Assembly: GCA_949358305.1 (NCBI GenBank)
Contig: OX442319.1
Coordinates: 12,710,001 to 12,774,000 of the forward strand
DNA from: Strigamia acuminata
Lineage: Eukaryota > Arthropoda > Chilopoda > Geophilomorpha > Linotaeniidae
DNA length: 64,000 nucleotides
Reading direction: 5' to 3'
In this document: piece by piece, positions 1 to 64,000 of the stretch
How the letters are laid out: the number at the start of each line of letters is the position of its first letter
Numbering within the stretch: the first letter of the stretch is position 1
Translations under genes and position numbers: made by a program
The notes under the pieces: model-generated
Told to the model about the DNA's origin: nothing
Database searches by the model: none
Seen by the model: the letters and a program-made list of their open reading frames with translations, nothing else

Positions 1-160
1 ATCTCAAAATAAATCCATAAATCTCGAAATAAATCCATAAATCTTTAATAAATTAATAAATCTTTAATAAATCAATAAATCTTTAATAAATTAATAAATC
101 CCAAATAAATCTTTAAATCCATAAATCTTTTTTAAATCCAGAGACTTATAAATCTCGTCA
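1..160. repeat. AT-rich low-complexity array
   Basis: Irregular tandem repetition of a short unit built on AATAAATCTTTAAT fills the first 150 bases. It has no coding content. A run of 11 C follows at 181-191. Confidence 0.8.
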
Positions 161-1240
161 ACGAAAATTGCTAATGTCGGCCCCCCCCCCCGCATTATAC
201 ACGGTGAGACCAAATCGATCAACTCGATAAACAAATCAATTGCTGCATTTTGGGAACTATTTCTCGCAATGCATTTATACTGGTGTTATGAATCTCTCAA
301 CCAATGGGAGTATTTCAAGTACTTTTCGGAATAGAGTTTAGTAGATGCAGTGATTCATTCATATGTCAAATAAAAATTTCTCTGTTTCATTCTAATATAT
401 TTACCTGAAAACTGCAAGACCACGAAAAATCTAGCATGACTCGCTTTTTGGAGGAACATCTTCACTTGTTTAGGTGACTGTAGTGTGTGAGGTACTAACG
501 TGAAATGGTTAGCTTATATAGTGTATTGGCAGTTCACGTAATAATCCGGCAATATAATAGTGCTGGAATGCTAATTAAAGTTTTGTATCCTGAAAAGTAA
601 AGATTAATGGGTGTCTAGTTATAAATTGGAAATATTACAGTTAAAGTTGTATTACATTAAAATAAAAATAGAATAATGATGAAATGACTTATACAATATT
701 AATAAGCTAAATAAAAAAAGGAATAGATGAAAACAATGGAAATAGCGGAATAACGGTTTCGCTGAGAAATGCGATATGTTCAGAAAACGCAAAATCTGAA
801 GTTGGTTTTTAATAAAACAGGACAGAAAAGAAGGGATATATGAACGCAGACTGGAGAAGTGACGAAACTGATAGAAAATCATACAGCGGCTAGAAGCAAT
901 CTATGGCTGGGGTGAAGCCGTAAATTAACCGTTTGGTGCAGCACGAGATCGCGTGCAGCGTTACCTGTACTTCTATGCCAATAAACGCATTCATGCAAAT
1001 ACCATGCCACGGACTGGTCACTTCGAGGTTCCTTCATTTTCTAAATCCAACTACATCCATACAATCCAAAGCTCAGAACACACCAGTAATCGCACCAGTA
1101 ATCCCTTTGTTGCACCAAAATTAGCCTTCTGGGCACATTTAGTGCGCACAATCAGAGAGTGCATAAAACCCCAAATTTTGGCGGTTTGGTCCACTCTCGA
1201 CATACATTTTCACCAACAACAACAACGCACTTGATCACTG
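160..1240. other. Non-coding repeat-derived stretch
   Basis: AT-rich, with no supportable gene apart from the lectin first-exon fossil listed separately. The part around 1080-1160 (CACCAGTAATC repeats, TTTGTTGCACCAAAAT) resembles the distal part of the lectin-promoter repeats near 3340-3440 and 14690-14760. ORFs here are short and lack family signals. Confidence 0.5.
405..459 (-). pseudogene. Orphan C-type lectin signal-peptide exon
   Basis: On the minus strand an ATG opens 18 codons that start MFLQKASHA and end in a hydrophobic stretch. They are followed by one extra base and a GTAAAT donor. The 55-nt length, phase and sequence match exon 1 of the lectin gene at 16689. No lectin domain exons follow, so this is a duplicated promoter plus first exon without a gene body. 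Confidence 0.6.
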
Positions 1241-2010
1241 CTTAGGACTTCACTGAATTCAAGTATTGACCGTGTTTAAGTTTTGGTGAGTTGAGATTCT
1301 GCTGTTTCCAGATATTTCGGTGGAACCAGCCCCATTTGCGCTTGTTACGAATCTCGGGTAATGCCCGAGAAAACCGCTCACCGCCGACCATCGTTGAGTC
1401 TCGCTGACTACGGTAGTCTGCAACTCACCATCGCCGACAGAGCAAACCGCTGCTCGTGAACCATCGTGAACGACTGTAATAGTGTAAACCACCGCGGAGA
1501 CTCCGGAGTTTACAGTCTACGCCATCGTACGAACAGAGGAATTTGTACCGCTCGCTGCCGAGTATTGTGTGTTCCGTGAGTTGTCCGGGCACGCCGTCAT
1601 CGTCGCAAGCAAACCTCTCGTCGTGAACCATCGCCAGTGTCTGCAGGCCACCGCGGAGTCCCTCCGGAGCTTGCAGTCCTTGCCATCGTACGAACGAGAG
1701 CAATTTTTTCAGGCGAGTCTGACTCGCCATTTTAAGTGCAACAAGCGCGCCAATTTTCTGGCTCAACAACGAGCTGTGGTTGTGCGCGCTTTTCTTTGTT
1801 CCGTGTGAACACAGAAGCACACATTTATTCTCTATTTCCTCGCTTATTAACCTCTAATTCCAGTTATTAATTCATTAATTAATTCTCCTTTTATATTTCA
1901 TATAATTACACCGTAAATTCACCGAATAAAGTTCATTTGTATTATTTTTATTCAACCAAACTTGAGTTCTTATTTCATAAAAATTTACAGGCAACTAAGT
2001 TTAAGGCCTA
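1240..2010 (+). other. GC-richer island with internal duplication, possible LTR remnant
   Basis: The segment is GC-richer than its surroundings. It holds an imperfect duplication of about 100 bp: both 1455-1560 and 1620-1720 carry a CCATCGT, CCACCGCGGAG, CCGGAG, CCATCGTACGAAC series. An AATAAA lies near 1925. The promoter-like half followed by a poly(A) signal suggests an LTR, but I found no matching second LTR, primer site or target duplication, so this stays tentative. Confidence 0.3.
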
Positions 2011-2700
2011 TAAACGGCATCTCGATTGCGATTTATCCAGGAAAAGGTAAGTATTTTTTTGGATAAATGCCCGGATCGCAACAACTCATTACCTTCACCA
2101 CACTGTCATAGCTCTGCTCAAATGCATTGTTCTGACCGGTGAATTGTAAGTTCCACGAAGATTCAATTTGTCTGATCGCTTCTTCAGTTAAATCCTCTAC
2201 CGTACCTCTTTGACGAAGGGCTGCAGACCAAACACCTGCTGCCTCCGACGACGTTCGAAGACCGGTCCTGCTCCTGAGTTCACAGTATAAATATTGCAAG
2301 TTCCAGCGGAGAAGAAACAGAAACAGGAAGTATAAAATGAACCCAATAATTTATTATATAAATTTTACAAATGAAATAATACATTAATGAATCAATACTA
2401 AGCTACAGTAATAATTTAAAGAATGAACAATATATTACGGAAAAGAAACAATGAAACGAAAATGCGCGACAACGACTTGTTGAGCGCGCAAAATGGCGGA
2501 GCGGCATCTTCTTTCTCGTACTCACACGGGCGATGGCGATGACTCTGGAGTGGCTCACGATGGTTATCAGCGACAAAGTACCGTTACCTTTAGTGCACCA
2601 AGTTTACACAAGCAGATAAAAAAGTTATCTTTTTTTTTAAAAAAATATTTTAGATCAAATAGGTGCAGTGATGTTAAAAGAAAATTTTGTCTGTTTTATT
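2010..2700. other. Intergenic, no supportable gene
   Basis: AT-rich DNA. The longest open frame (88 codons, minus, 2033-2299) matches no family I know and has no conserved exon borders. Nothing else stands out. Confidence 0.4.
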
Positions 2701-2713
2701 CTGAAATATTTAC

Positions 2714-2768
2714 CTGAGAGCTGCAAGATCAAGAAAAACCAAGAATGACTCGCTTTTTGGAGAAACAT
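2714..2768 (-). pseudogene. Orphan C-type lectin signal-peptide exon (second copy)
   Basis: Minus-strand 55-nt exon copy with start ATG, an MFLQKASHSWFF opening and an intact GTAAAT donor. It is nearly the same as exon 1 of the lectin gene at 16689. Upstream of it (2770-3440, read on minus) lies a copy of that gene's promoter region. No lectin domain exons follow on the minus strand, so it is an orphan. Confidence 0.65.
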
Positions 2769-2769
2769 A

Positions 2770-3580
2770 TCTTCACTCGATTAGTCGACTGTAGAGTGTG
2801 AGTTTTCAATGAGAAAGTGTAAGCTTATAAGCGAACTAAGAAATGCAATTTTGTATGTTTTTGCAGTTCACGTAACAATTTTAACAGCATTTTAATAACA
2901 ATAATCAACACGTGCACTCCAGTAATAATGTAATTAAAAACTTTTCAACATTAAGAACAGATGTTGTTATTCGGTTTTATTGATATTTTGGATCTTGCGA
3001 TGACTGCAAATTCACTTTGTGAGTTCATCATGTTTCTATTTCTTTTAGAGAATACTGGAATATTGGAGTAGACTATATGCACAAACAGAATTTAATCATT
3101 ATTGACTACATTACCTTCAAATTAAAAGCATTTCATTGGTTGTAATAAACATCTGCACTCTTCACAGAATTTAATTAGAAATTTTTAAATGTTGAGAATA
3201 AATGTTTTGTTATTCGCTTTTATTGTTATTTTCGGTTGCAGGTGTCGGCGATATTTTCCGTGAACAAAAGCTGCTGATAATAGCAAGAACCTTAAACTTT
3301 TAACCACTAATTGCTGTATTGATAATTATTTTTACGACTGTGCAATAATTTCTTTGTTGCACCAAAATGCGCTCATTGTGCATATCAGCTGCGCAGATCC
3401 AAAGTGTGTTGGACTCAAAATTAGAGTTTGGCGCACTCTTGAATTCACAACACATCTTGTCATTGCTCTGCCAACTGCGAGTACTGGCCGTGTTACGTTT
3501 CTTGTGATTTGGGACATTTCCTGCTATCTTTGCCTTAACCGCAAAGCCAGCACTTTCGTGTGTATCAACCACAATTGATA
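2770..3580 (-). repeat. Copy of lectin 5' flanking region
   Basis: Read on the minus strand this matches the DNA upstream of the lectin gene (14650-15850) and again 19650-20400. Shared blocks include the GTCGACTAATCGAGTGAAG block before the ATG, ACAATAATCGACA, AACAGAATTTAAT, GTCGGCGATxTTTTC and TTTGTTGCACCAAAA. Three long copies mark this as a duplicated segment or low-copy repeat. Confidence 0.6.
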
Positions 3581-3847
3581 CACGCATTTCCACTGTTATT
3601 CAGTGATCTCTGCTAACGAATCTCTCTCACTCGCCGCTGCCATCGAGGACCACCGTGAGCGTCTCCGGATGTGCTCAAGCCATGATAAACGTTAGTAATT
3701 TTTCACTACGAAACTTTAATGAATAATTTTGAAAATAATTCAGTTACATTTTTTTTAAAAAAGTAAAATTTACATGTATTCATAACTTTAAGATCACAGA
3801 TTAATAGCACAATGCCAATATAAGATGATTTTTATTCTTCTTGTTGT

Positions 3848-6800
3848 TCAAACAATGCATGTATTATTGATGATTAATTTTTGGGTGGCCCAACTAGGAT
3901 ACTCATTTAAATTAAATAGAAAAACTCCTAATGTGTTGATCATGAAAACGAGAACTGCTAAACTGATGATATTAGTGACAATACCTGGTTTTACCTAAAA
4001 AAATAACTTTAACCACATTTAAATATGAAATATGTACTAGATATTAACCATATCACAAGTAGACATCCCGCACACTTCAAATACAATCGCATTGGGAGGT
4101 GTAGCAATTGGTAACATGAATGCATAAGAACATGCTATGGCTGCTGGCAGCATTAAATAAATTGGGTGAACATGGATGCTTTCTGACTGAATAAATCAGA
4201 ATTAAGAAAATAAACTTTTCTTTTTCATGGAATTCACTCCAACTCACCATGTCTCCTAAAATTGGCATTAAAATTGTGGCTGTGGCCGTGTTGCTGGCTA
4301 CTTCTGTTACCAACGCAGATGCTATTAACAAGATGGTGACAATTGCAGCAGGTGGCAAAGATGAAAGTCCTGTTAGTTGGCTTCCTAACCATTTGGATAA
4401 ACCTGAAGCCTATTTTTAAAATTATTTTTATTAAATTCTATTATCTTTTATTTTATTTTATTATTTTATTTTGTGAAATATTTGGGACCCATCAAAACTC
4501 GATTTATTCACACAAGACTGCAGTTTTCCTGCATTGTCCAGACGACTGTAGCTTACCTGCATAGTCCAGAAGACTGTAGCTCTCCTGCATAGACCAAAAG
4601 ACTAGCTTCTCTGCATAGTCGGCAAAACTATAGCTTCCCTGTATAGTCAACAAGACTTTTGCTTCTCTGCATACTCCACAAGACACTAGCTTCCCTGCAT
4701 AGTCCACAAGACTAGCTTCCCTGCATGGTATCAATTTAGCCCAAGATGTGTGCATAAATCGAGTTTAACAGTTAAATTGATATTTGTGTGTAAATCTACT
4801 TTAGAGCCATCCGCCAGAGCAAATCCACCGCCCATTAATAAAAGTATACCCCATGGTATTTTCTTCTGTACAACTGGCCAAGTCAAAGCACGAAGTGGAG
4901 GATTGTCTTGACTGCAATCTAATTAAATTAATCATAAATGTTTTAAAAAAATTGTCATCCAAATTGCATCAACTTGTTACCACAGCAAAAGAAATCCGGT
5001 CGAGATGGGGCAGCAAACATAAGAATAACTACACCAATACCAGCTACAGAATCTTTAATAAATCTGTACCAAAACAAATAAAAAATTCACAAGTAAGTTA
5101 AATAAAATCACAAAAATAATAAATATTTTACCCTGAAGGAAAAAATGATGACCATCCTGGGATGAATTCAGGACGCCGAAAAACCCAGAGTAGAATAAGA
5201 AGTGTAAACAGAGCCAATATAACAGCCTGGTGAAAACTTTTGAATAATGAATATATAAAATAATAAATAAATAAAAAAAAAAAAACTTAATTTTAATATG
5301 AATCATACTTGATTGCACCCATTTCTGTATATTGTCTTCTAATGGCATTTTTAACCTTCAAACTGCCTTCTTTACTGCCTGGGTCACACCTATGCACATA
5401 AAAGAAATAATTACGTTTTCCTTATATAACAGCGGTTGGCAACGTACAAAGAACGAGGTCCAATAAAAACGATTTGCAGCCACATCCACGCCAATATAAG
5501 GCACACAACGGCACAAGGAACCGCAAACAACATCCATGTAGCAAATGTCAGACCAGTTTCAGCTCCCTGGTAAAGTCTGAAAAATAAAATTAAGTAATTG
5601 CCACATTGGGTTTTCCAATGCAAAACTCACGAGGCCAACAATTCCATGAGCACCAGGTTTGGTCCTGTGCCTGTCACAGTTGCCGATCCACCAAAGTTTG
5701 ACGCATAAGCGATCGACAGCAAAGTGCCTTTTCTATAATTTTCCATTTTCGTCGCCCTCACAGCACGTTTTCGTATGGATTCAGTGGACGTGGTCGTAGA
5801 GTCGGGCACCGTGATACACCTAAAAACCAAGAAAAAGATTATTTTCTAAGTTTCGAGTCTGGTTTTTGTAATTACAAGATATCCACTTGAGTTTCCATCA
5901 CCGCCGCGTGCTGAACCAAATTAATGTTACTATCTGCAATAGAAAAACTTAATTTTGCGGTAAAAAAAATATTTTTTTTTCGGACTTAACTGTTGGATAA
6001 AATATCACTATTTGTCTTTTCGCTCTCCGGCTTATCCAATTCGAGAGTGGTCGAGAGTTCTTGCAGAATAGACTCGACTATGGGAACCATCAACGACGTA
6101 GCTGCAGTGTTGTTTATCCACATTGACAAGAATGCGGTGGTGCACATAAAATTCAGCATGAGCCTAATTAAAAGCAAATTTCAATGCACGAAAACGAGGC
6201 AAAAATGATTTAATGAACGTAGAAACATCACTGGAGCATCAGTGCTTTGCAGCGAAGTGTTCGTGTGTTGCGGGGCAGCATTGCCATGACTTAACACAAT
6301 TTTATCTCTTATTGATCACCGAGAAAAATGTGTATTCCAGTGAAATTTTCTACACTCATAGTCATCAGTGTACTGAGGTGTTGTAAATAAACCATTTGGG
6401 CGATGTGCCAGCTAAAAGCAATATCCTAAGCGCGATGCGTCGATGGAGGTCGCAATTCTCAATGGCAATGGCTGCCATGATGCCTGCCAATAACATGACG
6501 TTGCTATCCTGCAATCCATTAGGAATTAATTATGAATCGGTTAAAAACGCGATGGAAATTCACTATCGGGATAGCTGCATTCGAAGTGCATGTGCCCTAC
6601 TTCTCCCATGGTGCATTGCATCAGTGCGTTTCCACGTCATGATTACAAAACAGAATAAGTAATGAAGTTTTGTCTTTATTGACATCAAGATATATCAGTC
6701 TTGCTGATTAAATAACTCTTTCCAGGCCCTTGACAGTCTTAGGCCCCTGCTGAATACATTTTTAGTGTTCCAAAAAACAATATTCAAGTTTGGAGCCCCC

Positions 6801-7940
6801 AAAAACAATGTTGAACTGTGGAAGCCCTTGAAACAGTATTCAAGTTTGAGGACCCATAAAAAATTAAGTTTTGGGGATTTTTCAAAAACTATATTGAACT
6901 TTGTAAGCCAAAAAAATAATATTGAACTTTGGGGCCCCCTAAAAAAAAGATTGGACTTTGGGGCCCCCAAAAGAAGATTGGAGTTTGGGGCCCCAAAAAC
7001 AATATTCAACTATGGGAGCCCTAAAAACAGTGTTGAACTATTGGGGTCCAAAAAATAAGATTCAACTTTGGGGCCCACCAAAAGAAGATTGGAGTTTGGG
7101 GCCCCCCCAAAAACAATATTGGTTTTTGGGGGCCCCAAAAGCAATATTAAACTTTTGGGATTCTTCAAAAACAATATTGAACTTTTGGAGCCCAAAAAAT
7201 AATATTAAACTTTTGGGGGCCCCAAAACAGAAGAAAAATGAGAACAAAGATGTTTTGGAACCCTGAAAATAAAATACTATTCTAACCAAATCAATAAAAA
7301 TCCTTTGAATCATGTCCCCAAGTGCCTGAACCTGTCCTTGATCTTGGTATTGAATTAATTGACTGTGTCTAAAGATTTACAAGAATGGGGCCTGCTAGAC
7401 CAAAAAATAGTGAAAAAAATAATTTCCCGCCAAAAAAATGATAAAAAAAATCATTTTTAGTCACAAAAAATGTCTAGGACCCTAAAAATGTATTGGGGCC
7501 CCAAAAATCGCACTTTCCCACTTCCTAACACACCAAATCATCAAATACAGCTATCATTTAAATCAAAAACCAAAAAAATAAAATAAAATAAAAAATAAAA
7601 TCTATAAATACTTTCATATAACTGTGGCTAATCTCAGTCGACGACAAAATCCCCAAAAGTGGGAACAGCACGATCGGCAACAACGACGTCACTGCCAATG
7701 GCAAAGCCGAAGTCACCCAATAAGTCGTCACCAAAAGAACGACATAAGCGCACTTCGATTCCTACCGAAAAAACAAAAAACCCGAATCATTTCCACCCAA
7801 AAAAAACTCCTCCAAAACTCCCAAACCCTTACCGGAGTCGCCACGACAACCACGAGCGGCAGCAGCACGAACGGCGCGGCCACGAGTACAAACTGCCGCC
7901 ATCGGTGCAGTGCGCGCGTCGCAAGTACACTCATCAACAT
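3848..7940 (-). CDS. SLC13-family sodium-coupled di/tricarboxylate transporter, 14 exons
   Basis: Complete gene of about 596 residues. Exons (high to low): 7940-7833, 7761-7612, 6508-6393, 6163-5991, 5933-5876, 5819-5631, 5576-5415, 5389-5309, 5236-5132, 5063-4974, 4911-4800, 4409-4248, 4186-4049, 3994-3848 (TGA). All borders are AG acceptors and GT donors and the phases join throughout, totalling 597 codons. Family hallmarks seen: SYMKDSN after helix 2, SMWINNTAATSLMVPI, GGSATVTGTGPNLVL, PEFIPGW, PWGILLLMGGGFALA, the signature SNTATATILMPI, and YAFMLPIATPPNAIVF. SLC13 members (INDY, NaDC) move citrate and dicarboxylates into cells with sodium at the plasma membrane; the exact substrate is not readable here. 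The start is uncertain: an in-frame ATG at 7988 adds 16 residues. The exon 10 donor (4973) and exon 9 acceptor were chosen by phase. Confidence 0.93.
4545..4735. repeat. Minisatellite of about 33 bp in SLC13 intron 11
   Basis: About six imperfect copies of a unit containing AGACTxxAGCTTCCCTGCATAGTCCACA lie between exons 11 and 12 of the transporter. It is open on the minus strand for 83 codons only because the unit length is a multiple of three. Confidence 0.8.
6740..7265. repeat. GGGGCCCC-rich minisatellite in SLC13 intron 2
   Basis: About fifteen variable copies of a 30-36-bp unit built on GGGGCCCCCAAAAACAATATTGAACTTT. It reads open in several frames (GAPK-type repeats), which is an artefact of the repeat. 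Shorter reverse-oriented stretches of the same motif occur at 17690-17790 and 20650-20850. Confidence 0.85.
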
Positions 7941-8578
7941 GTCGCACTTGTCTCGCCGCGCGTACGGATCTCTCGCATTTATAAACACTTGCAGCAGCCG
8001 GGGAATAAATCCTGAAGGTCACTCTCGGTTGGTAAAACAAGTGACACAATCCAATCCGTGATTACTTTCTGCTTTGAGGGAAAAACCGAGTCAATAAAAA
8101 GCGGGGAGGAGAAAAGGTCGACACTCCTTAAGCGAATTCCTACGGGGATTTCACACACGCGAGCACTTTTTCCTTATTATGCATCAATAAACAAAAGACA
8201 GAATTATCTAAGACGGCTCGTTAACATGATAAATGGGAAAATGAACGAATCAATGCACAAGTCACAAGTCAACCCGGATGAAGAAATAATTTCCGTTTTA
8301 CGATCGAAATAAAATATCTTTTTAATTGCATATTCACGTTACATTACATAACCGTTTATTTTATTTATTATAATTGTTATTATGGTATATTTTGATTAAT
8401 CGATGCTTTTAACCGTCGATGGATGGCGTTGCTTGTTTTCGATGTGTGCTAAAAAATGGCCGCTTGTTTACGCGGCGCGGGTTGCGAGTATTTGACGGTT
8501 CTTCTTCATTTTTATGACGGTTTGAAGCGTTATTAAGCGTTGATTTATATAGTTTGGATATTTTTGGTTGATATTTTG
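7941..8578. other. Intergenic gap between SLC13 start and peptide-gene 3' end
   Basis: Holds the upstream region of the minus-strand transporter and the 3' flank of the minus-strand peptide gene. I see no conserved coding signal in the 84-codon plus-strand frame at 8058-8312. No clear promoter motif was identified. Confidence 0.4.
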
Positions 8579-8986
8579 TCATTCTAGGTGCTCAGGCATG
8601 CAGAAATGGACCCTGAATTGTCTTAAATAGGGATCGGTCGAAGGCCCGCACTTGTAGCCGTGTTTGCATCCGCATGGTGAAACTGCGTAGGGCTGGCACA
8701 CGGACCCCGGTAGAGAGAATGAATAGCACAATTTCAATACGGAATTGTAGGTTCTGATGGGTGAAGGACGGCAGCAACCAGAAAAACAGTCGGAATCAGT
8801 AGAGCATTGACCGTGAAACTTGAAAAAATTAATTAAGACGCGAAAATTTCAAAGAAAAACAAAAAAAAACATTTAAAAATTCATTTAAAACGGTTTTTTA
8901 AATGGATAAATACTCACCATTCGTGTGTTGACCGTCCAAGCGCAAGCTAGAGCGAGGATAAAGATATGCGTGATTGAATACGACAT
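8579..8986 (-). CDS. Secreted ten-cysteine peptide, prokineticin/colipase-type spacing
   Basis: Two-exon gene: 8986-8918 (23 codons, ends on ATG before GTGAGT) and 8818-8579 (80 codons with TGA), 102 residues. Exon 1 is a signal peptide (MSYSITHIFILALACAW). The secreted part has exactly ten cysteines: C-x5-C-x3-CC-x14-C-x9-C-x7-C-x1-C-x5-C-x15-C. The adjacent pair, the CxC and the five-residue gap after it match the pattern of the prokineticin (AVIT), astakine, Dickkopf C-terminal and colipase fold. Arthropod astakines are secreted cytokines acting on blood-cell production, and the same fold also occurs in some venom peptides, so function is not decided by the pattern alone. The N-terminal AVIT tetrapeptide of vertebrate prokineticins is absent. 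The gene is head-to-head with delta-tubulin. Confidence 0.8.
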
Positions 8987-9061
8987 TTTGAAACTTTTTT
9001 TTATTTTTTTTGGGTTTTCCTGTGCGAATTTCCTTTTGAATTTCTTGGAATTGTTTTTGGA
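8987..9061. promoter_or_regulatory. Short divergent intergenic region
   Basis: Only 75 bp separate the ATG of the minus-strand peptide gene from the ATG of plus-strand delta-tubulin. It must contain at least part of both 5' leaders, so a shared bidirectional promoter is likely. It is T-rich on the plus strand. No TATA box is obvious. Confidence 0.5.
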
Positions 9062-11778
9062 ATGAGTTTGGTCTCGGTTCAGGTGGGGCAGTGTGGAAAT
9101 CAAGTGGGAGAATGTTTGTTGGATGCTGTGAGTGGAGATAAGGCGAGGAATTGTGAGGATTTTTGGGAGTTGACGGCGGAGAGGTTCTTTCGGCCGGATT
9201 TGCACGGCGGGTGGACGGCGAGGGCGGTTTTGGTGGACACGGAACATAAGGTCGAGTGGTTTATAAATTTTTATAGAATGTCATTTCATTATTTATTTTT
9301 TATTATTGTTATTATTTTTTTTTTGTTGGGGGCAAATTTGAAATTGTTCGATTTTTTTATTTTTTTTTTATTGTAGGGGTTGTTGAACGTTTAAATAGAT
9401 TATACAAGTGGTTTATGATTGGATCGTATTTTCTTCGAAAAAGTTATAAAAAGTGTATGATCCGTTCATAAATCGATTGATAGTTGATAAGGAAAAAATT
9501 ACTAAGATGTATACGTATTTGTGGCTATAAAAATGCATTTTTCACCCTAAAATGCACTTTTTTCCATCAAAAAATGCATTTTTGAATGAAAAAATGCATT
9601 TCTTCAAATTTAAAATGCATATTTTTATTTTCAATTGCATATTTTCTTCTGAAAATGCATTATTTGTATATACAAATGCATATTTTCATCTAAAATTGCA
9701 TTATTTGTATCTACAAATGCATATTTTCATCTAAAATTGCATTATTTGTATCTACAAATGCATATTTTTATCTCAAAATGCATTAATTGCATACTAAAAT
9801 TGCATATTAAAATGCACATTCTCATTTTTATTTTTATTGAAATTTTTATTGACATTTTTCTCATTTAATCAATTTATTCAAACAACCTTTTCCCTTTTCC
9901 AGGTAATCGATCGACTATTCGCTCCCAGGAAAGGCTCCTGGCATTACTCCCGTAAAAACGCATTGGAATTGTCCGGCGGATGCGGAAACCTCTGGTCGCG
10001 CGGGTACTGCGAACAAGGACCAATTCTATCCGACCGCAGCGTCGACGCCGTTCAATCAGAAGTGGAAAAATGCGATTCACTCGGCGGTATCCTCATCCTC
10101 ATGAGCGCGGCCGGTGGCACCGGTTCCGGTGTCGGTGCCCATCTCACCCAACAACTCCGCGACGCATTCCCGCGAACTTTCCTCGTCAATCAAGTAACGA
10201 ATTTGTCCATTGCATACGAACTTAAAGAATTGATTCGATCGTTTGGATAATTGTTTGCAGTTGGTGTGGCCCTATTCGACCGGCGAAGTCGTCATCCAAA
10301 CCTACAATGCTCTTTTAACATTATCCCACATCTTGCCATGCACCGACGCTTTACTAAGTACAATTCTGAAATTCCCTTTTGATTTTTACACTTTTTCAAC
10401 ATACTTTTTCAATCGCAGATTTCTACAACGACGAGCTCCACCACATTTGCACCCGCTTCAACGCCCAGATCAACATGGACAATCTCAATCGCGTTCTGGG
10501 CGAGCAACTGGCCGCCATTTTGAGCCCCTCGTTCGATTCGTGCGGACAAGTGACCCGTCTAGGTGTTCTATTTGAGAAATAAACACAAGCTGTGCGATTA
10601 TTTATCGAAGTGAATAACATATCGCACAGAAAAAGCAATATATCGCATAGAAAAATCAATGTAGCGCAATATCGCAAATTTGGTAGTATAAAAAAATCGC
10701 AAAAAATCGCATTAAAAAAATGATTTGTACCTGTTTCGCCGAATCCCGTTTCGCTGAAATGTTTCGCCGAAAATGAAAAAAGTGAGTGATTGATCAATTT
10801 TTCAAATTTTTCGTTTTTCCACATTTCCACACATTTCTACAAAATTTCCACACAATTCCTAAGAAGGGCTTGACCCCCGTGAACCTGACCTTACTGGTTT
10901 TTTTATGCAAAACCTTTTTTTTGATCGATCACTCACTTTTTTCATTTTCGGCGAAACGGGAATTTTCTGTTCGGCGAAACGGGATTCGGCGAAACGGGAC
11001 ATTACCAAAAAAATTTATTTTTACAATTTTTAAGATTTTAATCAAGATTTTTAAGCTTTTCATAATTTTCGTGCTTTTAATCAATTTTTTCAATTTTTTT
11101 CAAATTATCAAATATCAAAATGCGATATTCAAAATTTAATATTGCAATATTGCACTGGCCTAACAAACGGTAAATTTGTTTATTTTATTTCATTTCTGTT
11201 TATTTTTTTTTTCAGGCGATTTGCTGGAGAATTTGACGTCACACTCTGGTTTCAAGATGTTGTCGGTGAAAAGCGTGCCCCACACGGCCCCGCGAGCTAA
11301 GGATTTCTCGACGGACACCTGGCAGGGTCTGGCCAGGCTGCTGGCGCGAGAAGTCGGTCGGAAAGTCGTGTCGTTGAGCGACGTCGCGATTGTTCGCGGC
11401 AAAAATGCCAAAAATGCCGATTTAACCGAGTTTATCAAGAATCGGCGTTACGCCGCGATCGTGACTGGTCAATCCGCGTGTCAGGTGATTAAAAACACAA
11501 GTTTACACTATTTCTAAAGCATTTAACAAAACGTTTTGGTTGACTAGGTTTGGCGGGAAGATGCAGCGGTAGCTAAGGACGCTTTGAACATCACTTTGGT
11601 TGGGAACAATGCTGGCGTTGTGGGCGCGTTGGACAGAACAGTTGACCGTGCGTGGCGGTTGATGTCGAACGGCGCTTACCTCCATCACATGGCCAAGCAC
11701 GGGATTGGCCAAGAACAGCTTGCCGACGCAATAACATCAGTGGCGCGTGTTAGCGCAAATTACAGCGGTTTAAGTTGA
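9062..11778 (+). CDS. TUBD1: Delta-tubulin, 6 exons
   Basis: Exons 9062-9250, 9903-10193, 10261-10357, 10419-10562, 11216-11484, 11548-11778 join in phase to 406 codons plus stop. The N-terminus has the tubulin nucleotide-site strand [20 protein letters not shown]-type text, then [24 protein letters not shown] (shown in part: residues around 125-150), carries the GTP-binding GGTGSG loop. [22 protein letters not shown] and [11 protein letters not shown] are delta-type rather than alpha, beta or gamma. Delta-tubulin acts in the centriole and basal body, where it stabilises triplet microtubules. At 406 residues it is shorter than the human protein (about 450), mainly in the second half. Donor 1 (GTCGAG) is unusual but gives the family-typical junction. 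Introns 1 and 4 hold repeats. Confidence 0.93.
9530..9820. repeat. ATGCATTTTT-type tandem array in TUBD1 intron 1
   Basis: About 17 loose copies of a 15-30-bp unit centred on AAAATGCATTTTT. A similar array lies at 49340-49570. No coding function. Confidence 0.8.
10725..11005. repeat. Inverted repeat (MITE-like) in TUBD1 intron 4
   Basis: The left arm (GTTTCGCCGAATCCCGTTTCG ... AAAAAAGTGAGTGATTGATC, about 70 bp from 10732) is mirrored by a right arm near 10920-11000 (GATCGATCACTCACTTTTTTC ... CGGCGAAACGGGATTCGGCGAAACGGGA). Long terminal inverted arms around a short centre suggest a non-autonomous DNA transposon. I could not fix the target duplication. Confidence 0.6.
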
Positions 11779-12138
11779 TTTTCAATGTTGTTATAGTATA
11801 TATATTTGTGTCATACTCGAAGATTGATTGATTTTATATTTAAAATTTGGCAATAAAAGTGTTTATTTTATTTTTTCAGAAATAAAATAATGCGTGAGGG
11901 GTTTCTATACCTGGCGCGGAATGAATTAGCACGGAAAAAATAAGGAAATCGCTGTCAATCAATTTCGGTAATTTTAATTTTAATATCGGCGCAGGTATCG
12001 GTATTGGCCGATATTCGGTTGCCGATTATCGGTATCGGCGATACTGCAAAATATCGATATCGGTCAAGTCGAACATCGAACATCGAATGCTGTTTTTCTG
12101 TATTTCGGCTCGGTGCTTTTAACGCTCTTTGATATGAA
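11779..12138. other. TUBD1 3' flank and degenerate ATCGGTATCGG repeats
   Basis: After the stop lies an AT-rich 3' region with AATAAA at 11852, then 11985-12075 with overlapping ATCGGTATCGG/GCCGATA words in both orientations, typical of small decayed MITEs. No gene seen. Confidence 0.5.
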
Positions 12139-12154
12139 TTGGGCGAGATGAGTT

Positions 12155-12335
12155 GGGATTTTTATTCATCTCTTTGGCGAAACAGAGAGAAAAATGTAGA
12201 CGATGGCAGAAGGTTTCGGGTGTGTTTCGAGCAATCGTTGACAAGTGTTTCGAGGAATTACTTCGGACTAAATTCAAGACGCGATGCGTCTCAAACTACA
12301 AAAGTACGTAATTATGTTTGGGTAAAATGTACATT
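12155..12335 (+). pseudogene. Fragment of the SAP-associated family, C-terminal part (copy 0)
   Basis: An open stretch contains DGRRFRVCFEQSLTSVSRNYF, which lines up with the DGKRFRVCFEQLWTSISPSSRDYF block near the C-terminus of the tandem family, and ends in a short match to its tail. Only about 60 codons remain and both sides are degraded. Confidence 0.6.
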
Positions 12336-12354
12336 TCATTTATCGCTTTTGTGA

Positions 12355-12932
12355 GTTTGGTTTTTATCGAAATAATAGACAAGTTGCTTAGTGGAAATTA
12401 CATTTATTACATTATACTCCGTATTTATTTTATATTTGAACTTTGGAAACAAAAAATTTAATCAGTTTTATTACGTATTTAGGGGTTGGGGGTTCCGGAA
12501 TTTGTTACGACCATGTTGCAGGGGGGGGGGGGGGGGGGAGGGGGTCTAAAAATCCCAAATTTGCGTTACGTAATTTATGGATCCTTTCTTCAACTTGGAG
12601 TAGTCTACAGTACATTTCCTCGCGACAAGTGGCATTCTTGCAATTAATTAATTAGGCTTTTTGAACACTGACTGTCATGGGCCTTGAAAAAGTTATTAAA
12701 GTATAATCATTGAGACTATAAATAAACAGAAACAGAAAACTTTGTTTGTCCACTAAACGCATTTGGCGTTAGGGTCGGGACAAAACGACCTGTACACGAG
12801 TAAACTGTTGGAATTTACTGTCGGTCAATACCACCAGAGGGACATCATGGAAATCACGTGCGTGTGTGACGGATCAGCGAATCAGCCAATGAGGGCTCAG
12901 TGTATTATATTTTGCATGTATTTATACATTGA
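12355..12932. other. Flank of family copy 1, with 18-base G run
   Basis: Contains a run of 18 G at 12521-12538 followed by more G. From about 12660 it holds the conserved 5' flank seen before other family copies: CATGGGCCTTGAAAA, TTTGTCCACTAAACGCATTTGGCG, GGGTCGGGAxAAAACGACCTGTACACG. Copy 1 has no detectable SAP exon in this stretch, unlike copies 2 and 3. Confidence 0.55.
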
Positions 12933-13016
12933 TTGTTAGCTGTTGATTGTAAGCATCCTGGATTGTTGCGTACGCATTTATTTCCAACAGAAACATTCTC
13001 GTCATTTCGTCCCAAG

Positions 13017-14201
13017 ATGGAGTTCACATTGGCCGCCCCGTCGCTCGAACGTGCAGCCTCGATCAAAATTGCTACGAACGTATGGAAATGTTGGACAAAT
13101 ATTTCCAAGGTGCTCTGCTCTAAAACTTTCACATGTTTTTATACGTACTTCACGGTTTATATTGACTACGGAATTGAAATAAGACTGGAGAAATTGGTTT
13201 TACCTCCAATTATGAAACCTGCGTTGCTTGAGATTTCCAAAAACGTGGGAAATGAATTACGAGAGTTTCTCGCGTCAAAGAGGTTTACCGATCTTCTTGA
13301 ACGCGAACCAGGCTATAATTTCATCCAATTTGACAGGCTCGTTAATTGCGTTAAGCACTTCGAGTGGACGCAGCACGGCAAAATCGACGAGACGAAATCG
13401 GCGAGAGCGCTGTCGTGCGCCGACAAACTACTCAGTCGAAAGGAAAGATTGCGGATAGCTTGCGCGTTTGGCATCAGAGATCAAGTGGAACATTTTTGGC
13501 GAGATTCTCCCGCTGATTTCACTCTTTTTAGCCCTCCTTTTGGCGACGTCATGACGTCTGGATTGGATGGGCGAGAGATAGTAAGCAAAGAGAGGAAATT
13601 TGACATGTTGCGTTTCTCATTGGAAAGCGGTAACACGAGCGCGATGAAGTATTTGTGGTCGATTTTTACGGACGAAGAAAGAATCGAATGCTTGGATTTC
13701 AGTTGGGAACACACAATTTCGCTCGCTTGGGTTCCCGTGCCCATTGACGTAAATATAAGACGAACCGTTTACTTTTTGTTAAGCAAGACGAACGAGCGCA
13801 AGTTGAATACTGTTTTTCCGAAGTTCGGCTCAAAGCTTTTACAGTATTTTGCTAAGGATTGGGTGTACGTAGATTTGTTTTTACTTGCGTTAAAGCGTGT
13901 TCTTCTGAAGGAATATGAAGTGGGATGTTTATTCGCTTGCCTGGCGAAACAGATAGAGGAAAATCCCAACGACGGCAAAAGGTTTCGGGTGTGTTTCGAG
14001 CAATTGTGGACGAGCATTTCGCCGAGCTCGAGGGATTATTTCCTGCAATGTGATGGATATTATCACGTGAGGTGTACTAAGTCATTGTACGCGGCTAAAG
14101 ATTTCGCTAGTCTTGATTTGATGCTAAACCATTTCGGTGAGAAGGATCGGACGGAATTTATGAGGCGATGCGTCCGAAATTACAAAAATACCCGTACGTA
14201 A
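13017..14201 (+). CDS. Tandem family copy 1 (unrecognised, helical-repeat-like), no SAP exon
   Basis: Intact 394-codon exon beginning MEFTLAAPSLERAA. I do not recognise the family. The chain is rich in alternating hydrophobic positions with units such as ERLRIACAFGIRDQVEHFW, KFDMLRFSLESGNTSAMKYLW and AAKDFASLDLMLNHF. Their spacing resembles degenerate ankyrin-type helix pairs, which is inference. No signal peptide or membrane helix. The ORF is open upstream to 12933 and the in-frame text ETFSSFRPK before the ATG matches the in-frame exon-2 leader of copies 2 and 3. An AG (TTTCCAACAG) lies just before it, so this may also be a spliced second exon whose SAP exon is lost or distant. It is the most upstream intact copy of the array. 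Confidence 0.75.
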   Translation: MEFTLAAPSLERAASIKIATNVWKCWTNISKVLCSKTFTCFYTYFTVYIDYGIEIRLEKLVLPPIMKPALLEISKNVGNELREFLASKRFTDLLEREPGYNFIQFDRLVNCVKHFEWTQHGKIDETKSARALSCADKLLSRKERLRIACAFGIRDQVEHFWRDSPADFTLFSPPFGDVMTSGLDGREIVSKERKFDMLRFSLESGNTSAMKYLWSIFTDEERIECLDFSWEHTISLAWVPVPIDVNIRRTVYFLLSKTNERKLNTVFPKFGSKLLQYFAKDWVYVDLFLLALKRVLLKEYEVGCLFACLAKQIEENPNDGKRFRVCFEQLWTSISPSSRDYFLQCDGYYHVRCTKSLYAAKDFASLDLMLNHFGEKDRTEFMRRCVRNYKNTRT

Positions 14202-14640
14202 TTTTGTTAGGGGACAAAGTGTAAAATGTACATTTCATTTATTGCTTTTGTAAGTTTGGTTTTTATTGAAATAATAAACATCCCTTTGATTTTACTGTAT
14301 TCATTTATTTTATATTTGAACTTTGGAAGCAAAAAGTTTATTCAGAAATAAAATAATGCAAGAAAAGTATTTTTATTTTTCTGGAAATATATTTTGTTTG
14401 AATTATTTCCTCTTGGAATTGCGAAAACCTGTAAATGTGCTTCTACTGTTGTGTAGTTAGTTTCCCTTGCGTAATGACAGTGAAATTGCTAGGAATTGTT
14501 ATTCAATTTATCACTTTATCACAAGTTAATAAATTTCATCAAACTGTCAATTCACAATCACAATTTTTTTTTTCCATAATAAAAAGAATAACAGGTAGGT
14601 ATAAATACTGTAACTCAAATATTAATAACAATTTGTGAAT
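14202..14640. other. 3' flank of family copy 1
   Basis: AT-rich 3' flank (TTTGTTAGGGGACAAAGTGTAAAATGTACATTTCATTTATTGC opening in part) shared with copies 3, 4 and 5. It includes ATAAACATC and TTTGAACTTTGGAAGCAAAAA blocks and the segment around 14525-14570 that recurs at 35855 and 40175. No coding signal. Confidence 0.6.
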
Positions 14641-15863
14641 TCAAGAGTGTGCCAAGACTCTAATTTAAAGCCCAGCATACTTTGGATCTGCGCAGCAGAT
14701 ATGCGCAACGAGCGTGTTTTGGTGCAACAAAGGAATTATTGCACCAAAACAGTTAATTCGCAACCCACCCGAGCCAAATCGGGGTGAGGTGTGCCGAGGG
14801 AGTTTTCACCTCCAAGACACAGCAGAGGAATTAAAAATAATAAATATTTCTAAGTGGTGATCACAGATACATAAAAACAGACTTGAGATCACCACAGTAT
14901 AAAGTGTCTATTGCCATATTTAAGACAGATTAATGTGGAATGCCATTTCATTTTCCATCGAGAGCACAGTTGCAAAAATAATTATCAATCCAGCAATTAG
15001 TGGTTAAAAGTTAAAGGTTCTTGCTGTTATCAGCAGCTTTAGTTCACAGAAAACATCACCGACAGCTGCAACAGAAATTACCAATAACACCGAATAACAA
15101 AACATTTGTTCTCAACTTTTAAAAATTTCTTATTAAATTCTGTGAAGAGTGCAGATGCCAATTATAACCAATGAAATGCTTTTTATTTGAAGGTAATGTG
15201 GTCAATAATTATTAAATTCTGTTTGTGTATACACTCTACTCCAATATCCAATCAAAGTATTCTATTTGTATACAGATATATATATATCCAATATGAGAAT
15301 GCTTTTGGACTATTCACACTACAACTTCCAAATACAAAGTAATACGGAGTAATAAATAAATTAGTAATGTAAGATACATTGTGTTCATCTTTATTCAACA
15401 CTAAAATAAACTTGTGGACCTGGATGATGGCAGTAAAACTCGATTGCAAAATCCACTATACAATACAAAGGAAATTTTCTAGTGAAACTTTCGCTACAAA
15501 ACGATGAGTGCTGGGCGGTGGATCTGAACAGAAAATCAGATACAGCAAATTGAATCTCGATGGCAACAAAAAACGAGTAAAAAGGAAATAAATAAATAAA
15601 TAAATATTTTTTTTATCTATTAAATATTTATTTAATATTCCCTCAAAGAAATAGAAACATGACGAACACACAAAGTGAATTTGCGCTCATCGCATGATCA
15701 AAGAAGATCAATAAAAGCGAATAACAACATGTGTTCTCAACGTTGAAAGGTTTTTAATTAAATTAATTACAAGAGTGCACGTGTCGATTATTGTTATTAA
15801 AATACTGTTAATTGTTACGTGAACTGCAAAAACACACTAAATTGGATTTCTTTGTTCGCTATA
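14640..15863 (+). promoter_or_regulatory. Lectin gene 5' flanking region, proximal part split off by a MITE
   Basis: About 1.2 kb upstream of the lectin gene that is duplicated elsewhere (2770-3580 and 19650-20400, opposite orientation). It contains the TTGGTGCAACAAAGGAATTATTGCACC inverted words near 14720-14745. Coding potential is nil. The last 60 bp of the promoter lie beyond the 766-bp element at 15864-16629. Confidence 0.5.
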
Positions 15864-16629
15864 CAGGGTGGTGCAGAAAGTCTGGTTCACAGTAAATAAT
15901 TTCCAAACCGTTTTAGATGATGATTTAGCAAAATGATTGTAAGGGTAGTATGTCGGGGGAAATCAAATTATGACATCCAATTTGACTTCTGAGGTCATCT
16001 TCAAGGTCATCCATATTGTAACTCGAGAACCGTGACAGTTAGAGCAAAAAGGTGAATTAGAAAGTTGTAGAGCATCATCCAATTAGTCTAGAACTGTTCT
16101 TAAAAAAATTATTTCTTAGGGAAAAGTTTTGAGAAAAAAGGTCTGAAACATTGGCCTACTCAGCATTGGAACTCAGCTTTGTAACCTAAAACTATTGAGG
16201 CAACCAAGCTAATCCTCAATTACCACACTTTATTGGGTCATACTTGTAAGTGGAAGAGAGGAAACACAAAAGAAAGGAAATAATTTATTTTGGAAATACA
16301 TTCCACATGATAGTTTTAGGTTACAAAGCTGAGCAGACTAACATTTCAAACCTTTTTTTCTCAAAACTTTTCAGTAAGAAATATTTTTTTTAAGAACAGT
16401 TCTAGACTAATTGGATGATGCTCTACAACTTTCTAATTCACCTTTTTGCTCTAACTGTCACGGTTCTCGAGTTACAATATGGATGACCTTGAAGATGACC
16501 TCAGAGGTCAAATTGGATGTCATAATTGGATTTCCCCCGACATACTACCCTTACAATCATTTTGCTAAATCATCATCTAAAACGGTATGGAAATTATTAA
16601 CTGTGAACCAGACTTTCTGCACCACCCTG
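15864..16629. mobile_element. Fold-back MITE with long terminal inverted repeats, TA target site
   Basis: A 766-bp element starting CAGGGTGGTGCAGAAAGTCT and ending in its reverse complement, flanked by TA on both sides (15862-15863 and 16630-16631). The two arms are about 300 bp each and nearly perfectly complementary, around a short centre. TA duplication and CAGGGTG ends fit the Tc1/mariner superfamily. There is no transposase, so it is non-autonomous. It sits 60 bp upstream of the lectin start codon. Confidence 0.85.
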
Positions 16630-16688
16630 TATAAGCTTACACTTTCACATTGAAAGCTCACACTCTACAGTCGACTAATCGAGTGAAG

Positions 16689-17507
16689 ATGTTTCTCCTA
16701 AAAGCGAGTCATTCTTGGTTTTACTTGGTCTTGCAGCTTTCAGGTAAATATTTCAGAATGAAACAGACAAAATTACAAGACATCGTTAATTAATGTAACG
16801 TTAATCTTTATTCTTTTCTATTGAACATTTCAGTGGTCATCATTTTCTGTATGATTGCTTCGAGCTCTGCCGGCGACGACGACGACTACGACGACGACGA
16901 CGACGACATATGTCCAAGTGGTTTCGTACAGCTTGGCGATGGATGTTATCATTTTTCTACGACGACTGGTTCTTTTTTTGACGGAAATGCATATTGTCAG
17001 AACCTAAACTCGGAGCTTGTAAGCATCGAAACACAGTTCGAATCTCAACTTATCAATGATTATTTGAACAAACAAAGCGACAATCGTAAGGAGATACAGC
17101 CGGAAAATTGTGTAGAATTCTGCACAAAAAATGCTTAAAAATATTAATGCTCATTTACATAATTTTTTTGTTTTCACATTTCTTGTGCAGATTTTCTGTA
17201 TAAATTCTGTGCTAGTAAGTAATAATAATTAAATACGTTTTCGTCACTATTTTCAGCGCCTGAAAATTATTGGACCAGTGGCATTAATCTTGACAGAAGA
17301 GGGACATTTTATTGGTTTTCCACGGCAAAAGCTTTTAGTGTAACAAATTGGTGTCAGGGCGAACCAAACCGTTCTAACGGAGAATCTTGTGTTCACATTG
17401 TTAGACTGGATAGAGGAAAAGCCTGCTGGAACGACCTTGATTGTAACACAAAAATATTAAATTGGCATGGTGTAAAACCGATGCGATATATATGTGAATA
17501 CAACTGA
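16689..17507 (+). CDS. Secreted C-type lectin, 3 exons
   Basis: Exons 16689-16743, 16834-17085 and 17257-17507 join to 185 codons plus stop. Exon 1 and the start of exon 2 form a signal peptide (MFLLKASHSWFYLVLQLS, then VVIIFCMIASSSAG). An acidic DDDDYDDDDDD run follows, then a single C-type lectin domain: CPSGFVQLGDGCYHF, AYCQNLNSELVSI, YWTSGINL, WCQGEPN, WND, YICEY. The EPN and WND motifs are the calcium and sugar contacts associated with mannose-type binding, so the sugar site looks complete. Secreted single-domain lectins of invertebrates commonly act in microbe recognition; that role is inferred. A poly(A) signal AATAAATG follows the stop. The promoter carries a MITE, and orphan copies of exon 1 lie elsewhere in the window. 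Confidence 0.9.
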
Positions 17508-18052
17508 GTCTTGTAACCAGAAATAAATGCAAAGATTATAACTTATTGCTACTTACTTTTTTCAAGCTACTGTATTACCACACTTGTATCCTCACAAACA
17601 CAATTTGCATGCGTCATTAAGTATCCATTTTGTTTAATTTGACACCAGTTTGACAGTATTTCATTTTCAGGGTCCCAAAACATCTTTTGATCTCATTTTT
17701 TTTTTTGTTTAAAATCCAATCTTGTTTTTGGGGGCCCCAAAGTTGAATCTGGTTTTGGGGGCCCTCAAACTCAATATTGTTTTTGGGACACTAAAAATGT
17801 TTCAGCATTCTTTCTTTTTGCTGGGCGGGGGCTTGAACACTGATTGTCATGGGCCTTGAAAAGATTTTTAAAGTATAATCAATAATCATCTAGACTATTC
17901 TTCTTGATCTAAATGAACGGAAAACTTGATTTGTTTGTCCACTAAACGTATTTGGCGCCACTAATGAAAAGAGGGCGCCAGGGTCGGGATAAAACGACCT
18001 GTACACGTGGCATAATAATAATAACGGGTGTAACACACACAATAAACACGTG
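17508..18052. other. Lectin 3' flank merging into conserved 5' flank of family copy 2
   Basis: 17490-17830 recurs at 20430-20880, including the lectin stop region, the CTGTATTACxACACTTGTATCC block and GGGGCCCC words. 17830-18050 holds the family promoter block: CATGGGCCTTGAAAA, the inverted GGCGCC pair around CACTAATGAAAAGAG, and GTCGGGATAAAACGACCTG. The GGCGCC dyad is shared by copies 2, 3 and 4 and is a candidate cis element. Confidence 0.55.
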
Positions 18053-19585
18053 ATGAATATGGAAAACGACGGATTCCAGTTATCATTCAATGGGAAAACT
18101 GCAGAAATCCATAAATTTACTGTTACACAGTTAAAAGAATGGTTGAAGTCCCATGGGCAAAAGGTTTCAGGAAAAAAAGATAATCTGATAAATAGGTAAA
18201 TACTTTTTTTCTCAATATTCAAATTCACCACGTTTTTCTAAACATTTTGCCACGATTTGAGACATTTTCCCCGCTTTTTAAAACATACTAATACCGGTAA
18301 TTTAATTTCTATTTAAAGAATCAAGAATTTTTTTGAAAATTCAGCAACGCCTGTTCAGGTTACAGCTGAAACATTCTCGTCTTTTCTTCCCAAGATGGAG
18401 TTCACATTGGCCGCCCCGTCGCTCGAACGTGCAGCTTTGATCAAAATTGCTACGAACGTATGGAAAAGTTGGACAAATATCTCCGAGGTGATCTGCTCTA
18501 AAAATTCCAAATGTTTTTATATGTACTTCACGCTTTATATTGACTACGGAATTGAAACAAGACTGGAGAAATTGGTTTTACCTCCAATTATGAAACCTGC
18601 GTTGCTTGAGATTTCCAAAAACGTTGGAAATGAATTACTAGAGTTTCTCACGTCAAAGAGGTTTACCGATCTTCTTGAACGCGAACCAGGCTATAATTTC
18701 ATCCAATGTGACAGGCTCGTTAATTGCGTTAAGCACTTCGAGTGGACGCAGCACGGCAAAATCGACGAGACGAAATCGGCGAGAGCGCTGTCGTGCGCCG
18801 ACAAACTACTCAGTCGAGCGGAAAGATTGCGGATAGCTTGCGCGTTTGGCATCAGAGATCAAGTGGAACATTTTTGGCGAGAATCTCCCGCTGATTTCAC
18901 CCTCTTTAGACCTGCTTTTGGCGACGTCATGACGTCTGGATTGGATGGTCGAGAGATAGTAAGCAAAGAGAGGAAATTTGACATGTTGCGTTGCTCATTG
19001 GAAAGCGGTAACACAAGTGCGGTAAAGTATTTGTGGTCGATTTTTACGGACGAAGAAAGAATCGAAGGCTTGGATTTCGGTTGGAAACACACAATTTGGC
19101 CTGCTTGGAATTACCAGGCCGATGACGTTAATAGCATACCGGTACGAACCGTTTATTTTTTGTTAAGCAAGACGAACGAGCGGAAGTTGGATACTATTTT
19201 TCTGAAGTTCGGCTCAAAGCTTTTACGGTACTTTGTTAGGGATTGGGTGTACGTAGATTTGTTTTTAGTTGGGTTAAAGCGTGTTCTTCCAAAGCAAGAT
19301 GAAGTTGGATTTCTATTCGCTTGCCTGGCGAAACAGATAGAGGAAAATCCAAACGACGGCAAAAGGTTTCGGGTGTGTTTCCAGCAATTGTGGACGAGGA
19401 TTTCGCCGAACTCGAGGGATTATTTCCTGCATTGTGATGGAAAGTATGACGTCAGGTGTACTAAGTCATTGTACGCGGCTAAAGATTTCGCTAGTCTTGA
19501 TTTGATGCTAAACGATTTCGATGAGGAGGATCGGATGGAATTTATGAGGCGATGCGTCCCAAATTACAAAAAAAACCGTACGTAA
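18053..19585 (+). CDS. Tandem family copy 2: SAP domain plus helical-repeat-like body
   Basis: Two exons, 18053-18195 and 18319-19585, join in phase to 469 codons plus stop. Exon 1 encodes a SAP motif (FTVTQLKEWLKSHGQKVSGKK, residues about 22-50), a helix-extended-helix module known to bind AT-rich and scaffold DNA. Donor AG|GTAAAT and acceptor TTTAAAG join within one arginine codon. Exon 2 carries a 25-residue linker, then the 396-codon body found in all copies (MEFTLAAPSLERAA). The body family is unrecognised. This is the cleanest full-length member. Directly after its stop the normal 3' flank is replaced by an inverted lectin promoter/exon-1 copy. Confidence 0.8.
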
Positions 19586-20470
19586 GACCAAGCAAGACCA
19601 AGACTAAGCATGACTCGCTTTTTGGAGAAACATCTTCACTCGATAAGTCGACTGTAGAGTGTGAGCTATCAATGTGAAAATGTAAGCTTACATAGCGAAC
19701 AAAGAAATCCAATTTAGTGTGTCTTTGCAGTTCACTTAACAATTAACAGCATTTTAATAACAATAATCGACATGTGCACTCTTGTAATTAATGTAATTAA
19801 AAACTTTTGAACGTTGAGAACAGTTGTTGTTATTCGGTTTTATTCATCTTCTTTGATCATGCGATGACCACAAATTCAGTTTGTGAGTTCATCGTGTTTC
19901 TATTTCTTTTATAGAATATTAAATAAATAAATAAATAAATAAATAGTGTGAATAGTCCAAAAGCATTAACATATTTGATATATATCTGTATACAATAGAA
20001 AATATTTTGATTGAATATTGGAGTAGACTGTACACACAAACAGAATTTAATAATTATTGACCACATTATTTTCAAATGAAAAGCCGTTCACTGGTTATAA
20101 TTGACATCTGCACTCTTCACAGAATTTAATTAGAAATCTTTAAATGTTGAGAACAAATGTTTTGTTATTCGATTTTATTGATAATTTCTGTTGCAGCTGT
20201 CGGCGATGTTTTCTGTGAACTAAAGCTACAGCGGTGCTCTCGGAGGAAAATGAAATGGCATTCCAAATTGATCTGTTTTAAATATGGCAATAGACCCTTT
20301 ATATGTGGTGATCTCACGTGTATTTTTATGTATTTGTGATCACCACTTAGAAATATTTTTTATTTTTAATTACTATGCTGTGTCTTGGGGATGAAAACTT
20401 CCTAGGCACACCTCACCCCAATTTGGCTGGGGAATACAACTGAGTCTTGTAACCAGAAATAAATGAAAAG
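19586..20470 (-). pseudogene. Inverted lectin fragment: broken exon 1 and promoter copy, plus lectin 3' end
   Basis: On minus, ATG at 19632 opens MFLQKASHA and then hits a stop, so the signal exon is dead. 19650-20400 is a copy of the lectin 5' region. Near 20430 on the plus strand the lectin terminal sequence (AATACAACTGAGTCTTGTAACCAG) appears without the rest of the domain. This is a rearranged lectin-locus duplicate. Confidence 0.6.
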
Positions 20471-21007
20471 ATTATAACTTATTACTTTTTTCTAAATCTT
20501 ACTTGCAAGATTTCAAGCTACTGTATTACTACACTTGTATCCTCACAAACACAATTTGCATGCGTCATTAAGTATCCATTTTGTTTAATTTGACACCAGT
20601 TTGACACTATTTCATTTTCAGAATCCCAAAACATCTTTGGTCTCATTTTTTTTTTTTTGTTCAAAGTCCAATCTTGTTTTTGGGGGCCCCAAAGTTGAAT
20701 CTTGTTTTTAGGACCCCAAAAGTAAAACACTGTTTTTAGGGCTCCCATAGTTCAATATTGCTTAGGGGCCTCCAAAGTCCAATCCTTTTTTGGGGGGCCC
20801 CAAAGTTGAATCCGATTTTGGGAGCCCTCAAACTCAATATTGTTTTTGGGACACTAAAAATGTTTCAGCATTCTTTTTTTTTGCTGGGCGGGGGCCTGAT
20901 CACTGATTGTCATGGGCCTTGAAAAGGTTTTTAAAGTATGATCGTCTACACTATACTTCTTGATTTAAATGAACAGAAAACTTTATTTGTTTGTCCACTA
21001 AACGCAT
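20470..21007. other. Duplicated spacer and family promoter cut by DIRS element A
   Basis: Repeats the 17510-17950 spacer, including GGGGCCCC words (20650-20850) and CATGGGCCTTGAAAA. It runs into TTTGTCCACTAAACGCATT and stops there. The rest of this promoter (GCGCCACTAAT...) resumes at 25873 after the DIRS element, so this is the left half of the copy-3 promoter. Confidence 0.65.
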
Positions 21008-21240
21008 TCTCTCTCAGTAATCTTCGGCTTAACAGGAGATGGCGCTACTAGTCGGGTTACGTCACACTTCCGGTTCTACTAACGGGTTGCGCGGTCAGGT
21101 TCGAATGCTCTACAAGAAAAAATTTGTTAAATTTATCGTTTTTATCCCCTTTTCCAAGGATTGTTTTTATTCGAACCACTTTATAACATTTTATCTTTTT
21201 TGTAGTTATAAAGTTGTGCATGTATTCACATTTTAAAGTC

Positions 21241-24200
21241 ATGAATTACCCAACTATCAATGATACTGAAGAAGACCACGCGGAAGGCCAGTCGGGCCTA
21301 ACGGACCAGACGGACCACACGGTCGTAGTGACCGAGAAATCACCGCCACCTTCACCAGGAAGGATGAATAAACGAATAGATGTGCTGACCAACAGCATAG
21401 CGGATTTGCATACCTTGATACGTTCCTTGGTCCCTGCCCAAACCGCCCAAACTGGCCAAACTGCGAGAACGGCCGTCGTTCAAACGCAAATCATCAATAC
21501 TCCCGCGGGCGGACCAGGTGTTGTACCAGTCTCGCTTACCGCTATCGGGTCGGCAACGTTGCCAAACCCTGGGACCGTTAACTCCCTTGTTAATGGAGTC
21601 GGAACAAGTGTTCCGGCCCCTGTCGGCCAACCGGTCACAGCAAATCCCACGAGTGGATTTGCCGATGTTTCCATTCTCTTGGGCGACGAAACGACGTTCG
21701 GTGAAGCTTGGCCAACGGAATTGGAGGCCCTGGTCAGTAAGTCACTGTTCCATACTACTACGGAGTATAGGGACAAACTTGTCGAGAAGTTGGTAATTCC
21801 GGAGAATGCCAAGTATCTGGAGCCGCCGAAGATGGACGGAACCTTCTTCTCTGACCTTCAACCGTGGGTAAAGTCCAGGGATACAACCACGCTGAAATTG
21901 CAACGTTCCATCTTGAAAACGTACATTCCCTTGGCCTCGGCCTTGAAGGACATCGTGTCCGGGAAAATGGACCCCAACACTTTGAAAGCACAAATTGCCG
22001 AAGCAATGACGCTTCTAGGGGCAATGAATACTGCGGCTACGCTACGGAGACGCACGGACTTCGCCGATTCGCTAGCCCCGAAATACAAACAATTCGCGAA
22101 AGGGAAAGTCGTTTTCCCTTTCGACCTCTTTGGCCCCGATTTACCCAAACAGCTAAAGGAGTACGACGAAATGAAAAGAATGACGAATAAAGCTACAGTT
22201 GACAAAACCGAATCCAGAAAGGACAAGGAAAGAAACTTTCGTCGGTACACGCCTTACAACCGGTACGACTCCAATAAGCGCTCGGATAATTCCAGGAATT
22301 TTGATTTCAAAAAATCTAATTGTACGAACGCTGTGTGTTCCAAATATGTAACTCCGTTATCTAATACCGATTTCTGTTGCAGATCGGGGGAAGAGCCAGC
22401 GCGGACGGCAACAGAAGAAATAACGTTTCCTGATATTCCTGTCAATATTGTAAGAAATAAAAAATTAATTTCGGAAAAAATGCATCTATCATTTGAACCA
22501 GGTATTTTAAAGAATTACCTGCCGGCCTGGCGTAAAATTACCAAAAATCCATTTATTTTATCTTCCCTGTCGGGAATTGAATTTGACTTGATCTGTGATC
22601 AACCCACGCAAGCGAAAAGAACAGAATATAAAATGTCAGCCTCTGAAACCCTTGCTATTTCTCAAGCGGTTGATAAACTCTGCCATCAAGGCATAATTAA
22701 ACCTGTACAACATGTCGAGGGCGAATATTTGAGCCCCATTTTCGCTGTGCCAAAGCCTGACGGGACTGTAAGAATTATTCTTAATTTAAAGAAATTTAAT
22801 GAGAGCTTAGAGTATCTCCATTTTAAGATGGCCTCTCTGAAAGACGCCATTAATCTCCTAAAGCAGGGCCAATACATGTTCAAAATTGATCTTACTAACG
22901 CATTCTACCTTTTACCTATACGGGCCGATTACAAAAAGTTTGTTCGATTTTTATGGCAAGGCCAACTCTTCGAGTACCAGGTAATGCCAATGGGCCTGGC
23001 TAGCGCTCCTCGGACCTTTACTAAGGTCATGTGTCCGGTCTTCGCCGAACTACGGACTTGGGGTATCTGTGGGATCCCTTATCTAGATGACGGCATATTC
23101 TTATGCGACAGTTTTAACGAGGCAGAAGTCGCTTGTAGCGACGTTATCGATTTCTTTCAGGGTTTAGGACTTTGTATAAACTGGGAAAAGTCTGAGTTTG
23201 CCCCCAAAACCAGAATGGAATTTCTGGGTTTAACCTTGGACTCTAGAAAAATGGAAGTTTCTCTTCCAGATAGGAAAATTAAAAAGATCGCTAAATTAGC
23301 TTCACAGCTCCTTGCACTGGAATATTTTACTATCCAAGAATTGGCCGTTTTTATTGGAAATCTGGTCTCCGCCGAACCGGCACTTTTCCATGGCTTCTGG
23401 AATATAAAGCCATTAGAATCTTTTAAAACCGGCCAACTATTTTTACACAATCATAACTATAGCACCTTGGTGCAAAATTACCCTGATGTTACAGCTGAAT
23501 TGTCTAGGTGGACTAACCCCATTTACTTTTTGCCTAAAAAATTGATCCGCAGCGACCCAGACTCCGAAGTCTTTACCGACGCTTCTAATAAAGGTTGGGG
23601 AGCTAGTTGGGGGTCCCAAGAAGCAAATGGTCAATGGACTCTTGATGAGAGCTCGCTGCATATCAATGTAAAAGAACTTTTAGCATTATGGTTTGCTTGG
23701 AAGGTTTTCGCACCTTTCAACGGTAAAAAACACATTTTATTTCACTCAGATAGCTCCACGGTCGTAAGTGTTTTTCGCAACCAAGGCAGCAAGGTCCAAC
23801 TACTACACCATTATGGTCGTTTAGTTTGGGAAGATGCCCAAAGACTGGACATTGACTTCTCCGTGGTACATATTCCGGGCAAAGACAATACCGTGGCCGA
23901 TTATTTGTCGCGTAATTTCATTACTACCGACGGCGAATGGAGCTTATCAACTCTTATGTTTAAATTACTTACTAATCATTTTGGCCTACCCGAAATAGAC
24001 CTTTTCGCGACGAGACTAAATAACAAATTACCAAAATTTATGTCTTGGGGCCCCGACCCCTCCGCCTTCAAAATAGATGCATTTTCTCACTGTTGGAAAA
24101 AATTTTATACTTATGCTTTTCCCCCTTTCTGCCTCATCTCCAGAATTTTACAGAAAGTTCGCCGCGATCAATCGACGCTCCTGCTCATTGTTCCAAAATG

Positions 24201-24528
24201 GACGACCCAAGCGTGGTTCGCCCCCTTGCTGGAATGCTTGATAGCCGTCCCGGTATCATTCCCAGCCAAGAACCATCTGTCGTTGGAACACCAGCCGAAT
24301 GCAGAGTTCCCCTTGCAAGCCCTGCAGCTCCTTGGCTGCAAAATCTCTGGAGAGATCGCCAAACAGAAGGCTTTTCGCGAGACGCTGCCGAGTTGTTCGC
24401 GGCCGGGTGGCGACCGGCCACTATCTCAACGTATTCGGCAGGAGTTAAGAGGTGGACAGAATTTTGTGGTGAAGGGACACCTCATCCCGATCCGCTCCCT
24501 CTCAACCTCGAACCGCCCCTTGGATTAG
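21241..24528 (+). CDS. DIRS-A Gag-like, reverse transcriptase, RNase H and dam-like domain polyprotein
   Basis: Start chosen at 21241 (MNYPTINDTEEDH), 1095 codons; an ATG at 21214 is also in frame. Residues about 135-330 are a Gag-like helical region ending in basic text. RT motifs follow from about 480: IKPVxHVEGEYLSPIFAVPKPDG, IDLTNAFYLLP, MPMGLASAPRTF and the catalytic YLDDGIF (about 613). RNase H has TDASNKGWG (about 779), HINVKELLALW, HSDSSTVVS and ADYLSR. The tail (DLFATRLNNK, YAFPPFCLI) is the region described in DIRS elements as a dam-methyltransferase-like domain. Gag-like and RT parts share one frame with no stop. All catalytic residues I can check are present. Confidence 0.9.
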   Translation: MNYPTINDTEEDHAEGQSGLTDQTDHTVVVTEKSPPPSPGRMNKRIDVLTNSIADLHTLIRSLVPAQTAQTGQTARTAVVQTQIINTPAGGPGVVPVSLTAIGSATLPNPGTVNSLVNGVGTSVPAPVGQPVTANPTSGFADVSILLGDETTFGEAWPTELEALVSKSLFHTTTEYRDKLVEKLVIPENAKYLEPPKMDGTFFSDLQPWVKSRDTTTLKLQRSILKTYIPLASALKDIVSGKMDPNTLKAQIAEAMTLLGAMNTAATLRRRTDFADSLAPKYKQFAKGKVVFPFDLFGPDLPKQLKEYDEMKRMTNKATVDKTESRKDKERNFRRYTPYNRYDSNKRSDNSRNFDFKKSNCTNAVCSKYVTPLSNTDFCCRSGEEPARTATEEITFPDIPVNIVRNKKLISEKMHLSFEPGILKNYLPAWRKITKNPFILSSLSGIEFDLICDQPTQAKRTEYKMSASETLAISQAVDKLCHQGIIKPVQHVEGEYLSPIFAVPKPDGTVRIILNLKKFNESLEYLHFKMASLKDAINLLKQGQYMFKIDLTNAFYLLPIRADYKKFVRFLWQGQLFEYQVMPMGLASAPRTFTKVMCPVFAELRTWGICGIPYLDDGIFLCDSFNEAEVACSDVIDFFQGLGLCINWEKSEFAPKTRMEFLGLTLDSRKMEVSLPDRKIKKIAKLASQLLALEYFTIQELAVFIGNLVSAEPALFHGFWNIKPLESFKTGQLFLHNHNYSTLVQNYPDVTAELSRWTNPIYFLPKKLIRSDPDSEVFTDASNKGWGASWGSQEANGQWTLDESSLHINVKELLALWFAWKVFAPFNGKKHILFHSDSSTVVSVFRNQGSKVQLLHHYGRLVWEDAQRLDIDFSVVHIPGKDNTVADYLSRNFITTDGEWSLSTLMFKLLTNHFGLPEIDLFATRLNNKLPKFMSWGPDPSAFKIDAFSHCWKKFYTYAFPPFCLISRILQKVRRDQSTLLLIVPKWTTQAWFAPLLECLIAVPVSFPAKNHLSLEHQPNAEFPLQALQLLGCKISGEIAKQKAFRETLPSCSRPGGDRPLSQRIRQELRGGQNFVVKGHLIPIRSLSTSNRPLD

Positions 24529-25346
24529 CGGTCGCAAAGACCGCTAACTTTATCGCTGATAGGTTCCAAAAAGGCCTAGCCGCTTCTACGATCACGGGGA
24601 ATTTGGCTGCAGTCACCGCAGCGGGCCTCATCTCTCCCTTGGTCAGGGATGACGAAAGAATTGTTCGCATGTTAAAAGGAGTTTCAAATTTGCGACCCAA
24701 TCTGCCACGATACGCGGCAACTTGGGACGTGGGTTTAGCTCTTAACGAACTACGCAAGCTTTGGCCACACGACAACTTAGATTGGAGATGTCTGCAAGAA
24801 AAGACACTAATTTTGCTTGCTTTAACCACGGCAGCTAGAGTAAGCTCGCTGCAACAATTAAAAACCTCGGAAATGACTATGTCAACTGACGCCGTAATTT
24901 TCAATTCTAAAACTATGCACAAGGACTCTCGTGCCGGCCACCATACGGTTTACCGGGTTGCCCCATTTTTACAAGAACGGGCTATTTGCCCTTTTAAGGC
25001 GTTGTACGATTTTCTGCAGAAAACAATTGATTTACGCAAGGGAAATTACCTTTTCCTAAAGCTCCAACCTCCTCATGCTGCGCCTACCAAGGACACCTTA
25101 AGGCGCTGGATAAAAAATTTTTTAAAGAAAATTGGTGTTGGACAAGAATTCGGAGCGCACTCGACGCGCTCCGCAGCCACCAGTGCTGCCGTTAATACGA
25201 TTCACGTGCAAGAAATTTTATCTGTTGCGGGCTGGACGTCCGAACAGACATTTGCCAGGTTTTACAACAAAACCATTGTAGATCAAAATGCTTTTCAAAA
25301 CTCGGTCTTAAATAGACCAGTGCCAAACAATTTGTCTAAAAAATAA
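24198..25346 (+). CDS. DIRS-A tyrosine recombinase
   Basis: 382 codons, overlapping the end of the RT frame. I chose ATG 24198 because the same AAAATGGAC context and start occur in DIRS-B (30877); the frame is open back to 24045. An N-terminal helical DNA-binding part (GWRPATISTYSAGVKRW) precedes the catalytic domain with the R-H-R-(W)-Y set: TTAARVSSLQQL, GAHSTRSAATSAA, VAGWTSEQTFARFYNK. It would integrate a circular DNA copy by recombination instead of a DDE integrase. Translation from inside an upstream ORF implies reinitiation, leaky scanning or a separate transcript. Confidence 0.9.
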   Translation: MDDPSVVRPLAGMLDSRPGIIPSQEPSVVGTPAECRVPLASPAAPWLQNLWRDRQTEGFSRDAAELFAAGWRPATISTYSAGVKRWTEFCGEGTPHPDPLPLNLEPPLGLAVAKTANFIADRFQKGLAASTITGNLAAVTAAGLISPLVRDDERIVRMLKGVSNLRPNLPRYAATWDVGLALNELRKLWPHDNLDWRCLQEKTLILLALTTAARVSSLQQLKTSEMTMSTDAVIFNSKTMHKDSRAGHHTVYRVAPFLQERAICPFKALYDFLQKTIDLRKGNYLFLKLQPPHAAPTKDTLRRWIKNFLKKIGVGQEFGAHSTRSAATSAAVNTIHVQEILSVAGWTSEQTFARFYNKTIVDQNAFQNSVLNRPVPNNLSKK

Positions 25347-25458
25347 ATAAATTGTCTAGTAACTAAAAATTACCATTTCAAAATAAAAAACTGTAAAATA
25401 TATATTTTCGTTTCAAATATTTTACCTAACTATCCTGAGAAAAGACTATCTCTCAATT

Positions 25459-25585
25459 CTCCTGTTAAGCCGAAGATTACTGAGAGAGAATGTAATCTCG
25501 GCAGAACGAGTGAAGCGAAGCGAAGCGGAGCGAGCGAGTGAATGCCGAGAGCATTCTCTCGATGTAATCGTAGGTTTCACAGGAC
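25459..25585. repeat. DIRS-A internal complementary region
   Basis: Contains CCTGTTAAGCCGAAGATTAC (complement of the left end) directly joined to a segment with GAAGCG repeats that is the complement of the extreme right end up to the TCACAGG block. It marks the left-right junction used as template in DIRS replication. Confidence 0.85.
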
Positions 25586-25873
25586 CCACCAACCTCCCTG
25601 AACACCACACCTCCGAAATTCACAAATAAATTATAATTTAGAAAGAGTTATATCATAAACTCGCCTACCGTCATCGCGTTGCTCCTGATGATGACTCCAT
25701 TTTGTTTTTTCCTTCACTTCCTCTTTTCTACAGGATATACTTTTAAGACTGACGTAACCCGACTAGTAGCGCCATCTCCTGTGAAACCTACGATTACATC
25801 GAGAGAATGCTCTCGGCATTCACTCGCTCGCTCCGCTTCGCTTCGCTTCACTCGTTCTGCCGAGATTACATTT

Positions 25874-27658
25874 AGCGCCACTAATAAAAAGAGGGCGCCA
25901 CGATCGGGATAAAACGACCTGTACACGTGGCCAATGGGTGCGCACAATAAACACGTAATGAATATGGAAAACGACGGATTCCAGTTATCATTCAATGGAA
26001 AAACTTCAGAAATCCATAAATTTACTGTTGCACAGTTAAAAGAATGGTTGAAGTCCCATGGGCAAAAGGTTTCAGGAAAAAAAGATGATCTGATAAATAG
26101 GTAAATACTTTTGTTCTCAATATTCAAATCGACCACGTTTTTCTAAACATTCTGCCACGATTTGTGACATTTTCGCCGCTTTTTAAAACACAACTAATAA
26201 TTTAATTTCTTTTTATAGAATCAAGAATTTTCAAGAAAATTCAGCAACGCCTGTTCAGGTTACAAATGAAACCTTCTCGTCATTTCTTCCCAAGATGGAG
26301 TTCATATTGGCCGCCCCGTCGCTCGAACGTGCAGCTTTGATCAAAATTGCTACGAACGTATGGAAAAGTTGGACAAATATCTCCGAGGTGATCTTCTTTC
26401 AGGAAGAAGAAGAAGCTCTTTACATGCACTTACGAGACCACTTCTGGCGGTTTATTAACAGAGGAATTGAAATAAGACTGGAGAAATTGGTTTTACCTTC
26501 AATTATGAAACCAGCGTTGTTCGAGATTTCCAAAAACGTGGGAGATGAATTACTAGAGTTTCTCACGTCAAAGAGGTTTACCGATCTTCTTGAACGCGAA
26601 CCAGGCTATAATTTAGTCCACTGTGACAGGCTCGTTAATTGCGTTAAGCACTTCGAGTGGACGCAGCACGGCAAAATCGACGAGACGAAATCGGCGAGAG
26701 CGCTGTCGTGCGCCGACAAACTACTCAGTCGAGCGGAAAGATTGCGGATAGCTTGCGCGTTTGGCATCAGAGATCGAGTGGAACATTTTTGGCGAGAATC
26801 TCCCGCTGATTTCACACTCTTAATGCTGGTGACACACGGCGCGTTTTGCGACGCGAATCGCGTCGCGAAAGTACTTGGTGCATGTACTTTTTGGTCGGCG
26901 ATTTTGATCGCAACCAATCAGATGCGACCTGACGCCATTTTGCGACGCGATTCGCGCCGCAAAACGCGCCGTGTGTCACCAGCATTAGTCCTTCTTTTGG
27001 CGACGTCATGACGTCTGGATTGGATGGTCGAGAGATAGTAAGCAAAGAGAGGAAATTTGACATGTTGCGTTGCTCATTGAAAAGCGGTAACACGAGTGCG
27101 GTGAAGTATTTGTGGTCGATTTTTCCGGACGAAGAAAGATTCGAATGTGTGGATTTCAGTTGGAAACACGCAATTTCGTTCGCTTGGGATCGCGTGCCCA
27201 ATGACGTAAATATAAGACGAACCGTTTACTTTTTGTTAAGCAAGACGAACGAGCGGAAGTTGGATACTATTTTTCCCAAGTTCGGCTCAAAGCTTTTTAA
27301 GTACTTTGCTAGGGATTGGGTGTACGTAGATTTGTTTTTAGTTGGGTTAAAGCGTGTTCTTCCGAGGCAACATGAAGTGGGATTTTTATTCTCTTGCCTG
27401 GCGAAACAGATAGAGAAAAATCCAAACGACGGCAAAAGGTTTCGGGTGTGTTTCGAGCAATTGTGGACGAGGATTTCGCCGAACTCGAGGAATTATTTCC
27501 TGCAACGTGAGGAATATGATCACATCAATTGTACTAAGTCATTGTACGAGGCTAAAGATTTCGCTAGTCTTGATTTGATGCTAAACGATTTTAGCGATGA
27601 GGATCGGACGAAATTTATGACTCGATGCGTCCCCAATTACAAAAATACCCGTACGTAA
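25874..27658 (+). pseudogene. Tandem family copy 3: SAP exon intact, body interrupted by a MITE
   Basis: Promoter remnant from 25873 (GCGCCACTAATAAAAAGAGGGCGCC, in part), SAP exon 25958-26100 (same 143-nt length and phase as copy 2), exon 2 from 26219. The body reads normally to about 26820, where a palindromic element of about 163 bp is inserted. The continuation (MTSGLDGREIVSK at 27008) is then in another frame and is open to the usual tail at 27658. The upstream frame stops at 27011 and would give a SAP protein lacking the C-terminal half. The N-terminal part of the body also differs (EEEEALYMHLRDHFW). DIRS-A lies in its promoter and DIRS-B in its 3' flank. Confidence 0.8.
26823..26985. 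mobile_element. Palindromic MITE inside family copy 3
   Basis: Starts ATGCTGGTGACACACGGCGC and ends in its reverse complement. The arms are about 47 bp, very CpG-rich (GCGACGCGAATCGCG) and nearly perfect. TA (or TTA) is duplicated at the borders relative to copies 1, 2 and 4, whose uninterrupted sequence (CTCTTTAGACC) shows the insertion point. No coding capacity. The superfamily is undecided between Tc1/mariner (TA) and PIF/Harbinger (TTA). Confidence 0.85.
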
Positions 27659-27922
27659 TTTTGTTTGGGTATAAAGTGTATATGTATAATGTACTACATA
27701 CATTTTATTCACTCTTAGTAATCTCCGGCTAAACAGGAGATGGCGCTACTAGTCGGGTTACGTCACTTCCGGTTCTACTAACGGGTTGCGCGGTCAGGTT
27801 CGAATTGCTCTACAAGAAAAATTTGCTTTTATATCGTTTTTTCCCCTTTTTAATTAAAGGATCTCATATTTTCGAACACCTTTCTAATAATTGTTTCTTT
27901 ATTAGTTTTATAACATTCTATT

Positions 27923-30900
27923 ATGAATTCCCAAGTTATGATTACCGATTCTGGATTCCCTACTTTGAACGACCACGTGGTCCAAAATCTCCAAAATGAG
28001 GAGGTCCACGAACCTAACCACGAAGAAGAGATCGTAGAAGAGCCACCTTCGCCGAGAAGGATGCAAAATAGGATCGAATGTCTAGCCGACACTGTGTACG
28101 AGCTAAAAGACATAATGCAAAATTTGCTAACTGCGAAAACGGTCGTCGTTTCGCCGCAGAACACCGCGATGGCTGGGCCAGGTGCTGTACCTACCCCAAA
28201 AGCCACTGACGGGACAACTTCGTTGTTGAACCCCGCAATCGCAGTTCCCCTTGTCGTCACAAGCAAGCCAGTTGACGGTTCAACGGCTCCGACTCCAGCA
28301 ACCAAAGTTGGTTTTTCGGATGTTTCGAAACTTTTGGGCGCCGAGACCAAGTTTGGCGACGCCTGGCCCGCCGAATTAGAGGCTTTGGTAAGCAAATCGC
28401 TTTTTGAGACCTCGACGGAATTTAGGGATCAATTAGTTGAAAAGCTAATAATCCCTGAAAACGCAAAATACTTGGACCCGCCTAAAGTGGACGGCACTCT
28501 GTTTGGAGAAGTGCAGCCTTGGATAAGGTCGAGAGACACGACGTCTCTAAAACATCAAAAGCTCGTTTTGAAAGCTTACATTCCGCTTGCTTCGGCAATG
28601 AAGGACGTAGTGGCGGGAAATTTGGACCCCAATTCACTGGTCATCCACCTGGCCGAGGCCATGACGCTGCTGGGCGCAATGAATACGGCGCTAACGTTAC
28701 GCCGACGTCTGGACTTCGCGGACTCGCTCGCACCTAGATACAAGCAGTTTGCAAAAGGGAAGGTTGTTTTCCCATCCGACCTGTTTGGCCCGGATTTGTC
28801 GAAGCAGATCAAAGAATTCGACGAATTAAAGAAGGTTACTTCCAAGGCCACTTTTGATAAAGCCGAAAATCGCAAGTCCGACAGGGACAAGAATTACCGC
28901 CGCTTCCACCCGTACAATAGGTACGATAATAAATACGATTACAAGCGCTCAGACAACTCAAGAAGTTTCGATTTTAAGCGCCAAAATAGTATGAACATTG
29001 TTTGTTCTAATCCTGTAACCGAGTTTACTAATTCCGATTCTCTTTGCAGATCGGGGGAAGAACCAGCGCGGGAAATCCTACAAGAAGTAGCGACAGAATC
29101 ACCTGTAATTGAAAATGAAAATGTAAGAAATAAAGAGTTGTTCTTTAATTTACACATATCGCATCTGTCCTTTAAGCCAGGGAATTTACAATATTACTTG
29201 CCTGTTTGGCGTAAGATCACATCCAATCCTTTTGTATTATCTGCCCTGTCGGGCATAAAATTCGATCTAAATTTCGACAAGCTCGTTCACGTTAAAAGAA
29301 CGGAATATAGAATGAAACTGAGCGAAACTTCTGCAATTTCCCAAGCTGTGGACAAGCTTTGCCTGCAAGGCATAATTAAACAGGTCGCCCACGTTGAAGG
29401 CGAATACTTAAGTCCAATTTTCGCCGTCCCCAAGCCGGACGGATCTGTACGGATAATTTTAAATCTAAAAAAGTTCAACGAGAGCTTAGAATATCTCCAT
29501 TTTAAAATGGCCTCGCTTAAAGATGCGATAAACCTTATGAAAAAGGGTCAATTTATGTTTAAAATCGACCTCACTAACGCCTTTTATTTGTTACCAATTA
29601 AAAACGAATTTAAGAAATATGTACGTTTTTTGTGGCAAGGCCAGTTATACGAATATCAGGTAATGCCAATGGGCTTGGCAAGTGCCCCACGGACCTTTAC
29701 TAAGGTTATGTGCCCTGTTTTTTCCGAGTTGAGGACTTGGGGGATTTGCGGAATCCCTTATTTGGACGACGGAATTTTTCTGTGTGATTCCTTTTGCGAG
29801 GCTAAAAACGCCTGTATCGACGTAATAAATTTTTTTCAAAAATTAGGCCTCTGCATTAACTGGGAAAAATCCGAATTTATTCCCAAAACTAGAATAGAAT
29901 TTTTAGGATTAACACTAGACTCTAGAAAAATGGAAGTGTCACTTCCAGAAAGGAAAATCGTAAAAATAACTAAGCTAGCTTCACGCCTTCTCCAATTGGA
30001 GAATTTCTCTATTCAGGATTTGGCCATTTTTATTGGCAATTTAGTTTCCGCCGAGCCAGCGCTTTCTGACGGTTTTTGGAACATAAAGCCCCTGGAATCT
30101 TTCAAAACAGGACAGTTGTTCCTTCATGACCACAACTATAATACTTTAGTTAAAAATTACCCCGACATCAAGGCCGAATTGTCTAGATGGACTAAATTAG
30201 AAAATTTCTCCCCCAAAGATCTAAACCGTCGCGATGTGGATACGGAGGTTTTCACCGACGCCTCCAATTTGGGTTGGGGAGCCAGTTGGAACTCCCGCTC
30301 TGCAAATGGCCAGTGGACAGCTGAGGAAAATGATTTTCACATTAATGTCAAGGAACTTTTGGCCCTCTGGTTCGCCTGGAAGGTTTTTGCCCCCTTTGAC
30401 GGCAAAAAACACGTTTTGTTTCATTCCGACAGCTCCACAGTAGTGAGCGTGTTCCGGAACCAGGGCAGTAAGGTCCAGCAACTCCACCATTTTGGTAGAC
30501 TAGTGTGGGAAGATTCCCAAAGATTAAATATTGACCTTTCAGTAATTCACATTCCCGGCAAGGAAAACGTTATGGCCGACTATCTGTCGCGTAATTTTTT
30601 AACTACGGATGGGGAATGGAGCTTATCTCCAAAAATGTTTAATAAATTAAAATCCCTATTCGGACTGCCCGAGATTGATCTGTTTGCTACGAGATTAAAC
30701 CATAAATTACCAAAATATTTTTCTTGGGGCCCTGACCCCTTCGCTTACAGGATAGATGCGTTCTCCCATTCTTGGAAAGAAACTTTTGCTTACGCCTTTC
30801 CTCCTTTTTGTTTAATTTCTAGGATTTTACAAAAAATCCGCCAGGATCAAGCCACGGTACTTCTAGTAGTACCAAAATGGACCTCACAAGCGTGGTTTGT

Positions 30901-31207
30901 ACCACTGTTGGACTGCTTGGTCGCAGTACCAGTGTCCTTTCCGGCCCCAGAACATCTGATGTTGGTTCATCAACCAGAGGCCCAGTTTCCTCTCCAGGCC
31001 CTGCAGCTCCTTGGCTGCAAAGTCAGTGGAGTGACCTCATCGCAGGAGGCTTTTCGCCGGACGCTGCCAACTTGTACTCGGCCGGGTGGAGATCGACAAC
31101 TGTCAGAACGTACACGGCGGGAATTAAGAGGTGGACGGAATTTTCTGGTGAAGGGTCACCTTATTCCAATCCACTCCCTCCCAGTCTTGACCCAAACTAT
31201 CGTTTAA
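27923..31207 (+). CDS. DIRS-B Gag-like, reverse transcriptase, RNase H and dam-like domain polyprotein
   Basis: 1094 codons from MNSQVMITDSGFPTLND. Same domain order as DIRS-A: Gag-like region (FSDVSKLLGAETKFGDAW), RT with IDLTNAFYLLP, MPMGLASAPRTF and YLDDGIF, RNase H with TDASNLGWG, HINVKELLALW, HSDSSTVVS, ADYLSR, then the DLFATRLNHK / YAFPPFCLI tail. The strongest conservation between A and B is in RT-RNase H; the N-terminal 120 residues differ greatly. No stop or frameshift is present. Confidence 0.9.
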   Translation: MNSQVMITDSGFPTLNDHVVQNLQNEEVHEPNHEEEIVEEPPSPRRMQNRIECLADTVYELKDIMQNLLTAKTVVVSPQNTAMAGPGAVPTPKATDGTTSLLNPAIAVPLVVTSKPVDGSTAPTPATKVGFSDVSKLLGAETKFGDAWPAELEALVSKSLFETSTEFRDQLVEKLIIPENAKYLDPPKVDGTLFGEVQPWIRSRDTTSLKHQKLVLKAYIPLASAMKDVVAGNLDPNSLVIHLAEAMTLLGAMNTALTLRRRLDFADSLAPRYKQFAKGKVVFPSDLFGPDLSKQIKEFDELKKVTSKATFDKAENRKSDRDKNYRRFHPYNRYDNKYDYKRSDNSRSFDFKRQNSMNIVCSNPVTEFTNSDSLCRSGEEPAREILQEVATESPVIENENVRNKELFFNLHISHLSFKPGNLQYYLPVWRKITSNPFVLSALSGIKFDLNFDKLVHVKRTEYRMKLSETSAISQAVDKLCLQGIIKQVAHVEGEYLSPIFAVPKPDGSVRIILNLKKFNESLEYLHFKMASLKDAINLMKKGQFMFKIDLTNAFYLLPIKNEFKKYVRFLWQGQLYEYQVMPMGLASAPRTFTKVMCPVFSELRTWGICGIPYLDDGIFLCDSFCEAKNACIDVINFFQKLGLCINWEKSEFIPKTRIEFLGLTLDSRKMEVSLPERKIVKITKLASRLLQLENFSIQDLAIFIGNLVSAEPALSDGFWNIKPLESFKTGQLFLHDHNYNTLVKNYPDIKAELSRWTKLENFSPKDLNRRDVDTEVFTDASNLGWGASWNSRSANGQWTAEENDFHINVKELLALWFAWKVFAPFDGKKHVLFHSDSSTVVSVFRNQGSKVQQLHHFGRLVWEDSQRLNIDLSVIHIPGKENVMADYLSRNFLTTDGEWSLSPKMFNKLKSLFGLPEIDLFATRLNHKLPKYFSWGPDPFAYRIDAFSHSWKETFAYAFPPFCLISRILQKIRQDQATVLLVVPKWTSQAWFVPLLDCLVAVPVSFPAPEHLMLVHQPEAQFPLQALQLLGCKVSGVTSSQEAFRRTLPTCTRPGGDRQLSERTRRELRGGRNFLVKGHLIPIHSLPVLTQTIV

Positions 31208-32010
31208 CGCTCGTCAATACCGCAAATTTCATCGCCTCAAGATTCAATGAAGGCTTGTCACACTCCTCCATTTCGGGAAGTTTAGCGGCCATCACCGCCG
31301 CAGGCTTCATTGACCCGTCAATTAGAGCTGATGATCGTATCGCCCGAATTCTAAAAGGAGTTAATAATTTAAGGCCGAACTTACCACGTTATGTGGCCAC
31401 TTGGGACGTGGGCCTAGCTCTGAACGCCCTGCGAAAACTCTGGCCGCATGATGATCTCGATTGGAGACAACTCCAAGAAAAACTGCTCATGCTGCTGGCT
31501 TTAACAACTGCTGCCAGGGTCAGCTCGCTGCAAAGTTTTAAAATTTCGGAGATGACAGTCTCAACTGACGCGGTCATTTTCAACCCGAAAACTTTACACA
31601 AGCATTCTCGTGTTGGACACCATACTGTATTTCGAGTGGCCCCTTATTTGCAAGAACGGGCCATCTGCCCTTTCAAGGCCCTGATGGATTTTTTGGCCAA
31701 AACAAATCCGTTACGCAAGGACGATGGTTTGTTCTTAAAATTACAACCACCCCATGCCGCACCTACCAAAGATACTGTGCGACGATGGATTAAGGATTTT
31801 TTAAAAAAGATCGGCGTCGGTCAAGAGTTTGGTGCTCATTCGACGCGAGCTGCGGCCACCAGCGCAGCCGCCAGTGTTATTCCGGTACAACAAATATTAG
31901 GTGTTGCCGGTTGGACCTCCGAACAAACATTCGCGAGGTTCTACAACAAAACAATTGTCAACCACAATGCTTTTCAGGAATCAGTCCTAAACAGACCAAT
32001 TCCAAAATAA
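30877..32010 (+). CDS. DIRS-B tyrosine recombinase
   Basis: 377 codons beginning MDLTSVVCTTVG, overlapping the last 331 bases of the RT frame. Arm-type DNA-binding helices include GWRSTTVRTYTAGIKRW. Catalytic set: TTAARVSSLQSF, GAHSTRAAATSAA, VAGWTSEQTFARFYNK with the nucleophilic tyrosine. The conserved internal ATG in A and B supports this as the true start. Confidence 0.9.
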   Translation: MDLTSVVCTTVGLLGRSTSVLSGPRTSDVGSSTRGPVSSPGPAAPWLQSQWSDLIAGGFSPDAANLYSAGWRSTTVRTYTAGIKRWTEFSGEGSPYSNPLPPSLDPNYRLTLVNTANFIASRFNEGLSHSSISGSLAAITAAGFIDPSIRADDRIARILKGVNNLRPNLPRYVATWDVGLALNALRKLWPHDDLDWRQLQEKLLMLLALTTAARVSSLQSFKISEMTVSTDAVIFNPKTLHKHSRVGHHTVFRVAPYLQERAICPFKALMDFLAKTNPLRKDDGLFLKLQPPHAAPTKDTVRRWIKDFLKKIGVGQEFGAHSTRAAATSAAASVIPVQQILGVAGWTSEQTFARFYNKTIVNHNAFQESVLNRPIPK

Positions 32011-32107
32011 ATTCATAAATAAAAAATGATTAAACTGAAAAATTGTTAAATTTGTTTTTTCCAAAACATTTTTATTTTTATCCTATGGAAAAAAGTTACC
32101 TTTCAAG

Positions 32108-32234
32108 TCTCCTGTTTAGCCGGAGATTACTAAGAGTGAATGTAATCTCGGCTGAACGAAGTGAAGCGGAGCGAAGCGGAGCGAACGAGTGAAAGCCGAT
32201 AACATTCACTCGTGTAATTGGAGGTTTAACAGGA
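32108..32234. repeat. DIRS-B internal complementary region
   Basis: CCTGTTTAGCCGGAGATTAC (complement of the left end) joins a stretch with GAAGCGGAGCG repeats that complements the far right end, ending near GAGGTTTAACAGGA. Equivalent to the region in DIRS-A. Confidence 0.85.
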
Positions 32235-32547
32235 CCCACCGACCTCCCTTGTCACAACTAAATTATCTAAGCTCCATCTAACACAAACTAATTCGTTTTC
32301 AATCACTACCTAGCGTTCTAAATGTTTAAAAATGAACGAAAATCACGCTTACCGTCAACACCGTTGATTTCGTCGACTCCATTTTGTCCTTCACTTCCTT
32401 TTTTCCAGGATAGCTTTTAAGACTGACGTAACCCGACTAGTAGCGCCATCTCCTGTTAAACCTCCAATTACACGAGTGAATGTTATCGGCTTTCACTCGT
32501 TCGCTCCGCTTCGCTCCGCTTCACTTCGTTCAGCCGAGATTACATTT

Positions 32548-32967
32548 ATCGCTTTTGCAAGTTCTGGTTTTTATTCAAATAATAAACATCGCCTTCCTTC
32601 ACCGTCGTAGAAAGTGAGTCGAAAAGCGAGAATTGCACTTTCTTTTTCTCACTTTCAGTTTTAATTATTTGAGCAATAAACAGTGGTATAAAAACAATCA
32701 ATTCACCTGTTTATTTTAATTTATTTTACCGTAGGGTACTTTATTTGTTTGTCCACTAATTGTATTTGGCGCCACTAATGAATAGAGGGCGCCAGGGTCG
32801 GAAGACAACGACCTGTTCAGGTAGCACGTGCACACAGAAATTTTCTCCGATTTTTAAAACGCAACTAATAATTTAATTTCTTTTTATAGGATCAACATTT
32901 TTATTGAAAATTCAGCAACACCTATTCAGGTAACAACTGAAACATTCTCTCGTCACTTCTACCCAAG
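32548..32967. other. Rest of copy-3 3' flank and promoter of family copy 4
   Basis: 32548-32600 is the displaced 3' flank of copy 3. 32740-32840 has the family promoter block (TTTGTCCACTAATTGTATTTGGCGCC, GGGTCGGAAGACAACGACCTG, in parts). The exon-2 acceptor TTTTTATAG at about 32889 is present, but no SAP exon is found and the leader before the ATG is shifted by a small insertion, so copy 4 has lost its N-terminal module. Confidence 0.6.
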
Positions 32968-34156
32968 ATGGAGTTCACATTGGCCGCCCCGTCGCTCGAG
33001 CGTGCCGCCTCGATCAAAATTGCTACGAACGTATGGAAATGTTGGACAAATATCTCCGAGGTGATCTGCTCTAAAAATTCCAAATGTTTTTATATGCACT
33101 TCAGGCTTTATATTAATAACTACGGAATTGAAATAAAGCTGGAGAAATTGGTGTTACCTCCAATTGTGAAACTTGAGTTGGTTGACATTTCCAAAAACGT
33201 GAGAGACGAAATACTAGAGTTCCTCACGTCAGAAAGGTTTACCAATCTTCTTGAACCCGCACCAGGCTACGATTTTATTGGCTGTAGCAAGCTCGTTGGC
33301 TGCGTTAAACTCATCGAGTGGACGCAGCACGGCAAAATCGAGGAGACGAAATCGGCGAGAGCGCTATCGTGCGCCGACAAACTACTCAGTCGAGCGGAAA
33401 GATTGCGAATAGCTTGCGCGTTTGGCCTCAGAGATCAAGTGGAACATTTTTGGAGAGAATCTCCGGCTGATTTCATCCTCTTTAGACCTCCTTTTGGCGA
33501 CGTCATGACGTCTGGATTGGATGGTCGAGAGATAGTAAGCAAAGAGAGGAAATTTGACATGTTGCGTTGCTCATTGGAAAGCGATAACACGAGTGCGATG
33601 AAGTATTTGTGGTCGATTTTTACGGATGAAGAAAGAATCGAAGGCTTGGATTTCAGTTGGCAACACGCAATTTCACTCGCTTGGAATCCCCAGGCCGATG
33701 ACGTAAATATAAGACGAACCGTTTACTTTTTGTTAAGCAAGACGAACGAGTGGAAGTTGGATACTATTTTTCCGAAGTTCGGCTCAAAGCTTTTACAGTA
33801 CTTTGCTAAGGATTGGGTGTACGTAGATTTGTTTTTAGCTGGGTTAAAGCGTGTTCTTCCGAAAGGAATATGAAGTGGGATGTTTATTCGCTTGCCTGGC
33901 GAAACAGATAAAGGAAAATCCAAACGACGGCAAAAGGTTTCGGGTGTGTTTCGTGCAATTGTGGACGAGGATTTCGCCTAATTCGAGGAATTATTTCCTG
34001 CATTGTGGTGGAAAGTATCACGTCAGGTGTACTAAGTCATTGTACGCGGCTAAAGATTTCGCTAGTCTTGATTTAATGCTAAACGATTTCGATGAAGAGG
34101 ATCGGACGGAATTTATGAGGCGATGCGTCCCAAATTACAAAAAAACCCGTACGTAA
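32968..34156 (+). pseudogene. Tandem family copy 4, frameshifted, no SAP exon
   Basis: Body opens MEFTLAAPSLERAAS at 32968 and is in frame to 33873. At about 33861 an extra A (CCGAAAGGAATATG against CTGAAGGAATATG in copy 1) shifts the frame, and the remaining C-terminal part continues to 34156 in the next frame. One base separates it from an intact gene, so a very recent lesion or a sequence error is possible. Its N-terminal third differs most from copies 1 and 2 (KLELVDISKNVRDEILEF). Confidence 0.75.
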
Positions 34157-34474
34157 TTTTGTTTGGGTGTAAAGTGTAAAATGTATTTTTTCTTTTATCG
34201 CTTTTGTAAGTTTGGTTTTTAATGAAATCATAAACATCCCCTTGATTTTACTGTATTCATTTATTTTATATTTGAAGTTTGGAAGCAAAAAATTTATTCA
34301 GAAATAAAATAATGCAAGAAAAGGATTTTTTTTTCTGGAAATATATTTTGTTTGAATTATTTTTTGTTGGAATTGCGAGAACCTGTAAATGCGCTTCTGC
34401 TGTTGCGTAGTATCCATTGCGTAATGACAGTGAAATTTCTCGGAATTGTTATTCAATTTATCACTACCACAAGT
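34157..34474. other. 3' flank of family copy 4
   Basis: Matches the 3' flank of copies 1 and 5 (GTAAAATGTAT, TTTGAAGTTTGGAAGCAAAAAATT, GAACCTGTAAATGCGCTTCTGCTG in part). No gene. Ends where an insertion begins at 34475. Confidence 0.6.
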
Positions 34475-35852
34475 TGCATTATATCATATTAGTATGATAT
34501 ATTTGTGTACCGGTTTTTATTTCTCCAGTTGAGCTATAATTTTAGACAAATTATAAAAACACCTGGCTAAAGGATTAAGTCACCCTTCACCACCCACAGG
34601 GATTGAAGACACACTTTGAGTTAAGACAATAAACTTAATTGCAAAGGTGTCCTCCGAATCCATTTCCGGGACAAACTTACTTGTTAGTAGAAGACTATGT
34701 TCTCTGTATCCACTTCCTATTTACTAAGATTGGGCAGTTTCTGAGTGACCAGTGTTCCTATTGGAGCAATGACCAACTCATTCTTTCTACTCAGCATACT
34801 GTGTATTCCAGTGTAAACCGGAAATACGAGCTCTTGTCTTGTTTCTGATTTTGTGATATTACTTGAGCCCTTTTTTCTACGCTTTGCTTCGCTTCATGCC
34901 AACATTCCCCCGTTGTAGGAATACTTCGATTAACTTCAGTATTCACGTCAATGCCTCTATTAAATTCGGTATTGCCATCCCTTCCTTTTCGAGAGATATT
35001 AGGTTCATTTCTAATGTTGGATGACGGAATGGTTTGATTAGATTCAGTGTTGGTTGCACTTTGGGGCAATGAATAGCTAGGTGCTATTTTAATTATTTAT
35101 GTTATAGATTTTCCAGATTTGACAATTAGATTATTTGTAATCTAATTAATCAAATCCCAACTTTCATGACCTGATTTATTCGTAAATCTGACATGAATTC
35201 GAAGTCCTTTTGATGAGTCCAGAACCAAGGTCAAATACACTTGCGACTTATTTTATAAGTTACAAGTTGATATTTACAACGGAACCAGAAGTTAATTACC
35301 TTAAGTGATAAGTTGTAAACCAATTAATCCGTACGCAATTATTAATTTGAAGTCTACTTTGTGCAACTTACTTTATAGTTATTTTGATAATTATAAAGAG
35401 ATCAATTGGTAAATATCTGCGAACAGATATTTAAACCAATGATTGCCCAAAGTTGTGACGATGCAGTAAAGACAACCGCACATCTCGGATAATTACATTA
35501 TTTGATTACACACGCAGAACCAACTGAAATAGACGACAATCAGCCCGATTGTATGACGACATCTTTTACGCCTAAGCAATATGAACATTAAACCTCTTAT
35601 TTCAAGGCTGAATTCATCCGCCATCTTTGATATTATTTTAAGGCTTTCTAGCCACATTCTGTATAGTTAATTTCATTCGCTTTAATGGCCATTTGTCGGC
35701 CTTACAAGTAGTAATTGTATAATTTCCACTAGTATTAATAAATTGTCCTATGTTTTGAGAAACATAACGTCTCGTTATTTGCACTTTAACACACTCTTTA
35801 TGTTTCCTTGATCTAATTGACTTAATTCCTATTCCGAGTAGTCATCGTCACA
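34475..35852. mobile_element. Insertion of about 1.38 kb with TG...CA ends, probable solo LTR
   Basis: Comparison with the homologous flank of copies 1 and 5 shows extra DNA here. It begins TGCATTATATC, ends GTCACA and is flanked by AAGT on both sides (34471-34474 and 35853-35856). TG/CA ends with a 4-bp duplication fit a solo LTR of a Gypsy-type element. No protein-coding domain was found. The 92-codon minus frame at 34791-35069 is low-complexity and unsupported. Confidence 0.45.
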
Positions 35853-36790
35853 AAGTTAATAAATTTCATCAAACTGTCAGTTCACAATCACAATTTTTTT
35901 CTCCCTTAATAAAAGGAATAATAGCTAGGTATTTTTTCCCATTTTTTTGTACAATAAACCATTGAAAACTATTTCCCATTTGTACAAAATTTCCTAAATT
36001 GCACGAAATTGAAAGAATTTGTGTCATATAATGTTTAAAATCTACATTTGAAATCAGCACTGACAAACTGGATGATACTTCTTCGTTCGACACTACACTA
36101 TTAGAACAGTAGTTTTTAATTTTAATCAAACAGGAAATCATACATCCTGTCACACAGGCTCTAAAACCAAACTCATACAGTAATACACTCTAGTGGCAAT
36201 TTAAATACTACGGAGTAAAACTTAAGTATCAATGACATAAATACTGTAACTCAAATATTAATAACAATTTGTGAGAAATCGAAAACGGATTTTTTTTTAA
36301 AACTAATTTTTGTTAAAAATTTAATTAAAAAAATATGTTATGAGGACGAATAATATAAATTGCAGTGTACTACAGTCTGCGCCCAGTATCTTGATGCTAA
36401 AACTGAACTGCGCATGACCTAGTGTGCAGGATTGTATCAGTCCGCCAAGGTCCTTTTTTAAAACTGTCATCGGGCTGAGTCAACTAGAACATGGGTTTAT
36501 TAAGTTTACATGCAGTTAAATTAAAAGTAAGTGAATATTATATAACATATAAATAATGAACAATAATGAACAAGTAATAAAAATATAAATTCTAATTTAA
36601 ATAGGGATCAGATGATCAAACACTGTCATCACCATCGTTCAGCATTTCATTTTCATCGTTCGCACTCTAGGTATTTAATTCAGAATCTTTATTTACATGG
36701 ATTATTAATGGTTGTACCTACAATTAAATGTATTATGATTTAACAATAAATTATATTACGTAATTTAATTTACTTCTTGATTATCTGCTA
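35853..36790. other. Continuation of copy-4 3' flank, no gene
   Basis: 35855-36160 parallels 40175-40460, the flank that leads into the second small membrane-protein gene, but here the gene itself is missing. 36230-36270 repeats 14600-14635. The rest is AT-rich with no supportable feature. Confidence 0.45.
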
Positions 36791-37330
36791 ATCCTTCCAA
36801 TTGCTACATCTTAATTTCCTCTTCTTGAACATGTTTAATGTAATTCTTCCAATTTTCCGGAATTACATTGTCCACTGATTCAAGAAATAATTTTTTCATG
36901 TCTGGAAATTTGAATGTTGTGTTTTTTCTTGCAACATCATTTTTTATTTGTCCCCATACTGTTTCTATCGGGTGGTATGGTGGTAAACGTCAACTTTGTA
37001 TCGCAAAAATCGATGTTTATGTTTTTGAACACAATGCAGGAGTTTTGTCATAACGTGTGAGAATTTTATTCTTTTTTCTGTCAGCCATTTTTCTATTTCA
37101 GCTTTTTGCCATTTTGTTGCTGGAATCTGTTCAACTCTGTCTGTATGTACATGTATGGTGATTTATCGATGACAACAACACTGTTTGTTTGAATGAGAGC
37201 AAGGACGACGGGAGTAGTCGTCCTTGATGAGAGTCAATAACTGTGAAAACCAATTTTTGTACACATCACCATTCATATCCTGGTGATAATCCCCATCGTT
37301 TTTACTGTCAAACTGCTCTCACACACACAT
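36790..37330 (-). pseudogene. Degraded DDE transposase (Tc1/IS630-like), C-terminal part
   Basis: Minus-strand pieces in shifting frames read GDYHQDMNGDVYKNWFSQLL, then VVVIDKSPY (the second catalytic Asp), WLTEKRIKFSH, YHPIETVWGQIKNDVARKN (the catalytic Glu region) and FPDMKKLFLESVDNVIP. This is the DDE endonuclease domain of Tc1/IS630-type elements. It is broken by frameshifts and lacks the N-terminal DNA-binding part. No inverted repeats were identified around it. Confidence 0.8.
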
Positions 37331-37555
37331 AAATTCACAGACAGGAAATGAGTGACAAAAAAGAAGCAATCTGATTGGTATATAAATAAACAATGATGCA
37401 ATCTGATTAATATATAGATGAACAGCAGTGCTAGGTTAGTGTATAACTACTCTAGGACTGTCATTCCTATTTAGTGGAGTACTGGAAAAAGACTTTCAAG
37501 GTACAGTAAGTGGAATTATTCAAAATTTCTAACAACGAATTCAAATTCTCTTCAG

Positions 37556-37900
37556 ATGGTGAACACCGAGAGATTTCTGCTCAAGACTTTTGACGTTATG
37601 GAGTTGATGATGCCATCGGACGCTGCAGGACCATTTATTGCTTTGGGCGTTTTGTTTTGCTGGAAATTCGTCATTTTCCCAACACCGCTCGCCATTTTTT
37701 TCTCTTCAATCTTCGCTGTACTGGAATTTTCATTCTCCATCTTCGTGATTTATTTTTTATTTTATCCCTTATACATATTAGTGTCGTATTTTGTTAAGAC
37801 ACACATTTATCCACTTTCATCCTTACTTGCGCCACGAGCTACAACAAAATCTTGTTTTAATTTATTTAATTTTGTTTATGTATTACAATTGCACAAATAA
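37556..37900 (+). CDS. Small membrane protein, copy 1 (unrecognised)
   Basis: 114 codons from MVNTERFLLKTFDVMELMMPSDA. Three hydrophobic stretches (about residues 25-45, 45-60 and 62-85) suggest a small integral membrane protein ending in a basic tail. I do not recognise the family. A 5'-leader intron (donor near 37505, acceptor TTCAG before the ATG) is shared with the paralogue at 40506. The last 15 codons extend beyond the paralogue's stop. Nucleotide similarity continues for about 150 bp past the stop, so the pair comes from a segmental duplication. Confidence 0.55.
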   Translation: MVNTERFLLKTFDVMELMMPSDAAGPFIALGVLFCWKFVIFPTPLAIFFSSIFAVLEFSFSIFVIYFLFYPLYILVSYFVKTHIYPLSSLLAPRATTKSCFNLFNFVYVLQLHK

Positions 37901-38280
37901 AGCGTCTGTTACTATTCTAGCAAATGTTATCGATATTTCAATACAAACAAGAAACAATTATAAAAATATTCCACAAAGTTCCAAAGAAATCATCACTATA
38001 ATTTATATCATTTCATTATTCACGTTAAAGGAAGTACAAAAAAGTGGAAATAACAAATATTTTCTGTAAAGGAATTCAAATATCCTGGTGATGGAAAACA
38101 TGTGTTAAAGTTAAACTGACGGTTTCATTGAATTTATTTATATTTCTGGTAATGATAAAGTTGTTAAAATGTCGCAAAAAGGAGAATTTGGGTGGTACGA
38201 TTAATGTCTCATTTATTACATGAAAATCTCATTCGCCAAGAAATAACTCACCATCGACATTTTTGTTAATTTTAAAATTT
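37901..38280. other. 3' flank of membrane-protein copy 1
   Basis: Shares blocks with 40860-40970 and 41280-41340 (CATCCTGGTGATG, TGTGTTAAA, ACTGACGGTTT). AT-rich, no gene. Confidence 0.5.
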
Positions 38281-38605
38281 CTTTTTACAGGTTGTCCAGA
38301 CTGAACAAACTCATGACCGACACCACCGTCAACGTATTGCAATACTCGAGTTCCACGCGCGTCAGCTGCGGCAGCGTATTGGAATTGAGCACGTCGTTGA
38401 GCATTTTACACCATTTCTACTCCATTTTCGTTCACTCCTCCCTGTTATACTCTTTAACACCTTTTTAGGTGTTAAAAAAAATTAATACATATTTGTATTT
38501 GATGCTTTTACACCTTTTTACACCTATTATTTCTCCCAGTATACGTCTCGTAACCGGCGATGAAGAGCAGTTCCAGGTGCTGCAGACACGGGCAGCAGTT
38601 GCGAT
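38280..38605 (-). pseudogene. Leucine-rich-repeat gene fragment
   Basis: On minus, 38605-38520 reads CPCLQHLELLFIAGYETYTG and 38420-38290 reads LNSNTLPQLTRVELEYCNTL. Both have the spacing of F-box/LRR-type leucine-rich repeats. An AT-rich stretch separates them. No start or full repeat array is present, so this is a stranded fragment next to family copy 5. Confidence 0.4.
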
Positions 38606-39857
38606 TTTTACGGATGAAGAAAGAATCGAAGGCTTGGATTTCAGTTGGAAACACGCAATTACGCTTGCTTGGATTTACCAGGCCGATCTCGTTAATATAA
38701 GACAAACTGTTTTCTTTTTAAAGGCTTTTATTTAACTTGACTTGAACGTTTGTGTGTGTGGTTCAACTTCCGGTTTGTCTAAATTTGGGTGTTTTTTCCA
38801 AAAATCAATTCTGCATAACAAAAAATTAAATTTTGGCCGACGTCAAGCCCTAGAACAGGTCATTCCACACATTATAATAAAATAAAAGAAAAAAAAAGAC
38901 TCATTTTTAAGCGCTGTGGACTGGAAGTACGAATGCTGAAACCTCTGATTTACGGCAAACTGTAAGCAAACCGGAGTGCCACCTGGCGGAACCCGTGTTT
39001 TTTAATGGATGCCAAAATGTTCGCCCGATACGAATTTTGATGTTTTCGGCACTAAAAAAGGATTTAAAAATCCTGAAACCACGCTCATTTGATTGGAAAT
39101 TGCATTCTGCACAAGCTTGTATTTTTTTTTTTCGATTCGGTAAAAAAAAATACGTCTTTTTACGACCGTAGCCGGCGACCACATGGACAATTTAGTACGA
39201 AATTTGAATTTGACCATAAAAACAAAAAATATGAAAAATGAACGGTTTAAAAAAATTAAAAATATGTTTCCTGTGCAGAATTTGCCGCTCTTTCAAATGG
39301 TGCTGATAACTTTTTGATCAGAGCTACATTTTTTTTTATTTGCTAAAAAACGATTTGTCATTTGGATTCAAATTTCTCAGGGATACAGCATAAAAGCCTT
39401 TTTCAAAAACGTAATTTTTTTGGTTTACTTGTTGTTAACCAAGACGAACGAGCAGGAGTTGGATACTATTTTTACTAAGTTCGGCTCAAAGCTTTTAAAG
39501 TACTTTGTTAAGGATTGGGTGTACGTAGATTTCTTTTTACTTGCGTTAAAGCGTGTTCTTCCGAAGCAAAAAGAATTGGGATTTTTATTCATTTGCCTGG
39601 CGAATCAGATAGAGAAAAATCCCAACGACGGCAAAAGGTTTCGGGTGTGTTTCGAGCAATTGTGGACGAAGATTTCGCCGAACTCGAGGGATTATTTCCT
39701 GCAACATAATGAATATGATCACGTCAATTGTACTAAGTCATTGTACAAGGCTAAAGATTTCGCTAGTCTTGATTTGATGTTAAACCATTTCGTTGAGGAG
39801 GATCGGACGAAATTTATGAGGCGATGCGTCCCAAATTACAAAAAAAACCGTACGTAA
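38601..39857 (+). pseudogene. Tandem family copy 5, 5'-truncated and split by an insertion
   Basis: 38601-38715 matches the middle of the body (FTDEERIEGLDFSWKHAI). The match is interrupted by about 700 bp (38716-39418) and resumes at 39419 with LLTKTNEQELDTIFTKFG through the normal tail to 39857. The N-terminal half and SAP exon are gone. The second part alone is open for 145 codons from an internal ATG, but it is not a credible gene. Confidence 0.8.
38716..39418. mobile_element. Insertion of about 700 bp with short inverted ends in copy 5
   Basis: Left edge TTTTTAAAGGCTTTTATTT and right edge ATAAAAGCCTTTTTCAAAAA are inverted relatives. A diverged, inverted, partly deleted copy lies at 46260-46650 (shared GCCAAAATGTTCGCCCGATA and AAAGGCTTTTATTTAACTTGA). 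No transposase was found, so it is probably a non-autonomous DNA transposon. Confidence 0.55.
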
Positions 39858-40505
39858 TTTTGTTTGGGTTTAATGTGTAAAATGTGCATTTCATTTATCG
39901 CTTTTGTAAGTTTGGTTTTTATTGAAATTATAAACATCCTCTTGATTTTATTGAATTCATTTATTTTATATTTGAAGTTTGGAAGCAAAAAATTCATTCA
40001 GAGATAAAATAATGCAAGAAAAGATTTTTTTCTCTGGAAATATATTTTGTTTGGATTATTTCCTCTTGGAATTGCGAGAACCTGTAAATGCGCTTCTGCT
40101 GTTGCGTAGTTTCCCTTGCATAATGTTAGGGAAATTGCTATGAATTGTTATTCAATTGATCACTTTATCGCAAGTCAATAAATTTCATCAAACTGTCAAT
40201 TCACAATCACAATTTTTTTTTTCTTAATAAAAGGAATAATAGCTACGTATTTTTTCCTTCTCTTTGTACTAGAAACCATTGAAAACTATTTGCCATTTGT
40301 ACAAAACTTCCTCAACTGCATGAAATTGAAAAGATTTGTTTGTATGATGTTTAAAATCTGCATTGGAAATCAGCAGTGACAAGCTAAATGATACTGCTTC
40401 GTTCGACACAACACAAGAACAGTAGTTTTTAATCAAACAGGAAATCATGCACAAGGTAAGTGGAATTATTCAATATTTCTAACAATGAATTCAAATTCTC
40501 TTCAG
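39858..40505. other. 3' flank of copy 5 leading into membrane-protein copy 2
   Basis: Same 3' flank as copies 1 and 4. Near 40447-40503 a short leader exon with donor AAG|GTAAGT and acceptor CTTCAG precedes the membrane-protein ATG. The minus-strand frame at 40269-40454 has a partial parallel at 35869-36153, but indels break it. Confidence 0.5.
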
Positions 40506-40811
40506 ATGACGAACACTGAGAGAATTTTGCTCAAGATTTTCTACGTTTTGGAGTTGATAATGCCATCGGACGCGGCAATACCATTTATTATTTTGGGCAT
40601 TTTTTTGAGCATGAAATTCGTCATTTTCCCAACACCGGTCGTCATTTTTTTCTCTTCAATCAGCTATGCATTGCAATTTGCATTTGCCATCTTCGTGATT
40701 TATTTTGTATGTTATCCCTTATACATATTAGTGTCGTATTTTGTTAAGACACACATTCATCGATTTTCATCCTTACTTGCGCCACGAGCAACAACAAAAT
40801 CTGTTGAATGA
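40506..40811 (+). CDS. Small membrane protein, copy 2 (unrecognised)
   Basis: 101 codons from MTNTERILLKIFYVLELIMPSDA. Paralogue of 37556-37900 with the same hydrophobic profile and the shared stretch FVIFPTP, YPLYILVSYFVKTHI, SSLLAPRATTKS. The two differ at many residues inside the hydrophobic core yet both stay open, which suggests constraint. The start follows a splice acceptor; an alternative start at 40447 would add three residues through the leader exon. Confidence 0.55.
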   Translation: MTNTERILLKIFYVLELIMPSDAAIPFIILGIFLSMKFVIFPTPVVIFFSSISYALQFAFAIFVIYFVCYPLYILVSYFVKTHIHRFSSLLAPRATTKSVE

Positions 40812-41380
40812 CACGAATCTTGTTTTCATTTATTTAATTTTGTTTATGTATTACAATTGTTTCTATTCTAGCAAATGTTATCGGTATTTTAATACAAACA
40901 ATAAACAATTATAAAAATATTCCACAAAGTTCCAAAGAAATCATCACTATAATTTATATCATTTCATTATGAAGTTATTATATCGTAATTTATATCATTT
41001 TACTAATGAAATTATTATAAACACTGGAAAAAAATGGCTTTGAACGTATTTTAGTTGCTGAAAAGTTCGAACTTTAAGCTTTGTAAAGACACTTTTACAT
41101 ACCGTCTAATTCACACTAAATTTTTGGAACATTTACAATTCTTAAAGCTATATTTTTTTCTAGTGCATAAAGCTTTGTGACAAATATTAAACATTAAATG
41201 CGTGCAGCCCAGGTGTTGCAACACCCCACGTTAAAAGAAGCACAAAAAAATCTAAATAAAATATATTTTCTGTAAAACTAATCACACATCCTGGTGATGC
41301 CAAACACATGTGTTAAACTGACGGTTTGATTGAATTTATTTGTATTTTGTAGAGATTTGATCAACCGTATGGTGCTTGTA
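40812..41380. other. 3' flank of membrane-protein copy 2
   Basis: AT-rich, duplicated in part at 37860-38160. No coding or RNA gene recognised. Confidence 0.5.
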
Positions 41381-41825
41381 TTGTTCACATCGCACATTTC
41401 CGTATTAGTGCGATTGTTACGCAACTTGTTTATTGTTACATTATGTCTTGGAATTGAGAATCGGTTGGTTATGATTTATATTAATGCGTGTTACGTTGCT
41501 ACAACCGATTCCTATCTGTGTAATGATTTACTAGATTGTCGTCTGTTCAAATGAGCATTTTGTTCATATAATTTGTTCTGTTTTGAGTTATTTGTGTTTT
41601 AACTTTGTACAGGATAAATCAACTGATGGTAATCATTGATTTGTCCTATTGGTAGAGATAGAGTGCAAAATAGCCTCTACTCATGTAGTTTTTGTTCACT
41701 TGTAATGCCTGGATTAAAATGGCCACTTGCATGGTTTTCAAGTGCAAGTTTTATACAACTGTCTGCCATTATTTCACAACACTCACCAGCCTATTTCCAA
41801 CATATTTCTGGTAATGATAATGACT
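41380..41825 (+). mobile_element. Diverged solo LTR related to the MBD-encoding Copia element
   Basis: Collinear with the 484-bp LTR at 50964: TGGAATTGAGAATCGGTTGG against TGGAATCGAGAGCCAACTGC, AATGCGTGTTA, a hairpin-like ATAAATCAAC...GATTTGTCCTA block, GCAAAATAGCCTC, TTCACTTG and AATGGCC(A/G)C. There is no internal region next to it. It indicates an older member of the same family in this locus. The ends are not precisely definable. Confidence 0.5.
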
Positions 41826-41948
41826 TTTAATTATTCTAAACATAATTTCGAGTTGTTTAAGTGCAACAAAATTACTCAAGTTTGACAAGCTTGTATGGTT
41901 TGAATAACAGATGTCAGTAATTCCAGTGTCGCAATACAACGATGATGA

Positions 41949-41951
<3 letters not shown>

Positions 41952-41983
<32 letters not shown>
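41952..41983. repeat. Poly(A) run of more than 30 bases
   Basis: Uninterrupted A tract. It is not next to a recognised retrocopy on the plus strand. Confidence 0.9.
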
Positions 41984-41984
<1 letters not shown>

Positions 41985-42126
41985 AGCAAAACAAGGAAAA
42001 ATTATTTCTGCTTTTTATTGAAATTACAGAACGCATGATTTTAATTTTTATTTTAATCAATCTACAAAAATAATTAATTTTTAGAAATAATTAAAAACAA
42101 CAGTTGGATTAATCGAGTGTTACCAT

Positions 42127-42477
42127 TCAGCAATCTAAGAAATGAGCCGCCATTAGTAAATCAAGAAGAATTGCCGGTTCTACATTGAACGAAGGGACGT
42201 CCAGCGGGCTTTCCCCGTACTGGCCTTTGTAAGCCAAAAACTCGCACACCTTTTTCAGCACGACGCTTGAAATTTGACAAAATCTCACTTTATTTATCTC
42301 ATCCCCGGTGCACTCGCCCGGCCCGATGAGCATCTCCGCGACGGTTTTTGACAGATTTGCATATTTGCGCAGAATGATAAATTCCGTTCCGTCACAAGAA
42401 ACGAACTTCACGCACAGAGACTGCGGTCCTTTGCAGTCGCAATCTCCATAAACCTTCTCCACTTTAGAATCAGTCAT
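42127..42477 (-). CDS. Divergent intronless Elongin-C-like protein
   Basis: 116 codons in one exon. It aligns over its length with Elongin C (about 112 residues, SKP1/BTB fold): CVKFVSCDGTEFII, MLIGPGECTGDEINKVRF, SSVVLKKVCEFLAYK and the near-invariant tail LLMAAHFLDC. Elongin C is normally extremely conserved in animals; this copy differs at roughly half its positions and has extra cysteines near the N-terminus (DCDCKG). Elongin C bridges Elongin B to BC-box proteins in transcription elongation and cullin-2/5 ubiquitin ligases. Lack of introns suggests an old retrocopy or a fast-evolving paralogue. The open frame and kept tail argue that it is functional. Confidence 0.85.
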   Translation of the reverse strand: MTDSKVEKVYGDCDCKGPQSLCVKFVSCDGTEFIILRKYANLSKTVAEMLIGPGECTGDEINKVRFCQISSVVLKKVCEFLAYKGQYGESPLDVPSFNVEPAILLDLLMAAHFLDC

Positions 42478-42877
42478 GGTAATTTAATTTATCAAATTTC
42501 TATTTCTAACCTCGTTGCGTCTCCACAAATCAGTAAGTGCTTAAACCCTGCCATAATTTCGCTTAAATAATTCGTCTTCAGATGTCTTACGTGCGTTACC
42601 TAACGTGTAACGTCGGTATAACGTCAACAATAGTGCTGCACTGCCCTGCACAGAGCTTGTGCTGCACCGCAGTGCTCGGAGCTTGTGCTGCACCGCAGTG
42701 CACAAGTGTCACATTGCTTTGCTCGGTTGTGTTTCTGCTTTTAGTGTTTTTACATACAGTTGACAGCTAAATAGTCATAAACTATTACAAAACAATTTTC
42801 TACAAAGGTTTTTATTGCCTTTCCGTTAAACAAAAATTCAAAAACAATTTTTTCAATAACAACTCTTTTTTCCCCCT
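42478..42877. other. Spacer between Elongin-C-like gene and OMA1 3' end
   Basis: Holds a 26-bp direct duplication around 42650-42705 (GCTTGTGCTGCACCGCAGTGC twice, in part) and the 3' flank of OMA1 with AATAAAAACC on the minus strand near 42815. No gene. Confidence 0.5.
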
Positions 42878-45154
42878 TCACAATCTCTTATCAATTGGTG
42901 TCCGTTTACCGACTCCATGAAAATGTCCTTCGTGGACATAAAGCTCGCCCGGCACGTCCAGTGCTTCCGCCGACCGCGCGTAATCCGGCGCATGTCCATG
43001 ATCATGAATGTGTCCACTGTGGCTCTCCACAATTCTTTCCGCAGAATCAAACTGCCCAGAGTATCCACCCTGGCTTTCCGCAATTCCTTCCGTAGAATCA
43101 AAATGCCCAAAATGGTTGGGCATACCTGGAAAGCTTTCGGTATTCGAGGGCTCCACCTGCCCTTCTTCGATGTTTGACGGCTCCACCTGCCCTTCTTCGA
43201 TGTTCGAGAACTCCACCTGCCTTTCGTCGATGTTTGAGGGCGCCACCTGCCTTTCTAGGATGTTTGAGGGCGCCACCTGCCTTTCTAGGATGTTTGAGGG
43301 CGCCACCTGCATTTCTTCCAGCACATTCTGCGTGACCTCCTGAATGTGCGCGCCCATTCTGTCCATTCCGCTCGTGAGACTACTTTTCTTCGAGGAACCG
43401 GAACCCCAAAACATTCCTTTCTTCTCGACAGGAGGGTCTCCGGCTAATTTCTGCTCAATCTCCTGACGGAAATCGCCAATGTCTTCGCGGGGGTCGTGTT
43501 TAGGCAGTGGTGGACATTGGTTTTCCGCTCTGATTCGAAGAGCTTCTGGGAGGAATCTGTCGACCGTTTTCGACCTGCGCCTGTTGATGTCGGGATGGAT
43601 GGTGAGCCACTCGATTTTGTGTTGGTAGTTCATTCTTTGAATGGTTTCCATTCGACCCCAGAAGGCGCTGCTTTCTCTCACGTCAAAACAAGCCTAGAAA
43701 ATGGCAAATGAGGTTCAGTTTGGTTGGTTGGTTTGCTTCGTTTGCGATTACTTTTGCTAGCATTTGGAGGCCCACTTTATCGGCTTCGTGTTCGAGTAGT
43801 TGGTTGTAGGGCAGATGTAAGAAGAGTGTTTTCATTTTTCTCGCCATGTATTGAGCGACGAATTGGTGAGTGAAGGGAACTGCGCTCCACATCAACATGG
43901 CTCCGGTCATCCAAACTTTGTCCCAGATGCCCAGATTGTTGGCCATTTCTGCCTAAAATATTGAACACTCAGAGATAAACCAACCGTTGGTAAAAGAAAA
44001 TGCAAATCAGAGTTTAACGTTGCTTTAGCTGCCCCTTTGCTTCACTGCAGCGCTGAGGAAAAGAGCTGCACGCATTAACCAATCGTGTATCTTCATTCAA
44101 CGATGCAAACTTTTTTTAAAAAAATTATTTTCTGATTAATTAAACTGTGCTCTACAACTTTATAATTGAAAATTTCCTTCTAAGTTGAACAGTTTTCAAG
44201 TTATAAAATAGAGAACTTTGAAAACCCCCATTGAAAGTGAGAAAAACATTAATTTTGAAGGATGGGACTCTGATGTGCATCTTTTCTTTACTAGACCAAT
44301 CATTACAGTATGTCCGAGAATTGCATGGGCCAATTCATGTCCCAAAACAGCTGCCAATTGCTCATCAGTTTTACACATGCTCAGCATCCCTTCATACACC
44401 AATATCTGGCCTGTCTGCAACCACAATTACCTAATTTACTACATTAAATTAAAATAAGACATCGTCAAACGTCATTTACCGGCAAGGCAAAAATATTGTA
44501 CGACGGCTCATTGACCACAGTCACGGTCCAATCTTTGTGCAACACTTCAGGAATGTCCAGATTGGCCTGAACGATCTGATTAGCCACTCGTTCCACCACC
44601 CTATAACGTTGGTTTCGACTGCTCAAAATGGTTTGCTGGTGACTCAACACGTACTTGAATCGAAATAAAGCAAAACGTACTCAACAGAAACAATTTGGCG
44701 CAATTTAGACTCTTACCATGTTAAACACTTCATCGGAAATTGCTTCCAGTACGGCAGAATTGAGAATGACGAATCGTTTCCGGTGTGTAACGGGAGTTTC
44801 CGCCAGATGTGTGGCGTAAAATACGAAAAAAAACGCCACCATAAAAAATCCCACGGCTTAAAAAAAAATTTTTGTGTTGATTTAATTAATTGCAAATTAG
44901 TTGCACATTTTGGACTTACTCATCGATCGTTCAGCCAGGTAACGCGCTCCGCTTCCAACTGCGAGTCGGTCGTAGAAAGTCGCCGGTTTTGGTTTTTCTC
45001 GTATGAGGTAAGGAATAGGCCAAAGTTTCCACATTTTCAAGGCTTGCACTCGTTTTTTCGGATCGATTTTCTGCGATATGCGACGAGTGGAAGCCAGCAA
45101 CGGGTACAGTTGGACCTGTCGCTGCTGGACGACACACAGCGCTTGGAATATCAT
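42878..45154 (-). CDS. OMA1: OMA1 mitochondrial inner-membrane metallopeptidase, 6 exons
   Basis: Exons 45154-44920, 44856-44717, 44653-44480, 44414-44307, 43952-43752, 43693-42878 join in phase to 557 codons plus stop. After a basic N-terminal stretch fit for mitochondrial targeting, exon 2 gives one membrane helix (VGFFMVAFFFVFYATHL), then PVTHRKRF. Exon 4 has the M48 zinc site VLGHELAHAILGH (HExxH), and exon 5 the downstream LEHEADKVGL with the third zinc-ligand glutamate. The last exon continues with the family text FWGRM, WLTIHP, LPEALRIR, NCPPL-type. OMA1 cleaves OPA1 under stress and feeds the DELE1 stress signal. Oddity: the C-terminus is extended by six 10-residue repeats (QVAPSNILER type) and a His-rich tail, beyond the usual family end. 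Confidence 0.93.
43165..43315 (-). repeat. 30-bp coding minisatellite in OMA1 exon 6
   Basis: Six in-frame copies of 30 bp encode QVAPSNILER, later QVEPSNIEEG. Adjacent copies differ by a few bases, so copy number probably varies between individuals. Confidence 0.85.
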
Positions 45155-45940
45155 TGTGGAATGTATTTAAACGGTTTAAACGATGCGACAAATTGAAAAG
45201 AGGTTATTCTAGGGGTAAAAATTTGAGGAAAAGAAAAGTCAAAACAGAGAGGGGCATTCCGTTTTGTTTGTTCGGAAAACGCTTGCAACAATATGCACGT
45301 TTGGTTTCGTCGTTTGTTTTGTGATGCAATTATTAATAGAACCTTGCTTTTGATTTATTTCTGTGCAGATTTGCATTTTTGGACAAAAACGTGCAATTTT
45401 CTGTGCAGATTTGCATTTTTGGACAAAAACGTGCAATTTTCTGTGCAGATTTGCATTTTTGGACAAAAACGTGCACTTTTCTGTGCAGATTTTCATTTTT
45501 GGACAAAAACGTGCAATTTTATGTTTAAATAATGACATTTTCGGACATTTCGGTTGGGAATGATCATCTTTAATGAAAAACTACAGTTTCATCAAATTTC
45601 ACAAATAATAATTCCAGATTAACAACTGCAAATTCATGACTTAGTGTAGAGCCAGCCAGCACTGCTAAATACCCCTTTTGAAACTTCACTGCACGACACT
45701 AGTTTGGGAAATCTACAGATAATAATAAAATAACGAGTATGGTATTTATTTAATCATTGCTACATCTTTTTATCAGTTTATTATTTTTATTTTCTTATTT
45801 TAACATTATATACACAACTCAGACGTACAAAAAATTTGAAATTCTATCAAGCACAATTTGTTGTTTTTTTTAAAAAAAAAAAAAATTCACAAGAGTGTAA
45901 GCATGAATAAAAATCACACGCAATAATAAACTTTTTAAAC
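45155..45940. other. Spacer between OMA1 and the MYND gene
   Basis: Contains the OMA1 upstream region, a 40-bp tandem array (listed separately) and AT-rich DNA with a long A run near 45878. No gene seen. Confidence 0.55.
45361..45520. repeat. 40-bp tandem repeat, four copies
   Basis: Four near-identical copies of CTGTGCAGATTTGCATTTTT followed by GGACAAAAACGTGCAATTTT. Each copy contains ATTTGCAT, the octamer bound by POU/Oct factors. It lies about 210 bp upstream of the OMA1 start codon. Differences are single bases in copies 3 and 4. Confidence 0.9.
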
Positions 45941-48900
45941 TCAATTATCAAATAAAGACGCTGTAAATAATTTACTTTGGTTCTCCGTGCTCTTCTCGAT
46001 CATTCCCGGCTTGATTTGCATGAAGGGCGAAACCGTAAAGTGATCTTTAGCGTGGTTCCGAAACCAATCCTCGGCTGAAATGCAAGCAGAAATTAAATCT
46101 TTCGAAAGGAAATTATTTATATTTGAATTTGCATTCTCACTTTGGCAAGATACGCCGCAATAGTAATGCGGTGTTTCCGTCTTGTCACTTACACATCTGG
46201 ATTTAAAACAAGTAAATGTAAAAAAAATACTTTTGGAAAAAGGTTTTTAAATTGGTTTTTCAAATTGCCGCCAGAGTACGCGCCGAAAATCGCAAACTAA
46301 TGAACAAAATATATGGGCAAATAAATCAAGATTAACTTGGTTTCAGAATTTATTGGAACCTTTTTAATGTCGAAAACATCAAAATTAGTATCGGGCGAAC
46401 ATTTTGGCATCTATTAAAGGACATTTCGCCGACATTTCGCCGTAAATCAGCATTTTCTCCATTTTAACTACTTTTAATTTCAATTTTATCATTAATTGGA
46501 AAGTAGACCAAAAACTGCACCAGAAAAGTCTACTTTCCAATCTTATGATTAATTTTTTAATTTATTTTTTTCTAAATTACATAAACTGGAAGTTGAAACA
46601 CACACACACACAAACATTCATGTCAAGTTAAATAAAAGCCTTTAAAAAGACATTTTTGTTTGCATTTTTCATTTTTTGTTTACTTACAAAGAACATTTCT
46701 TCAATTTTGTAATGAAACTGTCAGTGTTGAAACAAAATGAACACCGTGGAACCGTTTTTTTGGTCTTATTGACTGTCTTTGCTGCTGGCTGCACATTTAT
46801 CTGCACACAAATTGTAATGGAAAATAAATACAATTGATTTTTAAAATAAAATTTTATTTATTTAGTTATTATTATTATTGTATTCGTAATTATTTCTATC
46901 ACATTCAGAATTTTTGCTTTAGAAATGCAGGAAAGTCAAGAGGCGAAAATAAGCTATTGGAAACAAATTTTGAAATTTCAATATTTCCAACGGCAAACTT
47001 TGACTTTTTACCCATTGGAAACGAATTGTGACGCATCCAATGGCGCATTTGCCTGCTTTATCCATTGGAATTGCATTTGGACATTTAATTATCATTTTCG
47101 CCATTAAATATTCTCGCCGTTCAAAATTAGGTTCATTCAATCTTCAAAAGACGAATTATCATCTCCTTAAATCACACATTGCCACATACACAACATTCCA
47201 CCATTAAAGAAGTGAATTAAACTAAAAAGATGGCCACCTACAACATGCGATAGCAATATCCAATAGCAATTGCAGGCAGTTCGTCTTCTGAAGATTGAAT
47301 GCAGCAGTACAATGATGTTTGGCAAACATTTTACCAATGTTGTATCTCGTTCACCAAATCGCAAACTAGTTCAAATTCGCGTTCATCACCGTGTGAACTA
47401 GTTCACGTTCACGTTCAAGTTCACGAACTTGAACCAATAGTTCAGTTCACTTTTCTAATTTTTTTTTAAAGAATTGAAATGTTTTTTTTTTATGTTTTGT
47501 GGTTTGCAGATGGAAAAAAAAAACTTTTTTTTTAGTAAAGCAGTCGTTTTCATTGATTTTAATGACGAAAACGGCTGATTTCGCCGTTTTGTTGTAAAAA
47601 GTGATCAAAATGAATGTTTTGATGATGAAAATGTCATCAAAACATTTAAAATCAATGCAAAAAGTTACATTTTTGCGAAGTTTTCATCATCAAACATGGT
47701 GAACGCAAACATCGTTCAAGTTCACTCTTAAAAGTGAACTAAGTTCGTTTTTGCGTTCACTTGTAAAAGTGAACTAGTTCGCAATCTTAGTTCGCAAACT
47801 AACGAACTTAGTTCGCGTTCGATACAACACTGCATTTTACCTTCCTTGGTTCTTCTAATTCTTTTTTTTCTTCATTCCTAAACTCATCCACTGTAAACAA
47901 TCTTGCTTTCATCACCTCCAACTTCTTATCCCAGCATTCAATCTCCCTATAGCTACTGTCATCAGGCGCCTCACTTTCACAATCAATGATCTCGTCCAGA
48001 TCAAACTTAACAACCGTCTTGCGCTCTTTCAACAGTGTTCGTATCCAAGGAATGGCCTCTTGGTTGACACCGAGCAAGTGCAGGATGCGAACACCCCAAG
48101 CGTGCACGAAATAATGCTCTATTAGACGTGGCTGAAAATCAAAGTTCAAGTAGAGATCTGGGGGCGACCAATAGTTGCTCTTCGAATCCACTTGGTTCGC
48201 TTCCAACCACACGAAAAACACTTCGCACAGAGAACATCCGAAAAGAAATTCTAAAAACGTACTTAGTGAATTATTCTGCTCCTAAAAATTTAAAAAACAA
48301 ATATATAATATATGCACTGTTTATTTATATATATACAGTATTTTGCAAACCATAACACGCACTTTTTTATCCCACAAAATCAATAAATCGGCGAATTATA
48401 GAAATAATAATTAAAAATTTAATTTAATTTAATTTGTGGTGCGTCTTATGGTCCGCAAAATACGGTAATTATTTTATATTTAAGGAAACCTCGAGTTCAA
48501 GCATTGTTTCTTCTTTTACAGTTTTTATATCTTCTATTTTTTCATCTAGAAAAAAAAATTAAAAAAATTAGTTTTTTTTCCAAATTTTTAAATAAAATAT
48601 TTATATTTACCATTGATTTCAGACATCACATTTGTAAAAATATTCAAGCAATAATTGATGGTGTCTTTCGGTGACCCTTCCAAAAAATTTTTATGTATCA
48701 ATCCACACAAGATGCGCATCACATCTATTGTATGGCAGTTCACACACTATTTAAATCGATTAAGAAAAATAAATATAAAATAAAAATAATTAATTTCATA
48801 CTTAATTGATAATTTACCAATGGCTCCTCAATTATCTCCGGATGAAATGAAAAATTTAACCAAAATCGAAACCAAAACTTGACACCCTGCAAAACCAAGC

Positions 48901-49066
48901 CTGAAATATTGATCTGAGTTTTTAATTACGTCATTACCTGATCTTTGATCATCGTTTTAAATTCTGGTAAACGATTTAGAACAAAATTAGGCCCACAGCC
49001 AAGACTAGATATCCGTTCGTAGCAGGTTGTATAGCGCAGTTTCTTTTTCAAGTTAACAAATCTCAT
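45941..49066 (-). CDS. MYND-type zinc-finger protein, 8 exons
   Basis: Exons 49066-48938, 48886-48818, 48746-48611, 48545-48490, 48281-47841, 46800-46688, 46196-46141, 46074-45941 have GT/AG borders and join in phase to 377 codons plus stop. The C-terminus is a MYND zinc finger split over three exons: CSFCFNTDSF, LKKCSLC, YYCGVSCQTEDWFRNHAKDH, with C-x2-C, C-x2-C, C-x3-C and H-x3-H; the usual last Cys is His. MYND fingers bind proline-rich partners. The N-terminal 300 residues (MRFVNLKKKLRYTTCYERIS, VKFWFRFWLNFSFHPEIIEE, CVNCHTIDVMRILCGLIH) are probably helical and I do not recognise them, so I do not assign a named orthologue. Agreement of phase at seven junctions is the main support for one gene. 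Confidence 0.75.
46260..46650 (-). repeat. Inverted, deleted copy of the copy-5 insertion, in a MYND intron
   Basis: Reverse complement matches 38716-39070: AAAGGCTTTTATTTAACTTGA, TTGTGTGTGTG...TTCAACTTCC, GCCAAAATGTTCGCCCGATA, TTTTGATGTTTTCG. The central part is shortened. Dispersed copies on opposite strands confirm a mobile repeat. Confidence 0.7.
47134..47310. mobile_element. Short MITE in the large MYND intron
   Basis: ATTCAATCTTCAAAAGACGAA at the left and TTCGTCTTCTGAAGATTGAAT at the right are inverted repeats enclosing about 170 bp. No coding content. The next part of the intron (47365-47825) is another palindromic repeat family made of GTTCAC/GTGAAC words. Confidence 0.6.
47365..47825. 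repeat. GTTCACGTTC-type palindromic repeat
   Basis: Dense GTTCACGTTCAAGTTCAC and complementary GTGAACTAGTTCGC words at both ends around a T-rich core containing AAAACGGCTGATTTCGCCGTTTT-like hairpin text (in part). It is the form typical of small non-autonomous DNA elements. Confidence 0.6.
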
Positions 49067-49584
49067 TTTTTTTCCGAAAATTGGAATCAATCAAACGCGT
49101 GTGGACACTCTTGGGTGAAGTGGGTGTTGTTATTTCGTTGGTAATTACTTCACATTGATTTCGTTTGAGAAGCCATGCGGATTTTTGTTAAATTTTGCCG
49201 CTAAATGTTTCTGCTGTGCCGAGGTAACAACGGTCAAATTGTTGGTCGTGACAATGGCGCTGTAGATAATGGGTGACGTCGTTGGCATGGTTGTTGACTT
49301 TTGCTACTTGATCTTTTGACTAAAAAGAGATTTATTAGGCAGGCTAAAAATGCATTTCTGCAGCTAAAAATGCAATTTTTGCCACAACAAGCACTTATGT
49401 TGCATGAAGGGTTTTTTTCTCTCATAAAAATGCATTTTATTTCATTTTTCTTTCATAAAATGCATTTTATTTCATTTTTCTCTCATAAAAATGCATTTTA
49501 TATCATTTTTCTCCCATAAGAATGCATTTTATTTCATTTTTCTCTCATAAAATGCATTTTATTTCACATTTATGAGAAGCAATG
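49067..49584. other. MYND gene upstream region and ATGCATTTTATTTC array
   Basis: 49067-49330 is the 5' flank of the MYND gene. 49340-49570 is a tandem array of about 28-34 bp (AAAATGCATTTTATTTCATTTTTCTCTCAT, in parts) related to the one in TUBD1 intron 1. Nothing coding. Confidence 0.6.
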
Positions 49585-50261
49585 TGTCACGGGCACGTCT
49601 ACCCGCCTATTTTTATTTTAGAATAACCCGATCTTATTTCTTATAATATTTTCTTGTTTCTCTCACTTGTGATGATTCATCTCACTTACTCATCTTCATT
49701 TAATGAATGCGCAATCTGGATGATGCGCATATCATTATTCTTAACAATTGAACTCCTATTTTCACCTTTCCACCCCCTTCTCTAATTGATCTGACCAGTC
49801 ACATGACTGAGTTTTCTTCTTTCCAATCATCCTAAGTTTAATCACTTCTTCTTATGCTCTCTACTGGATAACACCATTCTCCTTTAGTAACATCTAGATT
49901 TAGTCCTCTATTATTTGCGCCTTCAACAAGCGCCACTACATCTAACCCTATTGCGCTATTTTCTAAGCCGACATCTTTTATATTATCACTGCCCGATGAT
50001 ATCCCCTTTCCACTCTAGGTAATGTCATCGCGCTTTCATTCTTTTACGCCTACAAACACCCGTCGTAAGCAAGGAACTGTCCAATATAAATTATGTTAGT
50101 CAAACGCGAGTATTAGGTTTCCTGAGTTTCTGGATGTCCACATTTGAAGGAAACAAGGTTTAGGGAAATCTACGAACTTTGCCCATTACTATTGCGCGAA
50201 TTAGTTTTTGCGCGATATTTGTTTAGAATTAATTATACCAACAGAATTAATCGAGACAACA
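49585..50261 (+). repeat. Probable 5' LTR of the Ty3/Gypsy element
   Basis: Begins TGTCACGGGC and ends ACAACA directly before a primer-binding-type TGG. About 677 bp with no ORF. The matching 3' LTR is not inside the window, so the boundaries rest on TG/CA ends and the following TGGCGAGCCTGACAGGA, which has the form of a tRNA 3'-end complement. Confidence 0.6.
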
Positions 50262-50963
50262 TGGCGAGCCTGACAGGATTCTCGCTTATTTAGGCTGGAA
50301 ACGCGCAAGAAAGTTAAGTTTTCGTTTAAATTATTAATCATTTTCATTATTTTTTCATCATGTCGAATGAGTTGGGAAACGGTGAGGAAAACCCCACTGT
50401 ACGAGACCCCTTTGATTTGGACGAGCTGGCTTCGTCTCTCGACTGGCAGCGTTATGAGCGTTTAAGGCGAGCACGAGCGGAGCAAAGTGAGTTATTGATA
50501 ACCATTGCGAATTCAATGCCGCAAACTTTTCGCGACAACATGTCGGCTCCAATATCTGGCGTAAACATTTCTGCGCCAACGACAGTTGCCACGTCAACAC
50601 CAGCGTATCAGCTCGTGCCTCCAGCTTTCTTCACTCCTGGCACGTCAGGAATATCAATGAATCCGACGATTTTACATTCCGAAGCTTTATTGATGTGTGA
50701 TATTCGTAATCAGTTTTTCGTTCAGGCACAGGGACTACTCAAAGAAATGCGAAGCATTTACCAACAAGGCACCAGCCCTCCACATCCAACGACACCCCCG
50801 TCAGAGGATGGTGGGTCCTCTCATGGATCCATAAGGGTAAAAGGCAATTCGGCACCATTAGGAAATGAACTTTCCACGGAAATTCCGCACCTAGAAGGAG
50901 CAAGCCACCAACAACAATTTGCGCCCACCACCATAAATGCGCAACCGACGTCTACAACAACGA

Positions 50964-51447
50964 TGTTGGGTCAAAGCAGTTTTTCATTTCACGTATTAAC
51001 GGCGCACCTTTTCTGGCTAAGTGCGTTAAAGGCGAAATTCGGGTCGCATTGTTTACTGTACTGGAATCGAGAGCCAACTGCATCTGACTGTCGCAATGCG
51101 TGTTAAATACTACAGTTGGCTCATGTTTATCAATGGATTTCGAGTTGTCGTCTGCTATGATTTAGTTTATCTATTATTTCCCCCAGTGCATTATCCAGTG
51201 TTAATGCTGGCTTTGAGTTATCTTTACTTTGGTTGTGTAAAGAACAAATCAACCTTTCCATCAGGATGATTTGTTCTACTTTTAGATCGAGGGCAAATAG
51301 CCTCGACACCTGTACATATTCACTTGCTCACCTGTTCTTGCCTGAATAAAGATGGCCGACGCGTTTGTGCGGTTTTCAGGCACAAAATGACTTTCGTTTC
51401 GTCTCCAGTTTATTTCCCGGCGTTGACAACTTCACTTAGCATCGTCA
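50964..51447 (+). repeat. 5' LTR of nested Copia-type element
   Basis: 484 bp, starts TGTTGGGTC, ends ATCGTCA. AATAAA lies at 51345. Its copy at 55944-56427 appears identical by eye. Preceded by AACGA (50959-50963). Confidence 0.95.
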
Positions 51448-51448
51448 G

Positions 51449-51464
51449 TGGTAGCAGAGGGTGG
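51449..51464 (+). promoter_or_regulatory. Primer-binding site of nested element
   Basis: TGGTAGCAGAGGGTGG starts one base after the LTR and matches the complement of the 3' end (CCATCCTCTGCTACCA) of animal initiator tRNA-Met, with one substitution. Confidence 0.85.
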
Positions 51465-52550
51465 TTGATGGCCGAATCGTGAAGTTTTCCAGCGGATTTC
51501 ATAACGAAATCGACGCCGGACACGTCAATTTGGGCGGAACCGTATCCGCGCTTTGACGCGACGAGCGAACGTCGTATTTACGTTCACATCGCCGATTCTG
51601 TGTTCCAACGAGTGTTTGGGCGTTGGAAAGGACATTTACGAACAGTAAGGAATTTATTTCGAATATTAATCGTGTATTTTTGGCTCATTTTAAGCGAAAA
51701 TGGCCATTCGTCGAGCTTCGCTGCCGACCATTTCCAAGATGGCGGCCCCCAGTGCGATGCGAGTTTAAGCAGAGTTTGGGCCGTTTCTTCACGTCGTGGA
51801 GTTTTCCAGCGAAGGAAAACACAACGTGGCGACTAATTATCGTCGTGGGAATCGTCTGGAACAAGCAGGCACTTATTTCGAGGCGGAATTTTGGCGAAAC
51901 GAACGAGACGGACATTTTCGAAGCGAGTTACGTGTGCGCTGCATCGTACGAGACGAGCACGCGCAAACGACGTTTATTGTCGGGATCAAGAGCCACTATT
52001 TGCACGTACGAGTGCAATAGTGAAGACCAGGAAGTTGGTGGAACCAGAATACACGCTAAATTCGTATTCTGGGCGGGTTAGTGCATACGCGCACGCCCGT
52101 TTGCAACGTTGGAGCACCGTACGTCGTCGGTGGATCGCCGTTGGAATTTTGGCGACGAATTTGTCCCGCCAACAACGGAAAACAACGTGCCACCTTCACA
52201 ACGTATTATTTATTGCATTTTCGGGGTCGGAATTACTTTGTATAAATTTAAGTTTTTGCTTTTGGGACCTTTTGTTTGTTTGGCACCCTTTAGGCATTCG
52301 CCTAGTGTCATCCTATTCTTGGCCAGGCTTGCTCGAAGCAAGGGGGCGATCCCGCGACCCCAGGTGTGTCGGACGGAAGCCCTTGTAGCGACTGGTCAAG
52401 TTAGTTGTGCTCACTTATTGAGCTGTACCCCGGGAAGTAGTGTATATTATTCGCCTTCATTTTGGTGGGAAAGTGTATTTGTTTGTGTGCAAAGTGCTAC
52501 GAATTGTGTGAATTTTGTGTTTTGTGCTGCATTTTCTCCAAAAATCCGAA
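51465..52550 (+). other. Untranslated leader of nested element
   Basis: About 1.1 kb between the primer site and the ORF. Several overlapping short ORFs occur in different frames, none with family signals. Probably packaging and leader sequence. Confidence 0.5.
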
Positions 52551-55500
52551 ATGGCAGACGATTCGGATGGCGATGTTTATAAATCGTTTGGACAATCGAT
52601 TAAGAAACTGAATGGATTGAACTATGAAACGTGGAGTGTACAAATTGCCCTCATTCTAAAGCAGCAAGGAGTTTGGGCTCACGTGATGGGCACTGAGCCG
52701 TGCCTGCCTTCAAGCGCAACGGCGCGTGAAAAACGTGAATACGAGACGAGAGAGGCAAAAGCACATTCTACGCTTTGCCTGAGCTGCAATGAAGCCCAGC
52801 AGTCAGTCGCTGTCGCCAAAGACACCGCGAGCGAGGTGTGGGAAGCGCTAAAAGAGGCTTATCGACCCACGACCCGGGCTAGGAAAGCCAGACTGCGTCG
52901 GGAGTTTCTCCAGCTCAAACTGAATGCTAACGAAGAGATGGTCGTATTTACATCTCGCGTCGATCGAAAGGCGCTCGAGTTGAAAGAAGTGCAGATTACA
53001 CTCACTGATGAGGAGATAGCATTTCAATATCTCGATTTTTTGGATCCCCAATATGAGAACTTAAAACAGGGACTGTATCATTGGGATGATACGGATTTTA
53101 CCGTGGTCAAAGTGCGTGAACGTTTACTCGCCGAGTATAACCGCATGCACGCGTATGATTCAACGTTTGGGGCCAGCGGACAACCGGATACCAGTGCTTT
53201 TACGGCAAAACAACCCTGGAAATTTAACAAACCGGGTTCTACAACAGCACAACAAGGTGTGTGTTATAATTGCGGCGGTTCGGGTCATTTCTCGAGAGAA
53301 TGCCCCTCGCAAAAGAAAACGGGACAGAATCCTCAGTCGTCCAACGCTGGACCAACGTCTCAATTTAGAGGACAGCCACGTGGGAAAAATCGTGGAAAAG
53401 GAGGACGTGGTGGGCGCAAAGCCAACTTAGTCGACAATTGGATTGACGACCCGGACTCACTCTACATGGAAGTGGAGGAGCCACCGCCTCCTGTATCGTC
53501 ATTTTTGTCAAATGGACCAGTAGACACCGCTTGGTACGTGGATACCGGTGCTACTGACCATTTTGCCTTTTGCAAAGAGTGGTTTGCAAATTTTAAGCCT
53601 CTCAATTACACAGTGCAGTTAGGGGAAGGGACCTCTAAAATAGAAGGGATTGGATCTGTGGAGTTAATTTCCACATATGGCAACAGGAGTAGAGTTGTTA
53701 CTTTGAACAACGTCTACTATGCTCCGAATTTTCGGAAGAATCTTATCTCTCTCGGGCGCACTGATGAGGCTGGCTTACGCACTTACGTTGCAGACGGCAA
53801 AATGACTTTATTTCGGAAAAAGATTGAAGACCCATCGATAACAGCTGTACGACTCAGCAATCGCTTGTATAAAGTTAACGGACATGTGTCTGTCACCTCT
53901 GTAAATGCAACTGCCATCCCTGCGCAGAAGGAGGCAGTTGGCATAAATAATTGTGTAAAACAAACTGGATTAACCATGCCTAGAGTTAAGTGTGAACTAA
54001 CCACTTCTAATGTGCAATCGAATGGGAAAACGATTGTTGCAACAAATGGCGCAGTGAATAATGCGAGCAATGCGAACAATGCGCGCACGTTTAGTAATGT
54101 GGTACAGGGGGTTAATCAGACGGGAGTGAAACAGACTAAACCTACAGTGATGGGACCGATTAAAACGGCTTTAACGGCTAATAATAATACTAATGGGAAG
54201 AGATTAGACAATGATAAAGCGATACCGATGGATTTTTGGCATGGCAGAATGGGCCACCTAAACTCAAAGGGCATTGTGATGATGCAAAAATCCACAGAAA
54301 TTTTTGGCGTTAAATTAAGCAATGAATTGGCTTCTCCTTGTGATGCGTGCAATAGAGCCAAGCGGGTTAGAGCAACCTTTTCTCCAATAGCTGAGATCAA
54401 GTCCAAGGGAATCTTGGACTTAATTCATATGGATCTTTGGGGGGCCGCATCATGCAAATCCTTAGGGGGGGCTGAGTATTATCTCATTATTGTGGACGAC
54501 CACTCTAGATATATGTGGATCAGTTTTTTAAAGCACAAAAGTGAAACTTTTGCCCATTTTAAAGTATGGCAAGCGGAAGTCGAGCGTGCGACTTCTAGAA
54601 AGGTTAAAACGATCCGCACAGATAGGGGGGGTGAGTTTGTGTCCAAAGAATGGGATAATTATACTAAATCTTGCGGAATCAAGTGTGAACGGACCAACGC
54701 CTACAGCCCCGAGATGAATTCGGTCGCGGAGCGATCGAATCGCACCATCATAGAGGGGGTGCGAGCTATGGAATTGGAGAATGGGTTTCCACACTTCTTA
54801 TGGGCTGAGTTGGCAAATACCATTGTGTATTTGAAGAATAGATACCCTCACTCGAGTTTACAGGGACGGACTCCCTATAATGTATTTTTCGGACGTCGTA
54901 TGTCGGTGCGACATTTGCGCTGTATTGGGTCGAAAGTGTATGTGCACATCCCAGCGCAAACTCGGAAAAGCAAACTAGACAGTAGAGCTTGGTCGGGGGC
55001 CCTAATTGGTTATGCAATAACCACAGCTGGATACAGGATTTGGGACCCACACAAGAACAAAGTCTTTGCATCAAAACATGTAAAAATCGATGAGAATCAA
55101 TATTGGTACGAGGGAACACAAGCAGTTCCAAAAGGATTGGGAAGTGTTAAGGCTAAGAGGGGGTTTGGATCTGATGAGTACATTCATCTAATTAGCGAAT
55201 CCGAAGCAGAAGAGGAGGAAGTTCCTCAAAGTCCCCCTGTGTCGACAACGCAACAAACTGTTAGACTTCCCACGCCACAGATTATTCCTGCAACGACGAC
55301 GGAGCCAGAGGATGAGGCATCTATGTCTCAACCTGCTCCATTACCCCAATTAGACCCTAATCTACCAGAGGATGTTGCTCACACTGCAGGAGATGCTACT
55401 CCAAGTGAAGGCAGTGACGATGATGCCAGATATGAAGAGGCAGTGGCACAGTCTCCTAATGTAAGGGGCAGGCATACTGGGGCAGTTGGGGGAGTTGAAT

Positions 55501-55889
55501 TACAACAAATTGATATCACGAAATGGAAACGAGTAGAATACATTAGGAAATCCGGAGCACAAGCCGGACATGTTTTCATTCACTACATTGCACCAACGGG
55601 CACTCGATTTAGAAGTCGTATCGATGTAGTGAGGTGGTGTGAGGAGGAGGACTACGAATATGATGCAGGGTTATTCGACTTTAAAGCGAAACCGCGGGCA
55701 CAAGTTCCTCTACCTTTTGCGAGTTTTTGTTACGTAAAACAAGGTACCTTAGGAGATACCATGACTGGTCTCAGCAATGAGGATTGGGGCAAGGAAATGG
55801 TTAAGGGGATTTACATCTTCGATCGGAATAAAGTCCGCGCTGAACATCGCAGACATTATGACCAAGTGGGTTTCCCGCCCACGTCTTGA
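52551..55889 (+). CDS. Copia-type Gag-protease-integrase polyprotein ending in an MBD domain
   Basis: 1112 codons from MADDSDGDVYKSF (an in-frame ATG 36 bases upstream is less likely). Domains: Copia Gag (about 10-225: LNGLNYETWSVQIALIL, VWEALKEAY), zinc knuckle CYNCGGSGHFSREC (237), aspartic protease WYVDTGATDHF (about 330), pre-integrase zinc part HGRMGHLNSKG ... CDACNRAKR (about 562-605), integrase catalytic core with HMDLWG (625), TDRGGEF (689) and SVAERSNRT (724), a D-D-35-E set. After the integrase tail (about 855) an acidic, proline-rich linker replaces the expected RT. Residues about 988-1045 are a methyl-CpG-binding-domain fold: WKRVEYIRKSG, AGHVFIHYIAPTGTRFRS, LFDFKAKPR. About 65 residues follow (GLSNEDWGKEMVKGIY). 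No RT YVDD and no RNase H motifs anywhere. Confidence 0.93.
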   Translation: MADDSDGDVYKSFGQSIKKLNGLNYETWSVQIALILKQQGVWAHVMGTEPCLPSSATAREKREYETREAKAHSTLCLSCNEAQQSVAVAKDTASEVWEALKEAYRPTTRARKARLRREFLQLKLNANEEMVVFTSRVDRKALELKEVQITLTDEEIAFQYLDFLDPQYENLKQGLYHWDDTDFTVVKVRERLLAEYNRMHAYDSTFGASGQPDTSAFTAKQPWKFNKPGSTTAQQGVCYNCGGSGHFSRECPSQKKTGQNPQSSNAGPTSQFRGQPRGKNRGKGGRGGRKANLVDNWIDDPDSLYMEVEEPPPPVSSFLSNGPVDTAWYVDTGATDHFAFCKEWFANFKPLNYTVQLGEGTSKIEGIGSVELISTYGNRSRVVTLNNVYYAPNFRKNLISLGRTDEAGLRTYVADGKMTLFRKKIEDPSITAVRLSNRLYKVNGHVSVTSVNATAIPAQKEAVGINNCVKQTGLTMPRVKCELTTSNVQSNGKTIVATNGAVNNASNANNARTFSNVVQGVNQTGVKQTKPTVMGPIKTALTANNNTNGKRLDNDKAIPMDFWHGRMGHLNSKGIVMMQKSTEIFGVKLSNELASPCDACNRAKRVRATFSPIAEIKSKGILDLIHMDLWGAASCKSLGGAEYYLIIVDDHSRYMWISFLKHKSETFAHFKVWQAEVERATSRKVKTIRTDRGGEFVSKEWDNYTKSCGIKCERTNAYSPEMNSVAERSNRTIIEGVRAMELENGFPHFLWAELANTIVYLKNRYPHSSLQGRTPYNVFFGRRMSVRHLRCIGSKVYVHIPAQTRKSKLDSRAWSGALIGYAITTAGYRIWDPHKNKVFASKHVKIDENQYWYEGTQAVPKGLGSVKAKRGFGSDEYIHLISESEAEEEEVPQSPPVSTTQQTVRLPTPQIIPATTTEPEDEASMSQPAPLPQLDPNLPEDVAHTAGDATPSEGSDDDARYEEAVAQSPNVRGRHTGAVGGVELQQIDITKWKRVEYIRKSGAQAGHVFIHYIAPTGTRFRSRIDVVRWCEEEDYEYDAGLFDFKAKPRAQVPLPFASFCYVKQGTLGDTMTGLSNEDWGKEMVKGIYIFDRNKVRAEHRRHYDQVGFPPTS

Positions 55890-55943
55890 CGCATTATGCG
55901 ATCACATTTTTGATTGAAATGGATAACTGTTTAGAGGGGGTTC

Positions 55944-56427
55944 TGTTGGGTCAAAGCAGTTTTTCATTTCACGTATTAACGGCGCACCTTTTCTGGCTAA
56001 GTGCGTTAAAGGCGAAATTCGGGTCGCATTGTTTACTGTACTGGAATCGAGAGCCAACTGCATCTGACTGTCGCAATGCGTGTTAAATACTACAGTTGGC
56101 TCATGTTTATCAATGGATTTCGAGTTGTCGTCTGCTATGATTTAGTTTATCTATTATTTCCCCCAGTGCATTATCCAGTGTTAATGCTGGCTTTGAGTTA
56201 TCTTTACTTTGGTTGTGTAAAGAACAAATCAACCTTTCCATCAGGATGATTTGTTCTACTTTTAGATCGAGGGCAAATAGCCTCGACACCTGTACATATT
56301 CACTTGCTCACCTGTTCTTGCCTGAATAAAGATGGCCGACGCGTTTGTGCGGTTTTCAGGCACAAAATGACTTTCGTTTCGTCTCCAGTTTATTTCCCGG
56401 CGTTGACAACTTCACTTAGCATCGTCA
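55944..56427 (+). repeat. 3' LTR of nested Copia-type element
   Basis: 484 bp, no difference from the 5' LTR seen on side-by-side reading. Followed by AACGA, the second target copy. The preceding AGAGGGGG is the plus-strand primer tract. Confidence 0.95.
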
Positions 56428-57636
56428 AACGACACCACCGGTAATGACGCATGCCACTACTTTTACTCAATGTCCGTCTGTGGCATCACAAATTATGGAT
56501 TCAACAAAAGCCAATCAGCAGGTGATGAATTCTTTATTATGTGCCAAAATTAACAACACTGGGCACCCATCCGGAGTAAGGGCCCAATTGTCTCTACCAT
56601 CAATTCGAGTAAGACGAGAGGACTCTTCCCGAGGATATAATAATTATAAGGAAAAACTCCCACATTTCGACCCTGAGAAGGCCACACTTGACTCTGTTAA
56701 TTTGTTTCTTGCGCATTTATTTGCGCATATGTATTCCACACGCATGCCTGAGGAGGAGTATTTAAAAGTGAATATAATTCAAGCAACCCGCAACAAGGCG
56801 CAACGTTGGTGGCTCGCATTAAAACCAAAACCCAAAACATGGATTGAGTTCGAGGCATTGTTTCGTAGGGCATTTTCCATGAATTCAGCGGCAGCCAATG
56901 TGAAAATTGCAAATCGAAAGCAACGCAGTGGAGAGTCCACCATGACTTTCCTCAGCGAAATAATATATTATTTAGAAATTGCAGGCTACACAGACCCTGG
57001 ATTACAATGGGAGAAGGCACAGAACATGCTGTTATCCGACGTCGTCCAACTTTTGAGAACAATGCACGTCAAAACAATCGACGAAGCAATCCAAGTGGGA
57101 AACGACGTGGACAATCGATTACTACTCGACTCTCATCGCAAAACTGAGTATAAACATTTGGGTCTCGTTGATCAATTTGCACCTCTTTCAGAGGTAAACC
57201 CTTCATCTCCCACCGTGTTGAAATCCGTGGATAAGTCTAGAGGTGAAGCCGAATCTAAAACCTCCACGTCCAATGACGCCAAACGTTTTACGCGCTATCG
57301 TAAACAACAGCTTATGTTAGAACTAGCTGCGTTGGAAGCCCGACCCGAGCAACCTTCGCCGCCACAGGAACCAAGTTCAAGTAGCAGCAGCGAGTCGGAA
57401 CCGGAAGTGGAAACCAAAAAGAGTTCTGTCGCCGGAGCCGCGCAAAAGGTGAATATTTCAGTAAATTCAACCACAATTGCGCTTCCTGCAGATCTCCCAA
57501 AGGACCATGTCTGTTCTACCTCTGTTGTTACATTTGCGCCATCACCAAAACCTCCCACAAGCGTCAAGTTTCCCGAAAAAGGTGCGGCTTGGCGCAAAAC
57601 GAGAAAGGATTGGTGGTACATGATTGATAACACTAC

Positions 57637-60600
57637 TTGGCGCCCCATTTGTCCTGTGTGCTACAAAGTTTTCGAGAGGCAGGAAAACTCCGACGGCCTG
57701 AAGTTCCCACGACCGGCGGAGCCAGGCCGCAAGTAAATCAACCGGTCTCCACAAGCGTAAAACGTGTGGAATCAACAAGACGTGCTCCACCCGACATCAT
57801 CCTCGACGAGAACATTTCCGAGAGGATTATTCCAACAACAACTACTTCTTCTACCACTCCTAGTGAGTCTAAACCAGGAATTAGTGTTGTATCGTCCACA
57901 CCTCCATCTTCATCACCGATAGTGACGAATCAACGGAAAACTTCAGTTTTGCAACCTGTGGCTTTCCAACTAGCATCTGGACCTGTTTCAAAGTCGACAG
58001 CCTTGCAAGCTGCGACTGCACAGAAACAAATCACCAGGAATGTGAGTAAAAACTTTAAACTACCCATTATTAAGACTACTTCCAGTGTCAATTCAGCGGA
58101 AGCGCCCAAGGAAGTGATCGCTCCAATGAAGGTATCTTTTGTCATGTTGACATCGGAAGAGCTTAAAGAATCTCAAGAGCCAATTATTGAGATAACACGC
58201 GCCGATAGATTGCGCAGAGAAGCTCCATGCGTAAAAATATCTTGGGCAAATGTATCATTCACCGCGCTTTTAGATTCAGGTGCTCAAACTTGTATCATGA
58301 GCGAGGAATTATTTCAACAACTTCACGAAAAAATGGGACTCGAATTTATTAATTTACATGAACAGGTACAGGTCGCATCCGGACATGTAGTTACTGCTTC
58401 AAAATCAGTGACGCTTGCGTTGCGAGCGCCATTAGGAGTGGTGAGATTTGTGTGTTTAGTGTTGCCTGATGCCAAAAATGACTTGATCCTCGGACGAGAC
58501 TTTAACCAAGCCGTCGGAGCAACCATCGATCATGGGAGGAGCCAGTGGAGCTTGGCTGGCTCAGATGAAATTCGTAAATTCGTGACCTATGAAGACGCCA
58601 AAAAATCTGAGTCCATTCTCGTGTTCCCCATGGCACCAGAAGGATTGGATAAATTAACAACTCCACTAACTAAAATAAGTGAGATTGTTCCAAATAAAAT
58701 ACTTAAAAAGCCTGCGCCACCCAGTGACATTAACTGTGTGCTGCTGTTACACCAACCATTGAAAAATGAGGTTTTTGAGTATCCAAACGACGACTCACAA
58801 AGACAAGTAAAGACAATTAGGCATCGCAGTCGAATAACGTGGTCGAACATCTGGTCACCAAAACGAAAGGAAACTTCGAGGACTTCGAGTAAAGTGAAAA
58901 AAACAATCTCTCGTAAGTTAACGATAAGTCAATTTCGTCGATTGCGCCGCCTTCGTCATAAATTGAATGTTATTCGTCCCATCGCCAAACAATTGATTGC
59001 GCAACGAGCCAAAGACATTAACGACAAAAAGAAGTTAATTAACGACTCCAGAACAACTGCGCAACCTACTAATGGTGAGAACGACTCAAATTCAAATGTT
59101 TACAACATCAACTTTTTGCAGTACCAACCTAGTGAGAATCCGACCGATCTCGATTGGATTTATCACCAGTTATGGAACCATCTGACTGTTACGCAAATCA
59201 AACTACTAATTGAAACTTTACAGCCAATTTCACAGATTTTCCGAGAGGAAGTCGGTTTATGTAATAATACGGAATATGAAGTTAATCTAAAACCGGATTT
59301 TCGTCCGATTCATGTTCCCGTACGACCCGTAAACCCTGCGAAAAAGGCAATTATTGACAAGTACATCGACAAGAAACTTCAACAAGGGATCATTCGCCGT
59401 TCACAAAGTGATTGCGCCGTCGCCCCAGTGGTCGTGCCCAAGAAGACCGGGGAATGGAGGACAGCAATGGACTTCAGACCCATTAATGCGCAAACAATTC
59501 CGGATGTGTATCCACTTCCGGACATAGACAATATATTTGCGTATTTAGGTGGTGCACATTGGTTCTCGATAATCGACGGGCGCGAGGCCTTTCACCAAAT
59601 TGGAGTGCGCAAGGGAGATGAGCGATTCTTGGCCTTCATAACACATAGAGGACTGTTCGAATACGTTCGTATGCCCTTTGGCCCCATCAACGGCCCTGCA
59701 ACACTCCAAAGAGCGATGAATAAGACCTTGGCCAAATATTTATATAAATTCGTATTTGTATACATTGATGATGTTATTATTTTTAGCAAAACATTTGAGG
59801 AGCACGTTCAACATCTGCGCCTCGTCTTGGAAGAATTATTTAATGCAGGTTTCACCATGAACGCCAACAAGACCGAGCTCTGTCAACAGCGCCTCGAAGT
59901 TTTGGGCCACATCGTGGAATCCGGTCAAATTTCTCCAAATCCAAAAAAAGTGTCAGCTATCCAAAACTATCCTGCGCCAACAAATTTGCGCGAGTTACAA
60001 CGTTTCAAAGGTATGGTGGGTTATTATCAATCTTTTATTGCGAACTTTTCCAAGACAAGTGAGGTATTCCGACCACTACTCAAAAAAGATGCTGTTTGGC
60101 ATTGGAACGAAGCGCAACAAGAAGCTTTTGATTATCTCAAAGATCAAATAGCGACTCCAACGCTAAAAAGACGTTTTCCCAGCTGGAAGAAGCCATTCAT
60201 CCTCCAAACAGATGCAAGCTACTCCGGTTTGGGATCGGCTTTAATGCAACTAAATGACGCAGGAGAAAGAATTCCAATAGCTTTCGCTTCTCGTGCGCTT
60301 AACAGTGCTGAAAAAAACTATAATGTGACTGAAATTGAATGCCTAGCAGCCGTGTGGGCGGTGAAACGTTTCCGCGCTTATTTAGAAATGATGCCATTTT
60401 ATTTGGAGAGTGATCATCGTTCTTTAAAGTGGTTATTTCAACAAAGAGAGCCAACTGGCCGACTTGCTCGTTGGGTACTCTCATTAAGCGAGTACAAATT
60501 CACTTTCCTGCACTGCTCGGGATGCAAGAATCGAGTGGCGGACGCTTTAAGCAGAGCACCAGTCGATCCACCCGAACATGACGAGGAGGATGACAGTCCA

Positions 60601-63348
60601 CTCGTCGATGAAGCCTGCTACACAGCATATTTTGATGACTGTAACCAATGGCCAGCATTGTCCATCATTACTGAGTTGCCAAAAGACATTAATAGACAAT
60701 TTAAGAAAATGTTCAAAGATAAATTCATTAAATCAACTTTAATTTCAGCCATTTCTCCAACTAAACCAAAGAAAGGAAAAAGGAAATCCCTCATTCCTCG
60801 TCGAATTACAACGATCACGACACCATCAACTGCGCCAACTCAAATTGCGCAACCTACTTCAACAGCTGCGTCAACTCCAGTTGCGCAACCAACTCAACAA
60901 ACAACACCAGTAACATCACCCTTAATTTCACCTAATTCTTCATCAGTTCGTGTTTCAGTGCCACTTCGAGCGCGCAGACAACATTCGTTGATTCCGATAT
61001 TAACGAAGAAAAGAGGACGACCACGTAAAATTATGATAATTCCAGTGCTCTCCCCTCGCGCTAAACGTGCTATTGCGACAAGGACTCGAGCTAGATTAAG
61101 AGATCCCACTTTAGTTCCGAAAATATCTCCGAAATTACCAAGATATGGAGCTAATATAAAGAAATGGACATTTCCTAAGCTGCTGAAAGCACAGAGAGTC
61201 GGAAAAGGCAAAAGGACGCCGAAAGCACCTCGTTTAGTAGTTTCACCTATTCCAACAGCCCTTCCTAGTCCTATTCCTGTTCCCATTCCTACACCAATTC
61301 CTATTCCCCCAGTACCAACTCTCCCTTTTCCACCACCGAAAGGACCAACCAGAAAGTCATCTGGAATCCCTTCTCATATTTTACCCCCGCGTAAAAAACC
61401 CATTATTACACCAAAATCAACTCCTGTTTCCAAAATACCCACTCCACCAATTCCTAGACCTAAAGGACGACCCCGAAAGTCAGCTGGAATTCCTTCTCAT
61501 ATTTTGCCACCAAGACCAAAACCTACACCAAAATCAACTCCTGTCCAAATCCCAAATTTTCCGACACCTTCTCCCACACAATCCATTCCAATATCGCAAT
61601 CTCCTATTCCTCCAACCTCTCCTGCGTCTTCGCCGTCAACGATAACTGATACAGCACCGACTGTGCCACCAGTGTTTGACCCCGGACCAGGACCTTCTGG
61701 ACTCCAACTCCCCGATGGATACCCTTCTGAGCCGGACTCCGACACGTCGTCATCCGACACAGACAGTTTTAGCCCGATTCGGGATTTTCCTTCACCGGTG
61801 GAGTATCCAGTGCCAAGAGGTGGAACGCCTCGAACTCCGACGAGACTGCGCCCGAGATCTGAACGAACATTTACAGAATCAGACAGAAGGCTCACTGAAG
61901 CGGAGCAACAGGCTGAATTGGAACACGAACCACCTATTGAACATCCACCATTTGAAATGTTACCGGATGCCGCTGAAATAATAGCCGCACAGAGACAAGA
62001 TCCGTGGTCGCGTGAGTTGATATACTACTTAACTGCTCAAATGCTGCCGGTCGATCCAGTCGAAGCTGCGCAAGTTCAAAAAAGCGCGCAAAATTTTGGT
62101 ATGCATAAAGATATGTTGTGTCGTTTTCCACCCGTTCATATTAATGAAATTCGAAAAAGGCGTCAAATTTATCTCCCCTTGGAATTGCGCGAGCGATATT
62201 TCCGCGCAATGCATTACCCACCGGTAGTGGGACACATGGGAAGAGAAAAAACCCTCCATCGTTTAAAGACGCGTGTGTATTGGCCCAACATGAGAGAAGA
62301 TGTCCAAACATGGATCCAGGTTTGCGAGGCTTGTCAACGCGCGAAACCATTGAATCGCCTGCCTTATGGCAAAATGATAATGTCAAGAGCGCGCCACTTG
62401 TTTTCCGCAATATATATTGATTACTATGGCAAAAAACCACGTTCAGTGGGCGGCCACTGCTACGCCTTTGTAATGGTCGACTCAGCGAGTCGTTGGTTAG
62501 ACGTAAGACTAACAGAAGATTCGACTATCGCAACTTCAGTTGCGCAAATTCAGAAATTTACGAAACGCTGGGGTTTCCCCAAAATCATTATCAGCGACAA
62601 TGCCCCCGCGTTCAGGTCACCTGAGTTTCGCAGCCAAATCCAGCAATTAGGCGCAGTAAATCGCTACACTGCAGCGTACCACCCCCAAGGCAACATTGCC
62701 GAACGCCTGAACCAATCCTTAAAGAACTGCATTTTAGCTTACATAGACGACCACGACAGGTGGGATGTAAATATCGGCTATTTTGTTTTGGCAATTAATT
62801 CGGCGTACCAAATTTCGTTAAAGTATTCTCCATTTAAGTTAGTTACAGGCCAAGAAGCCAGATTCCCTGGTGATATTGATAGTGACACAGATGACGGGGA
62901 ACCTTTACCACCTTCTGAGGCTGAAAACCTTCATGAGCAAATGCGCACCATGCGAGAAAGGGCGATGAACAATTTGCGCGAATCCCAGATCCGCCACAAA
63001 AAATGGTTCGATTTAAAACGTCGCGCTCATGACTTTCGCCCTGGCGACTGGGTGACGTTGCGCAATCGGCAACCCTCTTCCGCCGACAGACAGTTTGCAG
63101 CAGGCTTACACCAGCGAACTGAGGGAGTCTATATCATTCACAAATTGGTGGGTCCCAACACTGTCATCTTAATGGACCAAAATGGCAGAAAAACACAACC
63201 ATACAACGTTGTTGAACTTCGCCATTGGCATTTTGCGCAAATTAATTTTCTAACCCTGAAAGATGTCGAAATCATCGACAAACATGTCGAAAATTATACT
63301 GCTAACACACTAGATATTTTCACTGCTTATTTTCTTTCTTTCAAATAA
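57637..63348 (+). CDS. Gypsy Pol: protease, RT, RNase H, AT-hook linker, integrase
   Basis: About 1900 codons, in the -1 frame relative to gag with a 100-base overlap (57637-57736), so expression probably needs a -1 frameshift; the ATG at 57637 may not be used. Domains: aspartic protease LLDSGAQTC (about 212), RT with IIDGREAFHQI, MPFGPINGPATLQ and YIDDVIIF (about 708), RNase H with TDASYSGLG (858), ESDHRSLKWLF and VADALSRA, then a 460-residue proline-rich linker, zinc HHCC (MGREKTLHRL ... CEACQRAK), integrase core IDYYGK (1594), SDNAP (1653), NIAERLN (1688) as D-D-35-E, and a C-terminal FRPGDWVTLR domain. The frame has no stop. The linker is unusual: it carries GRPRK AT-hook motifs and repeated IPSHILPPR units. 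Confidence 0.93.
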   Translation: MAPHLSCVLQSFREAGKLRRPEVPTTGGARPQVNQPVSTSVKRVESTRRAPPDIILDENISERIIPTTTTSSTTPSESKPGISVVSSTPPSSSPIVTNQRKTSVLQPVAFQLASGPVSKSTALQAATAQKQITRNVSKNFKLPIIKTTSSVNSAEAPKEVIAPMKVSFVMLTSEELKESQEPIIEITRADRLRREAPCVKISWANVSFTALLDSGAQTCIMSEELFQQLHEKMGLEFINLHEQVQVASGHVVTASKSVTLALRAPLGVVRFVCLVLPDAKNDLILGRDFNQAVGATIDHGRSQWSLAGSDEIRKFVTYEDAKKSESILVFPMAPEGLDKLTTPLTKISEIVPNKILKKPAPPSDINCVLLLHQPLKNEVFEYPNDDSQRQVKTIRHRSRITWSNIWSPKRKETSRTSSKVKKTISRKLTISQFRRLRRLRHKLNVIRPIAKQLIAQRAKDINDKKKLINDSRTTAQPTNGENDSNSNVYNINFLQYQPSENPTDLDWIYHQLWNHLTVTQIKLLIETLQPISQIFREEVGLCNNTEYEVNLKPDFRPIHVPVRPVNPAKKAIIDKYIDKKLQQGIIRRSQSDCAVAPVVVPKKTGEWRTAMDFRPINAQTIPDVYPLPDIDNIFAYLGGAHWFSIIDGREAFHQIGVRKGDERFLAFITHRGLFEYVRMPFGPINGPATLQRAMNKTLAKYLYKFVFVYIDDVIIFSKTFEEHVQHLRLVLEELFNAGFTMNANKTELCQQRLEVLGHIVESGQISPNPKKVSAIQNYPAPTNLRELQRFKGMVGYYQSFIANFSKTSEVFRPLLKKDAVWHWNEAQQEAFDYLKDQIATPTLKRRFPSWKKPFILQTDASYSGLGSALMQLNDAGERIPIAFASRALNSAEKNYNVTEIECLAAVWAVKRFRAYLEMMPFYLESDHRSLKWLFQQREPTGRLARWVLSLSEYKFTFLHCSGCKNRVADALSRAPVDPPEHDEEDDSPLVDEACYTAYFDDCNQWPALSIITELPKDINRQFKKMFKDKFIKSTLISAISPTKPKKGKRKSLIPRRITTITTPSTAPTQIAQPTSTAASTPVAQPTQQTTPVTSPLISPNSSSVRVSVPLRARRQHSLIPILTKKRGRPRKIMIIPVLSPRAKRAIATRTRARLRDPTLVPKISPKLPRYGANIKKWTFPKLLKAQRVGKGKRTPKAPRLVVSPIPTALPSPIPVPIPTPIPIPPVPTLPFPPPKGPTRKSSGIPSHILPPRKKPIITPKSTPVSKIPTPPIPRPKGRPRKSAGIPSHILPPRPKPTPKSTPVQIPNFPTPSPTQSIPISQSPIPPTSPASSPSTITDTAPTVPPVFDPGPGPSGLQLPDGYPSEPDSDTSSSDTDSFSPIRDFPSPVEYPVPRGGTPRTPTRLRPRSERTFTESDRRLTEAEQQAELEHEPPIEHPPFEMLPDAAEIIAAQRQDPWSRELIYYLTAQMLPVDPVEAAQVQKSAQNFGMHKDMLCRFPPVHINEIRKRRQIYLPLELRERYFRAMHYPPVVGHMGREKTLHRLKTRVYWPNMREDVQTWIQVCEACQRAKPLNRLPYGKMIMSRARHLFSAIYIDYYGKKPRSVGGHCYAFVMVDSASRWLDVRLTEDSTIATSVAQIQKFTKRWGFPKIIISDNAPAFRSPEFRSQIQQLGAVNRYTAAYHPQGNIAERLNQSLKNCILAYIDDHDRWDVNIGYFVLAINSAYQISLKYSPFKLVTGQEARFPGDIDSDTDDGEPLPPSEAENLHEQMRTMRERAMNNLRESQIRHKKWFDLKRRAHDFRPGDWVTLRNRQPSSADRQFAAGLHQRTEGVYIIHKLVGPNTVILMDQNGRKTQPYNVVELRHWHFAQINFLTLKDVEIIDKHVENYTANTLDIFTAYFLSFK

Positions 63349-63365
63349 TTTTTCATTTTATTTTT

Positions 63366-63408
<43 letters not shown>

Positions 63409-64000
63409 CAAAGTAATCCGGTGTAATTCCATCGTTACTTTAAAGAAAAATTTCATTTATGTTTTTGTGTTTCTTTATTCTTAAATATTTTATGTTTTAC
63501 GTTATTCGTTTTACGTTTCATATTTGTTCACTTCAAAATTGACTAAGTCCATTTCCAGTGAGGACAAAATTGCCCACTAGAGTGTGACACTTTTAATTGC
63601 ATTTTCAAAACACCACGTGTTTAGATTATTTATTTTCCCAATTTATTATTTCAACCTAGTTATATGTACCTATGAGTGTTTAGATTTGCATATGCTAAAC
63701 TTTCTCATTGAAGATCAATGTTAAATTTGACTATTTCTTCTAGAACATTCATTTACGATCTTTCGTTAACTTCCAATTCTTCACACTAGAGTTCGTCGTT
63801 CTATTAAAACAGTTACGACTATAATCTCCAACACCCACACTTCATACCCATGTGCTTTTATGACACCTGTGTGAGAAAATTCTCGAAGCGTTTGACACTT
63901 GTGCATTCTTCTCCTATGGATTAACTTCATGTGTTGACTTTCGTGTGTTGTGTTGTGTGCGCGTTCATAATTTGCGCAATTCTAATTGTAAGTAACGTTT
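63349..64000 (+). other. Gypsy 3' non-coding region with poly(A) tract
   Basis: An A run of about 39 bases at 63368-63406 lies 20 bp after the pol stop. The rest is AT-rich without ORF, LTR start or env. TGTCACGGGC, the 5' LTR start, is not found up to the window end, so the 3' LTR lies beyond. Confidence 0.6.

Follow-up and report, generated by a model that had tools for sequence, protein, structure and literature searches.

What does a methyl-CpG-binding domain (MBD) do in the reading frame of a Copia retrotransposon, and did it arrive there in exchange for the reverse transcriptase (RT) and RNase H (RH) that the frame lacks? The locus lies in a stretch of 64,000 nucleotides of the Strigamia acuminata genome (the window; contig OX442319.1, positions 12,710,001 to 12,774,000), to which the coordinates below refer. 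A single frame on the forward strand (52551-55889, 1112 residues plus stop) runs from ATG to stop with zero internal stops and encodes a Copia Gag (Retrotran_gag_2, residues 34-200, 52650-53150; Pfam, 89.7 bits), a CCHC zinc knuckle (zf-CCHC, 237-253, 53259-53309), a protease region (Pol_BBD, 328-408, 53532-53774, with a DTGATDH motif recognized by eye), a gag_pre-integrs match slightly below its cut-off (555-604, 54213-54362; 27.9 against 28.4 bits), the integrase core (rve, 624-720, 54420-54710), an SH3-like integrase domain (SH3_retrovirus, 780-852, 54888-55106), an acidic, proline-rich linker (870-985, 55158-55505) and the MBD (989-1048, 55515-55694). In the integrase, 35 residues (counted by eye) separate the second D from the E. 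No RVT_2 or RNase H family is among the 11 Pfam families listed for the frame. A first-pass annotation made from the letters of the DNA had described this same architecture, from Gag through a D-D-35-E integrase and acidic linker to the MBD, and the lack of RT and RH, all of which holds.

The frame is enclosed by two 484 bp LTRs on the forward strand (5' LTR, 50964-51447; 3' LTR, 55944-56427) that begin with TG, end with CA and are 100% identical, with the 5 bp target-site duplication AACGA on either side (50959-50963 and 56428-56432). A putative primer-binding site (51448-51464, forward strand), which we take to resemble a sequence complementary to initiator tRNA-Met at its 3' end, adjoins the 5' LTR, and a polypurine tract-like AGAGGGGGTTC (55933-55943, forward strand) adjoins the 3' LTR. 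The Copia-type Gag, protease and integrase, the position of the integrase ahead of RT in RT-bearing relatives, the TG..CA LTR pair, the polypurine tract and the short target duplication are those of Ty1/Copia elements, and an autonomous member would in addition carry RT and RNase H of its own. The window element is a young, complete, non-autonomous Copia LTR retrotransposon. Since RT and RH are absent its movement must be in trans, as the first-pass annotation had concluded; the LTR pair, the AACGA duplication and the RT-bearing relatives with the same MBD are additions to that account.

The tail of the frame holds a genuine MBD, of the right fold and profile family. PF01429 matches residues 992-1047 with 36.7 bits (E 3.2e-9, cut-off 21), and a sequence search of the PDB returns the domains of MBD1, MBD2, MBD3 and MeCP2 at the top (MBD1 6d1t, E 3.7e-7). 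The AlphaFold model of the tail is confident in the MBD core only (pLDDT 82-90 in blocks of tail residues 21-80; overall mean pLDDT 61.6, pTM 0.43). Among the best 50 rows of a Foldseek comparison with the PDB, rows 1-42 are MBD/TAM-type (best E 5.6e-4; TM normalized by target length 0.35-0.76), and no other fold comes before row 43, which has an E value of 1.3. A query with the last 122 residues yields 1,327 candidates in the genome, and among the best 150 of these, which were scored, 18 match at 89% identity or more and 22 at 66% or more. With at least 150 matching places the MBD junction is not a single-copy chimera. Nothing was found in favour of a functionless MBD match, due to chance or left as a relic, or of an assembly chimera at its junction. 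These matches and the purifying selection described below refute such an explanation, and the fold and the completeness of the element with its target duplication also speak against it; we give it almost no weight.

PF01429 scores above its cut-off in all seven element frames scanned (the window, L009, L012, L013, L016, L017 and L018), with 28.6-41.0 bits in the six relatives, and the domain always follows SH3. The first-pass annotation had proposed that the captured MBD took the place of RT/RNase H, and the window frame does stop soon after the MBD without an RT. This reading is refuted, and can be treated as having a negligible chance of being right, because in all five RT-bearing relatives scanned the MBD already lies between integrase and RT (order IN-MBD-RVT_2). 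The tail that follows the MBD in the window (55710-55886, forward strand) aligns with the stretch leading into RT in these relatives and forms a remnant of it, RT and RH being absent. The RT-less relative L018 is 82% identical to the window element, and the alignment of the two continues across the same 3' joint. By contrast with the MBD-bearing elements, all eight sampled non-MBD Copia families are without an MBD match at E<=1 between the protease region and the start of RT, and a tree of integrases from 10 MBD and 8 non-MBD families separates the two at an ultrafast bootstrap of 100 (as read from the newick; the label 33 on the re-rooted tree is a re-rooting artefact). MBD-Copia is one clade among the sampled Copia, and the window type is a derived form, belonging to an RT-less lineage within that clade. 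A scan of IMG/VR found no relatives outside the genome.

The first-pass annotation had called for a search for an autonomous relative with matching LTRs. L012 carries both RVT_2 and MBD, its LTRs are 99.6% identical to those of the window, and its own LTR pair is 100% identical with a target duplication present; its Gag match in Pfam is only partial, as is that of L013. L012 is a candidate RT donor with the LTRs of the window element, and given its partial Gag match it may fall short of full autonomy. Between the two elements identity of 97-100% falls to 47-83% per block at an approximate breakpoint inside the MBD (55574), and homology starts again at 55839. The sharp change shows recombination between the window type and RT-bearing relatives and indicates that templates were switched between RNAs of the two types.

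Substitution rates show purifying selection on the MBD and faster evolution of the linker ahead of it. For the MBD, dN/dS is 0.05-0.22 in 7 of 16 pairs, namely those with amino-acid changes and computable dS (of the remaining nine, two have no amino-acid change and seven have saturated dS; the window-L012 values mix two sources). The linker gives 0.22-0.60 in all computable pairs except window-L012, where it has zero amino-acid change, and the integrase of the window compared with L018 gives 0.08. In all seven deep comparisons the dN of the MBD is somewhat above that of RT and integrase. The purifying selection could stem from RT-bearing phases and have been passed on by recombination.

What the domain binds can be approached through its key residues. 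R999, R1021 and S1022 of the window MBD are conserved: all 16 aligned tails, including five close window-type copies, have both arginines and the serine unchanged. In a computed alignment, H1011 falls at what we take, in MBD1 numbering, to be the position of Tyr34 and F1009 at that of Asp32. The methyl-selectivity position is thus occupied by His in the window, and each of the remaining 15 aligned rows has His, Val or Ile there. In MBDs as described in PMC5240623, the two arginines contact CpG and the tyrosine confers methyl selectivity. The element therefore retains both CpG-contacting arginines and lacks the selectivity tyrosine, and the methyl-CpG reading of the first-pass annotation was overstated. 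With the methyl-sensing tyrosine gone, we expect the domain to bind CpG/DNA while discriminating weakly or not at all for methylation, and tethering to CpG chromatin is likelier than strict methyl reading.

The host itself has an MBD2/3-like gene with MBD_C, in which Phe stands at the methyl-selectivity tyrosine position, and four DNMT1-like loci. Their presence would suit a role of the element MBD in countering host silencing, whether through competition at element DNA with the MBD2/3-like protein of the host or through sequestration of that protein's partners, as would the similarity of the element MBDs to MBD1/MBD2-type domains and a CpG observed/expected ratio of element loci (L001-L026, 0.89-1.36) below that of the MBD2/3 and methyltransferase loci (1.25-1.61), a difference that would allow repeats to be methylated. 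However, the ratio in the window is 1.12, with no depletion, which makes heavy methylation of CpG in the germline unlikely; the pre-RT remnant accounts for the roughly 40 residues behind the MBD, and fusion to an integrase is an odd site for a decoy. We consider an anti-silencing role improbable. The MBD2/3-like gene and TTAGG repeats at contig ends also point to an animal host, perhaps an arthropod; a search for SL1 RNA, as a sign of a nematode, had no hit and carries no weight. A methylation signature was also sought among substitutions in ten copies and given up: C>T per site is 0.239 at CpG against 0.115 elsewhere, but C>other rises more (0.073 against 0.026), leaving no specific deamination signal.

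Our preferred account, which we hold to be probable, combines an MBD-tethered integrase with an RT-less lineage that receives RT in trans. RNA of the RT-less element would be packaged and then reverse-transcribed by RT from an RT-bearing MBD-Copia, while the RT-less element would still provide Gag, protease and integrase-MBD. The MBD comes after the integrase SH3 and ahead of RT, and whether it forms the integrase end depends on where the protease cuts; after processing it would be the C-terminal end of integrase, and from there would anchor the pre-integration complex, within TE-rich regions, to chromatin that contains CpG. This proposal is modelled on the chromodomain of chromoviruses, as it is thought to act, and on the Ty5 targeting domain, the targeting modules of other LTR elements being found, by analogy, at the end of the integrase. 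In its fullest form, which we put forward more tentatively and with some doubt, an animal Copia would have evolved a CpG-reading integrase whose MBD, its methyl-sensing tyrosine lost, tethers the integration complex to CpG-containing heterochromatin, while RT-less sister elements would have lasted long as a lineage by giving Gag and integrase-MBD and borrowing RT.

Integrase-borne reader domains are known mainly as chromodomains; of the elements compared here, Ty1 and Ty5 are both Copia-type, and the code RLG denotes Gypsy. The order Gag, CCHC, protease and integrase with SH3, followed by RT in RT-bearing relatives, the LTRs, the polypurine tract and the 5-bp duplication are shared with Ty1/Copia, from which MBD-Copia differs in the MBD between integrase and RT and the window copy in having no RT/RH. 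Chromoviruses, which are Ty3/Gypsy elements, are described as carrying a chromodomain at the integrase C-terminus (PMC3605345), a chromatin reader in the place that the MBD would take after processing; they belong, however, to another superfamily with another reader fold, and as Copia integrase precedes RT the reader of MBD-Copia lies inside Pol. Ty1 is reported to have a targeting determinant in the C-terminal part of its integrase (PMC9673352) and Ty5 to reach silent chromatin via Sir4 (PMC4700185). There the integrase bears the determinant, as is proposed for MBD-Copia, but as short stretches that bind host proteins (Sir4, AC40), whereas MBD-Copia has a folded DNA-reader domain. At wheat centromeres the autonomous RLG_Cereba, with a CR domain on its integrase, and the non-autonomous RLG_Quinta, said to contribute Gag, have LTR, PBS and PPT motifs in common (PMC11302176). 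This pair resembles an RT-bearing MBD-Copia with its RT-less partner, the difference being that the RT-less MBD-Copia partner still encodes an integrase with the reader. Captures of epigenetic domains by retroelements are also on record, of DNMT and, in an orchid Gypsy, of an AlkB m6A demethylase (PMC5890265; PMC9289625); those are enzymes, whereas the MBD beside the Copia integrase is a reader. In its screen of 121 angiosperm genomes, PMC9289625 reports no domain gain in plant Copia, but it notes that some Copia lineages have env-like genes.

Neither MBD nor methyl-CpG occurs as a word in the main text of PMC5890265 and PMC9289625, passages of PMC12730594 and PMC8616336 mention no MBD in an LTR retrotransposon, and we found no report of one in the titles and abstract beginnings listed by searches of open-licence papers. 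Within these sources the first-pass view that a Gag-integrase-MBD fusion is not a standard type is upheld. If the fullest form of the account is true, MBD-Copia would be a Copia counterpart of chromoviruses in which direct DNA reading replaces histone reading, and the MBD reader may help to choose landing sites. Because selection has kept the MBD next to the Copia integrase in diverged families, MBD-Copia offers a case in which choice of site through direct recognition of CpG can be tested, and an RT-less lineage with a conserved integrase bears on the persistence of non-autonomous LTR elements.

The distribution of copies was compared using the best 150 each of 1,327 (MBD tail), 2,633 (RVT_2) and 4,264 (RVT_1) candidates, so that every count is a minimum. 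Two grounds lead us to treat the RVT_2 set as non-MBD: its rows all reach at least 233 bits, against 169-177 for the five MBD-Copia, and the eight sampled families are without MBD. On contigs C1, C3, C6 and C8, TE-rich zones, which were drawn after the MBD positions had been seen, hold 55 of 79 MBD copies against 11 of 107 best-scoring RVT_2 copies. Bins defined by Gypsy are the fairer comparison and give 59/133 against 10/138 (contigs of known length, namely C1, C3, C5, C6 and C8-C13, with C4 and small contigs left out). MBD and non-MBD Copia with such sharply different distributions in one genome provide a natural comparison. The same zones, however, hold 46 of 70 Gypsy copies, and Pfam shows neither a chromodomain nor an MBD in any of the four Gypsy tails sampled. 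Because Gypsy crowds into the same zones, insertion targeting by the MBD is unproven, clustering may reflect retention in heterochromatin, and the Gypsy-defined bins do not separate the two; clustering as proof of targeting was rejected after this control. On C1 the positions of MBD copies and Gypsy differ too (KS p 0.008), and the window copy (C8:12.76 Mb) lies outside the TE-rich zone of its own contig.

These Gypsy data, together with the missing methyl-sensing tyrosine and the target sequences, in which no clear CpG preference is seen, are what would be expected if the MBD were a general nucleic-acid-binding module, acting in the particle or retaining cDNA in the nucleus with no choice of site, and clustering were passive accumulation in heterochromatin. 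Such a module nevertheless seems unlikely, though deserving serious consideration, given that a position at the integrase end fits known targeting modules, that the best-scoring non-MBD Copia are rare in the zones, and that both CpG-contacting arginines are invariant. As to the target sequences, CpG occurs in 5 of 16 (p 0.15 against an assumed 18%; L008 excluded for an incomplete LTR match, L010 and L020 counted once as one element, L023 represented by its left flank only). The first four targets (window, L012, L013 and L021) all had CpG, but the larger set did not confirm this, and a CpG preference at the insertion site was dropped. The search for LTR pairs in 19 stretches returned no pair within the fetched bases of L009, L010, L011, L015, L020, L022, L024 and L026, low-identity repeats only in L023, three partial pairs and seven full pairs. 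Of the 16 contig ends read, one of which is N, two carry TTAGG repeats.

The frame at 52551-55889 (1112 aa), which opens with an ATG and has no internal stops, sits inside a complete element at 50964-56427. Identical 484-bp LTRs (TG..CA; 5’ LTR 50964-51447, 3’ LTR 55944-56427) point to a recent insertion, while a polypurine tract lies directly upstream of the 3’ LTR and both flanks carry the target duplication AACGA. Pfam identifies Copia Gag, a zinc knuckle, a protease-region β-barrel, integrase core, integrase SH3 and a methyl-CpG-binding domain (MBD, PF01429), with the pre-integrase domain scoring slightly below cut-off. The MBD (residues 992-1047; 36.7 bits, cut-off 21) is closest by sequence to solved MBD1, MBD2, MBD3 and MeCP2 domains. 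In the AlphaFold model of the tail (16-row alignment; whole-tail mean pLDDT 61.6) confidence is confined to the MBD core (block pLDDT 82-90), and the top 42 of the 50 Foldseek rows listed are MBD/TAM-type, at modest E-values (best 5.6e-4). Domain search and predicted fold thus bear out the MBD proposed in the first-pass annotation, and its reading that RT and RNase H are missing also stands, neither being among the 11 Pfam families listed for the frame.

The further claim that the MBD had replaced RT/RNase H does not hold. The proposed search for more copies queried a six-frame translation of the same genome (237.5 Mb) using the C-terminal 122 residues, and the best 150 of 1,327 candidates were scored. 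All 150 match at E≤0.001, with 106 lying in open frames of at least 1,450 aa; 18 at no less than 89% and 22 at no less than 66% identity are of the window type, the remainder being 42-64% identical. Pfam scans of five long frames from loci in this genome (L009, L012, L013, L016, L017) and one RT-less frame (L018) place an MBD over cut-off in all six (28.6-41.0 bits), C-terminal to SH3, and in the five possessing the Copia RT family RVT_2 the latter follows the MBD; Gag matches are full in L009, L016 and L017 and partial in L012 and L013. The RT-bearing members scanned therefore have the order Gag-PR-IN-MBD-RT, and the window type is this arrangement without RT/RH, its residues past the MBD being alignable to the stretch preceding RT in relatives. 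None of eight non-MBD Copia families sampled in the genome has an MBD between SH3 and RT, and a maximum-likelihood tree (296 integrase columns) splits them from 10 MBD families with ultrafast bootstrap 100, although eight families are a small sample of 2,633 RVT_2 candidates, so that a close MBD-free relative may exist.

An RT-bearing relative with matching LTRs was also found: L012 (LTRs 99.6% identical to those of the window element) matches element bases 1-1580 (98.4%), 2297-4766 (96.9%) and 4876-5464 (99.5%), its RT segment falling in the last gap (between bases 4766 and 4876). Every block compared over 55270-55573 is 97-100% identical. From there to about 55840, through the remaining half of the MBD and the tail, individual blocks reach 47-83% (still lower values past this region are misaligned blocks), and local alignment returns 99.4% from 55839. 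So abrupt a change is the signature of recombination between elements with and without RT, for which template switching after putative co-packaging is the simplest route. L018, 82% identical to the window element, is RT-less and aligns across 55756-55999 at 78%, so the RT-less state is probably older than their split. In L012, L013 and L021 nothing matches the window element at nucleotide level over a 5’ portion of its Gag, between bases 1581-1593 (approximate) and 2296-2298; sequence comparison suggests a Gag swap or a shortened Gag inside the clade. The two LTRs of an element share 99.2-100% identity in seven cases (window, L012, L013, L014, L016, L019, L021), 99.3% over the part compared in L017, and 97.2% (L018) and 98.0% (L025) over short parts, indicating that the clade was recently active.

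Codon-level comparison of 13 frames in 16 pairs indicates that the MBD is kept by selection, though less strictly than RT. MBD dN/dS is 0.05 for window-L021, 0.20 for window-L012 (affected by the breakpoint), 0.05 for L012-L018 (dS close to saturation), 0.07 for L009-L015, 0.17 for L011-L016, 0.08 for L016-L019 and 0.22 for L014-L017; window-L022 and L012-L013 have no amino-acid changes, and dS is saturated in the remaining seven pairs. Integrase gives 0.02-0.08 (nine pairs), RT 0.02-0.14 (five RT-bearing pairs) and the linker preceding the MBD 0.22-0.60, except for window-L012 (no amino-acid changes). Across five deep pairs (L009-L017, L016-L017, L012-L009, L012-L017, L014-L017) dN of the MBD (0.31-0.38) slightly exceeds that of RT (0.27-0.34) and integrase (0.25-0.35), the linker reaching 0.79-1.20. 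In L009-L016 and L012-L014, dN falls from the linker (0.42, 0.55) through the MBD (0.24, 0.23) to integrase (0.23, 0.18) and RT (0.13, 0.16). Among RT-less pairs, the residues left behind the MBD seem to be under relaxed constraint in window-L018 (dN/dS 0.77) and window-L022 (1.01) but not in window-L021 (0.16).

According to PMC5240623, two arginines of MBDs recognise CpG and a tyrosine, replaced by phenylalanine in human MBD3, confers methyl selectivity. Both arginines and the next serine are invariant in all 16 aligned rows, five of which are close window-type copies. At the tyrosine position, fixed by alignment to MBD1, the window type, L012, L020, L014 and L018 carry His, the other families Val or Ile, and the host MBD2/3-like gene Phe. 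These residues make CpG binding with a weak methyl preference the likelier property. By eye, motifs name one DNMT2-like and four DNMT1-like host loci (the latter among L027-L036, at C1:30.37, C1:11.84, C3:32.74 and C3:35.92 Mb). Despite the four DNMT1-like loci, CpG depletion was not found in the fetched parts of the genome (CpG o/e: window, 1.12; loci L001-L026, 0.89-1.36; methyltransferase and MBD2/3 loci, 1.25-1.61); modest repeat methylation in the host is still conceivable.

On contigs C1, C3, C6 and C8, 55/79 MBD copies lie in TE-rich zones vs 11/107 best-scoring RVT_2 copies (Fisher p 2e-17), the zones covering 14.5% of these contigs and having been delimited after MBD positions had been seen. 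When Gypsy positions alone are used to pick out megabase bins, the 27 selected out of 209 hold 59/133 MBD and 10/138 RVT_2 copies. The window copy itself is outside the zones, which contain 46/70 Gypsy copies; four of four sampled Gypsy C-terminal tails lack a chromodomain or MBD by Pfam. Zones of C1 and C8 lie opposite the contig end bearing TTAGG telomere repeats (C1 left, L052; C8 right, L061), consistent with a pericentromeric position. The clustering fits targeting to TE-rich chromatin and, equally, retention there.

The window element agrees with Copia in the features tested, except for the missing RT, and is not a chromovirus. In function it may resemble a chromovirus or Ty5, its reader putatively forming the end of integrase. 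Searches of open-licence papers listed no report of an MBD inside an LTR retrotransposon: a paper on captured methyltransferases (PMC5890265) leaves MBDs unmentioned, and PMC9289625 reports no domain gain in its screen of plant Copia elements, apart from env-like genes cited from earlier work.

Adjoining the window element is a long Gypsy pol frame (57637-63348, + strand; protease, RT, RNase H, integrase). Two DIRS/Ngaro-like units (21214-25343 and 27923-32007, + strand), each with a Phage_integrase (tyrosine recombinase) frame overlapped by an RVT_1 frame, are interspersed with a repeated gene family recognised by eye (12933-14201, 18395-19585, 26295-27658, 32968-33873, 39420-39857; + strand), the single scanned member of which (18395-19582) has no Pfam match. 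In the second unit there are, in addition, weak matches of Dam-like and PCIF1 type that stay below their cut-offs. A short, AT-rich tandem array with a unit length of about 31 bp occupies 49414-49571.
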